This document shows positions 1 through 59,830 of a stretch of DNA of 59,830 nucleotides, piece by piece (within the stretch, counting starts at the first letter, position 1; each line of letters opens with the position of its first letter). This DNA is from an uncultured Oscillospiraceae bacterium. GTDB taxonomy: Bacteria; Bacillota; Clostridia; Oscillospirales; Oscillospiraceae. The notes beneath the pieces are model-generated. The model did not search any database. It had not been told where the DNA came from and saw nothing but the letters and a program-made list of their open reading frames with translations. The DNA lies in contig CANQFV010000014.1 of assembly GCA_947599875.1 (NCBI GenBank), forward strand, positions 1 to 59,830, given 5' to 3'. Made by a program: the position numbers and the translations under genes.

Positions 1-135
1 TTTCGCACGTCCCCCTTGGCATTGAAAGGCCGCAGGGGTTTACTGCCAAGGGGGGAAAGGCGCTGAAAGCTGTCCGCGTCAGAAGACCCCTGTGGCCTTT
101 CAAGCCAGATTAACCCCTGCGGCCTTTCAAGCCAG
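1..135 (-). repeat. Solo A-B-C-D hairpin element, truncated by window start
   Basis: Reading on the minus strand, this follows the stop codon of the SLH protein. It starts with CTGGC and contains the long A hairpin (CTTGAAAGGCCGCAGGGG pairing with CCCCTGCGGCCTTTCAA). Then come the conserved CCAAGGGGGACGTGCG spacer and the beginning of hairpin B, cut by the window edge. The same layout recurs at about ten other places in the window. The A hairpin may act as the transcription terminator of the gene. Confidence 0.75.
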
Positions 136-140
136 TTATC

Positions 141-1154
141 TTAGTACCTCGTCAGTTTATACTCCGCCCGGGCCGTCTCCTGGGCGGTGAGCCGCCGTCC
201 CCAGTGGACGGCGCCGTTGTAGTTCCCCTCCGCCACGGTGACGCCGTCCTCCTCCACGGTGAGGATGATGACCGCGTGGGTGTCCCCCTCCAGCCGCAGG
301 ATGTCCCCGGGGCGGAGTCCGGACAGGGACGTGTCCTCCTCCCGTCTGGCCGGAAGATCCGAAAAGGCGGCGTCCGACAGGAGGAAGGCAAAACCCATGC
401 ACCCGTATCCCACGGTGAAGATGCCGCCCCGCCAGGCGTAGGAGTTCTCATTCGTCCACGGCGTCCCCTGGGGATACCGGCTCTTCATGGCCAGGATGGC
501 CCTGGTCACGGCCTCCGGGTCGGGACTTTCGGGGCTCGGCAGCTCCACCCGGCTCATGCGGGTGAGGACCGCGGCAGCCTGGGCGCGGGTCATCCTGTCC
601 CTCCCCTCAAATTTGCCGGTGTCGCCGCTGCCGTTCATGACCCCCAGGGCGTACACCGCCCTTATGGCCCGCTCCTGCCTGGGATACAGGGCGATATCCG
701 GCACGTCCACCGCCTCCAGCTCCTCCCGTCCCGGCATTTTCGCCCCGGCGGACTCCAGGGCGTTCACCGCGCAGACGGCCAGCTCCGCCCTGGTCATGGG
801 TTCATTTTCCCGCAAGCCCGGCTGAAAATCCGTCCCCGCGAAGACGCCGTGGACGGTGCAGATGCTGATGTACGCGGCGTACCAGGGGCGAAGCCCCTCC
901 TCATACTTCTCCTGCTCCCGGGGGAACAGCACCCGGGTGATCATAGCGGCAAATTCGGCGTAGGTCACCTCCTGCCCGGGCCGGTACAGCCCGTCTCCCA
1001 CGCCCCGGACATATCCCCGGGCGGCGGCCTCCTCAATATACCCCGCCGCCCAGTGGCTGTCCGGCACGTCCCGGAAAAGCCCCGCCTGGGCGCCGGCGGC
1101 CGCCCCCAGGGACAGCGCGGCGATCAAGGCCCCGCAAATGATCCTCTTTTTCAT
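141..1154 (-). CDS. Secreted SLH-domain protein with C-terminal amidase/NlpC-like domain
   Basis: A 337-aa exported protein. An N-terminal signal peptide (MKKR, hydrophobic core, AQA cleavage site near residue 25) is followed by three S-layer homology repeats over roughly residues 27-205 (FRDVPDSHWA, then two more ending in TRAELAVCAVNAL- and TRAQAAAVLTRM-type segments). SLH repeats normally bind secondary cell-wall polymers. The last about 110 residues contain GYGCMGFAF, RPGDILRL and HAVIIL, the Cys/His pattern of CHAP or NlpC/P60-like amidases, so peptidoglycan or amide hydrolysis is plausible but unproven. The ATG at 1154 is chosen over the TTG at 1157 because of its spacing from the GGGGG ribosome site. 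Its own promoter lies at 1248-1276. Confidence 0.8.
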   Translation of the reverse strand: MKKRIICGALIAALSLGAAAGAQAGLFRDVPDSHWAAGYIEEAAARGYVRGVGDGLYRPGQEVTYAEFAAMITRVLFPREQEKYEEGLRPWYAAYISICTVHGVFAGTDFQPGLRENEPMTRAELAVCAVNALESAGAKMPGREELEAVDVPDIALYPRQERAIRAVYALGVMNGSGDTGKFEGRDRMTRAQAAAVLTRMSRVELPSPESPDPEAVTRAILAMKSRYPQGTPWTNENSYAWRGGIFTVGYGCMGFAFLLSDAAFSDLPARREEDTSLSGLRPGDILRLEGDTHAVIILTVEEDGVTVAEGNYNGAVHWGRRLTAQETARAEYKLTRY

Positions 1155-1247
1155 CAAAAAAGCCCCCTTCCGGCCTATAACACGCTCACAGCTCCGTCCC
1201 CCGCTTTTTGCCGGGACACATCCGGCGCGGGGAGAAGCTCTGACTGC

Positions 1248-1276
1248 ATTGTAGCCCGAACGGGGGACTTTTTCAA
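1248..1276 (-). promoter_or_regulatory. Sigma-A-type promoter of the SLH protein
   Basis: On the minus strand, TTGAAA (1276-1271), a 17-nt spacer and TACAAT (1253-1248). The predicted transcript start is about 85 nt upstream of the ATG. Confidence 0.6.
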
Positions 1277-1301
1277 CCAGTAGATTATGTAAACTTGAGC
1301 A

Positions 1302-2885
1302 TCATACGCCGCTGGCGCCGTAATTTGCCAAGACGCGGGCGGAGGGGTCGTCCACCGCGCAGTTGGGCCAGGAGCGGTTGGGCATCCAGTAGTCCACGAT
1401 CATCTCCGCCTGGCCGGGGTAATATTTTTCAAAAATATCCCGGTAGAGAAGGCTCTCCTTGGTGAAGGGCGGGCAGTAGGCGTACTTTTTCCGCCCCTCC
1501 TCAAAGGCCCGGTCGGTGTACACCGACTCAGCGTAGGCCTTCAGGTCGTCCACCATCGAGTGGCCCACCGCGTCGGAGAAGGCCGCCTTCTGCCGCCACA
1601 GGATGGGCCCCGGGAGGATGTTGTCCGCCTCAAAGGCGTGGCGCAGCAGGTACTTGCCCATGCCGTAGGTGTTCATCTTCATCTCCGGATCCACGGCCAT
1701 GACGTACTTCACAAAATCCAGATCCCCGAAGGGGACCCGCGCCTCCAGGGAGTTTACGCTGATGCACCGGTCGGCCCGGAGTACGTCGTACATGTGCAGC
1801 TCCCGGATGCGCTTCTGGCTCTCCAGCTGGAATTCCTGGGCGTCGGGGGCGAAATCCGTGTACTTGTAGCCGAAAAGCTCGTCGGAGATCTCCCCGGTGA
1901 GAAGCACCCGGATGTCCGTCGTCTCGTGGATGGCGCGGCACACCAGGTACATGCCCATGCTGGCCCGGACGGTGGTGATGTCCCAGGTCCCCAGAGCGCG
2001 GATCACCGTGTCCAGGTTCCCGATGACCTCCTCCGGCGTCATGTACACCTCCGTGTGGTCGGAGCCGATGAAGTCCGCCACCTGGCGGGCGTATTTCAGG
2101 TCGATGGCGTCCTTCTCCATGCCGATGGCGAAGGTACGGATCTTCCGCCCCAAAATTTTGGCGGCGATGGCACACACCAGGGAGGAGTCCAGCCCCCCGG
2201 ACAGCAGGAAGCCGAAGGGAGCATCGGAGTCCAGGCGCTTCTCCACGGCGGCGATGAGCCTGCCCCGGATCCCGGCGCACACCTGGTAGGTGGAGGCGGC
2301 GATGTACTCCCCCTCCACCCTGGCGATGTCGCAGTAGCGGGTGAATTTTCCGTCCGCCCAGTAGCACCCGGGGGGAAAGGGCATCACCTTTTGGCAGATC
2401 CCCGTCAGGTTCTTAGGCTCGCTGGCAAAGGCCATAGACCCATCGGGAAGCTCCCCGTAATACAGGGGCCGGATGCCGATGGGATCCCGGGCCGCCACAA
2501 GCCCGCCCCTCTGCTCGTCGTAGATGATCATGGCAAACTCCGCGTCAAGGCGGGCAAACATCCCCAGCCCCAGCTCCTTGTAGAGGGGCAGGATGATCTC
2601 GCAGTCGGAGTCGGAGCGGAAGGTATATTTTTTCGTCATCCGCCGCTTCACCGGCCGGAAGCCGTAGATCTCCCCGTTGCACACCACCTTGTTCCCCTCC
2701 AGGCAGAAGGGCTGCATCCCCTGGGGCGTCAGGCCCATGATGGCCAGGCGGTGAAAGCCCAGCCACCCCTCCCCCGCCTCCTCAAAGCGGCTCATATCCG
2801 GCCCGCGGGACACGGTCTGGGAGAAGGCCTCCATCGCCGTCTCCAGGGGGATGGAGCGGCGGGTAAAGCCGATTATGGAACACAC
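1302..2885 (-). CDS. asnB: Asparagine synthetase (glutamine-hydrolysing), copy 1
   Basis: A 527-aa class II glutamine amidotransferase/asparagine synthetase converting aspartate, ATP and glutamine to asparagine. The GTG at 2885 is chosen because it follows TTTGGAGGG at good spacing and places the nucleophile Cys at position 2, as the Ntn amidotransferase mechanism requires. The amidotransferase domain (about 1-170, with RGPD and NGEIYGF) is followed by the synthetase domain with the ATP-binding PP-loop SGGLDSS (near residue 230). It is divergently transcribed from dapL. A second, longer asparagine synthetase lies at 20407-22227, and the two are only distantly alike. Confidence 0.93.
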   Translation of the reverse strand: MCSIIGFTRRSIPLETAMEAFSQTVSRGPDMSRFEEAGEGWLGFHRLAIMGLTPQGMQPFCLEGNKVVCNGEIYGFRPVKRRMTKKYTFRSDSDCEIILPLYKELGLGMFARLDAEFAMIIYDEQRGGLVAARDPIGIRPLYYGELPDGSMAFASEPKNLTGICQKVMPFPPGCYWADGKFTRYCDIARVEGEYIAASTYQVCAGIRGRLIAAVEKRLDSDAPFGFLLSGGLDSSLVCAIAAKILGRKIRTFAIGMEKDAIDLKYARQVADFIGSDHTEVYMTPEEVIGNLDTVIRALGTWDITTVRASMGMYLVCRAIHETTDIRVLLTGEISDELFGYKYTDFAPDAQEFQLESQKRIRELHMYDVLRADRCISVNSLEARVPFGDLDFVKYVMAVDPEMKMNTYGMGKYLLRHAFEADNILPGPILWRQKAAFSDAVGHSMVDDLKAYAESVYTDRAFEEGRKKYAYCPPFTKESLLYRDIFEKYYPGQAEMIVDYWMPNRSWPNCAVDDPSARVLANYGASGV

Positions 2886-2929
2886 GGTAATCCCTCCAAA
2901 AAAAGGGCGCGGATCTGCCCAAAACGGGC

Positions 2930-2951
2930 AAATCTGCACCCTTGCAGATTT
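2930..2951 (-). promoter_or_regulatory. Perfect hairpin in the asnB copy 1 leader
   Basis: In the 5' leader of asnB a 9-bp perfect stem, AAATCTGCA/TGCAGATTT, has a 4-nt loop. It is followed by GCCC-GTTTT-GGGC and then by GGGCAGAT...GCCC with seven T. The GGGCAGAT segment could also pair with the first arm (ATCTGC), so alternative structures exist. The terminator-like stem is short (4 bp). Regulatory function is speculative. Confidence 0.35.
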
Positions 2952-2971
2952 AAAATTCATAGACGCAGGGT

Positions 2972-3000
2972 ATTTTACCGCGAATATCGGGATTTGTCAA
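2972..3000 (-). promoter_or_regulatory. Promoter of asnB copy 1
   Basis: TTGACA (3000-2995), 17-nt spacer, TAAAAT (2977-2972) on the minus strand, a near-consensus housekeeping promoter. The 306-nt gap between asnB and dapL holds this, the leader hairpins and the dapL promoter. Confidence 0.75.
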
Positions 3001-3130
3001 GAGAATTTGCAAGATTCCTCCCCGTCTTCCTGCAAAAGCCCTCCAGGCCCCGCTCCCCCGCCCTCCGGCCTTTCGGCTACCTGACCAAATCCCCGCCGCA
3101 ATTTCCGGGCTTTTTGGGCTTTCCACAGCG

Positions 3131-3159
3131 TTGACATCGGCGTGGTTTGCGCTTATAAT
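3131..3159 (+). promoter_or_regulatory. Consensus promoter of dapL
   Basis: TTGACA at 3131-3136, exactly 17 nt, TATAAT at 3154-3159. This is a perfect sigma-A consensus with transcription predicted to start near 3166, 26 nt before the dapL ATG. Confidence 0.85.
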
Positions 3160-3191
3160 TGAGCTAAAATGGAGTAAAAGGGGCCGTAAGC

Positions 3192-4409
3192 ATGGTTAAA
3201 GTAAACAAAAACTTCCAAAAGCTCCCCGGCGGCTATCTCTTCCCGGAGATCGGGCGCAGGACCCGGGCCTTTCAGGCCACGAATCCCCCCATGCCCCTGA
3301 TCCGCATGGGCATCGGCGACGTGACCCGCCCCCTGGCCCCGGCGGTGATCCGGGCCATGACCCTGGCCACGGAGGAGATGGGCCGCGCCGAGACCTTCCG
3401 GGGCTACTGCGAGGAGACATGCGGGGCCTACGATTTCCTGCGCTTCGCCATCCAGGCGGCCTACGGAAGGCGGGGCGTGGACATTGACGACGACGAGATC
3501 TTCGTCTCCGACGGGGCCAAGTCCGACTGCGGCAACATCGGGGACATCTTCGGCCTGGACAACGTGGTGGCCGTGTGCGACCCGGTGTACCCCGTGTATG
3601 TGGACACCAACGCTATGGCCGGCCGGGCCGGGGACTACGACGGCGAGAAGTGGACGAACCTGGTCTACCTCCCCTGCACGGCGGAGAACGGCTTCTTCCC
3701 CGATCTGCCGGAGCGCACCCCGGATATCATCTACATCTGCTCCCCCAACAACCCCACCGGCACGGCGGCCACAAAGGAGCAGCTGAAGGTCTGGGTGGAC
3801 TACGCCAACGAGAACGGCAGCGTCATCCTGTTTGACTCCGCCTATGAGGCGTTTATTTCGGAGCCGGGCATCCCCCACAGCATCTTTGAGGTGGAGGGGG
3901 CCAAGACCTGCGCCATCGAGTTCCGGTCCTTCTCCAAAAGCTCCGGCTTCACCGGCAACCGCTGCGCCTATACGGTGGTGCCCAAGGCCCTTGTCCGGGA
4001 GGGCGCGAGCCTCCGGGACATGTGGAACCGGCGCATGGGCACCAAGTTCAACGGCGTGCCCTACGTCATCCAGCGGGCGGCGGAGGCCGCCCTCTCCCAG
4101 GAGGGCTGGGAGCAGGGCATGGAGTCCGTCCGCTACTACCTGAACAACGCCCGGGTCATCCGGGACGCCCTGTCCGGGGCGGGCCTGCCCGTCTACGGCG
4201 GCGTGAACGCCCCCTACATCTGGTGCGGCACCCCCGACGGCATGGGCAGCTGGGACTTCTTTGACAAGCTCCTGCGCCAGGCGTGCGTGGTCACCACCCC
4301 CGGCGCCGGTTTCGGCCCCAGCGGCGAGGGGTATGTGCGCCTCACCGCCTTCGGGACGTATGAGAACACCTGCGAGGCGATGGAGCGGATACGGAAACTG
4401 TTGAAATAA
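3192..4409 (+). CDS. dapL: LL-diaminopimelate aminotransferase
   Basis: A 405-aa fold-type I PLP aminotransferase, the usual DapL length. It makes LL-2,6-diaminopimelate from tetrahydrodipicolinate and glutamate in one step, bypassing the succinylase/acetylase routes to lysine and peptidoglycan. The diagnostic N-terminus ([14 protein letters not shown]), the IGDVTRPL and [10 protein letters not shown] motifs, and the PLP-binding Lys249 in [12 protein letters not shown] are all visible. It has its own consensus promoter and lies 125 nt upstream of carA, so carAB may be read through. Its product LL-DAP needs an epimerase (DapF) to become meso-DAP. The only DapF-like sequence here, fused to CarB, lacks the catalytic cysteines. 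Confidence 0.95.
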
Positions 4410-4444
4410 CCCCACAAACGGGATCCCCGGCCAACGCAGTCCGC

Positions 4445-4527
4445 CGGGGAGAGGAGCAGCGAACACTGCGCCTGAGCCGCCGCGGGAGCGCGGCGGGGAG
4501 GTAAGGCGTGCTTTTGCGACGACGAGG
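4445..4527 (+). repeat. Module E palindromic repeat forming the carA leader
   Basis: This non-coding stretch matches a module seen at about 9995-10075 and 31380-31470 and, inverted, at 43988-44090 and 48487-48585. It has GAGGAGC, then GCGCCTGAGCC, a hairpin (CCGCCGCG-GGAG-CGCGGCGG, 4477-4496), GAGGT, and finally GCGACGACGA. The hairpin arms differ from the other copies (CCGTCACG type) but remain complementary. The carA ribosome site GAGGAGG starts right at the module's 3' end, so the element now forms the carA 5' leader. Confidence 0.65.
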
Positions 4528-4534
4528 AGGAATT

Positions 4535-5602
4535 ATGGGAAAAGCGTACTTGATTCTGGAAAACGGCAAGAAATATGAGGGCGTCTCCTTTGGCAAGGCG
4601 GGGACTCATGTGGGGGAGCTTGTTTTTACCACCGGCATGACGGGCTGTGTGGAGAGCCTCACGGATCCCAGCTATTTCGGTCAGCTGGTGATTTTTACGT
4701 TCCCTATGTTTTGTAATTACGGTGTGGCGGACGCGGACATGGAAAGCTCGGACATCCATGTCCGCGGAGCTATAGTCAGGGAGGTTTGTGAGGAACCCAG
4801 CAACTTCCGGTGCGAGGAGACCATCCAGCACTTTATGGAGCGGATGGGCATCGTGGGCATCTCCGGGGTGGACACCCGGGAGCTGACCCAGATGATCCGG
4901 GACGGGGGCGTGATGAACGCCGTCATCACCGACGACCCGGATTACGACTGGCGGGATCTCCACAACTTCCGGGTGGAAGGCTCGGTGGAGGCCACCAGCA
5001 CCCGCGAGCCGGAGGTACTCCTGCCGGAGGGGCCGGTGGGACACACCGTGGTTCTGATGGACTACGGCGCCAAGGGCAGCATCACGGAGAACCTCTTAAA
5101 GCGTGGCTGCAAGGTGGTCATCCTGCCCTACGACTCAAGCTATGAGGAGATCATGGCCTGGAATCCGGACGGCGTTATGCTGTCCAACGGCCCCGGGGAT
5201 CCGGCGGACAACGTGGGCTGCATCGACGTGATCCGCAAGCTTCTGGGGAAGATCCCCATGTTCGGCATCTGCCTGGGGCACCAGATGATGGCCCTGGCCG
5301 CCGGCGGCACCACGGAGAAGCTGAAATTCGGCCACCGCGGGGCCAACCAGCCGGTGAAGGATCTGGAGACAGGCCGGGTCTACATCACCTGCCAGAACCA
5401 CGGCTACGCGGTATCCGTCAAGGACATTGAGCGGGTGGGCGGCAGGATGCGCTTTGTCAACGTGAACGACGGCACCTGCGAGGGCGTGGACTACCCGGAA
5501 AAGAGGGCGTTCTCCATGCAGTTCCACCCGGAGGCCCACGGCGGCCCCAGGGACACGGAGTGGGCCTTTGACAGATTTATCAACATGCTGGAGGTGCGGT
5601 AA
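4535..5602 (+). CDS. carA: Carbamoyl-phosphate synthase small (glutaminase) subunit
   Basis: A 355-aa glutamine-hydrolysing subunit that passes ammonia to CarB for carbamoyl phosphate, feeding pyrimidines and arginine. The N-terminal CPSase_sm domain (AYLILENGKKYEG) is followed by a class I amidotransferase domain with the nucleophile Cys246 in GICLGHQ and the His331/Glu333 pair in FHPEA. The start at 4535 follows GAGGAGG with a 4-nt gap; an upstream in-frame start at 4508 lacks a ribosome site. The stop overlaps the carB start by one base (TAATG), so the two subunits are translationally coupled. Confidence 0.95.
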   Translation: MGKAYLILENGKKYEGVSFGKAGTHVGELVFTTGMTGCVESLTDPSYFGQLVIFTFPMFCNYGVADADMESSDIHVRGAIVREVCEEPSNFRCEETIQHFMERMGIVGISGVDTRELTQMIRDGGVMNAVITDDPDYDWRDLHNFRVEGSVEATSTREPEVLLPEGPVGHTVVLMDYGAKGSITENLLKRGCKVVILPYDSSYEEIMAWNPDGVMLSNGPGDPADNVGCIDVIRKLLGKIPMFGICLGHQMMALAAGGTTEKLKFGHRGANQPVKDLETGRVYITCQNHGYAVSVKDIERVGGRMRFVNVNDGTCEGVDYPEKRAFSMQFHPEAHGGPRDTEWAFDRFINMLEVR

Positions 5603-8600
5603 TGCCTTTAGACAGATCCATTAAAAAAGTGATGGTGATCGGTTCCGGTCCCATCGTCATCGGGCAGGCGGCGGAGTTTGACTACGCCGGCACGCAGGCC
5701 TGCCGCATCCTCCGTTCCGAGGGAGTCAGCTCCGTCCTGGTCAACTCCAACCCCGCCACGGTCATGACCGACGGCGAGATGGCCGACAGCGTGTATTTAG
5801 AGCCGCTGAACGCGGAGACGGTGAAGCGCATCATCCTGAAGGAGAAGCCGGACTGTCTCCTGGCCGGTCTGGGCGGCCAGACGGGCCTCACCATCGCTAT
5901 GCAGCTGACCCACGAGGGCTTTTTGGAGAAGCACGGCGTGCGCCTCATCGGCACAAACGCCGAGGCCATTGACAAGGCGGAGGACCGGGAGCTTTTCAAG
6001 GAGACGATGGAGCAGATCGGCCAGCCCATCATCCCCTCCGACATCGCCAACGACGTGGACACCTGCCTTGCCATCGCCGACCGCATCGGCTATCCCGTCA
6101 TCGTCCGTCCCGCCTTCACCCTGGGCGGCGGCGGGGGCGGCGTGGCCTACAACCCCCAGGAGCTGCGGGAGGTGGCCTTTGTGGGGCTGGAGACCTCCCC
6201 CATCACCCAGGTGCTTATCGAGAAATACATCTTCGGCTGGAAGGAGATCGAGTTTGAGGTCATCCGGGACGGCGCGGGGAACGTGATCACCGTCTGTTCG
6301 ATGGAGAATTTCGACCCCGTGGGCATCCACACCGGCGATTCCATCGTTGTGGCCCCGGCCCTGACGCTGATGGACAAGGAGTACCAGATGCTCCGCTCCG
6401 CCGCCCTGGATATCATCACGGCCCTGGGCATCGAGGGCGGCTGCAACTGCCAGTTTGCCCTGAACCCCGACAGCTTTGAGTACGCGGTCATCGAGGTGAA
6501 CCCCCGTGTGTCCCGCTCCTCCGCCCTGGCCTCCAAGGCCACGGGCTACCCCATCGCCAAGGTGGCGGTGAAGATCGCCCTGGGCTACACCCTGGACGAG
6601 ATCCGCAACGACATCACCGGCAAGACCTATGCCTGCTTTGAACCCACGGTGGACTACTGCGTGGTCAAGTTCCCCAAGTGGCCCTTTGACAAGTTCCACG
6701 GCGCCGGCCGCCGTCTGGGCACCCAGATGAAGGCCACGGGCGAGGTGATGAGCATCGGACAGAATTTTGAGTCCGCCCTCATGAAGGCCGTCCGCGGCGC
6801 GGAGATCGGCCAGTCCACCCTGAACCGCGCCCCGGAGCCGGGAAAAACGCTGGAGGAGCGGCTGGCGGCGATGGACGATCTTCGGATCTTCACCGTGTTC
6901 GAGGCGCTGAAGGCCGGGGTCAGCCCGGAGCATATCCACCAGGTCACCATGATCGACCGGTGGTTCCTCTCCAAGCTCCAGAACCTGGTGAACTTTGAAA
7001 ACACCGTGGCGGAAAAGGGCATTGACGGGGAGACATACCTCCGGGGCAAGCGCTACGGCTACACGGACGCCGCCCTGCGCGCCCTTTCCGGGCAGGAGTG
7101 CATCCCCCACTTGGATCCGGTGTACAAGATGGTGGACACCTGCGCCGCGGAATTTGAGGCGGAGACCCCCTATTACTACTCCGCCTACGACGAGAAGTGC
7201 GACTCCCGGCCTCAGCCCCGGCGGCGCATGAGCGTCATTGTCATCGGCTCCGGCCCCATCCGCATCGGCCAGGGCATCGAGTTTGACTACAGCTCCGTCC
7301 ACTGCGCCGTCACTCTGAAGAAGCTGGGCTACGACGTGGTGATCATCAACAACAACCCGGAGACCGTCTCCACCGACTACGACACCGCGGACAGGCTGTA
7401 CTTTGAGCCTCTGACGCCGGAGGACGTGATGGGCGTCATCAAGGTGGAAAACCCCGTGGGGGTGGTGGTGGCCTTCGGCGGCCAGACGGCCATACGGCTC
7501 ACGGAGTATCTGGACAAGGCAGGCATACGCATCCTGGGCACCAGCGCTGAGGGCATCGACCTGGCGGAGGATCGGGAGCGGTTTGACGCCCTGCTGGAAA
7601 AGATGGAGATCAAGCGCCCCCGCGGCTTCGGCACCCACACCCTGGAGGAGGCCCTGGAGGCCGCCAACACCCTGGGCTACCCGGTTCTCCTCCGCCCCAG
7701 CTACGTCATCGGCGGGCAGAACATGGTCATCGCCCGGGAGGACTCGGACGTGCGCAGCTATATGGCCCTGATCTTTGCCAGCACCGAGCGGGAGGACAAC
7801 TCCGTTCTCGTGGACAAGTACATGCCCGGGACGGAGCTGGAGGTGGACGTGATCTCCGACGGCACGGACGTGCTGATGCCCGGGATCATGGAACACATCG
7901 AGCGGGCCGGCGTCCACTCCGGGGACTCCATCGCCGTCTATCCCCCCTACAACCTGACGGATAAGATGATGGCCCGGGTGGTGGAGTGTTCCACCCGTCT
8001 GGCTCTGGAGCTGGGCACCAGGGGCCTTGTGAATATCCAGTACCTCATCTACAAAAAAGAGCTGTATGTCATCGAGGTGAACCCCCGGGCCAGCCGCACC
8101 GTGCCGTATCTGTCCAAGGTCACCGGCATCCCGATGGTGGACGTGGCGAGCCGCGTCATGATGGGCGCCACGCTCAAGGGCCTGGGCTACGAGCGGGTGC
8201 TGTGTGACACGCCCCCCTATTACGCCGTAAAGGTTCCTGTTTTCTCCTTCGAGAAGATCACCGACGCCAACTCCATGCTGGGGCCGGAGATGAAATCCAC
8301 CGGCGAGGTGCTGGGTCTGGGCCGCACCTTCTCCGAGGCGCTCTTCAAGGGCCTGCGCGCCGCGGGGTACAACCTGTCCGGCGCCTTCACCCCCGGAAAG
8401 AACGGGGTGCTTCTGTCCATCGAGAACCACGAGCTGCCCGAGGTGGTGAAGCTGGCCAAGAAGGTGAACGACCTGCATATGCACCTGTACGCCACGCCGG
8501 ACACCGCCCAGGTCATCGAGTCTCTGGGCCTCCAGGTGACACGCGTCAGCCACGTCCACGACGCCTACTCCCTTATGGACGAGGGGCGGATCAGCTTCAT

Positions 8601-9633
8601 CGTCTACACCGGCGCGCTGTACGACGACACGATGGGCGACTATATCGAGCTGCACGCCAGGGCGGTGCGCCTGCGCATCCCCTGCATCACGAGTCTGGAC
8701 ACCGCCGACGCCGTGGCCGACACGCTGATGAGCCGCTTCACCAACGAGAATACGGAGCTTGTGAACCTGAACGACATGCGCAAGTCCCGGGAGCTGGTGA
8801 GCTTCGCCAAGATGCACACCTGCGGCAGCGACTACATCTTCTTTGACAACCGGGACGGGCGCATCACAAGCCCGGAGTCCCTGAGCGTCACCTTGTGCGA
8901 CCGGGTCACCGGCATCGGCGGTGGGGCGCTTGTCCTCATTGAAAATTCCGCCGGCGCCGACGCCAAGATGCGCATCTTCAACCAGGACGGCACCGAGGGG
9001 CGCATGGCCGCCAACTCCATCCGCTGCGTTGGCAAGTACCTCTATGACAAGGGCATCGTCCGCCATGAGCATATGACCATCCAGACGGACACCGGCATCC
9101 GCTCCCTCCAGCTGTACACCCGCAACGGCCGGGTCAGCACCGTCAGCGTCCACATGGGCACCGCCTTCCTGGACGCCAGGAGGATGCAGGTGAATCTGAT
9201 CGGCAAGTCCCGGGTGGTGGACGAGCCTGTCACCGTGGACGGCCGGGAGTACCGCATCACCCTGTCCACCCTGGGCGTGCCCCACTGCACCGTCTTCACC
9301 CAGGATCTGGGCGGCGAGGACGTGACGGGCAACGGCGCGGCCCTTGTGAATTCCGGGCTTCTCCCCGAGGGGGCGTTTGTGGAGTTTGTGAAGGTGGTCA
9401 ACGACGACACCCTGCGCATCCGGGTCTACGCCCCGGACGAGGGGGAGACCCGGGCCAACGGCACCGCCGCCTGCGCCGCGGTCATCGCCGCCACCGAGCG
9501 CGGCAGCCTGAAAAAGGGCCGGGACATCACCGTAAAGCTCCCCGGCGGCGACGTCACCGTCAACTACTCCGATGAGTTCGTCACCCTCACCGGCGACGCG
9601 GTGATGGTGTTCGAGGGGGTATACGAATATTAA
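5602..9633 (+). CDS. carB: CarB large subunit fused to a catalytically degenerate DapF-like domain
   Basis: 1343 aa against about 1070 for ordinary CarB. Residues 1 to about 1060 form a complete carbamoyl-phosphate synthase large chain: two ATP-grasp halves (SGPIVIGQAAEFDYAG and SGPIRIGQGIEFDYSS), an oligomerisation segment and an MGS-like allosteric domain. From about residue 1064 a full-length diaminopimelate epimerase fold follows (FAKMHTCGSDYIFFD, NQDGTEGRMAANSIRC, GVPHC, DEGETRANGTAAC). Both catalytic cysteines are replaced: Cys of MCGNGIRC is Ala1136, and Cys of ETxACGTG is Asn1286. Substrate-contact Asn of GND, Asn of GNPHC and the ER pair are also changed. I infer an intact CPSase with a non-epimerase, probably structural or ligand-binding, tail. 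There is no frameshift at the junction. Confidence 0.93.
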   Translation: MPLDRSIKKVMVIGSGPIVIGQAAEFDYAGTQACRILRSEGVSSVLVNSNPATVMTDGEMADSVYLEPLNAETVKRIILKEKPDCLLAGLGGQTGLTIAMQLTHEGFLEKHGVRLIGTNAEAIDKAEDRELFKETMEQIGQPIIPSDIANDVDTCLAIADRIGYPVIVRPAFTLGGGGGGVAYNPQELREVAFVGLETSPITQVLIEKYIFGWKEIEFEVIRDGAGNVITVCSMENFDPVGIHTGDSIVVAPALTLMDKEYQMLRSAALDIITALGIEGGCNCQFALNPDSFEYAVIEVNPRVSRSSALASKATGYPIAKVAVKIALGYTLDEIRNDITGKTYACFEPTVDYCVVKFPKWPFDKFHGAGRRLGTQMKATGEVMSIGQNFESALMKAVRGAEIGQSTLNRAPEPGKTLEERLAAMDDLRIFTVFEALKAGVSPEHIHQVTMIDRWFLSKLQNLVNFENTVAEKGIDGETYLRGKRYGYTDAALRALSGQECIPHLDPVYKMVDTCAAEFEAETPYYYSAYDEKCDSRPQPRRRMSVIVIGSGPIRIGQGIEFDYSSVHCAVTLKKLGYDVVIINNNPETVSTDYDTADRLYFEPLTPEDVMGVIKVENPVGVVVAFGGQTAIRLTEYLDKAGIRILGTSAEGIDLAEDRERFDALLEKMEIKRPRGFGTHTLEEALEAANTLGYPVLLRPSYVIGGQNMVIAREDSDVRSYMALIFASTEREDNSVLVDKYMPGTELEVDVISDGTDVLMPGIMEHIERAGVHSGDSIAVYPPYNLTDKMMARVVECSTRLALELGTRGLVNIQYLIYKKELYVIEVNPRASRTVPYLSKVTGIPMVDVASRVMMGATLKGLGYERVLCDTPPYYAVKVPVFSFEKITDANSMLGPEMKSTGEVLGLGRTFSEALFKGLRAAGYNLSGAFTPGKNGVLLSIENHELPEVVKLAKKVNDLHMHLYATPDTAQVIESLGLQVTRVSHVHDAYSLMDEGRISFIVYTGALYDDTMGDYIELHARAVRLRIPCITSLDTADAVADTLMSRFTNENTELVNLNDMRKSRELVSFAKMHTCGSDYIFFDNRDGRITSPESLSVTLCDRVTGIGGGALVLIENSAGADAKMRIFNQDGTEGRMAANSIRCVGKYLYDKGIVRHEHMTIQTDTGIRSLQLYTRNGRVSTVSVHMGTAFLDARRMQVNLIGKSRVVDEPVTVDGREYRITLSTLGVPHCTVFTQDLGGEDVTGNGAALVNSGLLPEGAFVEFVKVVNDDTLRIRVYAPDEGETRANGTAACAAVIAATERGSLKKGRDITVKLPGGDVTVNYSDEFVTLTGDAVMVFEGVYEY

Positions 9634-9634
9634 G

Positions 9635-10141
9635 CTGGCTTTGAAGCCCGCTTCGCGGGCTTCAAATGCCAAGGGGACGCGTGCGGAAAGGCCGGGTTGA
9701 ATTCTGCGGAATTCAACCCGGCCTTTCCTGCTGCCGCGCTGCGCGACCAGTCTGCGGACTGGTCACTTGCGCGGCGAGAGGGATTTTTTGCGAGGCAAAG
9801 CCCCGCAAAAAATATTTGGATTGGGGGGCGGGACGAGAGATTTTTCGTTGACCGGAGGCCTTGACCCGGCGTTACAGAGGGACGGTTCTTTAGTCCCACC
9901 TGCGGTGTGACAAAAAAACCGTCCCTCAGTCCCGCCTTTTTCGGGGGCCTGGGGACGGCATACCGGGGCCCCACGCAATCACGATTGCGTGGGGGGAGGA
10001 GGAGCAAAGCCCGCGCCTGAGCCGTCACGCTCGCGTGGCGGCGAGGTTAAGCGGCTTTCGCGACGACGAAAGGAACCGTCCCCGTGTCACACCGGCTTTT
10101 CGCAAACGTCGCAGGGCGGGGCCCTGCGAAAAAATCCCGAA
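9635..10141 (+). repeat. Intergenic A-B-C-D element followed by T and E palindromic modules
   Basis: Begins one base after the carB stop. Hairpin A is 9640-9666 (TTTGAAGCCCG/CGGGCTTCAAA). Hairpin B is 9687-9726, an 18-bp perfect stem with apex GAATTC-TGCG-GAATTC. Hairpin C is 9732-9780 with inner stem GACCAGTC-TGCG-GACTGGTC. Hairpin D is 9783-9815 (TTTTTTGCGAGGC/GCCCCGCAAAAAA). Module T (GGGACGGTTCTTT...AACCGTCCC) spans about 9876-9945. The CCCCACGCAATCACGATTGCGTGGGG palindrome is near 9966-9993 and module E runs to about 10075. A degenerate reversed D ends the element near 10141. No credible coding frame. Confidence 0.75.
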
Positions 10142-10155
10142 ATGTTTGGCAAAGA

Positions 10156-10184
10156 TGTGACCTGGCGGGGAGAAATGTCGTGTA
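10156..10184 (+). promoter_or_regulatory. Possible ECF-type promoter of the sigma factor operon
   Basis: TGTGACC at 10156-10162, 16 nt, CGTGTA at 10179-10184, about 90 nt before the sigma factor start. It resembles alternative-sigma (ECF) promoters and a similar pair upstream of the serpin (TGTAACC, 15 nt, CGACTA). Autoregulation is typical of such sigma factors. This rests on two motif matches by eye. Confidence 0.35.
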
Positions 10185-10218
10185 TTGTAGTGAAAGGCGC
10201 GGCGCGCTACGCGGCGCT

Positions 10219-10249
10219 CCTCCGAGAAAAAGTCATTTTTTCTCGGAGG
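10219..10249 (+). promoter_or_regulatory. Perfect inverted repeat before the sigma factor ribosome site
   Basis: CTCCGAGAAAAA and TTTTTTCTCGGAG flank a 4-nt loop just upstream of the AGGAGG site of the sigma factor gene. It could be an attenuating stem or an operator, or limit readthrough from the repeat region. It lacks a trailing U-tract, so it is not a standard terminator. Confidence 0.4.
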
Positions 10250-10271
10250 ACAGTATCAGGAGGTGGTTTTT

Positions 10272-10832
10272 TTGAAGGATGAAGAGATCGTGGAGCTTTA
10301 CTGGGCGCGGTCGGAGCAGGCGCTGGCGGAGACGGAGAAGAGCTACGGAAGCTACTGCCGCTCCATCGCCCGGGGACTTCTGCCCCAGGAGGAGGACTGG
10401 GAGGAGTGCGTCAACGACACCTACCTGCGGGCCTGGGAGACCATCCCCCCGCGCCGTCCCGGCAGGCTCTCCACCTATCTGGGGAAGATCACCCGGAACC
10501 TGGCCCTGGACAGGTGTCGGTACGGCGGCCGGGAGAAGCGCGGCGGCGGCCAGGCCCCCCTGGTGTTGGAGGAGATCAGCACGTGCGTCCCCGGGTCGGA
10601 CAGCACCCAGGCGCTTATCGACCGGATGGCGCTGGTGGACTGCTTTGACCGCTTTCTGGCGGCCCTGCCCAGGGAGAGGCGGGACATCTTCGTGCGGCGG
10701 TACTGGTTTTTCAGCTCCGTCAAGGAGATTGCCGCGGATTTCTCCGTCAGCGAGAGCCGGGTCAAGATGATCCTGCTGCGCACGAGGGGCGAATTGAAGG
10801 AGACTTTGGAGAGGGAGGGACTTTGGATATGA
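10272..10832 (+). CDS. Sigma-70 family (ECF-like) RNA polymerase sigma factor
   Basis: A 186-aa sigma factor with region 2 (YLRAWETIPP...STYLGKITRNLALD, about 55-85) and a region 4 helix-turn-helix near the C-terminus (VKEIAADFSVSESRVKMILLRTRGELKE). I chose TTG at 10272 because it is 8 nt from AGGAGG; the GTG at 10263 lies inside that ribosome site. The stop overlaps the next gene's start (ATGA), so the DUF4179 protein is translationally coupled, as is usual for a sigma/anti-sigma pair. An ECF-like promoter is at 10156-10184. The stimulus it senses cannot be told from sequence. Confidence 0.88.
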   Translation: MKDEEIVELYWARSEQALAETEKSYGSYCRSIARGLLPQEEDWEECVNDTYLRAWETIPPRRPGRLSTYLGKITRNLALDRCRYGGREKRGGGQAPLVLEEISTCVPGSDSTQALIDRMALVDCFDRFLAALPRERRDIFVRRYWFFSSVKEIAADFSVSESRVKMILLRTRGELKETLEREGLWI

Positions 10833-11866
10833 CGGAAAAGGAATTTTTATCGGCCTTTGGGGAGATCAGCGAGACGTACATCGAGGCGGCCGCGGCCACC
10901 GTGGGAGGGGCCGGAAAGGCCCCCTCCCGGCGGATCAAAAGCAGGCTCTCCCTGGTGCTGATCGCGGCGGCGGTCTGCCTGCTGCTCATGGGCGCGGCGG
11001 CCGCGGTGGGGGCCATATACGGTGAGGACATCCAGAGCTGGTTTTCCCACCAGTGGGAGCTTGTCACCCGGCGGAACATGAGTGAGGGTCAGCTGGCCGT
11101 CATTGACCACCTGAGCCAGGACATCGGCCAGAGCGCCGCCGTGGACGGCGTGACCGTCACCGTGGACTCCGCCACCGTGGGGGACGGCAGCTTCTACCTC
11201 CTGCTGCGGGCGGAGGGCGTGAAGTTCTCCTCCAGGTACAATTACGGCTTTGGCGACATCCTGATGGAGCTTTCCCCGGATCCCCGGGATGAGGGCGAGA
11301 CCTTTGGCGGATACGGCTTCCAATACCAGGGCCTGGACGGGGACGGCGCCGCCCTCTTCCTCATCAGCTTCAACTACGCCGGATGGGGGGACGCCGGAGG
11401 GGACACAGGCCCCCTCCGGGTGACGCTGACCCTCAGGGATCTGACGCGCAGCCCCGAAAGGCGCACTGTGCTGGCCGGGGAGTGGGCGCTGTCCTTCTCC
11501 ATCGACCGCTCCCATCCCCCTCAGGCCGCCGCCCTGCCGGACACGCCGGTGACGCTGGAGGATCACCGCACTCACACCGGGGTGACCGTCTGGCTCCGGG
11601 ACATCCGGGTGACGAACACCGGTATCCGTTTCCGGTTGGACGACGCCTCCGGCTCCCTCGCCCCCTTCGACGGCCTGCGTCTGATCCTGAAAAGCGGCGC
11701 GGAGGTGGGCAACGACGGCGGCTACGGCGTCCCCCTGGACGGCGCCTTTCTGGAGTGGTCGTACATGTGGCAGTTCCCCGTAGACCTTGACGAGGCGGCG
11801 TATGTCTGCATCGGCGGCAAGCGGCTGCCCCTCCCCTCCGGGGAGCAGCAAGGCCAAAAGCCCTGA
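10829..11866 (+). CDS. Membrane DUF4179-type protein, probable anti-sigma partner
   Basis: 345 aa. A short cytoplasmic N-terminus (MTEKEFLSAFGEISETYIEAA) precedes one transmembrane helix at about residues 40-63 and a long extracytoplasmic region of beta-rich character (VDGVTVTVDSATVGDG..., VTLEDHRTHTGVTVWLRDIRV). This architecture is typical of DUF4179 proteins encoded after ECF-like sigma factors in Clostridia, where the N-terminal tail is thought to bind the sigma factor. The ATG at 10829 overlaps the sigma stop and follows GAGGGAGGG. No zinc-finger HxxxCxxC motif is seen in the N-terminal part. The anti-sigma role is inferred from gene order. Confidence 0.75.
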   Translation: MTEKEFLSAFGEISETYIEAAAATVGGAGKAPSRRIKSRLSLVLIAAAVCLLLMGAAAAVGAIYGEDIQSWFSHQWELVTRRNMSEGQLAVIDHLSQDIGQSAAVDGVTVTVDSATVGDGSFYLLLRAEGVKFSSRYNYGFGDILMELSPDPRDEGETFGGYGFQYQGLDGDGAALFLISFNYAGWGDAGGDTGPLRVTLTLRDLTRSPERRTVLAGEWALSFSIDRSHPPQAAALPDTPVTLEDHRTHTGVTVWLRDIRVTNTGIRFRLDDASGSLAPFDGLRLILKSGAEVGNDGGYGVPLDGAFLEWSYMWQFPVDLDEAAYVCIGGKRLPLPSGEQQGQKP

Positions 11867-11895
11867 AAAACCGTATCTTTGTGCAACTTGCCATC

Positions 11896-11924
11896 TTGTC
11901 TTTTGGATAATGAAGTGCTATGAT
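11896..11924 (+). promoter_or_regulatory. Promoter of the aromatic amino acid operon
   Basis: TTGTCT at 11896-11901, 17-nt spacer, TATGAT at 11919-11924. The predicted start near 11931 gives a leader of about 200 nt before aroF, containing the leader peptide and attenuator. Confidence 0.65.
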
Positions 11925-11955
11925 ATGTCCAACGCAATGCCCGCGAGGTGCAAAG

Positions 11956-12030
11956 ATGAACGCTACCCCCCTCAAAGACAACTATTTCGGCTATTATTTC
12001 AGCTTTACCTTCTTTTTTGGTAAGGTTTGA
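11956..12030 (+). CDS. Phe/Tyr-rich leader peptide of the aro operon
   Basis: A 24-codon reading frame with GAGGTG ribosome site (11945-11950) five bases before the ATG. Residues 10-21 read YFGYYFSFTFFF: nine of twelve are aromatic (six Phe and three Tyr in the whole peptide). It lies between a promoter and an intrinsic terminator, upstream of genes that make phenylalanine and tyrosine. This is the textbook arrangement for ribosome-mediated transcription attenuation. The stop codon (12028-12030) is three bases before a segment that can pair with the terminator arm. A ribosome finishing the peptide would cover that segment; one stalled for lack of charged Phe or Tyr tRNA would leave it free. 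Confidence 0.85.
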   Translation: MNATPLKDNYFGYYFSFTFFFGKV

Positions 12031-12033
12031 TGG

Positions 12034-12109
12034 GTTTGGCTGGAATAGGTTGACGGGCAGATCAAAAAACGCCTCAATTCCCACAGCCAAACGGCTGTGG
12101 GAATTTTTT
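12034..12109 (+). promoter_or_regulatory. Attenuator: antiterminator and intrinsic terminator before aroF
   Basis: Terminator: a perfect 13-bp stem, AATTCCCACAGCC (12076-12088) with GGCTGTGGGAATT (12093-12105), loop AAAC, then a T-run to 12109. Antiterminator: GTTTGGCTG (12034-12042) plus GAAT (12043-12046) can pair with CAGCCAAAC (12084-12092) and ATTC (12077-12080), leaving a 3-nt bulge. The two structures exclude each other because both use 12077-12092. With the leader peptide just upstream, this gives a simple aromatic-amino-acid sensing switch. The pairing was found by eye; no folding energies were computed. Confidence 0.82.
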
Positions 12110-12134
12110 CGGGCATGAACGGAGGAAATTTCTT

Positions 12135-13145
12135 ATGATCGTCATCTTAAAAGAGAACCCCAACAAGACCCAGGTGGACTCCCTTGTGGCCTGGCTGGAG
12201 AGCAAGGGCATCGAGATCCACACCTCTGTGGGCGAGCATCAGACCGTCATGGGCCTGGTGGGGGATACGTCCCAGCTGGACATGGATCTGCTGCTGGCCC
12301 TGGACATCGTGGAGGATGTGAAGCGCATCCAGGAGCCGTATAAAAACGCGAACCGCAAGTTCCACCCCAACGACACCGTCATCCAGGTGGGGGACACCAA
12401 GATCGGCGGGGGGAATCTCACCCTCATCGCCGGCCCCTGCTCGGTGGAGAATGAGGAACAGATCGTGGCCGTGGCCAAGGCCGTGAAGGCCTCCGGCGCC
12501 ACGCTGCTCCGGGGCGGCGCCTTCAAGCCCCGCACCTCCCCCTACTCCTTCCAGGGCCTGCACGAGGAGGGGATCCGCCTTCTCAAGCTGGCCAAGGAGG
12601 TGACGGGCCTGCCCATCGTCACGGAGCTTATGGACGCCAGTCACCTGCCCATGTTCAAGGACGTGGACATCATCCAGGTGGGCGCCCGGAATATGCAGAA
12701 CTTTGAGCTTTTAAAGCTCCTGGGCCGCCAGGAAAAGCCCATCCTCCTAAAGCGGGGCCTGGCCAACACCTACGAGGAGCTTTTGATGTCCGCCGAGTAC
12801 ATCATGGCCGGCGGCAACCAGAACGTGATCCTCTGCGAGCGGGGGATCCGCACCTTTGAGACGTACACCCGCAACACCCTGGACATCAGCGCCATCCCCG
12901 TTCTGAAAAAGCTCTCCCACCTGCCGGTGATCATCGACCCCAGCCACTCCGCCGGGAAGTGGGAGCTGGTGGAGCCCCTCTCCTGCGCCGCCGTGGCCGC
13001 CGGGGCCGACGGGCTGATCATCGAGGTCCACAACGACCCCGCCCACGCGCTGTGCGACGGCCCCCAGTCCCTGAAGCCCTCGGTCTTTGACCACCTGGCG
13101 GACAGGCTCCGGGCCATCCACGCCGTGGTAGCTGAGAGCCTGTAA
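12135..13145 (+). CDS. aroF: 3-deoxy-7-phosphoheptulonate (DAHP) synthase, class I-beta
   Basis: 336 aa. It condenses phosphoenolpyruvate and erythrose 4-phosphate, the first step of the shikimate pathway. The N-terminal about 70 residues form a ferredoxin-like regulatory domain (MIVILKENPNKTQVDSLVAWLE). The catalytic barrel follows with AGPCSVENEEQ, LRGGAFKPRTSPYSFQG, KRGLANTYEE and IDPSHSAGK. Start at ATG 12135 after GGAGG. It is the first gene of the aromatic operon, under leader-peptide attenuation. A terminator-like hairpin that overlaps its stop codon, part of an A-B-C-D repeat, separates it from tyrA, so aroF may be expressed more strongly than the downstream genes. Confidence 0.95.
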   Translation: MIVILKENPNKTQVDSLVAWLESKGIEIHTSVGEHQTVMGLVGDTSQLDMDLLLALDIVEDVKRIQEPYKNANRKFHPNDTVIQVGDTKIGGGNLTLIAGPCSVENEEQIVAVAKAVKASGATLLRGGAFKPRTSPYSFQGLHEEGIRLLKLAKEVTGLPIVTELMDASHLPMFKDVDIIQVGARNMQNFELLKLLGRQEKPILLKRGLANTYEELLMSAEYIMAGGNQNVILCERGIRTFETYTRNTLDISAIPVLKKLSHLPVIIDPSHSAGKWELVEPLSCAAVAAGADGLIIEVHNDPAHALCDGPQSLKPSVFDHLADRLRAIHAVVAESL

Positions 13146-13316
13146 AAAAGGCCGCAGGCCTTTTTTACAAGGGGACGCGTGCGGGAAATTTTTCTGAATT
13201 TTGCGAAATTCAGAAAAATTTCCCTGCCGCCGCCCTGCGCGCCCGGCCCGGAGGGCCGTACACTGGGGCGGCATAAGGGATTTTTTGCAAGGCGCACGTC
13301 CTTGCAAAAAATATTT
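13142..13316 (+). repeat. Solo A-B-C-D hairpin element between aroF and tyrA
   Basis: Hairpin A (GTAAAAAAGGCC/GGCCTTTTTTAC, 13142-13168) overlaps the aroF stop codon and looks like an intrinsic terminator. The ACGCGTGCGG spacer precedes hairpin B, with GAATTT-TGCG-AAATTC apex and AAATTTTTCT arms. Hairpin C has a GGCCCGGAGGGCC inner stem. Hairpin D is GCAAGG/CCTTGC flanked by T6 and A6. Flanks match other copies; arms do not. Confidence 0.75.
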
Positions 13317-13362
13317 AAGTTTAAGTTGTAAGATTCGTAATTTGAGATAAGGAAGATTGATT

Positions 13363-14202
13363 ATGTCAACCATCGGCATTGTGGGCCTTGGCCTTATCGG
13401 CGGTTCTATGGCCAAGGCGGTGAAATTTCACACCGATCACACCGTCTACGGCGCGGATCTGGACAGCGGCACGATGGCCCTGGCCTTCGCCTCCGGCGCC
13501 ATTGACAACGTGCTGGACGGGACAAGCATGGGCGCCTGCGACCTGATCCTGGCGGCCCTGCCCCCCCGGGCGCTTGTGGAGTGGGCCGGGGAGAACGCCC
13601 CCCGCATCCCCCCCTCCGCCGTTTTGGTGGATCTGTGCGGCGTGAAGCGGGTCATCGTCCAGGCCATCCGTCCCCTGGCCCGGAAATACGGCTTCTCCTA
13701 TGTGGGGGGACACCCTATGGCGGGGAAGGAACACGGGGGGTTTAAAAACTCCACCGCGCTGCTGTTCTCCGGGGCGTCCATGATCCTCACCCCCGACGGG
13801 GACACCGGCGCCCCCCTTTTGGAGCGGCTCCGGCGCTTCTTCCTCTCCCTGGGCTTCGGGGGGATCACCTACTCCACGCCGGAGGAGCATGACCGGATCA
13901 TCTCCTACACCTCCCAGCTTTGCCACATCACCTCATCGGCGTTTGTCAAGTCCCCCACGGCCCAGACCCAGATGGGCTTCTCCGCCGGCTCCTTCCGGGA
14001 TATGACCCGGGTGGCGTATCTGGACGAGAACATGTGGACGCAGCTCTTTCTGGCGGACGCGGACTTCCTCACCGGGGAGCTGGACACCCTCATCGGCCAT
14101 CTGACGGAGTACCGGGACGCCATAAAAGCCGGGGACGAAGGGCAGCTTCGGGAGCTTCTCCGCCAGGGGCGGGAGCTGAAAACAACGGCGGGAGGCACAT
14201 AA
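13363..14202 (+). CDS. tyrA: Prephenate dehydrogenase
   Basis: 279 aa. It oxidatively decarboxylates prephenate to 4-hydroxyphenylpyruvate, the tyrosine precursor, using NAD(P). The N-terminal Rossmann motif GIVGLGLIGGSMAKA and the GGHPMAGKEHGGF active-site segment (near residue 125) are clear. There is no C-terminal ACT domain, so direct tyrosine feedback is less likely than in longer TyrA forms. The ATG at 13363 is preferred to TTG 13357, which is too close to the AAGGA site. The stop overlaps the aroB start (TAATG). Confidence 0.93.
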   Translation: MSTIGIVGLGLIGGSMAKAVKFHTDHTVYGADLDSGTMALAFASGAIDNVLDGTSMGACDLILAALPPRALVEWAGENAPRIPPSAVLVDLCGVKRVIVQAIRPLARKYGFSYVGGHPMAGKEHGGFKNSTALLFSGASMILTPDGDTGAPLLERLRRFFLSLGFGGITYSTPEEHDRIISYTSQLCHITSSAFVKSPTAQTQMGFSAGSFRDMTRVAYLDENMWTQLFLADADFLTGELDTLIGHLTEYRDAIKAGDEGQLRELLRQGRELKTTAGGT

Positions 14203-15284
14203 TGGACAGTAAGACCTTACACGTTGACGCCGGAAACGGCTATGATATTCTGATCTCCCCCGGCATCCTGGACGGCGCCGGGGCGCGTATTCGCGCCGCC
14301 CTTCCCGCGGCGCGGCGGCTTTTTGTGGTGACGGACTCCAACGTCTCCCCCCTGTACGGCCCGCGGCTTGTGGCCTCTCTGGAGAAGGAGAGCTTTCAGG
14401 TACACACCCATGTGATCCCCGCCGGGGAGTCCTCCAAATGCGCCTCGCGCCTTGTGGAGCTTTGGACGTGGATGACCTCCCTTGGCATCACCCGCTCCGA
14501 CGCGGTGGTGGCCCTGGGCGGCGGCGTGGTGGGGGACCTGGCGGGATTTGCCGCCTCCACTGTCCTGCGGGGCGTGGGGCTTGTGCAGATCCCCACCACC
14601 CTGTTAAGCCAGGTGGACTCCTCCGTGGGGGGCAAGACGGCGGTGGATCTGGACACCGGCAAGAACCTGGCCGGCACCTTCTACCAGCCGGATCTTGTCC
14701 TCATGGACCCGGAGGTGCTGGACAGCCTCCCGGACACGGACTTTATGTCCGGCATGGCGGAGGTGGTGAAGTACGGGTGCATCTGGGACGCGGACTTCTT
14801 TGATTTCCTGGCCGCCCGCCCTGACAGGCGCTCCCTTATGGGGGACATCGGCCACATCCTCTACACCTGCTGTGACATCAAGCGCCAGGTGGTGAACGCC
14901 GACGAGCATGACACCGGCCTTCGGATGATCCTGAACTTCGGCCACACCCTGGGCCACGCCTACGAGCTGGCCGGGAATTACACCGTCTGGACTCACGGCC
15001 AGGCCGTGGCCGCCGGGATGGTGGCCGCCGCCCGCCTGGGCGTGGCCCTCTCGGTGACGCAGGCGGACGTGCCGGAGCGGATCCGGGGCGTCCTGGCCCC
15101 TCTGGGCCTGCCCACGTCTATCAGCGCGGCCCCGGAGCATGTGCGCCGGGCCGTGGGCGTGGACAAAAAGAGCGCCGGGGACTTTGTGACGCTCATTCTC
15201 CTGGAGAAGATCGGCGCTGTGCGGCCCGTGAAGCTGCCCCGGGATCAGGTCACGGAGCTTCTGGCCGGGCTGGACGGGAGGTAA
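14202..15284 (+). CDS. aroB: 3-dehydroquinate synthase
   Basis: 360 aa. It cyclises DAHP to 3-dehydroquinate with NAD and a divalent metal. Visible landmarks are ALGGGVVGDLAGFAAS (NAD-binding glycine segment), the PTTLLSQVDSSVGGKTAVD motif, and metal-binding regions FGHTLGHAYE and THGQAVAAGM. The length is normal. ATG 14202 overlaps the tyrA stop and follows GGAGG. The aroA start is two bases past its stop, so tyrA-aroB-aroA are tightly coupled. Confidence 0.95.
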   Translation: MDSKTLHVDAGNGYDILISPGILDGAGARIRAALPAARRLFVVTDSNVSPLYGPRLVASLEKESFQVHTHVIPAGESSKCASRLVELWTWMTSLGITRSDAVVALGGGVVGDLAGFAASTVLRGVGLVQIPTTLLSQVDSSVGGKTAVDLDTGKNLAGTFYQPDLVLMDPEVLDSLPDTDFMSGMAEVVKYGCIWDADFFDFLAARPDRRSLMGDIGHILYTCCDIKRQVVNADEHDTGLRMILNFGHTLGHAYELAGNYTVWTHGQAVAAGMVAAARLGVALSVTQADVPERIRGVLAPLGLPTSISAAPEHVRRAVGVDKKSAGDFVTLILLEKIGAVRPVKLPRDQVTELLAGLDGR

Positions 15285-15286
15285 GC

Positions 15287-16453
15287 ATGGATATTCAGAT
15301 CACCCCCTCCCCCCTCTCCGGCGCCGTCACCCCTCCCCCCTCCAAATCCCTGTCCCACCGGGCGCTGATCGCGGCGTACCTGGCCCGCTCGGCGGACAGG
15401 ATCGCCCATCTGGCCTCCTCCCAGGACATCGAGGCCACAAGGCGCTGTATGGAGGCCCTGCTCACCGTGTCCGACGGCTTTCCCGTGCTGGACTGCGGGG
15501 AGTCCGGCTCCACCCTGCGGTTTTTGATCCCCCTGGCCCTGGTTCTGCGCGGCGGGGGAAAATTCACCGGCCGCGGCCGCCTGATGGAGCGGCCCCAGGA
15601 GCCGTATTTCGCCATTTTCCGCGCAAAAGGCATCCACTTTGAGCTGTCCGGCGGCGTGCTGTCCGTATCCGGGGCGCTGAGGGCGGGGGAATTCTCCCTC
15701 CCCGGGGACGTGTCCAGCCAGTTTGTCACCGGCCTTCTCTACGCCCTGCCCCTCCTTCCGGGGGACTCCGCCGTCAGCATCACCTCCCCGCTGGAGAGCC
15801 GCTCCTACGTCTCCATGACCCAGGAGGTGCTGCGCTCCTACGGCGTCCTGGTGGAGAACCGGGATTTTCAGCGGTTTATCATCCCCGGGGGGCAGAAGTA
15901 CCTGCCCTGCGACTACACGGTGGAGTCCGACTGGTCACAGGCGGCCTTCTGGTACGCCGCCCGGAATTTGGGTCACCCGGTGGAAATAACCGGCCCGGAC
16001 CCGGACTCCCCCCAGGGGGACAGGGCCGTGGCCCGGCTCGCCTGTACCCTCGCCGGGGACGGGGATGTGGAGATCGACCTTGCCCAGATCCCCGACCTTC
16101 TGCCGCCCCTGGCGGCGATGGCCGGCGCAAGGCGGGGCGTCACCCGCTTTACAGGCGCCGCCCGCCTGCGGATGAAGGAGTCCGACCGCATCGAGACCAC
16201 CGCCCGTATGCTCCGCGCCTTCGGCGTGGAATGTGACACCGGCCCGGACTTCCTCACCGTCCGGGGCGGCAATAGCCTGCGCTCCTGCGCCGTGGACGGC
16301 GCGGGGGACCACCGCATCGTCATGGCCGCCGCCATCCTGGCCTCCGGGGCCGATGGCCCGGTGACCATCCGCGGCGCGGAGGCTGTGGAAAAATCCTACC
16401 CCGGATTTTTTGACGACTATAAAAAGCTGGGAGGGATCGCGGATGTCCTCTGA
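15287..16453 (+). CDS. aroA: 3-phosphoshikimate 1-carboxyvinyltransferase (EPSP synthase)
   Basis: 388 aa, slightly shorter than the usual about 430. It joins PEP and shikimate 3-phosphate. The N-terminal PSKSLSHRALIAAYLA, CGESGSTLRFLIPL and C-terminal GDHRIVMAAAILASG motifs with KESDRIE are all present, so the two-domain inside-out barrel appears complete. The start is two bases after the aroB stop with GGGAGG just upstream. The last 11 bases overlap aroC. CGESGSTLRF resembles the class II type enzymes common in Firmicutes, but glyphosate class cannot be settled by eye. Confidence 0.94.
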   Translation: MDIQITPSPLSGAVTPPPSKSLSHRALIAAYLARSADRIAHLASSQDIEATRRCMEALLTVSDGFPVLDCGESGSTLRFLIPLALVLRGGGKFTGRGRLMERPQEPYFAIFRAKGIHFELSGGVLSVSGALRAGEFSLPGDVSSQFVTGLLYALPLLPGDSAVSITSPLESRSYVSMTQEVLRSYGVLVENRDFQRFIIPGGQKYLPCDYTVESDWSQAAFWYAARNLGHPVEITGPDPDSPQGDRAVARLACTLAGDGDVEIDLAQIPDLLPPLAAMAGARRGVTRFTGAARLRMKESDRIETTARMLRAFGVECDTGPDFLTVRGGNSLRSCAVDGAGDHRIVMAAAILASGADGPVTIRGAEAVEKSYPGFFDDYKKLGGIADVL

Positions 16454-17537
16454 AATCGGAAAAGCCCTGAAGATCTCCGTCTTCGGCCAGTCCCACGGCA
16501 GGAGCATCGGCGTGGTCATGGACGGCCTGCCCGCCGGCATCCCCCTGGACGAGGAGCGGCTCAACGCCTTCCTGGCCCGCCGGAGGCCGGGAGGCTCGAA
16601 GCTGGCCACTCAGCGGCACGAGGACGACCGCCCGGTGTTCCTCTCCGGCATTGTCAACGGCGTCACCGCCGGGTCCCCCCTGTGCGCCGTCATTGAGAAT
16701 ACGGACACCCGCAGCGGCGATTACGCCGCCCTCACCGACCTGCCCCGCCCCTCCCACGCGGACTTCACCGCCAGGGCGCGGTACGGGGAGGCCGTGGATA
16801 TGCGCGGCTCCGGCCACTTCTCCGGCCGCCTCACCGCCCCGCTGTGCGTGGCCGGGGGCATCGCCGCCCAGGTGCTGGAGCGGTACGGCGTGGCCGTGGG
16901 CGCCCACCTGCTCCGGGTGGGAGACGCCGTGGATGTTCCCTTCCCTCTCCTGCCGGATCCGGCGCTGTTCGCCGCCGTGGCCGCCAAGGAGATCCCGGTG
17001 GTGGACGACGCCGCCGGGGAGCGGATGCGCCGGGAGATCGAGGCCGCCAGGGCCGATGCCGACAGCGTGGGCGGGATCGTGGAGTGCGCCGCCGTGGGGC
17101 TGCCCGCGGGCGTCGGCTCCCCCATGTTTGACGGGATAGAAAACCGGCTGGCGGCGGCGCTTTTCGGCGTCCCCGCCGTAAAGGGTGTGGAGTTCGGCGC
17201 CGGCTTTGCCGCCGGGCAGATGCGCGGCAGCCGCCACAACGACCCCTTCGTCACGGAAAACGGCCGGATCCGCACGGAGAAGAACGACGCCGGCGGCATT
17301 CTGGGCGGCATCACCACGGGGATGCCCGTGGTGGTCAGATGCGCCATGAAGCCCACCCCGTCCATCGGAATCCCTCAGCGGACGGTGCGCCTCTCCACCA
17401 TGCGGGAGGAGACACTGGAGATCCGCGGCCGCCACGACCCCTGCGTGGCCCTCCGGGCCGTCCCCGTTATCGAGGCCGTCACGGCCTTCACCATCTTAGA
17501 CATACTAATGGAGGAAAAAGGATATGGAAATGACTGA
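16443..17537 (+). CDS. aroC: Chorismate synthase
   Basis: 364 aa, normal length. It eliminates phosphate from EPSP to give chorismate, using reduced FMN. The N-terminal signature FGQSHGRSIGVVMDGLPAG, RRPGGSKLATQRHEDD, and the C-terminal SRHNDPF and GGILGGITTGMP motifs identify it. The start at 16443 lies inside the end of aroA behind GGGAGGG. Its stop overlaps the start of pheA by 14 bases. Together with aroF, aroB, aroQ, aroE-aroK and aroA this completes the seven-step route to chorismate in one locus. Confidence 0.95.
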   Translation: MSSEIGKALKISVFGQSHGRSIGVVMDGLPAGIPLDEERLNAFLARRRPGGSKLATQRHEDDRPVFLSGIVNGVTAGSPLCAVIENTDTRSGDYAALTDLPRPSHADFTARARYGEAVDMRGSGHFSGRLTAPLCVAGGIAAQVLERYGVAVGAHLLRVGDAVDVPFPLLPDPALFAAVAAKEIPVVDDAAGERMRREIEAARADADSVGGIVECAAVGLPAGVGSPMFDGIENRLAAALFGVPAVKGVEFGAGFAAGQMRGSRHNDPFVTENGRIRTEKNDAGGILGGITTGMPVVVRCAMKPTPSIGIPQRTVRLSTMREETLEIRGRHDPCVALRAVPVIEAVTAFTILDILMEEKGYGND

Positions 17538-18666
17538 GATCCGCCGGAAGATCGATACAATCGACGATCAGATGCTCCGGCTCTTTCTGGAGCGCATGGA
17601 GCTTTCCCAGTCCATCGCCCAGGTGAAGGCCCGGGACAACCTGCCCATTTTGAACCGGGAGCGGGAGCGGGAGATCCTGAGGAACGTGTCGGAAAAGTCC
17701 GGGGAATATGACCTCTACTCCCACCGGCTCTTTTCCACCATCCTGGAGCTGAGCCGCACATACCAGCGGGGCACCCTGAAAACCGGCTCCGCGGTGCGGG
17801 ACTTCATCGCCGGCTCCTTGCAGGATGTGCCGGAGCTTTTCCCGGAGGGCGGGCTTATCGCCTGCCAGGGCGTGGAGGGGGCCTACAGCCAGATGGCCGC
17901 CGACCGCATGTTCCCCCGGGGGAATATCGTGTACGTCAAGACCTTTGAGGCCGTCTTTGACGCGGTGCAAAGCGGCCTGTGCCAGTTCGGCATCGTCCCC
18001 ATTGAAAACAGCTCCAACGGCTCGGTGCGCCAGGTCTACGACCTGCTCCAGGTGAAGGACGTGAGCATTGTCCGCTCGGAGCGGCTGTGCATCTCCCACG
18101 AGCTTCTGGTCAAGCCCGGGGTGAAGCTCCAGGATGTCCGGAAGATCGTCTCCCACGAGCAGGCCCTGGGCCAGTGCAGCCGGTTCCTCAAGTCCCTGGG
18201 GGACAAGGTGGAGATCGAGAAGATGGACAACACCGCCGTGGCCGCCAAGTATGTGGCCCAGTGCGATGATCCCGGTGTCGCGGCCCTGTCCAGCTCCAAC
18301 TGCGCGGAGCTTTATGGGCTGGAGTCTTTAAAGTGCGGCCGGATCCAGAACTCCGACAACAACTACACCCGGTTTATCTGCATCGCCAAAAAGCCCGTTG
18401 TCTACCCCGGGGCCAACCGGATCACCCTGGTCCTCTCCTGCGAGCATCGCCCCGGCGCCCTGTACGACGTGCTGAGCCACATCTCCGCCCTGGAGCTGAA
18501 CCTGATCAAGCTGGAGTCCTGCCCCATGATCGGCCACGACTTTGAGTTTTTGTTCTTCTTTGAGATCGAGGCCAGCGTCCGGGATCCCAAGGTGGTGGAC
18601 ATGCTGGAGAGTCTGGAACACTCCTGCCGCTCCATGCGGTATCTGGGCAATTATCAGGAGATCTGA
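17524..18666 (+). CDS. pheA: Bifunctional chorismate mutase / prephenate dehydratase (P-protein)
   Basis: 380 aa. An N-terminal AroQ-type chorismate mutase (MTEIRRKIDTIDDQMLRLFL, about 1-85) leads into prephenate dehydratase (QGVEGAYSQMAADRMF, VPIENSSNGSVRQVYDLL, NNYTRFICIAKK) and a C-terminal ACT regulatory domain (HRPGALYDVLSHISALELN). It converts chorismate through prephenate to phenylpyruvate. The ACT domain normally carries an ESRP motif for phenylalanine binding; here it reads ESCP at 331-334 (Arg to Cys), so feedback inhibition may be altered. It is translationally coupled to aroC and three bases before aroE-aroK. Confidence 0.95.
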   Translation: MEMTEIRRKIDTIDDQMLRLFLERMELSQSIAQVKARDNLPILNREREREILRNVSEKSGEYDLYSHRLFSTILELSRTYQRGTLKTGSAVRDFIAGSLQDVPELFPEGGLIACQGVEGAYSQMAADRMFPRGNIVYVKTFEAVFDAVQSGLCQFGIVPIENSSNGSVRQVYDLLQVKDVSIVRSERLCISHELLVKPGVKLQDVRKIVSHEQALGQCSRFLKSLGDKVEIEKMDNTAVAAKYVAQCDDPGVAALSSSNCAELYGLESLKCGRIQNSDNNYTRFICIAKKPVVYPGANRITLVLSCEHRPGALYDVLSHISALELNLIKLESCPMIGHDFEFLFFFEIEASVRDPKVVDMLESLEHSCRSMRYLGNYQEI

Positions 18667-18669
18667 GCC

Positions 18670-19914
18670 ATGCGCAGGATATACGGACTGATCGGGGAGA
18701 AGCTGGGCCACAGCTACTCGCCGGAGATCCACGCCGCCCTGGGCTGCCGGGACTACAGGCTCTATGAGCTTGCCCCCGGCGAGCTTGAGTCCTTCCTCCG
18801 CTCCCCCGCTCTGGGGGCGGTGAACGTCACCATCCCCTACAAGCGGGAGGTGTTCCGCTTCTGCGACGTGGTGGAGGAGGCCGCCGGGGAGATCGGCGCC
18901 ATCAACACCGTGGTGAACCGGGGCGGCAGGTTGTGGGGCTACAACACGGACAGACTGGGCTTCACCTGCGCCGTAAACAGGGCCGGACTTGACTTCCGGG
19001 ACAAGAAGGTGGTGATCCTCGGTTCCGGGGGCACCTCCCACACAGCCACGGCGGCGGCAAAGGCCCTGGGCGCCCGGGAGATCGTCATCGTCTCCCGCTC
19101 CGGGGAGAACAACTATGATAATCTCTCCCGCCACGCTGACGCCGGGATCCTGGTGAACACCACGCCCGTGGGGATGTACCCCAACTGCCCCGCCTGCCCG
19201 GTGGATCTGGACCTCTTCCCCCACCTTACGGGGGTCATGGACGTGGTGTACAACCCCCTGCGCACCGGCCTTTTGATGGAGGCGGAGAAACGGGGCATCC
19301 CCCACGCCGGGGGCCTCGCCATGCTGGTGGCCCAGGCCAAGGCGGCGGAGGAGCTGTTTTTCGGTAAGAAGCTGGACGACGCCCTTGTGGAGAAGATCAC
19401 CGCCCGTCTCGGCCGCCGGGCGGAGAATATCGTCCTCATCGGGATGCCCGGCAGCGGCAAGACCACCGTGGGCAAATTCACGGCGGCCCGCTCCGGACGG
19501 GAGCTGGTGGACGTGGACAAGCTCATCACCGCCCGCACGGGCCTGCGCCCCGGGGACATCATCACCCGGGACGGGGAGGAGGCCTTCCGCCGGCTGGAGA
19601 CGCAGATTCTCTCGGAGGTGTGCCGCACCGGCGGCCGGATCATCACCACCGGCGGCGGCTGCGTCACCCGGGAGGAGAACTACCCCCTCCTCCACCAGTC
19701 CGGCCGGATCTACCGCATCGACCGGGAGCTGTCCCAGCTGTCCACCCGCGGCCGGCCCCTGTCCGCCGGGGGGATAAAGGGGCTGGAGCGGCTGTTTGAG
19801 ACCCGGGATCCCCTGTACCGGCGCTTTGCCGACGTCACCGTGAAAAATGACGGCACGCTGGACGAGGCGGCCGATAAGATCTGGAGGGATTTTTGTGAAA
19901 ATACTCGTTATTAA
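18670..19914 (+). CDS. aroE-aroK: Shikimate dehydrogenase - shikimate kinase fusion
   Basis: A 414-aa fusion of two consecutive pathway enzymes. Residues 1 to about 250 are AroE: GEKLGHSYSPEIHAAL substrate motif, NVTIPYKRE with the catalytic Lys, AINTVVN, NTDRLGF, and the NADP loop LGSGGTSHTA. Residues about 255-414 are AroK, with Walker A GMPGSGKTT at 258-266, the DVDKLI acidic motif, TTGGGCV and RGRPL. It reduces 3-dehydroshikimate and then phosphorylates shikimate, perhaps with product transfer between domains. No frameshift or stop separates the halves. Its 3' end overlaps aroQ by 20 bases. Confidence 0.94.
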   Translation: MRRIYGLIGEKLGHSYSPEIHAALGCRDYRLYELAPGELESFLRSPALGAVNVTIPYKREVFRFCDVVEEAAGEIGAINTVVNRGGRLWGYNTDRLGFTCAVNRAGLDFRDKKVVILGSGGTSHTATAAAKALGAREIVIVSRSGENNYDNLSRHADAGILVNTTPVGMYPNCPACPVDLDLFPHLTGVMDVVYNPLRTGLLMEAEKRGIPHAGGLAMLVAQAKAAEELFFGKKLDDALVEKITARLGRRAENIVLIGMPGSGKTTVGKFTAARSGRELVDVDKLITARTGLRPGDIITRDGEEAFRRLETQILSEVCRTGGRIITTGGGCVTREENYPLLHQSGRIYRIDRELSQLSTRGRPLSAGGIKGLERLFETRDPLYRRFADVTVKNDGTLDEAADKIWRDFCENTRY

Positions 19915-20323
19915 CGGCCCCAACCTGAACATGCTGGGCATACGGGAGCCGGACATCTACGGCAAGGGCACCTACGCCGACCTTGTGGCCCTCATCTCCG
20001 CCGAGGCGGAAAAGCTTGGGGTGGAGGTGGAGTTTTTCCAGTCCAACCACGAGGGGGCTCTGGTGGACGCCATCCAGGGGGCCTTTTCCCGGGTGGACGG
20101 CATCATCATCAACCCCGGCGCCTACACCCACACCTCCGTGGCTCTCCTGGACGCGGTGAAGGCCGTGGGGATCCCCACGGTGGAGGTCCACATCTCCGAC
20201 CCGGACACCCGGGAGCCCTTCCGAAAGGTCAGCTACATCCGGGCTGCCTGCGTCAGGACTGTAAAGGGCCAGGGCTTTGCGGGGTATCTCACCGCCCTGC
20301 GCTTTCTGGCCCTGGGGGCGTGA
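19895..20323 (+). CDS. aroQ: Type II 3-dehydroquinate dehydratase
   Basis: 142 aa, the normal size of the dodecameric type II enzyme that dehydrates 3-dehydroquinate. The signature ILVINGPNLNMLGIREPDIYG, FFQSNHEGALVDAI, IINPGAYTHTSVAL and VEVHISDPDTREPFR are complete, with Tyr and His active-site residues in place. The start is GTG 19895 after CTGGAGGG, inside the end of aroE-aroK. It is the last gene of the aromatic operon and is followed by a strong terminator. Confidence 0.94.
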   Translation: MKILVINGPNLNMLGIREPDIYGKGTYADLVALISAEAEKLGVEVEFFQSNHEGALVDAIQGAFSRVDGIIINPGAYTHTSVALLDAVKAVGIPTVEVHISDPDTREPFRKVSYIRAACVRTVKGQGFAGYLTALRFLALGA

Positions 20324-20360
20324 CGGGTTCCGGAAAAACCGCATATACTGTACCGAACAA

Positions 20361-20394
20361 CGGCGTTCACCTCCCGGTGAACGCCGAATTTTTT
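20361..20394 (+). terminator. Intrinsic terminator after the aro operon
   Basis: A 10-bp stem CGGCGTTCAC/GTGAACGCCG with a 6-nt loop, followed by AA and six T. It closes the aroF-aroQ operon. The T-run abuts the GGAGG of the next gene (asnB copy 2), so it could also attenuate that gene. Confidence 0.8.
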
Positions 20395-20406
20395 GGAGGT
20401 CAAATT

Positions 20407-22227
20407 ATGTGCGGAATCGCGGGACAGATCGGGGCCGGAGCCGGCGCCTTCTCCGACGATGTGGAGAATATGCGCAGGGCGATGGCCCACCGGGGGCCTG
20501 ACGGCCACGGCACGGCCGTCTTTCAGCAGGCGGCGCTGAGCCACACGCGCCTTGCGGTGATGGATCCGGAAAACGGCGCCCAGCCAATGGAATACGGGGG
20601 CTTTGTTATCGTCTATAACGGGGAGATCTACAACGCCCCGGAGCTGCGAAAGGAGCTTTCCGGCCTGGGGCATGAATTTCTCACCGGCACGGACACGGAG
20701 GTGGTGCTTCACGCCTTCGCCCAGTGGGGGGACTCCTCGGTGGAGGCCCTTAACGGCATCTACGCCTTCTGTGTGTGGGACTGTCTGAGGCAGCGGGCCT
20801 TCCTCTGCCGGGACCGGATGGGCGTCAAGCCCCTGTTTTACGCAAGGCGCGGCGGCCACCTGCTCTTCGCCTCGGAGCTGAAGGGTCTGCTGGCCCACCC
20901 CTGGGTGGAGCCGGAGCTGACGCGGGAGGGCCTGGCCCAGGTGATGCTCATGGGGCCTGGCCGCGTCCCGGGGAGCGGCGTGTTCCGGGACGTGTTCGAG
21001 CTGCTCCCCGGCCAGTGCGGCTTTTATGATCCACTGGAGGACAGACTCACCCTGCGCCGGTACTGGCGCCTGCGGGACGGGGAGAACCGGGACACCTTCC
21101 CGGAGGCGGCGGAGAAGGTGCGCGCCCTGGTCACGGACGCCATCCGCCGCCAGCTCGTCTCCGATGTGCCGGTCTGCACCTTTTTGTCCGGCGGATTGGA
21201 CTCCAGCCTCATCTCCTCCGTGGCCTGGCGGTATTTTCAGGAGCGCGGGGAGACGCTGCGCACCGTGTCCGTGGACTATGTGGACAACGCCAAGTATTTC
21301 ACCGCGTCCAAATTCCAGCCCAACTCCGACCCTGAGTTCATCCGGCGGATGCAGGAGTACCTCCCCGGGGATCACCGGGTGACGCTCCTGGACACCCCGG
21401 AGCTGGTCAGTGCCCTGTACGAGGCCGTGGAGGCCCGGGACCTGCCGGGGATGGCGGATGTGGACTCCTCCCTCCTCCTGTTCTGCCGGGAGATCCGCAA
21501 GGACGCCACCGTGGCCGTGTCCGGGGAGTGCGCCGACGAGATCTTCGGCGGCTACCCCTGGTACAGGGATCCCACCATTCGGGAGCGGGAGGGCTTCCCC
21601 TGGGCACAGTCCACCGCCTACCGGGCGGAGTTTCTGCGGGAGGGCGTCCTGGGGGACTCCGACCCCGGGGAGTTTGTGGATCACTACTACCGGAAGACCT
21701 GCCGGGAGTCGGATATCCTCCCCGGAACCGATCCGCTGGAGACGCGGATGAAGCAGATGATGAATCTGAACGTGGACTGGTTCATGCAGACGCTCTTAGA
21801 CCGGAAGGATCGGATGAGCATGTTCTCCAGCCTTGAGGTGCGCGTCCCCTTCTGCGACCACCGCATCGCCCAGTACCTCTACACGGTGCCCTGGGAATAT
21901 AAGGATCACAACGGCTTTGAGAAGGGCCTTCTCCGGGAGGCCATGAGCGGCTTCCTCCCGCCGGAGGTGCTGTGGCGGAAGAAAAGCCCCTACCCCAAGA
22001 CCCACAACCCGTCGTACACCCGCGCCGTGGCGGAGGAGCTGCGGGCCGTGGTCAGCGACGCCTCCCAGCCCATCCACCAGATCGTCCGCCGGGAGAAGCT
22101 CCTGTCCCTCCTCACCGACGAGCGCGCCGTCCCCTGGTACGGTCAGCTGATGACGACCCCCCAGACCATCGCCTGGTTCCTGCAGCTCAACTACTGGCTG
22201 AAGACCTACAAAGTCCGCCTGGTGTGA
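20407..22227 (+). CDS. asnB: Asparagine synthetase (glutamine-hydrolysing), copy 2
   Basis: 606 aa, close to the common AsnB length. The start at 20407 gives MCGIAGQIG with the nucleophile Cys2, right after TTTTGGAGG. The amidotransferase domain has HRGPDG and YNGEIYN. The synthetase domain has the PP-loop FLSGGLDSSL and SGECADEIFGGYPWY, LLDRKDRMSMFSSLEVRVPF for aspartate/ATP binding. It differs in length and sequence from the copy at 1302-2885, so the pair are paralogues or of separate origin, perhaps under different control. No obvious separate promoter is visible in the 83-nt gap after aroQ. Confidence 0.94.
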   Translation: MCGIAGQIGAGAGAFSDDVENMRRAMAHRGPDGHGTAVFQQAALSHTRLAVMDPENGAQPMEYGGFVIVYNGEIYNAPELRKELSGLGHEFLTGTDTEVVLHAFAQWGDSSVEALNGIYAFCVWDCLRQRAFLCRDRMGVKPLFYARRGGHLLFASELKGLLAHPWVEPELTREGLAQVMLMGPGRVPGSGVFRDVFELLPGQCGFYDPLEDRLTLRRYWRLRDGENRDTFPEAAEKVRALVTDAIRRQLVSDVPVCTFLSGGLDSSLISSVAWRYFQERGETLRTVSVDYVDNAKYFTASKFQPNSDPEFIRRMQEYLPGDHRVTLLDTPELVSALYEAVEARDLPGMADVDSSLLLFCREIRKDATVAVSGECADEIFGGYPWYRDPTIREREGFPWAQSTAYRAEFLREGVLGDSDPGEFVDHYYRKTCRESDILPGTDPLETRMKQMMNLNVDWFMQTLLDRKDRMSMFSSLEVRVPFCDHRIAQYLYTVPWEYKDHNGFEKGLLREAMSGFLPPEVLWRKKSPYPKTHNPSYTRAVAEELRAVVSDASQPIHQIVRREKLLSLLTDERAVPWYGQLMTTPQTIAWFLQLNYWLKTYKVRLV

Positions 22228-22280
22228 ACCCCGGAAAAGGGCAGAACTGAGAAAAAAAGAACGGCGTCGTGCGCCTGAGG

Positions 22281-22754
22281 GAGCCGGTGTGACACGGGGA
22301 CGGTTCTTTAGTCCCATCTCCGCTTTGCTCCGATGTGACGAAAGAACCGTCCCCTTTGTCCCACCTCCTCAAGAGACGGGAAGCTCCTCCGAAAAAGGCG
22401 GGACTGAGGGACGGTTTTTTTGTCACACCGCAGGTGGGACTAAAGAACCGTCCCTCTGTAACGCCGGGTGAAAGCCTCCGTACAACGGACAACCCCCCGG
22501 CCCGCATCCCCCAATTCCAATATTTTTTCCGGCGGCATGTACGTCGGAAAAAATCCCTCTTGCCGCGCAAGTGACCAGTCCGCAGACTGGTCGCACAGCG
22601 CGGCAGCAGGAAGAGGGGGTGTGAATTCCGCAGAATTCACACCCCCTCTTCCGCACGCATCCCCTTGGCATTGAAAGGCCGCAGAGATAATTATCAAGGT
22701 GAGAAACACGCTGAAAGCCTCCGCACGGCACCCCCCTGCGGCCTTTCAAGCCAG
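22281..22754 (-). repeat. T modules plus reversed A-B-C-D element
   Basis: The 528-nt gap between two convergent genes holds no credible gene. From 22281 to about 22462 there are two GGGACGGTTCTTT/AACCGTCCC-type palindromes. Reading back from 22754 on the minus strand (after the nucleoside kinase stop) there is a complete unit: long A hairpin (GGCCGCAGGGG...GCGGCC), B (22612-22652, GAGGGGGTGTGAATTC arms), C (GACCAGTC inner stem) and D (CCGGCGG/CGTCGG with T6/A6, about 22520-22560). Confidence 0.72.
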
Positions 22755-22755
22755 T

Positions 22756-23691
22756 TTAATATTGATATACCCCTCCGCCGATAAACTCCCGGAGCAGGGA
22801 GTTTTTGGGGACGAGCCTTGCCGGGAGGCGCACATACCCCTCCAAAAGGGGGATGATCCGCCGCACCTCCTCATATCCTGTGTGCGTGCCGGTGAGATCC
22901 CGCAAAAGGGGCAGGGCGTCGGCAGCCAGGACGTTGACCTCGTACTCCAGGGAGGAGTCCAGGATCATCTTGGCCTTGGGGATAAAGGGGGTGATATGCT
23001 CCCGCTCCCCCCGCATCACGTTGTCCCACATGGACAGGGTACACTCCGCGTCCGCCCCCCGGAAGTTGTTGTCCCGGACCACGCGCCGCACAAGGCGCAC
23101 CCACTCCGGCTTGAAAATCCGCCCGTCCGGGAAGCGCGTCTCGAAGCTGGCGGTGATGTACAGGGTGAACGCCCCGGGGTTCCGGTCGGTGATCAGGTCG
23201 TTCAGCGCGTGGATGCCCTCAAAGATAGCCACCTCGTTTTCCCGCAGAACAAGGGGCGTAAATTGGCTGGCGCTGCGCTTTTGCCGGGTGAACATGAAAT
23301 ACGGCACCCGGATCTCCCGCCCGGCGGCGAGATCGGCAAAGTGTTCATTGAGCAGATCCATATCCATGAGCATGGGGGACTCAAAGTCCACCTCCCCCTC
23401 CGGCGTGCGGGGGCAGGTGCGCAGATCCAGGGTCTTGAAGTAGTTGTCCATCGATATGGTGTGACAGCGCACACCCCGCTTGCCCAGCTCCGTCTCGATG
23501 AGCCGCGCCGTTGTCGTCTTCCCCGCGCCGCTGGGGCCGGCCAGAAGCACAATGGGGCACGTCTCCATATTCTTCCGGATGGCGTCCGCCGCCCGGACGA
23601 CTCTCCCCCGGTAGGCCCGCTCCGCGTCGTCGATAAATCCCTCCGGATCGCGGATGACCTGGTCGTTCAGATTCTCAATGGTGTAAACCAT
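22756..23691 (-). CDS. Uridine kinase-like nucleoside kinase
   Basis: 311 aa. The P-loop LLAGPSGAGKTTTARLIE (near residue 45) and the uridine-kinase features MDNYFKTLD, DFESPMLMDMDLLNEHF and EGIHALND place it in the uridine kinase/phosphoribulokinase family of nucleoside kinases. Many clostridial members carry an N-terminal TGS-like extension (about 550 aa in total); here only a short N-terminus (MVYTIENLNDQVI) is present. The ATG at 23691 follows AGGGGGA and sits 11 nt after the hemZ stop, so the two genes form one transcript. The exact nucleoside substrate is uncertain. Confidence 0.85.
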   Translation of the reverse strand: MVYTIENLNDQVIRDPEGFIDDAERAYRGRVVRAADAIRKNMETCPIVLLAGPSGAGKTTTARLIETELGKRGVRCHTISMDNYFKTLDLRTCPRTPEGEVDFESPMLMDMDLLNEHFADLAAGREIRVPYFMFTRQKRSASQFTPLVLRENEVAIFEGIHALNDLITDRNPGAFTLYITASFETRFPDGRIFKPEWVRLVRRVVRDNNFRGADAECTLSMWDNVMRGEREHITPFIPKAKMILDSSLEYEVNVLAADALPLLRDLTGTHTGYEEVRRIIPLLEGYVRLPARLVPKNSLLREFIGGGVYQY

Positions 23692-23702
23692 GTTCCCCCT
23701 CC

Positions 23703-25172
23703 TCACATTCCGGCGTAAAACCTGATGATTTTCTCCTTGTCGGCGGCGATCTTCTCCCCGCTCTCCATGTACTCCTTGGGGTATTTGGGGTCGAAGATCC
23801 GCTGGATAAGGCCGCTCTCCCGGTTCACAAGCTTGGTGGAGGCCCCGCCCCCCATCGCCAGGATGGTGCAAAGCTCCTCCATGATCAGGATGTTGTACAG
23901 GCTCTCCTCCCCCGGCTTTGACCAGCCCACGTTCTCAAAGCCGCCGGACATGAACTTCTGGCGGTACAGGTAATAGGGCCGGTATCCCGCCCCGGTGATG
24001 ATCCGGTTCCCGGTGTCGATCATCTGTCCCACCGCCTCCCCGTCCGGGCGGGTGGTGTCGTTCTCCGTGATCCGGGAGCCTTTCTTCAGGGCCAGGGTGT
24101 GGACGGTGATGTTCTCCGGGGCCAGGCCCGTCACCTGCTCCACCGTGCGTTCAAAGCCCTCCGGCGTGTCGGCGGGCAGTCCCGCGATAAGATCCATATT
24201 GACGGCGCAGTCCGTCTCCCCCCGGACAAGCTCATACGCCCTTAAAATATCCTCCGCCGTGTGCCGCCGCCCGTTGGCCGCCAGCACCTTGTCGGACATG
24301 GACTGGGGGTTGATGCTCAGCCTTGTGACCCCCGCCATCGCCCGGAGCTTCTCCGCCGTGATGGTGTCCGGCCGCCCCGCCTCCACGCAGAATTCCCGCA
24401 CGGCGCCCAGGTCAAACTCCCCCCGCAGCCGCCGGATAAGCTCCTCCAGCTGGGGGGCCGACAGGGTGGTGGGCGTCCCCCCGCCGATGTACACGGCCAC
24501 GGGCCGCAGGCCAAGTCTCCCCGCCGCCTGGGCGGTCTGGTGTATCTCCCGGTAAAGCGCCTCCAAAAATCCCGGGATCAGCCCTATGGATTTCTCCACG
24601 CTCTGGCTCACAAAGGTGCAGTAGGCGCACCGGGAGGGGCAGAAGGGGATCCCCACATACAGGGCCACATCCCGCTTTTCCAGCTCCCCCGCCGTCCGGA
24701 TGGACGCCTTGGCCGTGTGCAGGCAAAGCTCCGCCCGCTCCGGCGAGACGAAATACTCCTCCTCCATCCTGGCCACCGCCTCCCGGTCGCCAAGGCCGGA
24801 CTCCAGATACCCGGTCATGATGGTGCCGGGCCGGATCCCGGTGAGGGCGCCCCAAACCGGCTTTTTGGGCAGGAGCTGCATGGCCGCGTTGTAAAAGGCC
24901 AGCTTCAGGATCCTCTGGCACTCCCGGTCAGCCTCCAGCTTGTCCCCCAGGCGGGAGGCGTCCCCCTCCTGCCGGGCACAGGCAGACTTTCCCTCCCACC
25001 GGATGCGGGCGTATGCCCGCAGGCCGTCCCGGGTTTCCAGGCCCACGCAGGCCCAGTTCTCCCCCGGGTCAGGCTCCGCCTCCACATACTCCGGCCGCTC
25101 CGCCGGGAAGAGGGCCAGCAGGATCTGCTCCACGGCGTACCGGTATTCGTGTCCCTCCAGACGCAGCTTCAT
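23703..25172 (-). CDS. hemZ: HemZ-type radical SAM coproporphyrinogen dehydrogenase-like protein
   Basis: 489 aa. A long N-terminal region (about 1-165) precedes a radical SAM domain with the cluster motif CPSRCAYC and GGGTPTTLSAPQLEEL, and a HemN-like C-terminal half (SINPQSMSDKVLAANGRRHT, NMDLIAGLPADTPEGF). This matches clostridial HemZ, annotated as oxygen-independent coproporphyrinogen III dehydrogenase; many such organisms lack full haem synthesis, so the real substrate is open. It starts with ATG 25172 behind GAGGGG and overlaps the MBL gene stop by four bases. Confidence 0.88.
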   Translation of the reverse strand: MKLRLEGHEYRYAVEQILLALFPAERPEYVEAEPDPGENWACVGLETRDGLRAYARIRWEGKSACARQEGDASRLGDKLEADRECQRILKLAFYNAAMQLLPKKPVWGALTGIRPGTIMTGYLESGLGDREAVARMEEEYFVSPERAELCLHTAKASIRTAGELEKRDVALYVGIPFCPSRCAYCTFVSQSVEKSIGLIPGFLEALYREIHQTAQAAGRLGLRPVAVYIGGGTPTTLSAPQLEELIRRLRGEFDLGAVREFCVEAGRPDTITAEKLRAMAGVTRLSINPQSMSDKVLAANGRRHTAEDILRAYELVRGETDCAVNMDLIAGLPADTPEGFERTVEQVTGLAPENITVHTLALKKGSRITENDTTRPDGEAVGQMIDTGNRIITGAGYRPYYLYRQKFMSGGFENVGWSKPGEESLYNILIMEELCTILAMGGGASTKLVNRESGLIQRIFDPKYPKEYMESGEKIAADKEKIIRFYAGM

Positions 25173-25774
25173 AGTCCCCTCGCATATCTCATATACGGAT
25201 TTGAGGCCTTCTCCACGTCCAGCGTGGTGGGATCCATGTGCCCGGGGTAGACCTCATAATTCCCCGGGATGTCCCCGAGCCTGCGCAAAGAGGCCAGCAT
25301 CACGTCCATATCCCCGCCGTCCAGATCCGTCCGGCCGCAGCTTCCCTGAAAGAGCGTGTCCCCGGTGAACAGGGCGTCCTGACACACAAGAGTCACGGAT
25401 CCCGGAGAGTGCCCCGGCGTCTCCATCACCCGGAACCGCAGGGCGCCCACGTCGATCACATCCCCGTCGGCGTAGAACCGGGTCCCCTCCGGCGGCATGT
25501 AGCGGTAGGACTCCGGGTGATCCGTCACGTCCGCCCGGTGGATATACACCGCCGCCCCCGTCTCCTCCATCAGCTCCCGAACCGCGCCTGTGTGGTCGTA
25601 ATGGCCGTGGGTCAGAAAGATGGCCCGCACACGGACGCCGATATCCTCGATGTAGTCCATGATGGTGTTCACCTCGTCGCCGGGGTCGATCACCGCCGAC
25701 TGCATGGACCCCTCGTCCGTGACGATATAGCAGTTTGTCTCCATGTGCCCCACGGGGAGTGTCTTGATCAGCAT
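25169..25774 (-). CDS. Metallo-beta-lactamase fold hydrolase (glyoxalase II-like)
   Basis: 201 aa. The zinc-binding motif THGHYDHTG (residues 55-63), PGHSPGSVTL and the C-terminal YPGHMDPTTL identify a small MBL-fold hydrolase related to hydroxyacylglutathione hydrolases. Such proteins usually cleave thioesters, but the substrate is not predictable. It lies between dtd and hemZ on the same strand and overlaps hemZ by ATGA. The short distance to dtd (33 nt) suggests a dtd-MBL-hemZ-kinase operon. Confidence 0.87.
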   Translation of the reverse strand: MLIKTLPVGHMETNCYIVTDEGSMQSAVIDPGDEVNTIMDYIEDIGVRVRAIFLTHGHYDHTGAVRELMEETGAAVYIHRADVTDHPESYRYMPPEGTRFYADGDVIDVGALRFRVMETPGHSPGSVTLVCQDALFTGDTLFQGSCGRTDLDGGDMDVMLASLRRLGDIPGNYEVYPGHMDPTTLDVEKASNPYMRYARGL

Positions 25775-25807
25775 ACTGTCCCTATCCTTTCTGTCCCATC
25801 TTGTTTT

Positions 25808-26251
25808 TCACGGGTTTTTTGTGTCAAAGAGGACGGTCACCGGCCCGTCGTTGACGGAGTCCACCTGCATGTCCGCCCCGAAGGTGCCGTGGCGGACGGT
25901 AAAGCCCCGCCCCCGGCACTCCTCCATAAACAACCGGTACAGGGGTATGGCCGTCTCGGGCCTGGCGGCCTCGGTAAATCCCGGGCGGCGGGAGCTTGTG
26001 TCCGCAAAGAGGGTAAACTGGGACACGCACAGGATCTCTCCCCCCGCGGCGGCCAGATTCAGGTTCATCTTCCCCTGGCCGTCCTCAAAAACCCGAAGTC
26101 CGCACACACGGTCGGCCAGTCTCCTGGCGTCCGCCTCCGTGTCATCCCGGTGTACGCCCAGGAGAACGAGAAATCCCTTCCCGATCCTGGCCGTCTCCGC
26201 TCCCCCGATCGTGACCCCGGCCGTTAAAACTCTGGTGACAACCGCCCGCAT
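25808..26251 (-). CDS. dtd: D-aminoacyl-tRNA deacylase
   Basis: 147 aa, standard DTD length. It removes D-amino acids (and glycine from tRNA-Ala) mis-attached to tRNA. MRAVVTRVLTAGVTI at the start, the SQFTLFAD active-site motif and the second motif VNDGPVT (the family has NxGPVT) are in place. The ATG at 26251 is chosen over 26263 because GGGGGA lies just before it. In many Clostridia dtd follows relA; here the same order holds, but an A-B-C-D repeat separates them. Confidence 0.92.
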   Translation of the reverse strand: MRAVVTRVLTAGVTIGGAETARIGKGFLVLLGVHRDDTEADARRLADRVCGLRVFEDGQGKMNLNLAAAGGEILCVSQFTLFADTSSRRPGFTEAARPETAIPLYRLFMEECRGRGFTVRHGTFGADMQVDSVNDGPVTVLFDTKNP

Positions 26252-26265
26252 ATGATCCCCCATTC

Positions 26266-26588
26266 AAAATATTTTTTTGCGGGGCTTCGCCTCGCAAAAA
26301 CCCTTTTTTCAAAATCCCAATTCCAATATTTTTTGCAAGGACATGTGCCTTGCAAAAAATCCCTTTTGTCACGCAAGTGTGCGGCCCTCCGGGCCGTGCG
26401 CGCAGCGTGACGGCAGGGAAATTTTTCTGAATTTCGCAAAATTCAGAAAAATTTCCCGCACGCGCCCCTTGGCATTGAAAGGCCGCAGGGGTTGTCACCA
26501 AGGTAGGAGAGGCGCTAAAAGCTGCCATCACCAGAAAGTCTCTGTGGCCTTTCAAGCCAGTCTAAACCCCTGCGGCCTTTCAAGCCAG
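26266..26588 (-). repeat. Solo A-B-C-D element between relA and dtd, with an extra D hairpin
   Basis: On the minus strand, directly after the relA stop: long A hairpin (GGCCGCAGGGG...CCTGCGGCC), B with AAATTTTTCTGAATTT-type arms and TGCG/CGCA apex, C with GGCCC/GGGCC inner stem, D (GCAAGG/CCTTGC with T6/A6). A second D-like hairpin (TTTTTTTGCGGGGC...GCCTCGCAAAAA) lies at 26270-26301, next to dtd. No coding potential. Confidence 0.75.
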
Positions 26589-26590
26589 CA

Positions 26591-28807
26591 TTAAGTCCCC
26601 TGTCTTTTGACCTCCCGCACGCTCCGGACGTTCATCATCCTTGTCATGGCGGCGGCCAGCTCCGACTTGTCGTGGACACGCAGGGTGAGATACACCGTGG
26701 CCAGCCCCCCGCCCTGGTTCCGGGCGGTGAGGGCGTCCACCTTCACCTTCAGAGAGCTTAGGACTGTGGCGATGTCCATGACAAGGCCGTCCCTGTCCTC
26801 TGCGTTGATGGCCACGGCAGTCTGGTAGAGGTCGTCCTCCCCCGCGGCCCAGCGCACCGGGATCCAGCGGTCCCGCTCCTCCTCCCGCTCCACGGAGGAG
26901 GCGTAATTCCTGCAATCCGTGCGGTGGACGGAGACGCCGTACCCCCTGGTGATAAAGCCCACGATCTCGTCCCCCGGCACCGGCATACAGCAGTGTGAGA
27001 ACTTCACCAGGCAGTTGTCGATCCCCTCCACAATGATGCCGTTGACGGCCTTGGCGTTTTTCACGTCCTGGCTGGCCCACACGGGGTTGATGCCCTGCTT
27101 CTTGGCGGTGCGCTCGATCTGGCGCATCTCCTCCTTGATGTTGTTCACCGTCTTCTGGGCGGACAGGCCCCCGTAGCCGATGCTGGCGTATATGTCGTCC
27201 AGGGCGGAGACGGAGATCCGCTCCAGGATCCTGGCCAGGGCCTTCTCGTCGGTGAGGACGGACAGCGGCACGGCCTGGCGGCGCATCTCCGCCTCAAAGG
27301 CCGCCTTCCCCGTGACGATATTCTCCTCCCGCCGCTCCTTTTTGAACCACTGGCGGATCTTGTTGCGGGCCTCGGAGGATTTCACCAGGGTGAGCCAGTC
27401 GCGGCTGGGCCCCTTGGAGGTGTTGCTCGTTATGACCTCCACCACGTCGCCGTTTTGCAGGACGTGGGAGAAGGGCACGATCCGCCCGTTCACCTTGGCG
27501 CAGGTCATCCGGTTGCCGATGGCGGAGTGGATGGAGTAGGCAAAGTCGATGGGCGTGGCCCCGGCGGGCAGGCTCTTCACATCCCCGTGGGGCGTAAAGA
27601 CGAAAACCTCGTCGGCGAACATGTCCACCTTCAGGTTGGAGATGAAATCCTGGGCGTCGGAGTCCTCCTGCGTCTCCAGGAGGTTCCGGATCCAGGCGAA
27701 TTTGTCCTCGTCCCCCCGGCCCTGGATGCCCTCCTTGTATTTCCAGTGCGCGGCGATGCCGTACTCGGCGGTGCGGTGCATATCCCAGGTGCGGATCTGC
27801 ACCTCAAAGGGGATGCCCTCCGTGCCGATGACGGTGGTGTGGAGGGACTGGTACATATTGGGCTTTGGTGTGCCGATATAGTCCTTGAACCGCCCCGGCA
27901 CGGGCTTATACAGCTCATGGATGCACCCCAAGACATTGTAGCACTCGGCGATGTCGTCCACGATCACCCGGAAGGCGTAGATGTCCATGATCTCGTCAAA
28001 TTCCATAGACTTTCCGAACATCTTCCTGTAGATGGAGTAGATGTCCTTCGTCCTGGACTGGACGCCGCAGCGGATGCCGGCCTCGTCCATCCTGCGCCGG
28101 ATGGCCCGCTCTGTGCGCTCCATAAACCCGGCGTTCCGCTCCTCCCGGTCCCGGAGGGCGGATTCGATCTCCCGGTAGCCCACGGGATCCAGATAGAGCA
28201 GGGACAGATCCTCCAGCTCCAGCTTGATCTTCTGCATCCCCAGCCGGTGGGCGATGGGGGCGTAGATCTCCATCGTCTCCCGGGATTTCTCCAGCTGCTT
28301 CTCCTGGGACTGGTACTCCATCGTCCGCATGTTGTGGAGCCTGTCGGCCATTTTGATCAGCACCACCCGGATGTCCCTGGCCATCGCCAGGAGCATCTTG
28401 CGCAGATTCTCCATCTGCTCCTCCTCCTTGGAGGTGTAGCGCATCTTGGTCAGCTTTGTGACGCCCTCCACGATCTCCGCCACGCTCTCCCCGAAGCGCC
28501 TGGACACGTCCTCGTGGGTGACGGCGGTGTCCTCGATCACGTCGTGGAGAATGGCGGCAATGACGGAGTCCTCATCCAGCCCCATCTCCGCCACGATCAC
28601 CGCCGCGGCCAGGGGGTGGGTGATGTAGGGGCTGCCGTCCTTCCTCAGCTGCGGGCCGTGGGAGTCCCGGGCAAACTCGTAGGCCTCCCGGATCTTGGCC
28701 AGATTCTTGATCTGTGTATTTGTCTCGATCGACGTTTTCAGCCTGTCATACGCCGCCTCACAGACGGCGTCGGCCTCCGGAGTCATCCGGGTATCGTTCT
28801 CATCCAT
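26591..28807 (-). CDS. relA: Bifunctional (p)ppGpp synthetase/hydrolase
   Basis: 738 aa, the typical long RSH protein controlling the stringent response. In order: HD hydrolase domain (HD at 88-89 within LHDVIEDT), RelA/SpoT synthetase domain (KPNMYQSLHTTV), TGS domain (VFTPHGDVKSLPAGATPIDFAYSIH), helical/zinc-finger-like region with HCCMPVPGDEIVGFI, and C-terminal ACT domain. The intact HD motif and synthetase motif predict both activities. ATG 28807 follows AGGTGAGG. It is 69 nt downstream of recJ on the same strand, a conserved Firmicutes pairing. Confidence 0.95.
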   Translation of the reverse strand: MDENDTRMTPEADAVCEAAYDRLKTSIETNTQIKNLAKIREAYEFARDSHGPQLRKDGSPYITHPLAAAVIVAEMGLDEDSVIAAILHDVIEDTAVTHEDVSRRFGESVAEIVEGVTKLTKMRYTSKEEEQMENLRKMLLAMARDIRVVLIKMADRLHNMRTMEYQSQEKQLEKSRETMEIYAPIAHRLGMQKIKLELEDLSLLYLDPVGYREIESALRDREERNAGFMERTERAIRRRMDEAGIRCGVQSRTKDIYSIYRKMFGKSMEFDEIMDIYAFRVIVDDIAECYNVLGCIHELYKPVPGRFKDYIGTPKPNMYQSLHTTVIGTEGIPFEVQIRTWDMHRTAEYGIAAHWKYKEGIQGRGDEDKFAWIRNLLETQEDSDAQDFISNLKVDMFADEVFVFTPHGDVKSLPAGATPIDFAYSIHSAIGNRMTCAKVNGRIVPFSHVLQNGDVVEVITSNTSKGPSRDWLTLVKSSEARNKIRQWFKKERREENIVTGKAAFEAEMRRQAVPLSVLTDEKALARILERISVSALDDIYASIGYGGLSAQKTVNNIKEEMRQIERTAKKQGINPVWASQDVKNAKAVNGIIVEGIDNCLVKFSHCCMPVPGDEIVGFITRGYGVSVHRTDCRNYASSVEREEERDRWIPVRWAAGEDDLYQTAVAINAEDRDGLVMDIATVLSSLKVKVDALTARNQGGGLATVYLTLRVHDKSELAAAMTRMMNVRSVREVKRQGT

Positions 28808-28876
28808 ATCCTCACCTGATGCCTGTCTTCGCGGCGAACCCGCCGCGTTTCTGTCCTATCGCCCCACCGGGAGCCG

Positions 28877-30559
28877 TCAGTCCCTGGGCACAAAATCCGC
28901 CAGGCACAGCTGCACGCAGCGGCGGCCCCGGAATTCGTTGATCTGCGGGGTGAAGGCCACGTCCGCCATACCCCCCGCCCGGACGCCCAGCGCCTCCGGC
29001 CCCTTGGAGAAATATACCGCCTCAAAGACCTGCCCCCGCTTGCTCAGCCAGAGCTTGGTGTGCTTCCCCTCGCTGAGGGCGGCGGCGTTTTCCACACACA
29101 CGTCCCGCATACACAGCACGGGCTGCGGATTCCCCGGCCCGTAAGGCTCCAGCCGGTCAAGGGCCTCTAAATTGGGGATGCTCAGGATCTCCGGCTTGAT
29201 GACCTCCAGATCGATGTTCAGCACCCGCTCCGGGGGCTTTGGCCCCTCCCGCCAGATCCTGCCCAGGGCCTGGCGCAGGGCGTCAATGTTCTCCTCCGCC
29301 ATCGTCAGCCCCGCGGCCATCTCGTGGCCGCCGAAGTTTATCAGCAGCTCCCGGCAGGAGGCGATCGCCTCAAAAATGTTAAAGCCCGGCATACTCCGGC
29401 AGGAGCCGCGCCCCAGGCCGTCCTTTACGCAGATCATCACGGCCGGCAGGGAGTAGCGCTCCACCACACGGGACGCCACAATGCCGCACACCCCCTGGTG
29501 CCACCGGTCAGACGCCAGCACGATGGGTCCCTCCGGCGGATGGCCGTCCAGCATCTGGGCAGCCTGGCGGAACATCTCCCCCTCCAGGCGCTGTCGCTCC
29601 CGGTTCAGGGCGCACAGCTCCTCCGCCAGCACCTGGGCCCTGCGCGGATCCCGGGTGGTCAGCAGCTCCACTGCCACGTCGGTGGACCCCAGCCTCCCGG
29701 CGGCGTTGATCCTGGGGGCGATGGCAAAACCCACGTTCCCCACCGTGGGGGCCTTCCCGTCCATACCGGAGGCGGTGCGCAGGGCGGCCAGCCCCGGCCT
29801 CCCCCCGGCGCGGATCATCTCCAGCCCCCGCTGGATCAGGATCCGGTTCTCCCCGGTGACGGGCATCACGTCGGCGATGGTCCCCGTGGCCACAAGGTCG
29901 GCGTACTTCTCCAGCATCCGCTCCTCGCTCCCCGGCCCCTCCACGGCGCACACCAGCTTAAAGGCCACGCCCACGCCCGCCAGGCCCTTGGCCGGGCACG
30001 GGCAGTCCGGGCGCTTGGGATCCAGGCTCGCTATGGCGTCAGGGAGCTTCTGCCCCTGCTCATGGTGGTCGGTGATCACAAGGTCAAGGCCGATCTCCCG
30101 GGCGTGCCGGGCCTCCGCAACAGCCGTGATACCGCAGTCCACGGTGATCACAAGGCTGGCCCCCCAGCTTCTGACGGTGTCCAAGGCGGCGGAGTTCACG
30201 CCGTAGCCCTCCTCCAGCCGCTCCGGGATGTAGATGTCGCACACAAGTCCCTTTTCCCGCAGATATCCGGCCACGAGACAGCTGGCGGTAATGCCGTCCA
30301 CGTCGTAGTCCCCGTATACGGCCACATGCTCGCCCTGGGCAATGGCCCGGCGGACCCTGTCCACCGCGGCGGGCATATCCCGCATCAGCATCGGGTCGGA
30401 GATCGCCGACAGCTCCTGGGCCAGGGTCTCCTCCATCTCCCGCCTCGTGGTGACCCCTCTGGAGGCCATGACCACCGCCGTCAGGGGGTTGACCCCCTCC
30501 CGGCACAGTCCCACGGCGACGGCCCTGTCAAAGCCGTTTACGTTCCATCTTATGCTCAC
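28877..30559 (-). CDS. recJ: Single-stranded-DNA-specific exonuclease RecJ
   Basis: 560 aa from GTG 30559. A 5'-3' ssDNA exonuclease for recombination and repair. DHH-family motifs are clear: YGDYDVDGITA, TVDCGITA, ITDHHEQG and GVAFKL, followed by the DHHA1 GGHEMAAGL motif and a C-terminal OB-like domain (QINEFRGRRCVQL). I set the start here because a strong promoter (30600-30628) puts the transcript start near 30593, excluding more upstream in-frame ATG codons; GAGGTG lies 11 nt before the GTG. An alternative GTG is at 30571. relA follows on the same transcript. Confidence 0.92.
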   Translation of the reverse strand: MSIRWNVNGFDRAVAVGLCREGVNPLTAVVMASRGVTTRREMEETLAQELSAISDPMLMRDMPAAVDRVRRAIAQGEHVAVYGDYDVDGITASCLVAGYLREKGLVCDIYIPERLEEGYGVNSAALDTVRSWGASLVITVDCGITAVAEARHAREIGLDLVITDHHEQGQKLPDAIASLDPKRPDCPCPAKGLAGVGVAFKLVCAVEGPGSEERMLEKYADLVATGTIADVMPVTGENRILIQRGLEMIRAGGRPGLAALRTASGMDGKAPTVGNVGFAIAPRINAAGRLGSTDVAVELLTTRDPRRAQVLAEELCALNRERQRLEGEMFRQAAQMLDGHPPEGPIVLASDRWHQGVCGIVASRVVERYSLPAVMICVKDGLGRGSCRSMPGFNIFEAIASCRELLINFGGHEMAAGLTMAEENIDALRQALGRIWREGPKPPERVLNIDLEVIKPEILSIPNLEALDRLEPYGPGNPQPVLCMRDVCVENAAALSEGKHTKLWLSKRGQVFEAVYFSKGPEALGVRAGGMADVAFTPQINEFRGRRCVQLCLADFVPRD

Positions 30560-30599
30560 TTGACCTGACACCTCATAATATCTTTCTCTGTAAACATTC

Positions 30600-30628
30600 A
30601 TTATAACAAAGTTTCCCGTAGAGTACAA
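30600..30628 (-). promoter_or_regulatory. Promoter of recJ-relA
   Basis: On the minus strand TTGTAC (30628-30623), exactly 17 nt, TATAAT (30605-30600). It lies about 20 nt from the edge of the large repeat element beginning at 30647. Confidence 0.75.
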
Positions 30629-30646
30629 GTACGAACAGAAAAATTA

Positions 30647-31936
30647 CTGGCGAAAAAGGATTTTGGGTTCTCGTGGAGAACCCAAAATCCTTTTTCTGCC
30701 AAGGGGGGGGACTAAACTGGCTTGAAAGGCCGCAGGGGTCTTCTGGCGAGGGCAGCTTTTAGCGCCTTTCCGAGCTTTTGCGTAACCCCTGCGGCCTTCC
30801 AATGCCAATAGGACGCGTGCGGAAATGCCCCATTGAATTCTGCGGAATTCAGTGGGGCATTTCCTGCTGCCGCGCTGCAGCGCACGCCCAAGGGCGCACG
30901 TTTGCGCGGCAAGAGGGATTTTTTGCGAGGCAAAGCCCCGCAAAAAATATTTGAATGGGGGGAGCGGGACGGGGCGTTCTCCGTTGACCGGAGGTTTTCA
31001 CCCGGCGTTACAGAGGGACGGTTCTTTAGTCCCACCTGCGGTGTGACAAAAAAACCGTCCCTCAAGTCCCGCCTTTGTCGGAGGAACTACCCGCCTTCTG
31101 AGGAGGTGGGACAAAGGGGACGGTTCTTTCGTCACATCGGAGCAAAGCGGAGATGGGACTAAAGAACCGTCCCCGTGTCACACCGGCTTCCGGGAAACGC
31201 ACGACGCCACCCTCCTCCGTGCCCCACAGGGGACGGTTCTTGTGAACCACCTCCGCTGCGCTCCAATGTCCCACAAAAACCGTCCCCGTGAGGCAATGAT
31301 ACCACCCAGTTATCGATACCTGAGGAGGCGGTTCAACAGGGACGGTTCTTCGTGGGGCACAGGGGGACCCCACGCAATCACGATTGCGTGGGGAGAGGCG
31401 GAGCGAAGTCTGCGAGTGAGCCGTCACGCTTGCGTGACGGGGAGCTATCGCGACTTCCGCGACGACGATGACTCACAAGAACCGTCCCTTTGGGACGCCG
31501 GCTTCCCGGGGACGCTTGATGCCGCCTTTCCCCGTTTATTATACCGCCCTCAATCAACGACACGGGCCGCCGTGGGCGGCGGCCCCGACGGCAAATTTTA
31601 AAGTTTTCCATCTTAACGCAACCGCTCTGTCACCCAACCCGCCCGGGCCGATGAGGTCATCGGCCCCTACGGGGGGACTCTTGCAGGCACCGGACAAGCC
31701 CCGTCCCCACTCCCCCCCCCATTTCAAATATTTTTTCCAAGGACATGTGCCTTGGAAAAAATCCCTCTTGCCGCGCAAGTGACCAGTCCGCAGACTGGTC
31801 GCACAGCGCGGCAGCAGGAAGGGGTTCCTGAATTCCGCAGAATTCAGGAACCCCTTCCGCACGTCCTCCTTGGCAGAAAAAGGGTTTTGGGTTCTCCCCA
31901 GAGAACCCAAAACCCTTTTTCGCCAGCTTTTCGCCA
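30647..31936. repeat. Composite palindromic element 1 with inverted A-B-C-D ends
   Basis: About 1.29 kb between two divergent genes with no credible gene. Left, forward: a 21-bp A hairpin (30652-30696), a second long A hairpin (30717-30806), B (about 30823-30863), C (inner GCGCACGCCCAAGGGCGC), D (30919-30952). Middle: several T palindromes (31005-31360), the ACGCAATCACGATTGCGT palindrome (about 31370-31392), module E to 31470, a GGGCCGCC/GGCGGCCC hairpin (about 31562-31585) and GGGCCGATGAGGTCATCGGCCC. Right, reversed: D (31729-31768), C, B (31818-31857), A (31870-31936). The ends form imperfect inverted repeats of about 200 nt starting CTGGCG. Confidence 0.72.
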
Positions 31937-31985
31937 GCTTTGTAAAAAAACTGTAAATATGATTTCCTTTTCCGTGCAGGCGTGG

Positions 31986-31991
31986 TATAAT
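31986..31991 (+). promoter_or_regulatory. Likely -10 element for the U32 gene
   Basis: TATAAT, 50 nt before the U32 start, between the repeat element and the gene. At 17-nt spacing the -35 region reads TTTCCT, a poor match. Confidence 0.45.
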
Positions 31992-32041
31992 GAGCTTAAG
32001 TGTGCCCATATGGCCGGATTTGGAAGGAAGGAGGTGGGCGT

Positions 32042-34102
32042 ATGCCGGAGCTTTTGGCCCCCGCCGGATCGGCGGAGGGGGTCGCCGCCGCCGTGCAAAG
32101 CGGCGCGGATGCCGTATACATGAGCTTTGACACCCTGGCCGCACGTCAGGCCTGGGAGCTTACGGAGGACGAGTTCGGCCGGGCCGTGCAGTTTGCCCAC
32201 GTCCGGGGCGTCAAGGTCTACGCCGTGCTGGACTCCTCCGTCACCGACGAGACACTCCCTCTCATTTTAGAGAACGCCCGCCGGGCCTCCCGGATGGGGG
32301 CGGACGCCCTGATCGCCGACGATCCGGGTCTGATCTGGTGCCTGCGCCGGATCCTGCCCAGTATGCCCCTCCACGCCGGGGACCGGCTGTGCGTCCACAG
32401 TCTGGACGGCGTCCGTGTCTGCGCGGCGATGGGCATCTCCCGGGTCTGTCTCAGCCGGGAGCTGAGCCGGGATCAGCTCGCCGCCATCTGTGAAAAATCC
32501 CCCATCCAGCTGGAGATCCCTGTCCACGGGCCTCTGTGCCCCGCTTTTGCCGGATCCTGCCTTCTCCCCGGCCTCAACGGCCCTGTGGGCGGCCCCTGCC
32601 CGGGGCTTTGCCGGGAGGGCTTTTCCTGCGACATCCGGGGCCGCCACCCCCTGGCCATGAAGGATCTCTGTCTGCTGGACGATTTGGACTTTCTCTCCAC
32701 CCTCCCCATCGCCGCCCTGCGCATAGAGGGGCGGGAGCGCCGGCCGGAGTATGTGGCCGCCGTCACGGGGGTGTACTCCCGGGCCGTGGGCACCGGGCGG
32801 CGTCCGTCGGAGGAGGACCGGGAGCTTATTCAAAACGCCTTCCCCGCCGCGGGCTTTACCGCGGGGTATCTGCGGGGTTCCGATATGACCACCATGCTTG
32901 GCCTTTCGGAGCGGGAGAGCCGCCAGGACTCCCCCTTCTACGCGGCCATACGGAAAAACTACCTGAACCGGGAATACCAGCGGGTGGACGTGACCTTTGA
33001 GGCCCAGCTGGATCTGGAGGGGCCGCTGAAGCTCACCGCCCGGGACGACCGGGGCAACGAGGCATATGCCGAGGGGGGCAGGTCGGAGCTGGCCTTCCAC
33101 ACGGAGATGACCCACACCCTCCTCCAGACGGAGCTTTTCAAAACCGGCGGCACGCCCTTTAAGTGCGCCGGCGTCTCCTCCCGGATCCAGAAGGGGATCT
33201 GGCTGGACCCCGCCCAGATCGCCCCTGTCCGGGACAGCGTCCTGGAGCAGCTGATGGAAAAGCGCTACACCGCCCAGACCCGTTCGGAGAGCCCCCTGCC
33301 GGAGCTTCCCCACATCCCGGGGCGGACGGATCCGCCGGTTCTCACCGTCTCCGTGCAAAAATGCTCACAGCTGTCGGCGCGTCTGCTGTCCCTGTCCCCG
33401 CCTGTGGTGTATCTGCCTCTGGAGGAGGCCGTCTCCGGGGACAAGCGGCTGGAGCCGTTTCTGGCCGACCCCAACATCTCCGTCTGCGCCGTCTTGCCCC
33501 CCGTCATCTACGATTCGGAGCTTGGCCGCGTCACGGAGCTGATGATGAAGGCCCGGCAGCTTGGCATCACGGAGGCGGCCGTGGGCAACTTGGGCCATGT
33601 GATCTTCGCAAAACGCCTGGGCTTTGAGGTGCGGGGCGATCTGGGCCTCCGGGTGCGCAACTCCACCTCCCTGGCGGTGCTGCTGAACCTGCGGCTGAGA
33701 TCCGCCGCCCTGACGCCGGAGCTTTCCGCGGCCAAGGTGCGGAGCATCGAGAAATATATGGACACGGAGATCCTGGTCTACGGCCGGATGCCCCTGATGG
33801 TGACGGCCGGATGCCTGATCCGCGCCCAGACGGGCGTCTGCTCCTGCGACAGCTTCAACGGCTTCCCCGACGCCTCCGGCTTCCTCAACCCCGTGACCCG
33901 GGGCTTCGGCTGCCGCAACACCCTGTGGAGCGCCCAGAAGCTCCACCTGGTCTCCCGCAGCCGCGAGTATCTCACCTCCGGCCTGTGGGGCGTCCGCCTG
34001 AATTTCACCACGGAAAACGCCCAGGAGTGCGTGCGCATCGCGGAGCGCTACCTGGAGCTTGGCTCCTACGAGCCGTCCAGCACCACCCAGGGCAACTATT
34101 GA
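32042..34102 (+). CDS. U32 family protein (RlhA/TrhP-like RNA hydroxylation, DUF3656)
   Basis: 686 aa. The N-terminal U32 domain starts MPELLAPAGSAEGVAAAVQSGADAVY and includes the cysteine cluster CPAFAGSCLLPG...CPGLCREGFSC (about 175-205), equivalent to the conserved HGxLCxxxSGxC region. The middle matches the DUF3656 insertion, followed by a second alpha/beta half and a C-terminal segment with Cys pairs (GVCSCDSFNG). U32 proteins were once called peptidases; characterised members act in prephenate-dependent hydroxylation of tRNA or 23S rRNA. Prephenate would be supplied by the aro locus. Start 32042 follows GGAAGGAGG. Confidence 0.85.
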   Translation: MPELLAPAGSAEGVAAAVQSGADAVYMSFDTLAARQAWELTEDEFGRAVQFAHVRGVKVYAVLDSSVTDETLPLILENARRASRMGADALIADDPGLIWCLRRILPSMPLHAGDRLCVHSLDGVRVCAAMGISRVCLSRELSRDQLAAICEKSPIQLEIPVHGPLCPAFAGSCLLPGLNGPVGGPCPGLCREGFSCDIRGRHPLAMKDLCLLDDLDFLSTLPIAALRIEGRERRPEYVAAVTGVYSRAVGTGRRPSEEDRELIQNAFPAAGFTAGYLRGSDMTTMLGLSERESRQDSPFYAAIRKNYLNREYQRVDVTFEAQLDLEGPLKLTARDDRGNEAYAEGGRSELAFHTEMTHTLLQTELFKTGGTPFKCAGVSSRIQKGIWLDPAQIAPVRDSVLEQLMEKRYTAQTRSESPLPELPHIPGRTDPPVLTVSVQKCSQLSARLLSLSPPVVYLPLEEAVSGDKRLEPFLADPNISVCAVLPPVIYDSELGRVTELMMKARQLGITEAAVGNLGHVIFAKRLGFEVRGDLGLRVRNSTSLAVLLNLRLRSAALTPELSAAKVRSIEKYMDTEILVYGRMPLMVTAGCLIRAQTGVCSCDSFNGFPDASGFLNPVTRGFGCRNTLWSAQKLHLVSRSREYLTSGLWGVRLNFTTENAQECVRIAERYLELGSYEPSSTTQGNY

Positions 34103-34175
34103 CGTCTCTCATCCCCCCGATTCAGAGCGCGGGCGGAGTCCCGGGGCGCGCCCCGGATAAGACAAGGAGAATTCT

Positions 34176-34766
34176 ATGATCGTACTGGCCTCCGCCTCCC
34201 CCAGGCGGCGTGAGCTTTTAACTAAAATGGGCATCCGCTCCTTTACCGTCCTCCCCGCCAGGACGGAGGAGCCCTTCGATCCCTCCCTCCCCCCGGGGCA
34301 GGCCCTCCAGCGCATCGCCCTGGGCAAGGCGCGGGACACGGCGTCCCGGGTCCCGGCGGGGGATATCGTGGTGGCGGCGGACACCCTGGTCTTTTTAGAC
34401 GGCGTCCCCCTGGGCAAGCCCCGGGATATCCGGGACGCGGAGCGTATGCTCCGGGCGCTGTCCGGCCGGGAACACCTGGTTGTCACCGGCATGGCCGTCC
34501 TGCGCGGCGGGGAGTGGCGCTGTGACCACGCGGTCACCCGTGTCAGGTTCCTCCCCCTGACGGAGGAGATGATCCGGTGGTATCTGTCCACCGGTGAGCC
34601 GATGGACAAGGCCGGGGCCTACGGCGTCCAGGGGATGGGCGGCCTTTTGGTGGACACCATCGACGGGGACTACTACAACGTGGTGGGTCTGCCCATCGCG
34701 AAGCTGGCGCCCATGCTCCTGTGGGCCGGCTGTGACGTTTTTGACGAAAGGGGTGGGGAAGCTTGA
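34176..34766 (+). CDS. maf: Maf family nucleotide pyrophosphatase
   Basis: 196 aa, normal length. Maf proteins hydrolyse non-canonical or m5U/pseudouridine-type nucleoside triphosphates and are linked to septum control. The ASASPRRRELL start, AADTLVFLDG, LGKPRD and KAGAYGVQGMG motifs with the catalytic acidic residue are present. It precedes mreC with a 4-nt overlap (TTGA), giving the classic Firmicutes maf-mre cluster; radC and mreB, often found between them, are missing here. Confidence 0.93.
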   Translation: MIVLASASPRRRELLTKMGIRSFTVLPARTEEPFDPSLPPGQALQRIALGKARDTASRVPAGDIVVAADTLVFLDGVPLGKPRDIRDAERMLRALSGREHLVVTGMAVLRGGEWRCDHAVTRVRFLPLTEEMIRWYLSTGEPMDKAGAYGVQGMGGLLVDTIDGDYYNVVGLPIAKLAPMLLWAGCDVFDERGGEA

Positions 34767-35602
34767 AGGAATTTATCTCCAAAAAAGGGATCTACATCGC
34801 CGTGGCGGCCGTGGTGGTGGCCATCGCGGCGGCCGTATCCGTGGCCCTGTCCGGCGGATCGGGCTTCGCGGCGCTGTTGTCCGAGCCGTTTTTCAAGCCG
34901 GTGAAGAGCGTTATGACAAGCCTCGTCTCCTCCCTGGAGCGGGTCTACGGCTACATGTACCGCTATGACGAGCTGGAGGCGGAGAACGCCCAGCTCAAGA
35001 CGGAGATCGCCAAGCTTGAGGAGGACTACCGGGAGTACACCCAGATCAGCGAGGAGAACGCCCGCCTGCGCACCCTTCTGGGCTTCTCCGAGCGGCACGA
35101 GGACATCGTCCTGGAGCCGGTCTCCGTCATCGCCTGGACGGCCAGCAATTTCTCCTCCTCCTTCACCATCAGCAAGGGCACGTCCTCCGGCCTGGAGATG
35201 GGGGACCCCGTGATCACGGAGGAGGGCTATCTGGTGGGGCAGATCACCTCCGTGACCTCCACCTCCGCCACCGTCACCACCGTCATCGACACCACGCTGA
35301 GCGTGGGCGCCCTCATCTACGAGACGGGGGAGACGGGCGTGGCCTCGGGGCAGTTTGACCTGTTCCCGGACGGCCTTCTCCGCCTGAGCTACATCGCGGA
35401 GAGCGGCAGCGTCCTCATCGGCGACACGGTGGTCACCTCCGGTTCCGGCGGCGTCTACCCCGCGGGATTGGTGATCGGGAAGGTCGTGAGCATCTCCGTG
35501 ACCTCCTCGGGCCTGGACCCCTACGCCGTCATCGCCCCCTCCGCCGACATCGCCGGCAGCGCCCACCTCTATGTGATCACCGACTTTGCCGTCAGCGAGT
35601 GA
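34763..35602 (+). CDS. mreC: Rod-shape-determining protein MreC
   Basis: 279 aa. One N-terminal transmembrane helix (about 8-28), a coiled coil (YDELEAENAQLKTEIAKLEEDYREY, about 70-98), then the two-barrel periplasmic-side domain with ISKGTSSGLEMGDPVI and GVYPAGLVIGKV. It scaffolds the elongasome with MreD and PBP2. The start is TTG overlapping the maf stop, after AAAGGGGTGGGG. mreB is absent at this locus, so either it is elsewhere or MreC/MreD work without it. Confidence 0.92.
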   Translation: MKEFISKKGIYIAVAAVVVAIAAAVSVALSGGSGFAALLSEPFFKPVKSVMTSLVSSLERVYGYMYRYDELEAENAQLKTEIAKLEEDYREYTQISEENARLRTLLGFSERHEDIVLEPVSVIAWTASNFSSSFTISKGTSSGLEMGDPVITEEGYLVGQITSVTSTSATVTTVIDTTLSVGALIYETGETGVASGQFDLFPDGLLRLSYIAESGSVLIGDTVVTSGSGGVYPAGLVIGKVVSISVTSSGLDPYAVIAPSADIAGSAHLYVITDFAVSE

Positions 35603-35611
35603 GGTGGGGAT

Positions 35612-36106
35612 ATGAGACGCGGCTCGACCATTCTCAGGATCATCATCCTGACGCCCTATCTGGCGCTTTTGTATATCTTCCAGTCCACGGTGTTCACCCA
35701 CCTCACCGTCTTCGGGGCCAAGCCCCTGATCCTGCCCCTGGCCGTGGCGGGGGTGGCCCTCTTTCGCGGGCGGGTGGACGGCGGCATCTTCGGTCTCTTC
35801 GCCGGGATACTCATGGATCTGGCCTACAACCAGAACACCATCCAGTTCACCCTGATCCTGGCCCTCACCGGCCTTCTGCTGGGGATCCTGTCCGACACCG
35901 TGATCGTCCAGGGCTTCCCCTCCTACCTGCTCATCTGTTTTCTGGAGCTGGCGGTCTGCTCCGCCTTCCAGATGCTGTCCCTCATGGTTCTCCGGGGCGC
36001 CCCGGCGTCCCTGCTCACGGGCATCGCCATCCGCCAGTCCCTGGCCACCCTGATCTTCACCTTCCCCATGTACTACATCTCCCGGTTTCTCTGCCGGGTG
36101 ATGTGA
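35612..36106 (+). CDS. mreD: Rod-shape-determining protein MreD
   Basis: 164 aa, a small polytopic membrane protein with about five predicted transmembrane helices (e.g. IILTPYLALLYIFQSTVF, LILPLAVAGVALF, LILALTGLLLGIL). It sits between mreC and the PBP2 gene as in most Firmicutes. The ATG at 35612 follows GAGGTGGGG nine bases after the mreC stop. An equally long overlapping frame from 35599 has none of this membrane character and is discarded. Confidence 0.88.
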   Translation: MRRGSTILRIIILTPYLALLYIFQSTVFTHLTVFGAKPLILPLAVAGVALFRGRVDGGIFGLFAGILMDLAYNQNTIQFTLILALTGLLLGILSDTVIVQGFPSYLLICFLELAVCSAFQMLSLMVLRGAPASLLTGIAIRQSLATLIFTFPMYYISRFLCRVM

Positions 36107-36132
36107 CGGCCCGTTGATCGGAGGTTATTTTC

Positions 36133-38241
36133 GTGGAAAAGTACATCAAAACATCCCGGATCGTCTCCCTGGCTCTGATTTTTGCCCTTTTACTGTCGGT
36201 GTACGGCCTGACCCTCTACCGGATCCAGGCCATCGACTCGGAGGCCATCCTCAGCGACACATCCAACCTCACCGCCTCCACGGTGACGGTGTACGCCGCC
36301 CGCGGCTCTATCTTAGACCGGTACGGGGTGCTGCTGGTGTCCGACCGGACGGTCTACGACGTGCGCATCGACCGGAACCGGCTTTTAAAGACCGACGACC
36401 CCAACGGGATCATCCTGAAGCTGATCAACGCCTGCCGCCAGTACGGCGTGGAATATAACGACATCTTCCCCGTGACCACCACGGCGCCCTTTGAGTACAG
36501 GGCCGACGCCACCTCCACCCAGAAAAGCTGGATGCGCGCCTATTTCACCTACTTCAAATCCAGCCTGAACGTGAAGGACACGGAAAATCCCGACGTGTCC
36601 GCCACCCAGCTGATCAGCTGGATGCGGGAACACTACGGCATCGACTACACCGTGGCGGCGGAGGACGCCCGGCGGATCATGGGCGTGCGCTACGGCCTGG
36701 AGATGCAGGCCGTGAACAACAGCGAATACATGTTCGCCAACGACATCCCGGCGGAGTTCCTCACCTTCGTGTCGGAGCAGAACCTCCCCGCCGTGTCCAT
36801 CCTGTCTCACTCGGAGCGCGAGTACCACACCGAGTACGCCGCCCACCTTCTGGGCTATTTGGGGGCGATGGACAAGGACGAGGTGGAGAAGTACGAGGCC
36901 CTGGGCTACCCCCGCAACGCCACCGTGGGCAAGACGGGGGTGGAGGCGGCCTTTGAGGAGTACCTCCACGGCACCGACGGGTCCGTCACCGTCTACACGG
37001 ACGAGACAGGCGCCGTCAACGACGTGGTGGAGAACAAGCCGGCCAAGGCCGGGAGCAACGTGTACCTCACCATCTCCCTGTCCCTGCAAAAGGCCGCGGA
37101 GGACGCCCTGCGCAACGCCATCTCCCAGATGAACGACACCCGCGTGGAGCAGGCCCAGGAGAAGGCCCGGGAGGAGAACACCACCTATGTGGAGCCGGAG
37201 CTGGCGGAGGGCGGCGCCGTGGTGGTCATGGACGTGCGCACCGGCGAGGTGCTGGCCCTGGCCAACTACCCCTCCTTCAACCTGGCCACCTTCTACGAGG
37301 ACTACTCCGTCAACGCCTCCAACCCCCTGCACCCCTTTAACAACCGGGCCTTAAACGGCCTTTACGAGCCAGGCTCCACTTACAAGCCCGTCACCGCCTT
37401 CGCCGCCCTGCGCAGCCACACCATCGCCCCGGACACCACTATCCTGGACGAGAGCGTCTTTCGTGAGTACGCCGAGCAGGGCTACTCCCCCCACTGCTGG
37501 ATCTACCCCGGCAGCCACGGGAGCATCAACGTGGTGCAGGCGCTGGAAAAATCCTGCAACTACTTCTTCTGGTCTGTGGCGGACAAGATGGGCATCACCC
37601 GCATCGCGGAGACGGCCCGCCTCTTCGGCCTGGGCTCCCCCACCGGCATCGAGCTGGGGGACTCCTCCGGCACCGTTGCCTCCCGGGAGTCCAAGCAGGA
37701 GCAGCAAAATGAGGGCTGGTGGGCCGCGGACACCCTTCTGGCCTGCATCGGTCAGAGTATCAACCGCTTCACCCCCATCCAGCTTGCCAACTACGCCGCC
37801 ACCATCGCCAACGGCGGCACCCACTACAACGCCACCGTCCTGCGCTCCGTCTCCAGCTTTGACTACACCAACGTGTTCATCCGCCGCACGCCCTCGGTGG
37901 AGAGCGTCATTGACGACTCGGAGGGCTACATCCCCCTGCTCCAGCAGGGGATGCGCGCCGTGGCCAAGACCGGTACGGCCGCTCAGGCCCTGTCCAACTA
38001 CCAGGTCCCCGTGGCCGCCAAAACCGGCACCGTCCAGCAGGACAACTCCGCCGTGAACGACGGCGTCTTCATCTGCTACGCCCCCGCCGATAACCCGGAG
38101 ATCGCCATCGCCGTGGTGGTGGAGAAGGGCGGCTCCGGCTCGGCCCTGATATCCATCGCCAAGGACGTGATGGACACCTACTTCGCCGGCACCTCCCAGA
38201 GCGTCTCCACCGTCTCCCCGGACAATTCACTTTTGAAGTGA
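36133..38241 (+). CDS. mrdA: Penicillin-binding protein 2 (class B transpeptidase)
   Basis: 702 aa. An N-terminal membrane anchor (about 8-28), a dimerisation/pedestal domain (AARGSILDRYG..., LLGYLGAMDKDE) and a transpeptidase domain. Active-site motifs: Ser415-Lys418 (GSTYKP), Ser474-Asn476 (SCN) and Lys630-Thr-Gly (AAKTGTVQ). A second KTG-like copy (VAKTGTAA) lies 18 residues earlier at 612, an apparent local duplication. The enzyme cross-links peptidoglycan during elongation, with MreC and MreD encoded just upstream. GTG start at 36133 follows CGGAGG. Only this member of the SEDS/PBP2 pair is here; no rodA is seen. Confidence 0.93.
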   Translation: MEKYIKTSRIVSLALIFALLLSVYGLTLYRIQAIDSEAILSDTSNLTASTVTVYAARGSILDRYGVLLVSDRTVYDVRIDRNRLLKTDDPNGIILKLINACRQYGVEYNDIFPVTTTAPFEYRADATSTQKSWMRAYFTYFKSSLNVKDTENPDVSATQLISWMREHYGIDYTVAAEDARRIMGVRYGLEMQAVNNSEYMFANDIPAEFLTFVSEQNLPAVSILSHSEREYHTEYAAHLLGYLGAMDKDEVEKYEALGYPRNATVGKTGVEAAFEEYLHGTDGSVTVYTDETGAVNDVVENKPAKAGSNVYLTISLSLQKAAEDALRNAISQMNDTRVEQAQEKAREENTTYVEPELAEGGAVVVMDVRTGEVLALANYPSFNLATFYEDYSVNASNPLHPFNNRALNGLYEPGSTYKPVTAFAALRSHTIAPDTTILDESVFREYAEQGYSPHCWIYPGSHGSINVVQALEKSCNYFFWSVADKMGITRIAETARLFGLGSPTGIELGDSSGTVASRESKQEQQNEGWWAADTLLACIGQSINRFTPIQLANYAATIANGGTHYNATVLRSVSSFDYTNVFIRRTPSVESVIDDSEGYIPLLQQGMRAVAKTGTAAQALSNYQVPVAAKTGTVQQDNSAVNDGVFICYAPADNPEIAIAVVVEKGGSGSALISIAKDVMDTYFAGTSQSVSTVSPDNSLLK

Positions 38242-38330
38242 ATTTGTAAGGAACTGGTCAAATGAGACAAATTTCTCCCACTTTTTCAGGGAAAAATCCG
38301 AAAAATGAATAAGATTCCCCTTTATTTCCC

Positions 38331-38359
38331 TTGCAAACTTGACACGGCTCATATATAAT
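38331..38359 (+). promoter_or_regulatory. Promoter of minD
   Basis: TTGCAA (38331-38336), 17 nt, TATAAT (38354-38359). The predicted start is only about 11 nt before the minD ATG, leaving a very short leader. Confidence 0.7.
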
Positions 38360-38376
38360 CTTACTTGGGGGTATGT

Positions 38377-39120
38377 ATGGGTACATCTATCGTTCTGACC
38401 TCCGGCAAGGGCGGCACCGGAAAAACCGCCTGCTGCGCCGCTATTTCCACGTTTCTGGCCTCCCTGGGCAGGTCTGTTGTGTGCGTGGACTGCGACGCGG
38501 CCATGCGCGATCTTGACCTGGCTCTGGGCCTTCCGGACAGCGCGCTGTGGGACTTTCTGGACGTGACGGAGGGCCGCGTTCCCCTGGAGGACGCCCTCAC
38601 CGCCCACCCTTCTCTGGAGAATTTGTGGTTTCTCGCCGCCCCCACCCGTCTCGTGGCGGGTGAGACAGAAATTGGGGATTTTCTCCGGCTCATCGGCCGG
38701 TTGAAGGAGCAGTTTGACTTCGTCCTTTTGGACTCCCCCGCCGGGATCGGCCAGGGCTTCCAGATGGCGGCCTCGGCGGCGGACATCGCCGTTATCGTGG
38801 CCACCGGGGACATCACAAGCCTCCGGGACGGCCAGCGCGCCGCGCAGGAGCTTCGCGCCCTGGGCGTGCCGGAGCTCAGGCTTCTGGTGAACCGCGTCCG
38901 TCCCCGCACCTTCCGCCGGATGCGGCGGGACATCGACCAGATCATCGACACGGTGGGCGCCCGCCTCATCGGCGTGGTGTCTGAGGACGCCGGTATCTCC
39001 CAGGCGCTGAACCGGGAGGAGCCGCTGATCACCTGCGGCGCCAGGGACGCCTGGGGTCAGCTGTACCGGATCGCCCGGCGTCTCAACGGGGAGAAGGTAC
39101 GTCTTGGCCGGATCCGCTGA
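38377..39120 (+). CDS. minD: MinD-type septum-site ATPase
   Basis: 247 aa. The deviant Walker A SGKGGTGKTACC near the N-terminus, the VDCDAAMRDLDLALGL switch and LLDSPAGIGQGFQMA match MinD/ParA ATPases; the D of LDSPAGI is a MinD hallmark. The C-terminus (LYRIARRLNG) could form the short amphipathic membrane helix. The start at 38377 follows a GGGGG site. minC and minE, normally adjacent, are not in the window, so its partner is unknown. It has its own promoter and lies before mgsA as in Clostridium. Confidence 0.85.
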   Translation: MGTSIVLTSGKGGTGKTACCAAISTFLASLGRSVVCVDCDAAMRDLDLALGLPDSALWDFLDVTEGRVPLEDALTAHPSLENLWFLAAPTRLVAGETEIGDFLRLIGRLKEQFDFVLLDSPAGIGQGFQMAASAADIAVIVATGDITSLRDGQRAAQELRALGVPELRLLVNRVRPRTFRRMRRDIDQIIDTVGARLIGVVSEDAGISQALNREEPLITCGARDAWGQLYRIARRLNGEKVRLGRIR

Positions 39121-39139
39121 AAAAGCGGCACGAGTTGAA

Positions 39140-39170
39140 TTTTCAAATATTCACGATTTCAAATATTCAA
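39140..39170 (+). promoter_or_regulatory. Tandem direct repeat upstream of mgsA
   Basis: TTTCAAATATTCA occurs twice, 17 nt apart, in an AT-rich patch between minD and mgsA. It may be an operator or a simple duplication. No clear promoter hexamers at good spacing. Confidence 0.3.
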
Positions 39171-39193
39171 AATATATGAAAGCTGGTGACGGG

Positions 39194-39595
39194 ATGAACA
39201 TCGCATTGATGGCGCACGACAGGAAGAAGGAACTGATGGTGCAGTTTTGCATCGCCTACTGCGGAATTCTCCAGGCACACTCTATTTGCGCGACGAACAC
39301 AACGGGGCGGCTTGTCAAGGATGCCACCGGGCTGCCCATTGATCTGTACCTGTCCTGCGACCAGGGCGGCGACCAGCAGATGGTGGCGCGGCTTGCGTAC
39401 AACGAACTGGACCTTGTGCTGTTTTTTGACGATCCCACCGACCCCCGTGGCATGGCGTCCGTGAACAAGATTGGGCGTCTTTGCGACCAGCAGAACGTGC
39501 CCTTCGCCACAAACGTGGCCACGGCCGAGGTTCTCATTCGGGGCCTGAAGGACGGCATGCTGGATTGGCGTGACATCGTCAACCCCAAAAATTAA
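39194..39595 (+). CDS. mgsA: Methylglyoxal synthase homologue with altered active site
   Basis: 133 aa, family length. The N-terminus (MNIALMAHDRKKELMVQF), TNTTGRLVKDATGL, GGDQQ and ATNVATAEVLI are unmistakably MgsA. His8 and Asp60 match catalytic His19 and Asp71 of the E. coli enzyme. However, the conserved segment normally reading RDPxxAxxHxPD is replaced by DDPTDPRGMASV (79-90): the His98 and Asp101 equivalents become Gly and Ser, with one residue deleted, and the SGPLGGD phosphate loop reads SCDQGGD. I infer reduced or changed activity. The start codon is fixed by homology; the ribosome site is weak. Confidence 0.82.
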   Translation: MNIALMAHDRKKELMVQFCIAYCGILQAHSICATNTTGRLVKDATGLPIDLYLSCDQGGDQQMVARLAYNELDLVLFFDDPTDPRGMASVNKIGRLCDQQNVPFATNVATAEVLIRGLKDGMLDWRDIVNPKN

Positions 39596-39613
39596 GACAC
39601 AGACCATTTTGTC

Positions 39614-39636
39614 CCGGCGGTCATCCCGACCGCCGG
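39614..39636 (+). terminator. Hairpin after mgsA
   Basis: A 9-bp perfect stem CCGGCGGTC/GACCGCCGG with a 5-nt loop, 19 nt past the stop, but no T-run follows. The rest of the 160-nt gap to hisS holds two more small hairpins (about 39690-39711 and GTGGGAT/ATCCCAC at 39718-39733). No T-box signature was seen. Confidence 0.4.
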
Positions 39637-39755
39637 CATTGAAAAGGCGGCGGGGCGGTGACAGGATCGGCCCGCTTCCCGGTTGTTCACCCCCGCTCAC
39701 CGGGCGGGGGATACTTGTGGGATGAATCCCACCCACACCAAGGAGGAATGGACTC

Positions 39756-41111
39756 TTGGAACGCGTCAAACCCCACATCCTGCCCGGCTTTATGGAGCTT
39801 ACCCCGTCCCGGCAGGCCCTGATGGAAAAAATCATGGAGACCATCCGCCAGGTCTACGCCCTCTACGGCTTCACCCCCCTGGATACCCCGGTCATCGAGG
39901 CGTCCGACGTGCTTCTGGCCAAGGGCGGCGGCGAGACGGAGAAGCAGATCTACCGCTTTTCCAAGGGGGACAGCGACCTCTCCCTGCGCTTTGACCTGAC
40001 AGTGCCCCTGGCCAGGTATGTGGCCATGAACTACGCCTCCCTCACCTTCCCCTTCCGCCGGTATCAGATCGGCAAGGTCTACCGGGGGGAGCGGCCCCAG
40101 CGCGGCCGTTTCCGGGAGTTTTACCAGGCGGACATCGACGTGATCGGCGACGGCAGCCTGGACATTATGAACGAGGCGGAGATCCCCTCCATCATCTACC
40201 AGGTCTTCACCCGCCTGGGCCTCACCCGCTTTGTGATCCGGGTAAACAACCGCAAGCTCCTCACCGGCTTTTACGATATGCTGGGCCTGGCGGACAAGTC
40301 CGCCGACATCATGCGCACCGTGGACAAGCTGGAGAAGATCGGCCCGGACAAGGTGCGGGACATCCTGTGCGGGGATCTGGCCGTTCCGGAGGACAGCGCC
40401 CGCCAGATTTTGGACTTCATGTCCATCCGCGGCAGCAATGACAGCGTCCTGGCGGCCCTGGCCGGTTACGCCGGGAGGAACCCCACCTTCGACCTGGGGG
40501 TCCGGGAGCTGGGCACCGTGGTCACCTATTTGAAGGACTTCGGCGTGCCGGAGGACCACTTCGCCGTGGATCTCACCATCGCCCGTGGCCTGGACTACTA
40601 CACCGGCACCGTGTATGAGACACAGCTCACCGACTACCCGGAGGTGGGTTCCGTATGCTCCGGCGGCCGTTACGACGACCTGGCCGGCTTCTACACGGAC
40701 AAGAAGCTCCCCGGCGTGGGCATCTCCATCGGCCTTACGCGCCTGTTCTTCATTTTGGACGACCGGTGCCTTCTCTCGGACAGGCTCGTCACCGCCCCGG
40801 CGGATGTGCTGATCCTCCCCATGACGGAGGACACCGCCCCCGCCGTCCGGCTGGCCACCCTGCTGCGGGAGTCGGGCATCCGCACCCAGATCTACACCGA
40901 ACCGAAAAAATTCAAGGCCAAGATGACCTACGCCGGCAGATTGGGCGTCCCCTTCGCCGCCATTCTGGGGGAGGACGAGATCGCCGCCGGCGCCGTCTCC
41001 GTGAAGGACATGACCACCGGCGTCCAGGAGACCGTGGCCGTGCCGGACGCCCCCGCCAGGATCCTGGCCGCCCTGTCCGCCTCCGGCGGCATCCGGCCCG
41101 TGAAGGGGTGA
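39756..41111 (+). CDS. hisS: Histidyl-tRNA synthetase
   Basis: 451 aa, a class II synthetase charging tRNA-His. Motif 2 region (RFDLTVPLARYVA, YQIGKVYRGERPQRGRFREFYQADID), histidine A-type motif ARGLDYYTGTVYE and motif 3 (GVGISIGLTRLF) are complete, with a C-terminal anticodon-binding domain. The start is TTG 39756, nine bases from AAGGAGG; a nearby ATG at 39748 is out of frame. A small membrane protein gene separates it from aspS, whereas hisS and aspS are directly adjacent in many Firmicutes. Confidence 0.94.
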   Translation: MERVKPHILPGFMELTPSRQALMEKIMETIRQVYALYGFTPLDTPVIEASDVLLAKGGGETEKQIYRFSKGDSDLSLRFDLTVPLARYVAMNYASLTFPFRRYQIGKVYRGERPQRGRFREFYQADIDVIGDGSLDIMNEAEIPSIIYQVFTRLGLTRFVIRVNNRKLLTGFYDMLGLADKSADIMRTVDKLEKIGPDKVRDILCGDLAVPEDSARQILDFMSIRGSNDSVLAALAGYAGRNPTFDLGVRELGTVVTYLKDFGVPEDHFAVDLTIARGLDYYTGTVYETQLTDYPEVGSVCSGGRYDDLAGFYTDKKLPGVGISIGLTRLFFILDDRCLLSDRLVTAPADVLILPMTEDTAPAVRLATLLRESGIRTQIYTEPKKFKAKMTYAGRLGVPFAAILGEDEIAAGAVSVKDMTTGVQETVAVPDAPARILAALSASGGIRPVKG

Positions 41112-41118
41112 GACGCCT

Positions 41119-41619
41119 ATGGCGTTTAAGCATATCGTCCTTATCGTCGTCATCCTCCTCACCGCCGTCCTGGTGGTGGGCCTCATCCTCTGCCGCCCTA
41201 TGGGCGGGGCCAACTACGCCGGCGGCACCTTCTCCTTTGACGCCGTTACGGAGATCTTCGTCTGGGCCTATGAGGAGCAGGGCGACGGCGCGGACATCCA
41301 GGCCTTGCCCGTGACGGGCAGCCGGGCCATGAAGAACATGATAAGCTTTTTTGACGGCCGGGGCTTCGGCCGCACTCCCGGGTCTCTTTTCTCCCACACC
41401 GCCCCCACCGCTCAGCCCGGGGACAGGTGCTGGGGCGTCACCTTCAAGTGCGCCGCCACCGGCAGCACCCTCACCGCGGAGTATACCGGCGGTGTCCTGA
41501 CCCTCACCGGCCGCGAGACGGCCGCCGTCACCACCCAGGACAAGGACGCCTGGGCCGGGCAGCTCTACGAAACCATCGCCGCCCTCTACCCGGAGCCTGA
41601 ACCCCCGGCGGAGGAGTGA
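41119..41619 (+). CDS. Small membrane-anchored protein of unknown function
   Basis: 166 aa with one N-terminal transmembrane helix (HIVLIVVILLTAVLVVGLIL, about 5-24) and an extracytoplasmic part of about 140 residues without motifs I recognise. It is seven bases after hisS and 37 before aspS on the same strand, so it is co-transcribed with the two synthetases. The acidic, proline-rich C-terminus (EPEPPAEE) suggests a flexible tail. No function is proposed. Confidence 0.72.
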   Translation: MAFKHIVLIVVILLTAVLVVGLILCRPMGGANYAGGTFSFDAVTEIFVWAYEEQGDGADIQALPVTGSRAMKNMISFFDGRGFGRTPGSLFSHTAPTAQPGDRCWGVTFKCAATGSTLTAEYTGGVLTLTGRETAAVTTQDKDAWAGQLYETIAALYPEPEPPAEE

Positions 41620-41656
41620 TAATTTTAGAGATATTAGATAATTGGAGTGATTTCCT

Positions 41657-43432
41657 ATGACACAATCCCGTACCCACACCTGTGGGGAGCTTCGCCTGTC
41701 CCATGTGGGCTGCTCTGTGCGCCTGGTGGGCTGGCTGGAGAATATCCGCGCCGTCAGCGGCAGTCTGGCCTTCCTTGTCCTCCGGGACTTTTACGGCACC
41801 ACCCAGGTGGTGGTGGAGGACGAGGCCCTTCTGGCGCAGCTGAAAACCGTGAATAAGGAGTCCACCGTCGCCGTAAACGGCACGGTGCGCGAGCGCAGCA
41901 GCAAGAACCCCAACCTCCCCACCGGGGATATCGAGGTGGTCCCGGAGAGCATCGAGGTCTTGGGCCGCTGCCGGTATAACGAGCTGCCCTTCCCGATCAA
42001 CCGCTCCCGGGAGGCGGATGAGAGCATCCGCCTGAAATACCGGTATCTGGATCTGCGCAACCCGGAGGTAAAGAAGAATATCGTCCTGCGCTCCCGGGTG
42101 GTGGCCGCCCTGCGCCAGGCCATGCAGGAGGAGGGCTTTTTGGAGATCACCACCCCCATCCTCACCGCCAGCTCCCCCGAGGGGGCCAGGGACTTTTTGG
42201 TGCCTGCCAGGAAGCACCCGGGGAAGTTCTACGCCCTGCCCCAGGCGCCCCAGCAGTTCAAGCAGCTGCTGATGACCTCCGGCTTCGACCGGTACTTCCA
42301 GATCGCCCCCTGCTTCCGGGATGAGGACGCCCGGGGCGACCGCTCGCCGGGCGAGTTCTATCAGCTGGATATGGAGATGGCCTTTGCCGACCAGGAGGAC
42401 GTCCTGGCCGTGCTGGAACGCGTCCTGGTCCCCGTCTTTGAAAAATTCGGCCTCTACTCCCGGGTCTCCCAGGCCCCCTTCCGCCGCATCCGCTACAACG
42501 ACGCGATGGAGAAATACGGCACCGACAAGCCCGACCTGCGCATCGACCTGGAGATCACCGACGTCACGGATCTCCTCTCCGATATCGGCTTTGAGCCATT
42601 CGCCGGGAATACCGTAAAGGCCCTGGTGGTCACGGACTTCACCGCCACCCGCAAGCAGATCGACAAGCTGTGCGCGGATGTGGAGGTGCAGGCCGGCCGG
42701 AAGCCCTACTGGTTCCGCCTGGACGAGAGCGGCCAGATCGTGGGCGGCATCGCCAAGTTTGTGGAGCCTGTGAAGGAGCAGGTCATCGCCGCCCTGGGCC
42801 TGAAGCCCGGCTGCTTCGTGGGCCTGTCCGCCGGGAAGACCGGCGCCGCCCAGAAGACCGCCGGCGTCCTGCGCACAAAGCTGGGCGCCCTGTGCCCCAA
42901 CCACATGGACCGGGAGCAGTACGCCTTCTGCTGGATCGTGGACTTCCCCATGTACGAGATCGGGGAGGAGTCCGGCCAGCTTGAGTTCTGCCACAACCCC
43001 TTCTCCATGCCCAACGGGGGCCTGGAGATCCTGAAGAAGGCCGCGTCCGGTGAGGTCGATCCCCTCACCATCACCGCCTTCCAGTATGACCTGGTGATCA
43101 ACGGCTACGAGAGCGCCTCCGGCGCCGTCCGGAACCACGACCCGGAGATCATGGTGGAGGCCTTCCGCCTGGTGCGCCTGGGCGAGGAGGACGTAAAGGC
43201 CAAATTCCCCGCCATGTACAACGCCTTCTGCTACGGCGCGCCCCCTCACGCCGGCGCCGCCCCCGGTATCGACCGCATCATCATGCTCCTCACCGGCGAG
43301 GAGCTGATCCGGGACGTCATCGCCTTCCCCATGAACAAGTCCGCCCAGGACGTGATGATGGGCGCCCCCAGTCAGGTCACGGACAAGCAGCTTGCGGAGC
43401 TGAGCATCGCCGTCACCCGGCAGGAGGAGTGA
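41657..43432 (+). CDS. aspS: Aspartyl-tRNA synthetase
   Basis: 591 aa, bacterial-type AspRS with the GAD insertion domain. The N-terminal OB-fold anticodon domain (CSVRLVGWLENIRAVSG), motif 2 (FQIAPCFRDEDARGDRSPGEFYQLD), the GAD domain in the middle (about 290-410) and motif 3 (GAAPGIDRIIMLLTG) are present. It charges tRNA-Asp. Whether it is discriminating or also charges tRNA-Asn cannot be told here. The ATG follows GGAGTGA. It is followed by a candidate small RNA. Confidence 0.95.
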   Translation: MTQSRTHTCGELRLSHVGCSVRLVGWLENIRAVSGSLAFLVLRDFYGTTQVVVEDEALLAQLKTVNKESTVAVNGTVRERSSKNPNLPTGDIEVVPESIEVLGRCRYNELPFPINRSREADESIRLKYRYLDLRNPEVKKNIVLRSRVVAALRQAMQEEGFLEITTPILTASSPEGARDFLVPARKHPGKFYALPQAPQQFKQLLMTSGFDRYFQIAPCFRDEDARGDRSPGEFYQLDMEMAFADQEDVLAVLERVLVPVFEKFGLYSRVSQAPFRRIRYNDAMEKYGTDKPDLRIDLEITDVTDLLSDIGFEPFAGNTVKALVVTDFTATRKQIDKLCADVEVQAGRKPYWFRLDESGQIVGGIAKFVEPVKEQVIAALGLKPGCFVGLSAGKTGAAQKTAGVLRTKLGALCPNHMDREQYAFCWIVDFPMYEIGEESGQLEFCHNPFSMPNGGLEILKKAASGEVDPLTITAFQYDLVINGYESASGAVRNHDPEIMVEAFRLVRLGEEDVKAKFPAMYNAFCYGAPPHAGAAPGIDRIIMLLTGEELIRDVIAFPMNKSAQDVMMGAPSQVTDKQLAELSIAVTRQEE

Positions 43433-43474
43433 TCCGCACCCCCAAAAGTAGTCCCCATCCGACAAAAGCTCCTA

Positions 43475-43503
43475 TTTACATTTTGTCCCATTCGCGCTAT
43501 ACT
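43475..43503 (+). promoter_or_regulatory. Promoter of the candidate small RNA after aspS
   Basis: TTTACA (43475-43480), 17 nt, TATACT (43498-43503), within the aspS-distal intergenic region and 83 nt before a strong terminator. Confidence 0.6.
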
Positions 43504-43509
43504 CTAAGC

Positions 43510-43614
43510 ATAGCTTATCCGATCCTCGAAATCTTTACCAATCGAAGACCGTAAGCTCATATCTTTATCCCACAACCCTATTTTTGGCGGCTCGAAAGAG
43601 CCGCCCTCTTTTTT
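43510..43614 (+). ncRNA. Candidate small RNA of about 105 nt
   Basis: A promoter at 43475-43503 predicts a start near 43510, and an intrinsic terminator (GGCGGCTC-GAAA-GAGCCGCC, 43586-43605, then a T-rich tract to 43614) ends it. Between them, AGCTTA (43512-43517) pairs with TAAGCT (43552-43557), and the inner CGATCCTCGA/TCGAAGACCG arms pair with two mismatches. This gives a 5' stem-loop, a single-stranded pyrimidine/A-rich middle and the terminator stem. There is no ATG with a ribosome site, and its base composition is lower in GC than the genes. It could instead be only the aspS 3' end. Confidence 0.5.
43586..43614 (+). terminator. Intrinsic terminator after aspS / candidate sRNA
   Basis: 8-bp GC-rich stem with GAAA tetraloop followed by CTCTTTTTT. 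It also ends any aspS transcript. Confidence 0.85.
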
Positions 43615-45016
43615 GCTGGCTTGAAACTACTGGCTTGAAAGGCCGCAGAAATTTTCTGGTGCGGGAGCTTTCCGCGCCTTTCCGAGCTTTTGCGTAACCC
43701 CTGCGGCCTTTCAATGCCAAGGGGAACGAGAGCTGGGTTGAAAGCCCTTTGGGCTTTCAATCCCAAGGGGATGCGTGCGGAAAACGGCTCCTGAATTCTG
43801 CGGAATTCAGGAGCCGTTTTCCTGCTGCCGCGCCGCAGCGCACGCCCAAGGGCGCACGTTTGCGCGGCATAAGGGATTTTTTCCAAGGCACATGTCCTTG
43901 GAAAAAATATTTGGATTGGGGAGAGCAGGTCGGGGGTTGTCCTGTGTTCGGAGGTCTTGACCCGGCGTTACAGAGGGACGGTTCTTTTCGTCGTCGCGAA
44001 AGCCGCTTAACCTCGCCGCCACGCAAGCGTGACGGCTCAGGCGCGGGCTTTGCTCCTCCTCTCCCCACGCAATCACGATTGCGTGGGGCCCCTGTGACAA
44101 AAAACCGTCCCTCAGTCCCGCCTTTCACGGAGGAACTCCCCGTCTTCTGAGGAGGTGGGACAAAGGGGACGGTTTCTTTGTACCACCAGTGCGCACACTG
44201 GTGTGACTAAGGAACCGTCCCCGTGTCACACCGGCTTCCCGGCAACGCACGACGCTACCCTTCTCCGTGCCCCACAGGGGACGGTTCTTGTGAACCATTG
44301 TCGCTTGCGCTCCAATGTCCCACAAAAACCGTCCCCGTGAGGCAATGGTGGCGCTCTATCTTCGATACCTGAGGAGGCGGTTCAACAGGGACGGTTCTTC
44401 GTGGGGCACGGGGGGACCCCACGCAATCACGATTGCGTGGGGCCCCTGTGACAAAAAACCGTCCCTCAGTCCCGCCTTTTTCGGAGGAGCTTCCCGTCTT
44501 CTGAGGAGGTGTGACAAAGGGGACGGTTTCTTTGTACCACCAGTGCGCACACTGGTGTGACTAAGGAACCGTCCCCGTGTCACACCGGCTTCCCGGGGAT
44601 GCTTGACGCTGCCCTTTCCCCGTCTATTATACCGCCCTCAATCAACGCGACACGGGCCGCCGTGGGCGGCGGCCCCTACGGCATATTTTAAAGTTTTCTA
44701 TCCTAACGCAACCGCTCTGTCACCCAACCCGCCCGGGCCGATGAGGTCATCGGCCCCTACAGGGGGACTCTTACAGGCACCGGACAAGCCCCCGTCCCGC
44801 GTCCCCCAATTCCAATATTTTTTCCGGCGGCATGTACGTCGGAAAAAATCCCTCTTGCCGCGCAAGTGTGCGGCCCTCTGGGCCGTGCGCGCAGCGCGAC
44901 AGCAGGAAGGGGTTCCTGAATTCCGCAGAATTCAGGAACCCCTTCCGCACGTCCCCCCCTTGGCAGAAAAAGGGTTTTGGGTTCTCCCCAGAGAACCCAA
45001 AACCCTTTTTCGCCAG
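43615..45016. repeat. Composite palindromic element 2 with inverted A-B-C-D ends
   Basis: About 1.4 kb between aspS and the convergent serpin, no credible gene. Forward: A hairpins (43620-43764, including TTGAAAGCCC/GGGCTTTCAA), B (about 43776-43822, arms ACGGCTCCTGAATTC), C, D (CCAAGG/CCTTGG with T6/A6, 43873-43910). Middle: T palindromes (43970-44340 and 44440-44590), inverted module E (43988-44090), a second ACGCAATCACGATTGCGT palindrome (about 44414-44442), GGGCCGCC/GGCGGCCC and GGGCCGATGAGGTCATCGGCCC. Reversed: D (44815-44850), C, B (44905-44947), A (44965-45016). The unit carrying CCAGTGCGCACACTGG appears twice, about 350 nt apart. Confidence 0.72.
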
Positions 45017-45018
45017 GA

Positions 45019-46464
45019 TCAAGGGAAATTTACGATCCCCGCAAACACCGGCAGATCGTCTTGCAAAACGGCGAAGAGGAAGGGTCGGTCAAAGGTGACA
45101 GTCACCCACTCCACATAGTCCTCAAAGGGCGCGGCTCCGTCCACCATGTCAAAAACCGCGTAGGCCGCGCCCTCACAGCCATCCTCGTCCACCTTGACCC
45201 GGGCGCCCTGGATGACGCGGCTGAGGACCGTCTTCGCCTTGGCGACGCCCCAGTAGGCGGCGTTCAGTGGGGAGAAGTCCGCCTTACTCTCGTCAAAGGC
45301 GTCGGTAACGCCAAGGCTCTTGAGGGCATCATCCAACAGCCCGTCGTCCCTGACATCAAAGCGCGGGAGCGTCAGCCTCACATCGATGGTTCTCTGCCGC
45401 TGGCTGTCAACCCGCCCGTTTAAAAGCGCCACAGCCTCCGGGTCAGAGAGCAGCTCCTCCGGCGCCACCCCCTCATCCGGGAGGATCAGCACCATCTTGC
45501 TGCGTTCAAAATCCTTGATGACGGCGGAGAAATTGTCCCCCCAGCTGTAACTTCCATCCGCTGTGATCTGGTACATGTAGTCCACCTCCACGTCCCCCTG
45601 TGGGCTGTGGAAGTCCCCCCGGTAGGTGTAGTCCTTGTTAAAATCCCATTTGTCCTTGAAGGTCACGGCGGAGACCAAGGCCATGACCGTGTCCTTCTTC
45701 AGCTCCACCTTGCCCGCCTCCTGGGTCAGCAGATTCCCCGTGTGGATGTTGAGCCAGTCCTGCAAAAGCCCGTTGTAGGCCTCGCTCCCCATCTCCCCGG
45801 AGAAGGCGGAGGCGTAGTAGCTCCTGGCCAGGGTCTTCAGCACGCTCCTTTTGTATCTCATCCCGTCCCGCAGCCACAGTGAGGTAGCAAGCTCCAGCTT
45901 GGACACCCCGTCGTTCACATACAGGGCGTTCCACGCCCGGTTGGCAAGTGCCCGGGTCTCCTCCACGCTCTCCTGCCCCAGGAGCGTCAGGAGCTGCTGC
46001 CGGGTCTCACCGCCGGCAGTCTCCGTCAGCATGGCAAGGCCGATAAACAGATTCATGGGCGAGCATACGGCGTTCTCCCCCTCCCGCCCGGAGAGGAACG
46101 CCGGAACGGCCAGATCCAGATAGTGCCTGAAGGCCGCCCGATCCTCCGGCTCCAGGGAAAGCTCCCGCCTCTGGTCGCGCCACTCCTGCCATTCCTCCTG
46201 TGTCTCATCGCTGTAGGGCACCCTGTCGGGGTAAACCGCCGCCGCCAGCCTCTGGACCCCGGCGGGGATCTGTAACCCCTCGTCCGACGCGGAGATCGTC
46301 CCGCGCCGCCACACGGCAAAGCCCCCGATGGCCACGGCCAGCGCCAGCGCCGCCGCCAAAAGGCGTATGGCGCCCCGCCTCCCGCGCCGGTTCCCCTTCT
46401 CCACCTTCTCTATGTGCCGGTCGTCCACCTCGCCGATGGCGTCGATCAGGTCGTCCTTTTTCAT
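45019..46464 (-). CDS. Membrane-anchored serpin
   Basis: 481 aa. A short cytoplasmic N-terminus (MKKDDLIDAIGEVDDRHIEKVEKG), similar to N-termini of clostridial anti-sigma-type proteins, is followed by a basic stretch, one transmembrane helix (about 33-51) and a full serpin fold (about 105-481). Serpin landmarks include NAVCSPMNLFIGLAMLTETAGGETRQQ, VSAVTFKDKWD, and the C-terminal FDRPFLFAVLQDDLPVFAGIV. The reactive-loop hinge (residues 427-437) reads EDGCEGAAYAV; Gly at P15 and small residues fit an inhibitory serpin, but P14 is Cys and P9 Tyr. The inhibitor domain faces outside. An ECF-like promoter is upstream at 46542-46569. Confidence 0.88.
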   Translation of the reverse strand: MKKDDLIDAIGEVDDRHIEKVEKGNRRGRRGAIRLLAAALALAVAIGGFAVWRRGTISASDEGLQIPAGVQRLAAAVYPDRVPYSDETQEEWQEWRDQRRELSLEPEDRAAFRHYLDLAVPAFLSGREGENAVCSPMNLFIGLAMLTETAGGETRQQLLTLLGQESVEETRALANRAWNALYVNDGVSKLELATSLWLRDGMRYKRSVLKTLARSYYASAFSGEMGSEAYNGLLQDWLNIHTGNLLTQEAGKVELKKDTVMALVSAVTFKDKWDFNKDYTYRGDFHSPQGDVEVDYMYQITADGSYSWGDNFSAVIKDFERSKMVLILPDEGVAPEELLSDPEAVALLNGRVDSQRQRTIDVRLTLPRFDVRDDGLLDDALKSLGVTDAFDESKADFSPLNAAYWGVAKAKTVLSRVIQGARVKVDEDGCEGAAYAVFDMVDGAAPFEDYVEWVTVTFDRPFLFAVLQDDLPVFAGIVNFP

Positions 46465-46541
46465 AGCCGATCCTCCTTTTCTAAAATATCCGCAGCTTCA
46501 CCCGGGTGCGGTGGAGGGGCTGCTCCGTCCCCTCACTTCTA

Positions 46542-46569
46542 TAGTCGCAAAAAATCCCCTCGGGTTACA
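46542..46569 (-). promoter_or_regulatory. Possible ECF-type promoter of the serpin
   Basis: Minus strand TGTAACC (46569-46563), 15 nt, CGACTA (46547-46542). It resembles the element before the sigma factor gene (10156-10184), suggesting the serpin could be in that sigma factor's regulon. Two sites only, found by eye. Confidence 0.35.
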
Positions 46570-46685
46570 CATAAATTCCAATATTTCCGCAAAAAATTTT
46601 CCCGGCGCCGAGCCGACGCGTGGGTCTTTTGTATACTTTTTGCAAGATTGCTGAAATGAAAATTCGTTTTTATGTGGATTGCCCA

Positions 46686-46714
46686 TTGACAACACCGCTT
46701 TAATAGGATAAAAT
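46686..46714 (+). promoter_or_regulatory. Promoter of gdhA
   Basis: TTGACA (46686-46691), 17 nt, TAAAAT (46709-46714), giving a leader of about 140 nt before gdhA. The 396-nt gap between the serpin and gdhA holds this promoter, the serpin promoter region and the hairpin below. Confidence 0.75.
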
Positions 46715-46724
46715 GAAACCCGTT

Positions 46725-46779
46725 AACGGCAAGGGCGTCGCGGGCTTTTGCCCGCGTCTGTCCGGTGCCGTTCTTTTTT
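46725..46779 (+). terminator. Terminator-like hairpin in the gdhA leader
   Basis: Outer stem AACGGCA (46725-46731) with TGCCGTT (46766-46772), inner stem CGCGGGC (46739-46745) with GCCCGCG (46750-46756), then C and six T. It begins about four bases after the predicted transcript start and 82 nt before the gdhA ATG, so most transcripts would stop early unless something intervenes. I see no leader peptide or known riboswitch. Confidence 0.65.
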
Positions 46780-46833
46780 ATGCCGGCGGCGCGCAGGCCC
46801 CCTTTTCCCCTCCGCCGCCTATTTGCTTTTTGA

Positions 46834-48201
<1,368 letters not shown>

Positions 48202-48202
48202 G

Positions 48203-49230
48203 CTGGCGAAAAAGGCATGATGGGGTTCTCTGAGGAGAACCCCATCATGCCTTTTTCTGCCAAGGGGATGCGTGCGGGAATATGCCCATGAATTCTGCGG
48301 AATTCATGGGCATATTCCCTGCTGCCGCGCTGCAGCGCACGCCCAAGGGCGCACGTTTGCGCGGCAAGAGGGATTTTTTGCGAGGCAAAGCCCCGCAAAA
48401 AATATTGGAATTGGGGGGAGCAGGTCGGGGGGTGTTTCGTTGACCGGAGGTCTTGACCCGGCGTTACAGAGGGACGGTTCTTTTCGTCGTCGCGAAAGCC
48501 GCTTAACCTCGCCGCCACGCCAGCGTGACGGCTCAGGCGCGAGCTTTGCTCCTCCTCTCCCCACGCAATCAGGATTGCGTGGGGCCCCTGTGGCAAAAAG
48601 CCGTCCCTCAGTCCCGCCTTTGACGGAGGAGCTTCCCCTCTTCTGAGGAGGTGGGACAAAGGGGACGGTTTCTTTGTACCACCAGTGCGCACACTGGTGT
48701 GACTAAGGAACCGTCCCCGTGTCACACCGGCTCCCCAGTGACGCACGACGCTGCCCTTTCCCCGTCTATTATACCGCCCTCAATCAACGCGACACGGGCC
48801 GCCGTGGGCGGCGGCCCCTACGGCATATTTTAAAGTTTTCTATCTTAACGCAACCGCTCTGTCACCCAACCCGCCCGGGCCGATGGGGTCATCGGCCCCT
48901 ACAAGGGGACTCTTACAGGCAACGGACACCTCCCTTCCCTCGTCCCCTCATTTTAATATTTTTTCCAAGGACATGTGCCTTGGAAAAAATCCCTCTTGCC
49001 GCGCAAGTGACCAGTCCGCAGACTGGTCGCGCAGCGCGGCAGCAGGAAAATTTTTCTGAATTTCGCAAAATTCAGAAAAATTTTCCGCACGCATCCCCCT
49101 TGGCATTGAAAGGCCGCAGGGGTGACGCAAAAGCTCGGAAAGGCGCTGAAAGCTCCCGCGCCAGAAAACCCCTGTGGCCTTTCAAGCCAGCCAAACCCCT
49201 GCGGCCTTTCAAGCCAGTATTTCAAGCCAG
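48203..49230. repeat. Composite palindromic element 3 with inverted A-B-C-D ends
   Basis: About 1.03 kb after gdhA, no credible gene. Forward: A (48206-48262, GGCATGATGGGGTTCTC paired with its complement), B (48276-48320, arms GGAATATGCCCATGAATTC), C (GCGCACGCCCAAGGGCGC), D (48367-48405). Middle: inverted module E (48487-48587), T palindromes including the CCAGTGCGCACACTGG unit (48652-48730), GGGCCGCC/GGCGGCCC (about 48795-48820) and the GGGCCGATGGGGTCATCGGCCC segment. Reversed: D (48953-48992), C (GACCAGTC), B (49043-49090, AAATTTTTCTGAATTT arms), long A (about 49105-49230). Confidence 0.72.
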
Positions 49231-49257
49231 TTAAATTTGAATTTTTTATGATTTCAC

Positions 49258-49286
49258 TTGCAACTTGAATCGATATAGGATATAAT
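49258..49286 (+). promoter_or_regulatory. Promoter of the PrsA/SurA-like protein
   Basis: TTGCAA (49258-49263), 17 nt, TATAAT (49281-49286), just beyond the repeat element and 60 nt before the ATG. Confidence 0.75.
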
Positions 49287-49345
49287 AAACCACTGAGCCG
49301 CGCCGCAGCGGCTCCAAGGCAGAAAATGAAAAGGAATGATTTACT

Positions 49346-50920
49346 ATGAGCGAATATGTCTCCGCCAAGGCGGCAAGACGTGCCAATGAGGAGCGGGAGC
49401 GCAGGGAGAAGAAAAAGTACACCATCACCGTCAGTGTGATTGTGGCCATTGTTCTGGTGCTTGTGATCTTCGTGGGTCTCTTTGGCTCCAACCTGTTTTA
49501 CAACAAGACCGCCGCGGTAAAGATAGGCGACCGGAAATACTCTGTGGCTGATTTCAACTACAACTATTTTGCCGTTTTTAACTCCTTCTATTCCCAGTAC
49601 GGCCAGCTTGCGCAGCTGATGTTCCCCTCCGGCGTGTCTCTCAGGGACTCCATGTACTCGGAGGACACCTCCTGGGCACAGTATTTTGAGACCCAGGCTC
49701 TGGCCAGGATGCAGACTTTGACCATGCTGGCTGAGGAGGCGGAGAAGGAGGGCTATACCCTCTCCCAGGCGGAGCTGGACGACGTTGACGCCACCGTCAA
49801 GACACTGGCCACCTCCGCTGTTGGCAACGGCTTTTCCGATCTTCCCAGCTACCTTGTGTACTGCTACGGCAAGGGCATGACCGAGAAGGTCTTCCGGGAG
49901 AACCTCCTTCTGGAGACGCTGGCCACCAGCTTCTCCTCCCACAAGCTGGACAGCTTCACCTACACCGACGAGGAGATCGCCGCCAGCTACGAGGAGCATA
50001 AGGACGAGTACGACTATTTCTCCTTCCGCTTCTACAAGTTCGACGGCTCCGCCGTGACGGACGACGCGGAGACGGAGGAGGACGAGACCCTCAGCGCCGA
50101 GGACGCCATGAACAAGGCCAAGGAAGAGGCGGACAAGTTCGTCGCCGCCGTGAAGACCGAGCAGGACTATCTGGACTACGCCGCGGAGCTGAACAAGGAC
50201 AACGAGGACTACGACGCCGAAGCCAACACCAAGGGCGGCTCTCTGGGCAGCTCCATCAACAGCGACATCATCGACTGGCTGGCCGACTCCGCCAGGAAGG
50301 CGGGGGACGTGGCCTCTGTCAAGACGCCGGACGACTCCACCTCCCCCGGCTACTACGTCCTCTACTTCCTGAACCGGGACAACAACGACTTTGAGGCCGT
50401 CAGCGGCTACTACGGACTTGTCCCCCTGGAGACGGAGGACACCTCCGATGACGAGACCGGCGAGGGCGAGGACAGCAGCTCCGCCATCAGCGACGAGGCC
50501 GCGGCCAAGCTGAAGGCCGAGGGCACGGCCAACGAGATCCTGGAGGCCTACAACACCGACGGGGACAAGACCTATGACGGCTTTGCCGAGGCCCTTGCCT
50601 ACGCCCAGGCGGACGAGCTTATTTCCGAGAGCGGCGCCCTCACCAGCGTGGGCCGGAACGACCTGCCTGAATCCGTGGTGGCGTGGCTGTATGACGAATC
50701 CCGCAAGGAGGGCGACACCGGCACCGTCTTTGACGAGGATTACGGCTGCTTCATCCTGTACTACACCGGCACCGACGGCAACTACGGTATGCTGATGGCG
50801 GAGAGCTACATGAAGAGCGACGCCTACAGCGCCTGGCAGGAGGAGGCCCTGAAGGGCTACACGGTGGACACCCAGTGGGAGATGGCTCTGACGAAGAAGA
50901 TCTCCGCGTTGGGAGGCTGA
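49346..50920 (+). CDS. Membrane-anchored SurA/PrsA-like chaperone (peptidyl-prolyl isomerase family)
   Basis: 524 aa. A charged N-terminus is followed by one transmembrane helix (about 28-48). Then comes a SurA N-terminal-like helical region (VADFNYNYFAVFNSFYSQYG, LTMLAEEAEKEGYTLSQAELDDVDATVKTLA, KVFRENLLLETLATSF) and two regions resembling degenerate parvulin domains (KGGSLGSSINSDIIDWLADSARKAGDV; SVGRNDLPESVVAWLYDESR). It probably assists folding of exported proteins. A highly acidic linker (ETEDTSDDETGEGEDSSS) separates the two. Catalytic parvulin residues could not be confirmed. Confidence 0.8.
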   Translation: MSEYVSAKAARRANEERERREKKKYTITVSVIVAIVLVLVIFVGLFGSNLFYNKTAAVKIGDRKYSVADFNYNYFAVFNSFYSQYGQLAQLMFPSGVSLRDSMYSEDTSWAQYFETQALARMQTLTMLAEEAEKEGYTLSQAELDDVDATVKTLATSAVGNGFSDLPSYLVYCYGKGMTEKVFRENLLLETLATSFSSHKLDSFTYTDEEIAASYEEHKDEYDYFSFRFYKFDGSAVTDDAETEEDETLSAEDAMNKAKEEADKFVAAVKTEQDYLDYAAELNKDNEDYDAEANTKGGSLGSSINSDIIDWLADSARKAGDVASVKTPDDSTSPGYYVLYFLNRDNNDFEAVSGYYGLVPLETEDTSDDETGEGEDSSSAISDEAAAKLKAEGTANEILEAYNTDGDKTYDGFAEALAYAQADELISESGALTSVGRNDLPESVVAWLYDESRKEGDTGTVFDEDYGCFILYYTGTDGNYGMLMAESYMKSDAYSAWQEEALKGYTVDTQWEMALTKKISALGG

Positions 50921-50926
50921 CATATT

Positions 50927-51127
50927 CTGTCGAAAAAGGCCGTTGATTTCTCTGACGAGAAACCAACGGCCTTTTCCCGACAAGGGGAACGTGCGGAAAC
51001 TCCCCGCCGAATTCTGCGCAATTCGGCGGGGAGCTTCCTGCTGCCGTGCTGCAACGCACGCCCAAGGGCGCACGTTTGCGCGGCATAAGGGATTTTTTGC
51101 AAGGCAAAGCCCCGCAAAAAATATTGG
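50927..51127 (+). repeat. Solo A-B-C-D hairpin element
   Basis: Starts six bases after the preceding stop. A hairpin GAAAAAGGCCGTTGATTTCTC paired with its complement (one mismatch), B (about 50996-51038, CTCCCCGCCGAATT arms around CTGCGC), C (GCGCACGCCCAAGGGCGC), D (GCAAGGC/GCCCCGC with T6/A6). It ends about 37 nt before the decarboxylase gene. Confidence 0.75.
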
Positions 51128-51164
51128 ATTTGGAATTTGAATTTTGCCTGACTAGGGGGATCGT

Positions 51165-52550
51165 ATGACGCTGTTCGAGCGGCTGGACGAATACGCCGGC
51201 TCCGGGGCGCAGGCCATGCACATGCCGGGGCACAAGAGGAACACCGCGGCCTTCCCCTGGCTTGCCGGTCTTGCGGAGCGCGACATCACGGAGATCCACG
51301 GGTTTGACAATCTCAACGACCCGGAGGGGCTTTTTGCCCGTCTGGAGGAGCGGATGGCGGCCCTGTGGGGGGCGGATGTGAGCATCCCCCTGGTCAACGG
51401 CAGCACGGTGGGGATCCTGGCCTCGGTTTTGGCGTGTCTGGAGGGCGGCGGGGAGCTGCTGATGGCCAGGGACAGCCACAAGTCCGTGTATAACGCCGCC
51501 GTCCTCTCCCGCGCCGGGACCCGGTATCTCACCCCCCGGCTCCACCCGGTTTTTGGCTTCCCCCTCTCCGTGACGCCGGAGGAGGTGGAGGCGGCCCTGG
51601 ACGCCGCCCCAGGGGTGAAGCTTGTGTGCGTCACCTCCCCCACCTACCAGGGGGTCATCAGTGACATCGCCTCCATAGCCGCCGTCTGCCACCGGCGCGG
51701 TGTCCCTCTGCTGGTGGATGAGGCCCACGGCGCCCACCTGGGCTTCGGGGGCTTCCCCGGATCCGCCGTGGCACAGGGGGCCGATCTTGTGGTGCAGAGC
51801 CTGCACAAGACCCTGCCCAGCCTCACCCAAACGGCTGTCCTCCACATCCGCCGGGGGCTTGTGGACCCCGGCCCGGTGCGGCGCTGTACCGCCATGCTGC
51901 AAAGCTCCTCCCCCTCCTACCTGCTGTCCGCCTCCATCGACGCCTGCGTGGACTTTTTGGAGCGGGAGGGGCAAGAGGCGGCCCATCGCTGGCTGGAGGC
52001 GCTCCTGGCCGCCCGGCGGGAGCTTTCCGGGCTTGAGCGCCTGTCCCTCTGGGACGGCGGGGACGGGGTCTTCCGTTACGACCCCTCCAAGCTCCTGGTC
52101 GGCGGCCCCGGCCTGTGGCTGGAGCGGAAGCTCCGGGATACATACCGGATAGAGCCGGAGTACGCGCTCCTCCGCCACGTCCTGGCCATGACGGGGATGG
52201 GCGACACCCGGGAGAGCCTGGGCCGCCTCACCCGCGCCCTGCGGGAGCTTGACCGGCAGGCCCCGGAGGCGCCGGAGGCGCCCCTCCCCGCCGCCGCGCC
52301 GGCGTACGTCCTCCCCCTTGGTCAGGCCCTGGCCTCACCCGGCCGGGCCGTCCCGGCGGACAGGGCCGCGGGGCGGGTATCCGGGGAGTTTGTCTGGAGC
52401 TATCCCCCGGGGATTCCCCTCCTTGTCCCCGGCCAACGGATCACCGGGGAGACCCTGGCGCAGCTGAGCCTGTCGCCCAACCTGCACTCGACGTATAATG
52501 GGGCGCCAAATTCGATTTTTTGTGTTGACCTTCCGGGAAAAATAGTGTAA
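51165..52550 (+). CDS. Orn/Lys/Arg decarboxylase family PLP enzyme
   Basis: 461 aa, fold-type I PLP enzyme of the short clostridial group-III-like decarboxylase family. The start MHMPGHKRNTAAFPW, NGSTVGILASVLA, DSHKSVYNA, VDEAHGAHLGF and the PLP-lysine motif QSLHKTLPSLTQTA are clear. A C-terminal domain (SYPPGIPLLVPGQRITGE) is present. It would decarboxylate a basic amino acid, giving a polyamine such as agmatine or cadaverine; substrate not determinable. The SCIFF promoter overlaps its last codons. Confidence 0.88.
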   Translation: MTLFERLDEYAGSGAQAMHMPGHKRNTAAFPWLAGLAERDITEIHGFDNLNDPEGLFARLEERMAALWGADVSIPLVNGSTVGILASVLACLEGGGELLMARDSHKSVYNAAVLSRAGTRYLTPRLHPVFGFPLSVTPEEVEAALDAAPGVKLVCVTSPTYQGVISDIASIAAVCHRRGVPLLVDEAHGAHLGFGGFPGSAVAQGADLVVQSLHKTLPSLTQTAVLHIRRGLVDPGPVRRCTAMLQSSSPSYLLSASIDACVDFLEREGQEAAHRWLEALLAARRELSGLERLSLWDGGDGVFRYDPSKLLVGGPGLWLERKLRDTYRIEPEYALLRHVLAMTGMGDTRESLGRLTRALRELDRQAPEAPEAPLPAAAPAYVLPLGQALASPGRAVPADRAAGRVSGEFVWSYPPGIPLLVPGQRITGETLAQLSLSPNLHSTYNGAPNSIFCVDLPGKIV

Positions 52551-52553
52551 AAT
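52525..52553 (+). promoter_or_regulatory. Promoter of the SCIFF peptide gene
   Basis: TTGACC (52525-52530), 17 nt, TAAAAT (52548-52553). It is embedded in the 3' end of the decarboxylase gene; the TAAAAT includes that gene's stop codon. Confidence 0.7.
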
Positions 52554-52587
52554 AGCAGGGTAGTATTTGGGAAAGGGGGACAAACCC

Positions 52588-52734
52588 ATGAAGCGTATCA
52601 CCACCATTGAGACCCGCGACCTTAAAGCCAGCGTCAAGACCGGCGGCTGCGGCGAATGTCAGACCTCCTGCCAGTCCGCCTGCAAGACCTCCTGCGGCGT
52701 TGCCAACCAGCTGTGCGAAAAGAAGAGCAAATAA
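52588..52734 (+). CDS. scfA: SCIFF ranthipeptide precursor
   Basis: A 48-aa peptide with six cysteines at 21, 24, 28, 32, 36 and 43, the 'six cysteines in forty-five residues' pattern. The core reads CGECQTSCQSACKTSC, with an N-terminal leader (MKRITTIETRDLKASVKTGG). It is the substrate of the adjacent radical-SAM maturase, which forms thioether (sactionine/ranthionine-type) cross-links. The family is nearly universal in Clostridia and its role is unsettled (quorum sensing has been suggested). Ribosome site GGGGGA. It is followed by a terminator, so most transcripts probably carry only the peptide. Confidence 0.94.
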   Translation: MKRITTIETRDLKASVKTGGCGECQTSCQSACKTSCGVANQLCEKKSK

Positions 52735-52749
52735 CGATTGGCAAAACAG

Positions 52750-52784
52750 TACCGCTTGCGCAGAAGACGCAGGCGGTATTTTTT
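52750..52784 (+). terminator. Terminator between SCIFF precursor and maturase
   Basis: Stem TACCGCTTGCG/CGCAGGCGGTA (one G-U pair) with a 7-nt loop and a run of six T. Partial readthrough would give a high precursor-to-enzyme ratio. Confidence 0.8.
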
Positions 52785-52840
52785 AACCCGGAGCCGTATT
52801 CCGGATGCGCCGGCCGGGCCGAAATTGGGGAGAATGAGAT

Positions 52841-54220
52841 ATGATTCATCAGTATAAATTAAATGGCTATAACATCGTCCTGGACGTGTACTCCGGCTCC
52901 GTCCATGTGGTGGACGACGTGGCGTATGATATGATCGCCCTGTATGAGACATGCACGCCGGATCAGATCGTCTCCGCCATGCTGGAGAAATACAGGGATC
53001 GTCCGGACGTGACGGAGGCGGATCTGCGGGAGTGCCTGGAGGACATCGGCGCCCTGAAGGACGCAGGGCAGCTTTTTTCCCAGGATCAGTACGCCGGGAT
53101 GGCCTTCGACTTTAAGCGCCGCTCCAACGAGATCAAGGCCCTGTGCCTCCATGTGGCCCACACCTGCAACCTGAACTGCTCCTACTGCTTCGCCTCCCAG
53201 GGGAAATACCACGGGGACCGGGCACTGATGAGCTTTGAGGTGGGAAAACGCGCCCTGGACTTCCTGGTGGAAAGCTCCGGGAACCGCACCAATTTGGAGG
53301 TGGACTTCTTCGGCGGCGAACCGCTGATGAACTGGCAGGTGGTCAAGGATCTTGTGGCCTACGCCAGGAGCATCGAGGCGGAGAAGCACAAGAAATTTCG
53401 GTTCACCCTGACAACAAACGGCGTCCTGGTGGACGACGACGTCATCGAGTTCTCCAACCGGGAGATGAACAACGTGGTCATGTCCATCGACGGCCGGCCC
53501 CAGGTCCACGACCGCTTCCGGGTGGATCTGGCCGGGAAGGGCAGCTATGAGAAGGTAGTCCCCAAGTTTTTGGAGTTCGCCCGCCGCCGGGGGGAGCGGG
53601 ACTACTACGTCCGGGGGACCTTCACCCACTGCAACGTGGATTTCACCAATGACCTTCTGCACCTGGCGGATCTGGGCTTTACCAAGCTGAGCATGGAGCC
53701 GGTGGTCTGCTCCCCCGACGACCCCTGCGCCCTGACGGAGGACGACCTGCCCCGGCTCTATGAGCAGTACGAGATCCTGGCCCGGGAGATGCTGAAGCGG
53801 GAGGAGGAGGGCCGCCCCTTCACCTTCTACCACTACATGATCGACCTGGCCCACGGGCCGTGCATCTACAAGCGCATCTCCGGGTGCGGCTCCGGCACGG
53901 AGTATATGGCCGTCACCCCCTGGGGGGATCTGTACCCCTGCCACCAGTTCGTGGGGGATGAGAAGTATCTCATGGGCAACATCTGGGACGGCGTGACAAA
54001 CGACGCCCTCCGGGACGAGTTTAAATACTGCAACGTGTACGCCAGGCCCGAGTGCGACAGCTGCTGGGCCAGGCTCTACTGCTCCGGCGGATGCGCGGCC
54101 AACGCCTATCACGCCTCCGGCTCCATCCGGGGCGTCTACGACTACGGCTGCCGCCTCTTCCGCAAGCGCATGGAGTGCGCCATTATGATGCAGGCCGCCA
54201 GGGCGGAAAAATCTGAGTAA
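52841..54220 (+). CDS. scfB: Radical SAM SCIFF peptide maturase
   Basis: 459 aa. The N-terminal about 95 residues are the precursor-recognition part (MIHQYKLNGYNIVLDVYSGSVHVVD). The radical SAM cluster motif is Cys109/113/116 (TCNLNCSYC), followed by the C-terminal SPASM domain with auxiliary-cluster cysteines (GCGSGTEYMAVTPWGDLYPC, CDSCWARLYCSGGC). It installs thioether bonds in the SCIFF peptide encoded 107 nt upstream. Length and motifs fit the thioether cross-link-forming SCIFF maturase family. ATG 52841 follows GGGGAG. Confidence 0.94.
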   Translation: MIHQYKLNGYNIVLDVYSGSVHVVDDVAYDMIALYETCTPDQIVSAMLEKYRDRPDVTEADLRECLEDIGALKDAGQLFSQDQYAGMAFDFKRRSNEIKALCLHVAHTCNLNCSYCFASQGKYHGDRALMSFEVGKRALDFLVESSGNRTNLEVDFFGGEPLMNWQVVKDLVAYARSIEAEKHKKFRFTLTTNGVLVDDDVIEFSNREMNNVVMSIDGRPQVHDRFRVDLAGKGSYEKVVPKFLEFARRRGERDYYVRGTFTHCNVDFTNDLLHLADLGFTKLSMEPVVCSPDDPCALTEDDLPRLYEQYEILAREMLKREEEGRPFTFYHYMIDLAHGPCIYKRISGCGSGTEYMAVTPWGDLYPCHQFVGDEKYLMGNIWDGVTNDALRDEFKYCNVYARPECDSCWARLYCSGGCAANAYHASGSIRGVYDYGCRLFRKRMECAIMMQAARAEKSE

Positions 54221-54244
54221 TGCGTTAGTAGAGGAATCGAGATC

Positions 54245-55513
54245 TTGGAAAACAACGACATGGAGCGGGCCGTCCTTGTGGGGCTGGCCGCGGACAGCAT
54301 GGAGGAGCGGGAGCGCTCCTCAGAGGAATCCCTTGAGGAGCTGGCGGCCCTGCTGGAGACAGCCGGCGGCGTCCCGGTGGGCAGGATCCTCCAGAGCAAG
54401 CGCACGCCCGACCCCAGGAGCTTTATCGGGGAGGGCAAGGTTCGGGAGGTGAAGGAGCTGGCGGAGGCCAACGACTGCACCCTGGCTGTCTTTGACAACG
54501 AGCTTTCCCCCTCCCAGCTCCGGGCACTGGAGGAGGATCTGGGGCTGCGGGTGCTTGACCGCTCCCAGCTGATCCTGGACATCTTCGCCAGCCGCGCCAG
54601 GACAAGGGAGGGGCGGCTCCAGGTGGAGCTGGCCCAGTACAACTATCTCCTCCCGCGCCTGACGGGCATGTGGACGCACCTGGTACGCCAGACGGCCTCC
54701 GGCGGGAAGAGTCCCATCGGCACCCGCGGCCCTGGCGAGACCCAGCTGGAGACCGACCGCCGCCACATCCGCCGGAAGATCCAGAAGCTCCGGGAGGAGC
54801 TGGAGGACGTGCGCCGCGTCCGCGGCACCCAGCGCCGGGCGCGGGAGAAAAACGGCGTGCCCGTCATCGCCCTGGTGGGCTACACGAACGCGGGGAAATC
54901 CACCCTCTTAAACCGCCTGACCGGGGAGAGCATCCCGGCCAACGACCGGCTTTTTGACACACTGGACACCACCACCCGCAGGCTTGTCCTGGCCCCGGGC
55001 AGCGAGGCGCTGATCTCCGACACCGTTGGCTTCATCCGCAAGCTCCCCCACCACTTGGTGGAGGCCTTCAAGGCCACGCTGGAGGAGCTGGCCTACGCCG
55101 ACGTGCTGATCCACGTCATCGACGCCTCCTCCCCGGAGCGGGACGCCCAGGCCCAGGTGGTCCAGCGGCTCATCGAGGAGCTGGACGCCTCCGGGACCCC
55201 CACCATCCAGGCGTACAACAAGGCGGACGTGTGCCCCGACCCCGCGGGGATCCCCCGGGGGGAGAACGTGCTGGCCATCTCCGCCAAGACCGGGGAGGGC
55301 ACCGGCCGTCTGCTGGAGGCCGTGGCGGCCATTCTGAGCCGCGGGCAAAAGCGCGTCCGTCTCCTCCTCCCCTACGCCCAGGCCGGGCTTCTTGACCTCC
55401 TGCACCGGGGGGCCCAGGTTCACGGCGTGGAGTACGGCGAGGGCGGCATCGCGGTGGATGTCACCGTGAGGCCGGAGCTGTGGGGCACGGTAAAAGAATT
55501 TGTAAGCGATTGA
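54245..55513 (+). CDS. hflX: Ribosome-associated GTPase HflX
   Basis: 422 aa. The HflX N-terminal domain (FIGEGKVREVKELAEANDCTLAVFDNELSPSQLRALEE) and coiled region (GPGETQLETDRRHIRRKIQKL) precede the GTPase domain with G1 GYTNAGKST, G3 DTVGFIRKLPHHLVEAF and G4 NKAD. It binds ribosomes and can split stalled 70S particles. The start is TTG 54245, eight bases after GAGGAA. It lies 24 nt after the SCIFF maturase, perhaps co-transcribed. Confidence 0.92.
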   Translation: MENNDMERAVLVGLAADSMEERERSSEESLEELAALLETAGGVPVGRILQSKRTPDPRSFIGEGKVREVKELAEANDCTLAVFDNELSPSQLRALEEDLGLRVLDRSQLILDIFASRARTREGRLQVELAQYNYLLPRLTGMWTHLVRQTASGGKSPIGTRGPGETQLETDRRHIRRKIQKLREELEDVRRVRGTQRRAREKNGVPVIALVGYTNAGKSTLLNRLTGESIPANDRLFDTLDTTTRRLVLAPGSEALISDTVGFIRKLPHHLVEAFKATLEELAYADVLIHVIDASSPERDAQAQVVQRLIEELDASGTPTIQAYNKADVCPDPAGIPRGENVLAISAKTGEGTGRLLEAVAAILSRGQKRVRLLLPYAQAGLLDLLHRGAQVHGVEYGEGGIAVDVTVRPELWGTVKEFVSD

Positions 55514-55530
55514 GCTTTTTAGGAGCCGCT

Positions 55531-56169
55531 ATGTCCGACTACATCATCCCCGCGGGGTTCGGCGAAATTGAGACCGTGGAAAAGCGCTCCCGCTTTATCG
55601 GGCGGGTGTGGAACGTGTCCACGGAGGCGGATGCCCTGGAGAAGCTCCGGGAGACCCGGGAGCGGCACTGGGACGCAAGCCACAACGTGTACGCCTACTC
55701 CATCCACGCCTCGGGCGCGGCCCGGTTTTCCGACGACGGGGAGCCGTCCGGCACCTCGGGACTTCCCGTGCTGGAGGTGTTTCGCAAATCCGGCGTGGAG
55801 GATTTTTGCTGTGTGGTGACCCGGTACTTCGGCGGGATCCTCCTGGGCACCGGCGGGCTGACCCGGGCGTATTCCAAGGCCGCCTCCCTGGCCCTGGAGG
55901 CCGCGGGGCGGGCCAGGATGACCAGGCTCCTCACCGTCAACCTGATCTGCTCCTACCCCCAGTACGACCGCCTGCGGGTGGAGCTTCCCCGGTACGAGGC
56001 CCAGGTGGACAGATCGGCGTTTGCCGCCGACGTGGAGCTTGACCTGTCCATGACCCCGGAGCAGTACAGCCGGTTTCTGCCCCGCATCACGGAGCTGACC
56101 GCCGGGACAGCCCTGTGCGAGGTGAGCGGGGAGATCCTCCGGCCCGTCAGGATCCAAACCGCGGATTGA
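55531..56169 (+). CDS. YigZ/IMPACT family protein
   Basis: 212 aa. The IMPACT/UPF0029 domain is clear (EKRSRFIGRV, ASHNVYAYSI, FSDDGEPSGTSGLPVLEVF, VVTRYFGGILLGTGGLTRAYSKAA), followed by the smaller C-terminal domain. The family is associated with translation control, but the bacterial role is unsettled. Start 55531 follows AGGAGC, 17 nt after hflX. The gene order hflX-yigZ-lipoprotein suggests one transcript. Confidence 0.9.
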   Translation: MSDYIIPAGFGEIETVEKRSRFIGRVWNVSTEADALEKLRETRERHWDASHNVYAYSIHASGAARFSDDGEPSGTSGLPVLEVFRKSGVEDFCCVVTRYFGGILLGTGGLTRAYSKAASLALEAAGRARMTRLLTVNLICSYPQYDRLRVELPRYEAQVDRSAFAADVELDLSMTPEQYSRFLPRITELTAGTALCEVSGEILRPVRIQTAD

Positions 56170-56178
56170 GAGGAACGT

Positions 56179-57585
56179 ATGAAAAAATCCCTTTGTTTTC
56201 TTCTTGTGTGCCTCCTGCTCCTCTTCCCTCTGGCCGGCTGCGGCCGGGAGGGGGGGCCGGAGCGCAATTGCGGCGCCGAGGAGCTGGCCGCCGCCGTTCT
56301 GGCCGGGCAGGAGAGCTACCCGGAACTGCACGCCGCCCGGTACGGGGACGCGGAGTTTGCCCAATTTGCCCCCCTCTACCTGGGGGAGCTTAGCGGGCGC
56401 GTGACGGACGGGGTCATCTGCTACCCCTTCTTCCCCAGCGCCGTGGAGGTCACCGTCTTCCGCATGGACTCCCCGGACAGCGCCAAGGCGGCGCGGGAGC
56501 CGCTGGAGGCCTACCGGGATCAGCAGGTGGAGGCGTTTTTCGGCTACGCGCCGGAGGAGTCGGCCTTGGCCGAGGAGGGCGTGGTCCTGATCCACGGCGC
56601 CTTCGCCGCGCTGCTGATCTGCGGCGATGCGCAGCAGGCGGAGCGGGACTTTCTGGCCTGCTTTGACGCCGGCGCCCCGGCCCCGGGGCGGCTTGAGGAT
56701 TACACCGTGACGGAGCCGGCCCCGGAACCCCAGCAGAATCCGGAACAAACCCCCACCCCGGAACAGAATCCGGAGCAAAACCCTGACCCCGAACAGAACC
56801 CGGAACAGAGTCCCGATCCGAACCCTGATCCGGAGCAGAACCCGGGACAAAACCCTGATCCGGGACAGAACCCCGATTCGGAGCAAAACCCCACCCCGAG
56901 TCCCGACCCGGAGCAGACTCCCGATCCGGAACCCGATCCGGGACAGAATCCGGAGCCGAAACCCGACCCCAACCCCGTCACCGGCGGCAGGCCGGAGGGG
57001 GAGTACGACCACGACGCGGTGGTTCTGGCCTTCTCCACGGGGGACACCGGCGGGCTGAACCCCAAAAACTTAGCCATCTATGAGGAGTGCGGGCGTATCA
57101 TCAACGAGCTGACGGCCCCGGACATGAGCCTGTGGGAGCGGGAGCTGGCCGTCAACGACTACATCGTCACCCACGCCGAGTATGACCCCGGCGAGCTGGA
57201 CAGCCACATAGGATCGCCCGATCCGGACAACGACAACCCCTACGGGATCCTCTTTGCCGGCAAGGGGATCTGCCTGGGCTACTCCTCCACCTTCCAGCTG
57301 TTTATGGACATTCTGGGCATCCCCTGCATCACCGTCCACGGCTACGCCCACAACCGCGCCGACGAACACGCCTGGAACATGGTGCAGCTGGACGGGGAGT
57401 GGTACTGCGTGGACGTGACCTGGAATGACCCGGTGATCTCCGGCGGCACCCTGGACGCGGAGACCGCGCTTCTCTACTACGGCCGCCAGTATTTCAACGT
57501 CACAAGCGATATGCTGCGCATGACCGACCACCAGTGGGACGAGGACGTCCCGGAGGCCACGGCCACGGCGCGGAACTATTTCTGA
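56179..57585 (+). CDS. Lipoprotein with Pro/Gln/Asn repeat linker and transglutaminase-like domain
   Basis: 468 aa. The signal peptide ends in a lipobox (FPLAGC, Cys near residue 21), so it is membrane-tethered outside the cell. A DUF4358-like domain (about 30-175) is followed by about 100 residues of imperfect tandem repeats of PEQNPDP type (176-275). The C-terminal transglutaminase/protease-like domain has a Cys365 ([10 protein letters not shown]), His397 (DEHAWNMV), Asp412 (CVDVTWND) triad. It may cross-link or cleave wall-associated proteins; the repeat would act as a flexible spacer through the wall. It starts nine bases after the yigZ gene. Confidence 0.85.
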
Positions 57586-57626
57586 TCCCCAGGAAGCCGC
57601 GGGGATCGCCCCCTGGGAGGGATAAC

Positions 57627-59126
57627 ATGGCAAAAAAGCAAAAGCCCACTCCCTTTACCGATTATCTTGACTCCCTGCCCTCCCCGGACAGGGAGCGGGT
57701 GGACTCCTTTATGGCGGTGCTTGACCGGCATCTCCGGATCGCCCGGGAGTGGAAGCGCCAGCTGGTGCGGGATTTTGAAAACGCCCTTCTCTGGTACGCC
57801 GAAAACGGCGTGCCCCTGGAGGATGCCCTGACGCGCCTCTCCCCCGCCAAGCTGGGGGGCTTTTACTGCCGCCCCGCCGACGGCTGGTTCCCGCTGGACG
57901 CGGCGGCCAAGGTGTATCCCCTGTCCATGAGCCACAAGCTCATGGCCGTTTTCCGCCTGTCCTTGACCCTGGACGCCCCCGTGGTGCCGGAGCTTTTGCA
58001 GATGGCCCTGACCTTCACCATCAAGCGCTTCCCCTTCTTCGCCACCACCATCAAGAACGGGATCTTCTGGCACTACATCGACGCGGCCAAGCGCCGCTTC
58101 CCCGTGGAGCCGGAGTCCACCGTCCCCTGCGCCGACATCGACGTCTCCGTCACAGGCTCCAAATCCTTCCGCGTCCTGTATTACAAAAACCGTCTGAGCT
58201 GTGAGTTCTTCCACATCCTCACCGACGGCACCGGCGGCGCCATTTTTCTGAAGAGCCTGGCGGCGGAGTATCTGCGTCTTCTCGGCATCCCCGTGGCCGC
58301 CGAGAAGGGCGCCCTGGACATCGACGCCCTGCCCGACGCCCGGGAGTCGGCGGACGACTTCGCCAAATATGTGTCCGGGAAAAAGACCTCCGGCTTCGTG
58401 GACAAGCCGGCCATCCAGATGGGGGGCAAGCTCTCCCCCGTCAAGCCCTGCCAGGTGATCCACCTGGACATGGACGCCGCCGCCCTCAGGGACGCGGCCA
58501 GGAGCCGGGGCGTCTCGGTGACGGCCCTGGTGGCCGCCATGATGTTCGTCTCCTGCAAGGCCGCCACGGATCGCCAGCACGGCACGGTACACATCCAGGT
58601 GCCGGTGAATATGCGCAAGTATTACGAGTCCCGGACTCTCCGGAATTTCTCCTTGTACGCCAATATCCACCTGCCCCTGGAGGAGATCACGGGCGTTGAC
58701 AGCATCCTGCCCCAGGTGGCGTCGCAGCTCACCGCCGGCGTGGCCCCGGAGAAGATGCAGGAGATGATGAACGGCGCGGTGAAGCTGGTGCGCTCCGTCC
58801 GCCTGGTGCCGCTGTTTATCAAGTGCCCCGTGGCCCGGGTGGTCTACGGCTTTCTGGGGGATCGGGCCTTCACGACCACCCTCTCCAACCTGGGTGTGGT
58901 GGAGCTGCCCCAGGGGATGGACGCCCATGTGCGGAAAATGGATTTCGTCCTGGGTACCGTTGCCCTGGCCAGGGCGGCGGTGTCTATGGTGACGGTGAAC
59001 GGCGTCTGTACCCTGTCCATCGCCAAGCTGACCACCGATCCGTCCTTTGAAGAGCGCATGTGCGCCCTCCTCCGGGAGACGGGTCTCCGTATCAAAGTGT
59101 CCGGGAGTGAGCTTTATGGAATTTGA
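57627..59126 (+). CDS. Condensation-domain/alcohol acetyltransferase-like acyltransferase
   Basis: 499 aa. An N-terminal helical segment is followed by a chloramphenicol-acetyltransferase-like fold with the HxxxD(G) motif: His196-Asp200 in FHILTDGTGG. Segments such as PVNMRKYYESRTLRNFSLYANI and TLSNLGVVELP match clostridial proteins annotated alcohol acetyltransferase or condensation-domain proteins. It would transfer an acyl group to an alcohol or amine; no carrier-protein or peptide-synthetase gene is nearby. ATG 57627 follows GGGAGGG. The 3' end overlaps the next gene by 11 bases. Confidence 0.75.
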   Translation: MAKKQKPTPFTDYLDSLPSPDRERVDSFMAVLDRHLRIAREWKRQLVRDFENALLWYAENGVPLEDALTRLSPAKLGGFYCRPADGWFPLDAAAKVYPLSMSHKLMAVFRLSLTLDAPVVPELLQMALTFTIKRFPFFATTIKNGIFWHYIDAAKRRFPVEPESTVPCADIDVSVTGSKSFRVLYYKNRLSCEFFHILTDGTGGAIFLKSLAAEYLRLLGIPVAAEKGALDIDALPDARESADDFAKYVSGKKTSGFVDKPAIQMGGKLSPVKPCQVIHLDMDAAALRDAARSRGVSVTALVAAMMFVSCKAATDRQHGTVHIQVPVNMRKYYESRTLRNFSLYANIHLPLEEITGVDSILPQVASQLTAGVAPEKMQEMMNGAVKLVRSVRLVPLFIKCPVARVVYGFLGDRAFTTTLSNLGVVELPQGMDAHVRKMDFVLGTVALARAAVSMVTVNGVCTLSIAKLTTDPSFEERMCALLRETGLRIKVSGSELYGI

Positions 59127-59688
59127 GATCGTCTATCCCCATGTGAAAAAGCACTCCATCGCCATGCTGATCATCCGCCGGGTCTTCGGCCTGCTGTTTT
59201 TGGCGGCGGCGGCGGTGTGCCTCACGGTGAATCTCGTCCTGGGGGGCAAGTGGTGGAGCGTCATCGTCCTGTGGAGCCTCTATATGGTCTGGTCCCTCGT
59301 CCTGCAGGCGCCGCTGGTGGAGCGGAATCTCATCAGCCAGGGGGTAAAGCTGGCCGTGATGACGGTGATCCTCCTTGTCCTGATCGACTGGCTCCTGGTC
59401 CCCGGCTGGGCCGGATTCGTGGTGCCCATCGTGGCCTACGGGGCGCTCATCGTCCTGGCCGTCCTGTTCTTCGTGAACGTGTCCAAACAGCGCCACAACG
59501 TGATGCCCCTGATCCTCCTCACCGTCCTTGTGGCCGTTGGCTCCGCCCTGGCCCTCTTCGTCTTCTCCGAGACCCGCTGGCCCATGATCGTCCTGGCCTC
59601 CACCGCCGCCGTGCTGCTGGTGGCCACGGCCTTCACCCTGAGAAGCCGCCTGATCTCCGAATTGGTAAAGCGGTTCCACATAAAATAA
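59116..59688 (+). CDS. DUF6320-type polytopic membrane protein
   Basis: 190 aa with about six hydrophobic helices (VFGLLFLAAAAVCLTVNLVL, VKLAVMTVILLVLIDWLLV, AGFVVPIVAYGALIVLAVLF, MPLILLTVLVAVGSALALFVF, MIVLASTAAVLLVATAF and one near residue 45). The N-terminus EFEIVYPHVKKHSIAML lacks a signal peptide. It is translationally coupled to the acyltransferase, so the two probably act together at the membrane. I recall similar pairs in other Clostridia; the function is unknown. Confidence 0.78.
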   Translation: MEFEIVYPHVKKHSIAMLIIRRVFGLLFLAAAAVCLTVNLVLGGKWWSVIVLWSLYMVWSLVLQAPLVERNLISQGVKLAVMTVILLVLIDWLLVPGWAGFVVPIVAYGALIVLAVLFFVNVSKQRHNVMPLILLTVLVAVGSALALFVFSETRWPMIVLASTAAVLLVATAFTLRSRLISELVKRFHIK

Positions 59689-59689
59689 A

Positions 59690-59830
59690 CTGGCGAAAAA
59701 AGCCATCGATTTCTCTGACGAGAAATCGATGGCCTTTTTCTGCCAAGGGGGGACGTGCGGGAATATGCCCATGAATTCTGCGGAATTCATGGGCATATTC
59801 CCTGCTGCCGCGCTGTGCGACCAGTCTGCG
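59690..59830 (+). repeat. Solo A-B-C-D hairpin element, truncated by window end
   Basis: Begins one base after the preceding stop. The A hairpin is (A)GCCATCGATTTCTC paired with GAGAAATCGATGGC inside GAAAAA/TTTTTC. The B hairpin (59757-59803) is identical to the one after gdhA (arms GGAATATGCCCATGAATTC). C begins with GCGACCAGTC and is cut by the window end. Confidence 0.78.

Follow-up and report, generated by a model that had tools for sequence, protein, structure and literature searches.

A predicted leader-peptide attenuator for phenylalanine and tyrosine ahead of aroF in an uncultured Oscillospiraceae bacterium and its relatives

The region ahead of aroF in an uncultured Oscillospiraceae bacterium very probably carries a ribosome-mediated transcription attenuator of the trp/phe type, which would sense charged tRNA-Phe together with tRNA-Tyr and set read-through into aroF and probably into the genes behind it. 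The analysis concerns a 59,830-nucleotide stretch of DNA (the window, to which all positions refer) and the corresponding regions of related genomes. Computation covered the reading frame, how far it is conserved, its bias in codons, the competing pairings and their co-evolution, and the outcome predicted when the ribosome stands at each position; that the frame is translated, that ribosomes stall within it and that read-through changes as a result is what these properties suggest. A leader-peptide attenuator had been proposed here in an earlier, sequence-only reading, and this core of the proposal stands, with three of its accompanying points corrected; it is backed by the codons of the frame, by its conservation, by co-evolution of the antiterminator and by a predicted stall/stop switch. 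The kind of element is already known, and no published description was found of this attenuator family, or of any Phe/Tyr leader attenuator in this order, in a search of mainly open-access literature.

Architecture of the aroF leader

Between positions 11896 and 12134 a promoter-like site, a Shine-Dalgarno site, a 24-codon frame, its stop codon and a terminator follow one another in order, all on the forward strand. The promoter (11896-11924) is of the sigma-70 type, with TTGTCT and TATGAT spaced by 17 nucleotides and TG ahead of the -10 hexamer (one found by the scan, 0.3 expected), and similar hexamers are present in the genus clade. Lying upstream of and over the -35 hexamer is a conserved DNA block, TTTGTGCAANNTGCCANNTTGTCTTTTGG (11878-11906), found in 19 of 19 genus-clade sequences, the first 16 bases of which are absent from all 111 of the other aroF upstream regions; this 29-bp block may be an operator for a second regulator acting at the level of DNA. 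The leader frame (11956-12030) is preceded by the Shine-Dalgarno sequence GAGGTG (11945-11950), begins with ATG at 11956, encodes MNATPLKDNYFGYYFSFTFFFGKV and ends with TGA at 12028-12030, which is followed by TGG and then by GTTTGGCTGGAAT from 12034. Codons 10-21 (11983-12018) form the regulatory cluster, with nine of the twelve specifying Tyr or Phe.

Folding places the 5' strand of an enclosing helix (11938-11946, partner 12050-12059) by the leader Shine-Dalgarno site, and pairs region 1 (11982-11993) with 12037-12048 in a 12-bp protector helix over Tyr/Phe codons, which in the naked fold of the window joins codons 9-13 to region 2. The loop of an in-frame hairpin, P1 (11999-12030, with 11999-12009 paired to 12019-12030), contains the last three Phe codons. 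Region 2 (12034-12048) overlaps the partner of region 1 and contributes the 5' strand of the antiterminator, in which 12034-12042 forms nine pairs with region 3 (12084-12092), a helix that is longer in the nascent fold. Region 3 is itself inside the intrinsic terminator element (12076-12109), a 13-bp stem (12076-12088 with 12093-12105) that has the loop AAAC (12089-12092) and runs into a T run. This terminator was missed by a simple terminator scan (none found in 11500-12500), probably because the T run overlaps the stem.

The layout described in the sequence-only reading, from promoter and GAGGTG site to the 13-bp terminator and its alternative pairing, was confirmed by the sequence, the folds and the shuffles. 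In the 300 nucleotides upstream of aroF, with the same scoring applied to window and shuffles, the richest run of 12 codons has 9 Phe/Tyr, and the maximum in 3000 dinucleotide shuffles is 6. The fold-energy calculation suggested along with that reading also came out in its favor, the leader fold being more stable than those of shuffled sequences (z = -4.63; none of 200 shuffles as good). Of the properties that define ribosome-mediated attenuators, those found here are a short, Shine-Dalgarno-preceded frame rich in codons for the end products of the operon, an intrinsic terminator ahead of the first structural gene, and a conserved antiterminator that is mutually exclusive with the terminator (absent or weak in families f2, f9, f19, f23 and f25); a deciding role of ribosome position is predicted by fold simulation.

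The leader would work as follows. A ribosome would translate the 24-codon frame as RNA polymerase moves along the leader. With Phe or Tyr scarce, the ribosome would stall in codons 10-21, open the 1:2 protector and free region 2, which would then pair (12034-12042) with region 3 (12084-12092), so that no terminator forms and aroF is transcribed. With both amino acids plentiful, the ribosome would reach the stop codon, three bases 5' of region 2, and cover region 2; region 3 would pair with region 4 and transcription would stop in the T run that follows 12105. For untranslated window RNA, the 1:2 helix and the terminator are predicted. It had been suggested that no separate pause hairpin is needed, but the window fold contains both the 12-bp 1:2 helix and an in-frame hairpin, as in classical attenuators.

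Conservation in the genus clade

Across 19 genus-clade sequences, 90.6% of the cells in the whole structure are paired, against 31-52% in slid versions, and the covariation score is 0.210 compared with 0.156 after shuffling, with two of the five whole-structure measures lying within the column shuffles (both-side changes, reached by 93 of 500, and further pair types, by 458 of 500). In the same 19 sequences the terminator is paired in 98.4% of cells, with six pairs changed on both sides, the protector helix in 91.1%, with one both-side change, and the enclosing helix in 88.8%, with none. P1 is paired in 94.7%, nine of its 11 pairs being invariant and one change affecting both sides; a small 5' helix (11947-11951 with 11962-11967) is paired in only 63.2%. 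The antiterminator is paired in 98.8% of cells in the clade, compared with 11-49% when slid. Its pairs change on one side only, none on both, and for this reason column shuffles are uninformative for this helix.

The peptide itself might be thought to matter. A nascent-peptide arrest comparable to that of TnaC, in which the peptide FSFTYFFGKA stalls the ribosome in response to free Phe or Tyr and not to uncharged tRNA, would account for an FSFT-FFGKA-like core that is common to many pattern-bearing and genus loci. However, several aromatic positions swap Phe and Tyr within the genus clade, and some hold Thr, Ser, Cys or Arg. The core is fixed as nucleotides where it is paired: the GGT AAG codons are invariant in the clade, as are TTT ACC except in the frame-shifted locus L019, which has left the frame at the GKA end and nevertheless retains the nucleotides. 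The GKA core is missing from several other families, and codon make-up tends to track the downstream gene. The Phe/Tyr swaps beside fixed paired codons, together with L019, favor codon sensing combined with constraint on the RNA, and arrest by the peptide is improbable, although it fares better than the other alternatives weighed below.

Not all leaders share the window's placement of the stop codon. Two loci of its own clade (L002 and L003), like the majority of pattern-bearing loci outside the clade, have a frame that continues through region 2 (..GKAYFGLAE..); in such leaders, it would have to be a ribosome still translating, and not one paused at a stop, that covers region 2.

Occurrence ahead of aroF across the order

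Homologues of aroF were located in 48 of 60 relatives and in 136 of 217 genomes of the order, Oscillospirales. From the listed matches 130 upstream regions were collected (30 + 20 + 80 loci), a subset skewed toward better-scoring matches and including some near-copies, such as L025 and L028, which have a core in common. An ATG-initiated, Shine-Dalgarno-preceded frame of 12-45 amino acids with at least six Phe/Tyr per 12 codons is present in 91 of the 130, and in five of 2600 shuffled controls (0.19%). With 19 other residue pairs as a control, 18 give between 0 and 5 regions of 130, and Ile/Phe, which shares Phe, gives 34. Under looser start-codon and Shine-Dalgarno rules 103 regions reach six Phe/Tyr, leaving 27 of 130 without such a leader. 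In a further 60 aroF upstream regions, hand-picked from a phylum-wide match list (two, from G060 and G448, come from the window's own family or class), six have a frame with at least six Phe/Tyr, two of these without a Shine-Dalgarno-like match. Judged by these sequence patterns, the predicted attenuator is a typical feature of the order, with a scattered presence elsewhere.

The order to which the window belongs is rich in gut bacteria, and codon-sensing attenuation is usually taught as a proteobacterial device. By this survey, such attenuation would stand at the entry to the aromatic amino-acid pathway across the order.

Antiterminator co-evolution and ribosome position

Co-evolution of the antiterminator was evaluated in the 97 leaders, from 19 families, that have a detected terminator; L004 and L030, where the terminator finder missed the terminator, are absent from both the duplex and the simulation sets. 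The duplex that each leader forms with its own arm averages -17.7 kcal/mol, whereas arms taken from other families give -12.9 and shuffled strands -11.9, and at the level of families the differences are significant (Wilcoxon p 3e-4 for swapped arms and 2e-6 for shuffled strands). Two families with one leader each, f9 and f2, do worse than swapped arms, and f19, f23 and f25 show little gain. Peptides of the f23 leaders (L191, L265, L267 and L276 among them) are like RFTSFGYPRYFMAWDF, with Trp beside Phe/Tyr, and have little antiterminator signal. An alignment with relatives had been proposed as a check on the sequence-only reading, and the reading came through it, with the Phe/Tyr frame present in most of the aroF upstream regions of the order and the antiterminator co-evolving over families.

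In folding simulations of the window, the cluster's nine aromatic codons fall into two groups: with a ribosome footprint at one of the first seven, nascent region 2 pairs with the terminator arm, and with a footprint at one of the last two, or at the stop, it does not. Taking as a switch at least six antiterminator pairs at some aromatic-codon stall but not at the stop, 17 of 18 genus-clade leaders are predicted to switch, as are 10 of the 11 near relatives and 42 of the 68 leaders from other families; 23 of those 68 are predicted to keep the antiterminator even when the ribosome is at the stop. In the ribosome-free state the antiterminator is predicted for 8 of the 18 genus-clade leaders, 9 of the 11 near relatives and 35 of the 68 others. 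Because naked RNA is so often predicted to form the antiterminator, the protector helix, which wins in only some relatives, cannot be taken as general, and the basal state is left in doubt. Basal termination enforced by the 1:2 protector had been entertained as a general rule and was dropped after these simulations.

Conservation of region 2 and P1 as nucleotides, even out of frame, could also be read as the mark of a translation-independent RNA switch, that is, a riboswitch or a site for an RNA-binding protein on the conserved GGTTTGGCTGAA strand, with the frame incidental. There would be room for an undescribed class of this sort, since no Rfam family matched at gathering threshold; the leader models of Rfam 15 gave no match at that threshold in the whole window, and none up to E 5 in 11850-12180. 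Against it, the Phe/Tyr content of the Shine-Dalgarno-preceded frame is specific and far above chance, and region 2 varies in sequence from family to family, although the ability to pair with the terminator is largely preserved. Such a switch is judged a shade less probable even than an arrest peptide.

A T-box riboswitch for Phe or Tyr is highly improbable at this site. T-box matches do occur elsewhere in the genome, and a T-box-like motif, sought by regular expression, precedes aroF in 2 of the 130 regions of the order and 7 of the 60 from the phylum. The T-box covariance model (RF00230), however, has no match in the window at gathering threshold and none up to E 5 in 11850-12180, and the reading was rejected for lack of a match at the leader. 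Seven T-box matches were found in the genome, two of them over the gathering score, with none at aroF and none of the seven on this contig. The genes behind them are pheS and trpE (both tested), one that was not recognised, and others that we take, from sequence, to be valS, leuA, thrS and cysE. The pheS and trpE matches fall below the gathering score yet have a T-box-like antiterminator motif; pheS starts about 490 nucleotides beyond its match, and trpE is just under the cut-off of its best model. One genome would appear to combine a leader attenuator at aroF with T-box matches near pheS and trpE. A small frame arising by chance ahead of a constitutive terminator is equally remote, being contradicted by conservation, codon statistics and co-evolution.

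Relation to known attenuators

In the enterobacterial trp, pheA, pheST and his leaders, a short frame is combined with a 1:2 protector, a 2:3 antiterminator and a 3:4 terminator. The window element resembles these in having a frame rich in end-product codons, the same three helices and stall-dependent read-through, the helices and the read-through being predicted here. It differs from them in reading two amino acids in one frame, in having an in-frame hairpin with Phe codons in its loop and in matching no Rfam family, and, in many relatives, in a frame that reads through region 2.

The sequence-only reading considered such control unusual for Firmicutes, which no longer fits, as the predicted attenuator occurs widely in this order and leader attenuators for His and Leu have been published for other Firmicutes. 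Attenuators of the His leader type with terminator and antiterminator are described for Firmicutes in two reports (PMC2965389, PMC9413887); they share leader-peptide attenuation with the window but have His codons, precede his/hisS-type genes and occur in other lineages. For the Staphylococcus aureus ilv-leu operon, an experimentally supported, Leu-rich attenuator peptide is reported (PMC5794164), again leader-peptide attenuation in a Firmicute, with Leu codons and an ilv-leu operon instead. The uORFC-13-1 motif is a putative upstream frame with at least one Phe codon and a terminator ahead of aroF, for which attenuation was proposed and which is reported for Acholeplasma and unassigned environmental sequences only, with 24 representatives (PMC8632094); both elements combine a putative Phe frame with a terminator ahead of aroF, in a comparison made by description only. 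The Leu/phe leader of Lactococcus lactis (RF01743) is, by its name, a Firmicute amino-acid leader that includes Phe (PMC2864571); it has no match in the window, and the likeness is one of name only. In the Bacillus cereus group, tyrosine synthesis is reported to be under T-box control (PMC2494555), with the same coupling of the pathway to tRNA charging and a T-box in place of translation of a leader frame.

The operon and its surroundings

The first gene predicted to be regulated is aroF, for DAHP synthase (12135-13145; Pfam DAHP_synth_1 and DAHP_snth_FXD, NF006421 over cut-off). It is followed, by Pfam assignment and likewise on the forward strand, by tyrA, prephenate dehydrogenase (13357-14202); aroB, 3-dehydroquinate synthase (14172-15284); aroA, EPSP synthase (15287-16453); aroC, chorismate synthase (16443-17537, with ATG at 16443 from the reading-frame list and the Pfam run from 16446); pheA, with chorismate mutase, prephenate dehydratase and a weak ACT match (17524-18666); an aroE-aroK fusion of shikimate dehydrogenase and shikimate kinase (18670-19914); and aroQ, type II dehydroquinase (19847-20323 as the frame is listed, the start probably being further in).

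Control of the whole operon, as claimed in the sequence-only reading, needs qualification, since 211 nucleotides with palindromes, one of them terminator-like (13280-13312), separate aroF from tyrA. The scan for terminator-like sites found seven, against 6.6 in shuffles. The gap holds a palindrome-rich repeat (13140-13312), core copies of which occur elsewhere in the window at 26439-26468 and 49068-49097, both on the reverse strand. In 27 other loci where both genes were placed, the spacing ranges from overlap to 220 nucleotides and is at most 22 nucleotides in 19. For the window's genome, read-through as far as the distal genes is presumed. A similar repeat was seen by eye in the aroF-tyrA gap of L004.

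Directly upstream of the attenuator and on the same strand is a pair of genes (10263-11866), the first of the sigma-70 family (ECF-like) and the second encoding a protein with a DUF4179 match just under cut-off. Farther upstream, a 1343-amino-acid frame (5602-9633) joins carbamoyl-phosphate synthase large chain and diaminopimelate epimerase domains, as assigned by Pfam.

Copies ahead of other genes

A covariance model of the core, R1, was built on an alignment of 40 sequences (A3). This derives from a MAFFT alignment (A1) of 43, chosen for diversity from the 86 unique leaders with a detected terminator (of 93), with the short-loop leaders L061, L068 and L091, which were misaligned, left out. 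R1 covers only part of the leaders seen in the survey, and matched 18 of 150 genomes of the family, 53 of 394 of the order (E 0.01) and, counting the genome of the window itself, 7 of 398 of the phylum. Searches in the orders of genomes G776 and G778 both fell on a single genome sample and gave coordinates that the order-wide search had already yielded. Three of the 19 matches inspected (L388, L389 and L390; E 0.0085-0.0097) are not leaders, L382 stops at a contig end, and for L373 the reading frame chosen was out of frame. A separate pattern scan listed 80 loci of at least 118 stretches. Eighty-four pattern-bearing loci were tested, of which 80 lie ahead of aroF, two ahead of pheA and two ahead of neither. 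No query gene lies downstream of the matches in Marinobacter (L062) and Bifidobacterium (L088), and both were treated as chance.

Leaders were also found ahead of tyrA (L380, L387 and L355) and, at L365, the core precedes aroB (over cut-off). At L370 and L371 Phe-only leaders with terminator-like hairpins precede phenylacetate-CoA ligase genes, which start about 190 and 390 nucleotides beyond the core and have PaaK as best NCBIfam model, below its cut-off. In L366 (genome G727) the core precedes a TrpB-like PLP enzyme, over the cut-off of that family and below that of trpB proper; its leader, FYWFWFSF, has two Trp codons in an otherwise Phe-type element.

The share of Phe among Phe and Tyr is 1.00 in both paaK leaders, 1.00 and 0.62 for pheA, 0.22, 0.44 and 0.62 for tyrA, 0.60 for aroB and 0.83, plus the two Trp, for the TrpB-like gene; aroF leaders average 0.61, and 100 of 103 have both residues. 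The difference between Phe genes and Tyr genes gives a permutation p of 2e-4 with all three tyrA leaders included, in a test of seven leaders picked after the leaders had been seen. The tyrA leader L355 and the pheA leader L136 resemble aroF leaders. On this comparison, copies ahead of other genes would tend to carry matching codons, Phe only for paaK and rich in Tyr for two of the three tyrA genes.

These copies invite a broader reading, for and against which the chances seem about even: that the element is an old attenuator platform of the order, used at the entry to aromatic synthesis, where other Firmicutes have T-boxes. Copies would since have reached further aromatic genes and, in a patchy way, other classes and Synergistota-labelled genomes, with the sensing codons re-specified for each gene: both Phe and Tyr at aroF, Phe at pheA and paaK, Tyr at tyrA, and some Trp at the TrpB-like gene. 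If so, the leaders would be a natural set with swapped codons, material for testing how specificity evolves, and leader codons would give a cue to the role of nearby genes. The Phe-only leaders ahead of paaK suggest a role for these genes in Phe synthesis; under the platform reading, paaK would serve synthesis of Phe from phenylacetate and not breakdown.

Pattern matches carry the labels Oscillibacter, Dysosmobacter and other Oscillospiraceae, as well as Fretibacterium and Synergistes; the cultivable Oscillibacter valericigenes is among them. Fretibacterium belongs to the Synergistota, and the core was found in 3 of 59 genomes of the family of the Fretibacterium-labelled genome. The Synergistota-labelled copies look like transfer, with mis-binned metagenome contigs as the alternative. 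At L289 (genome G514), two tandem leader-plus-terminator units, with starts 171 nucleotides apart, precede aroF; the first leader has one Tyr, and the second is rich in Phe and has no Tyr.
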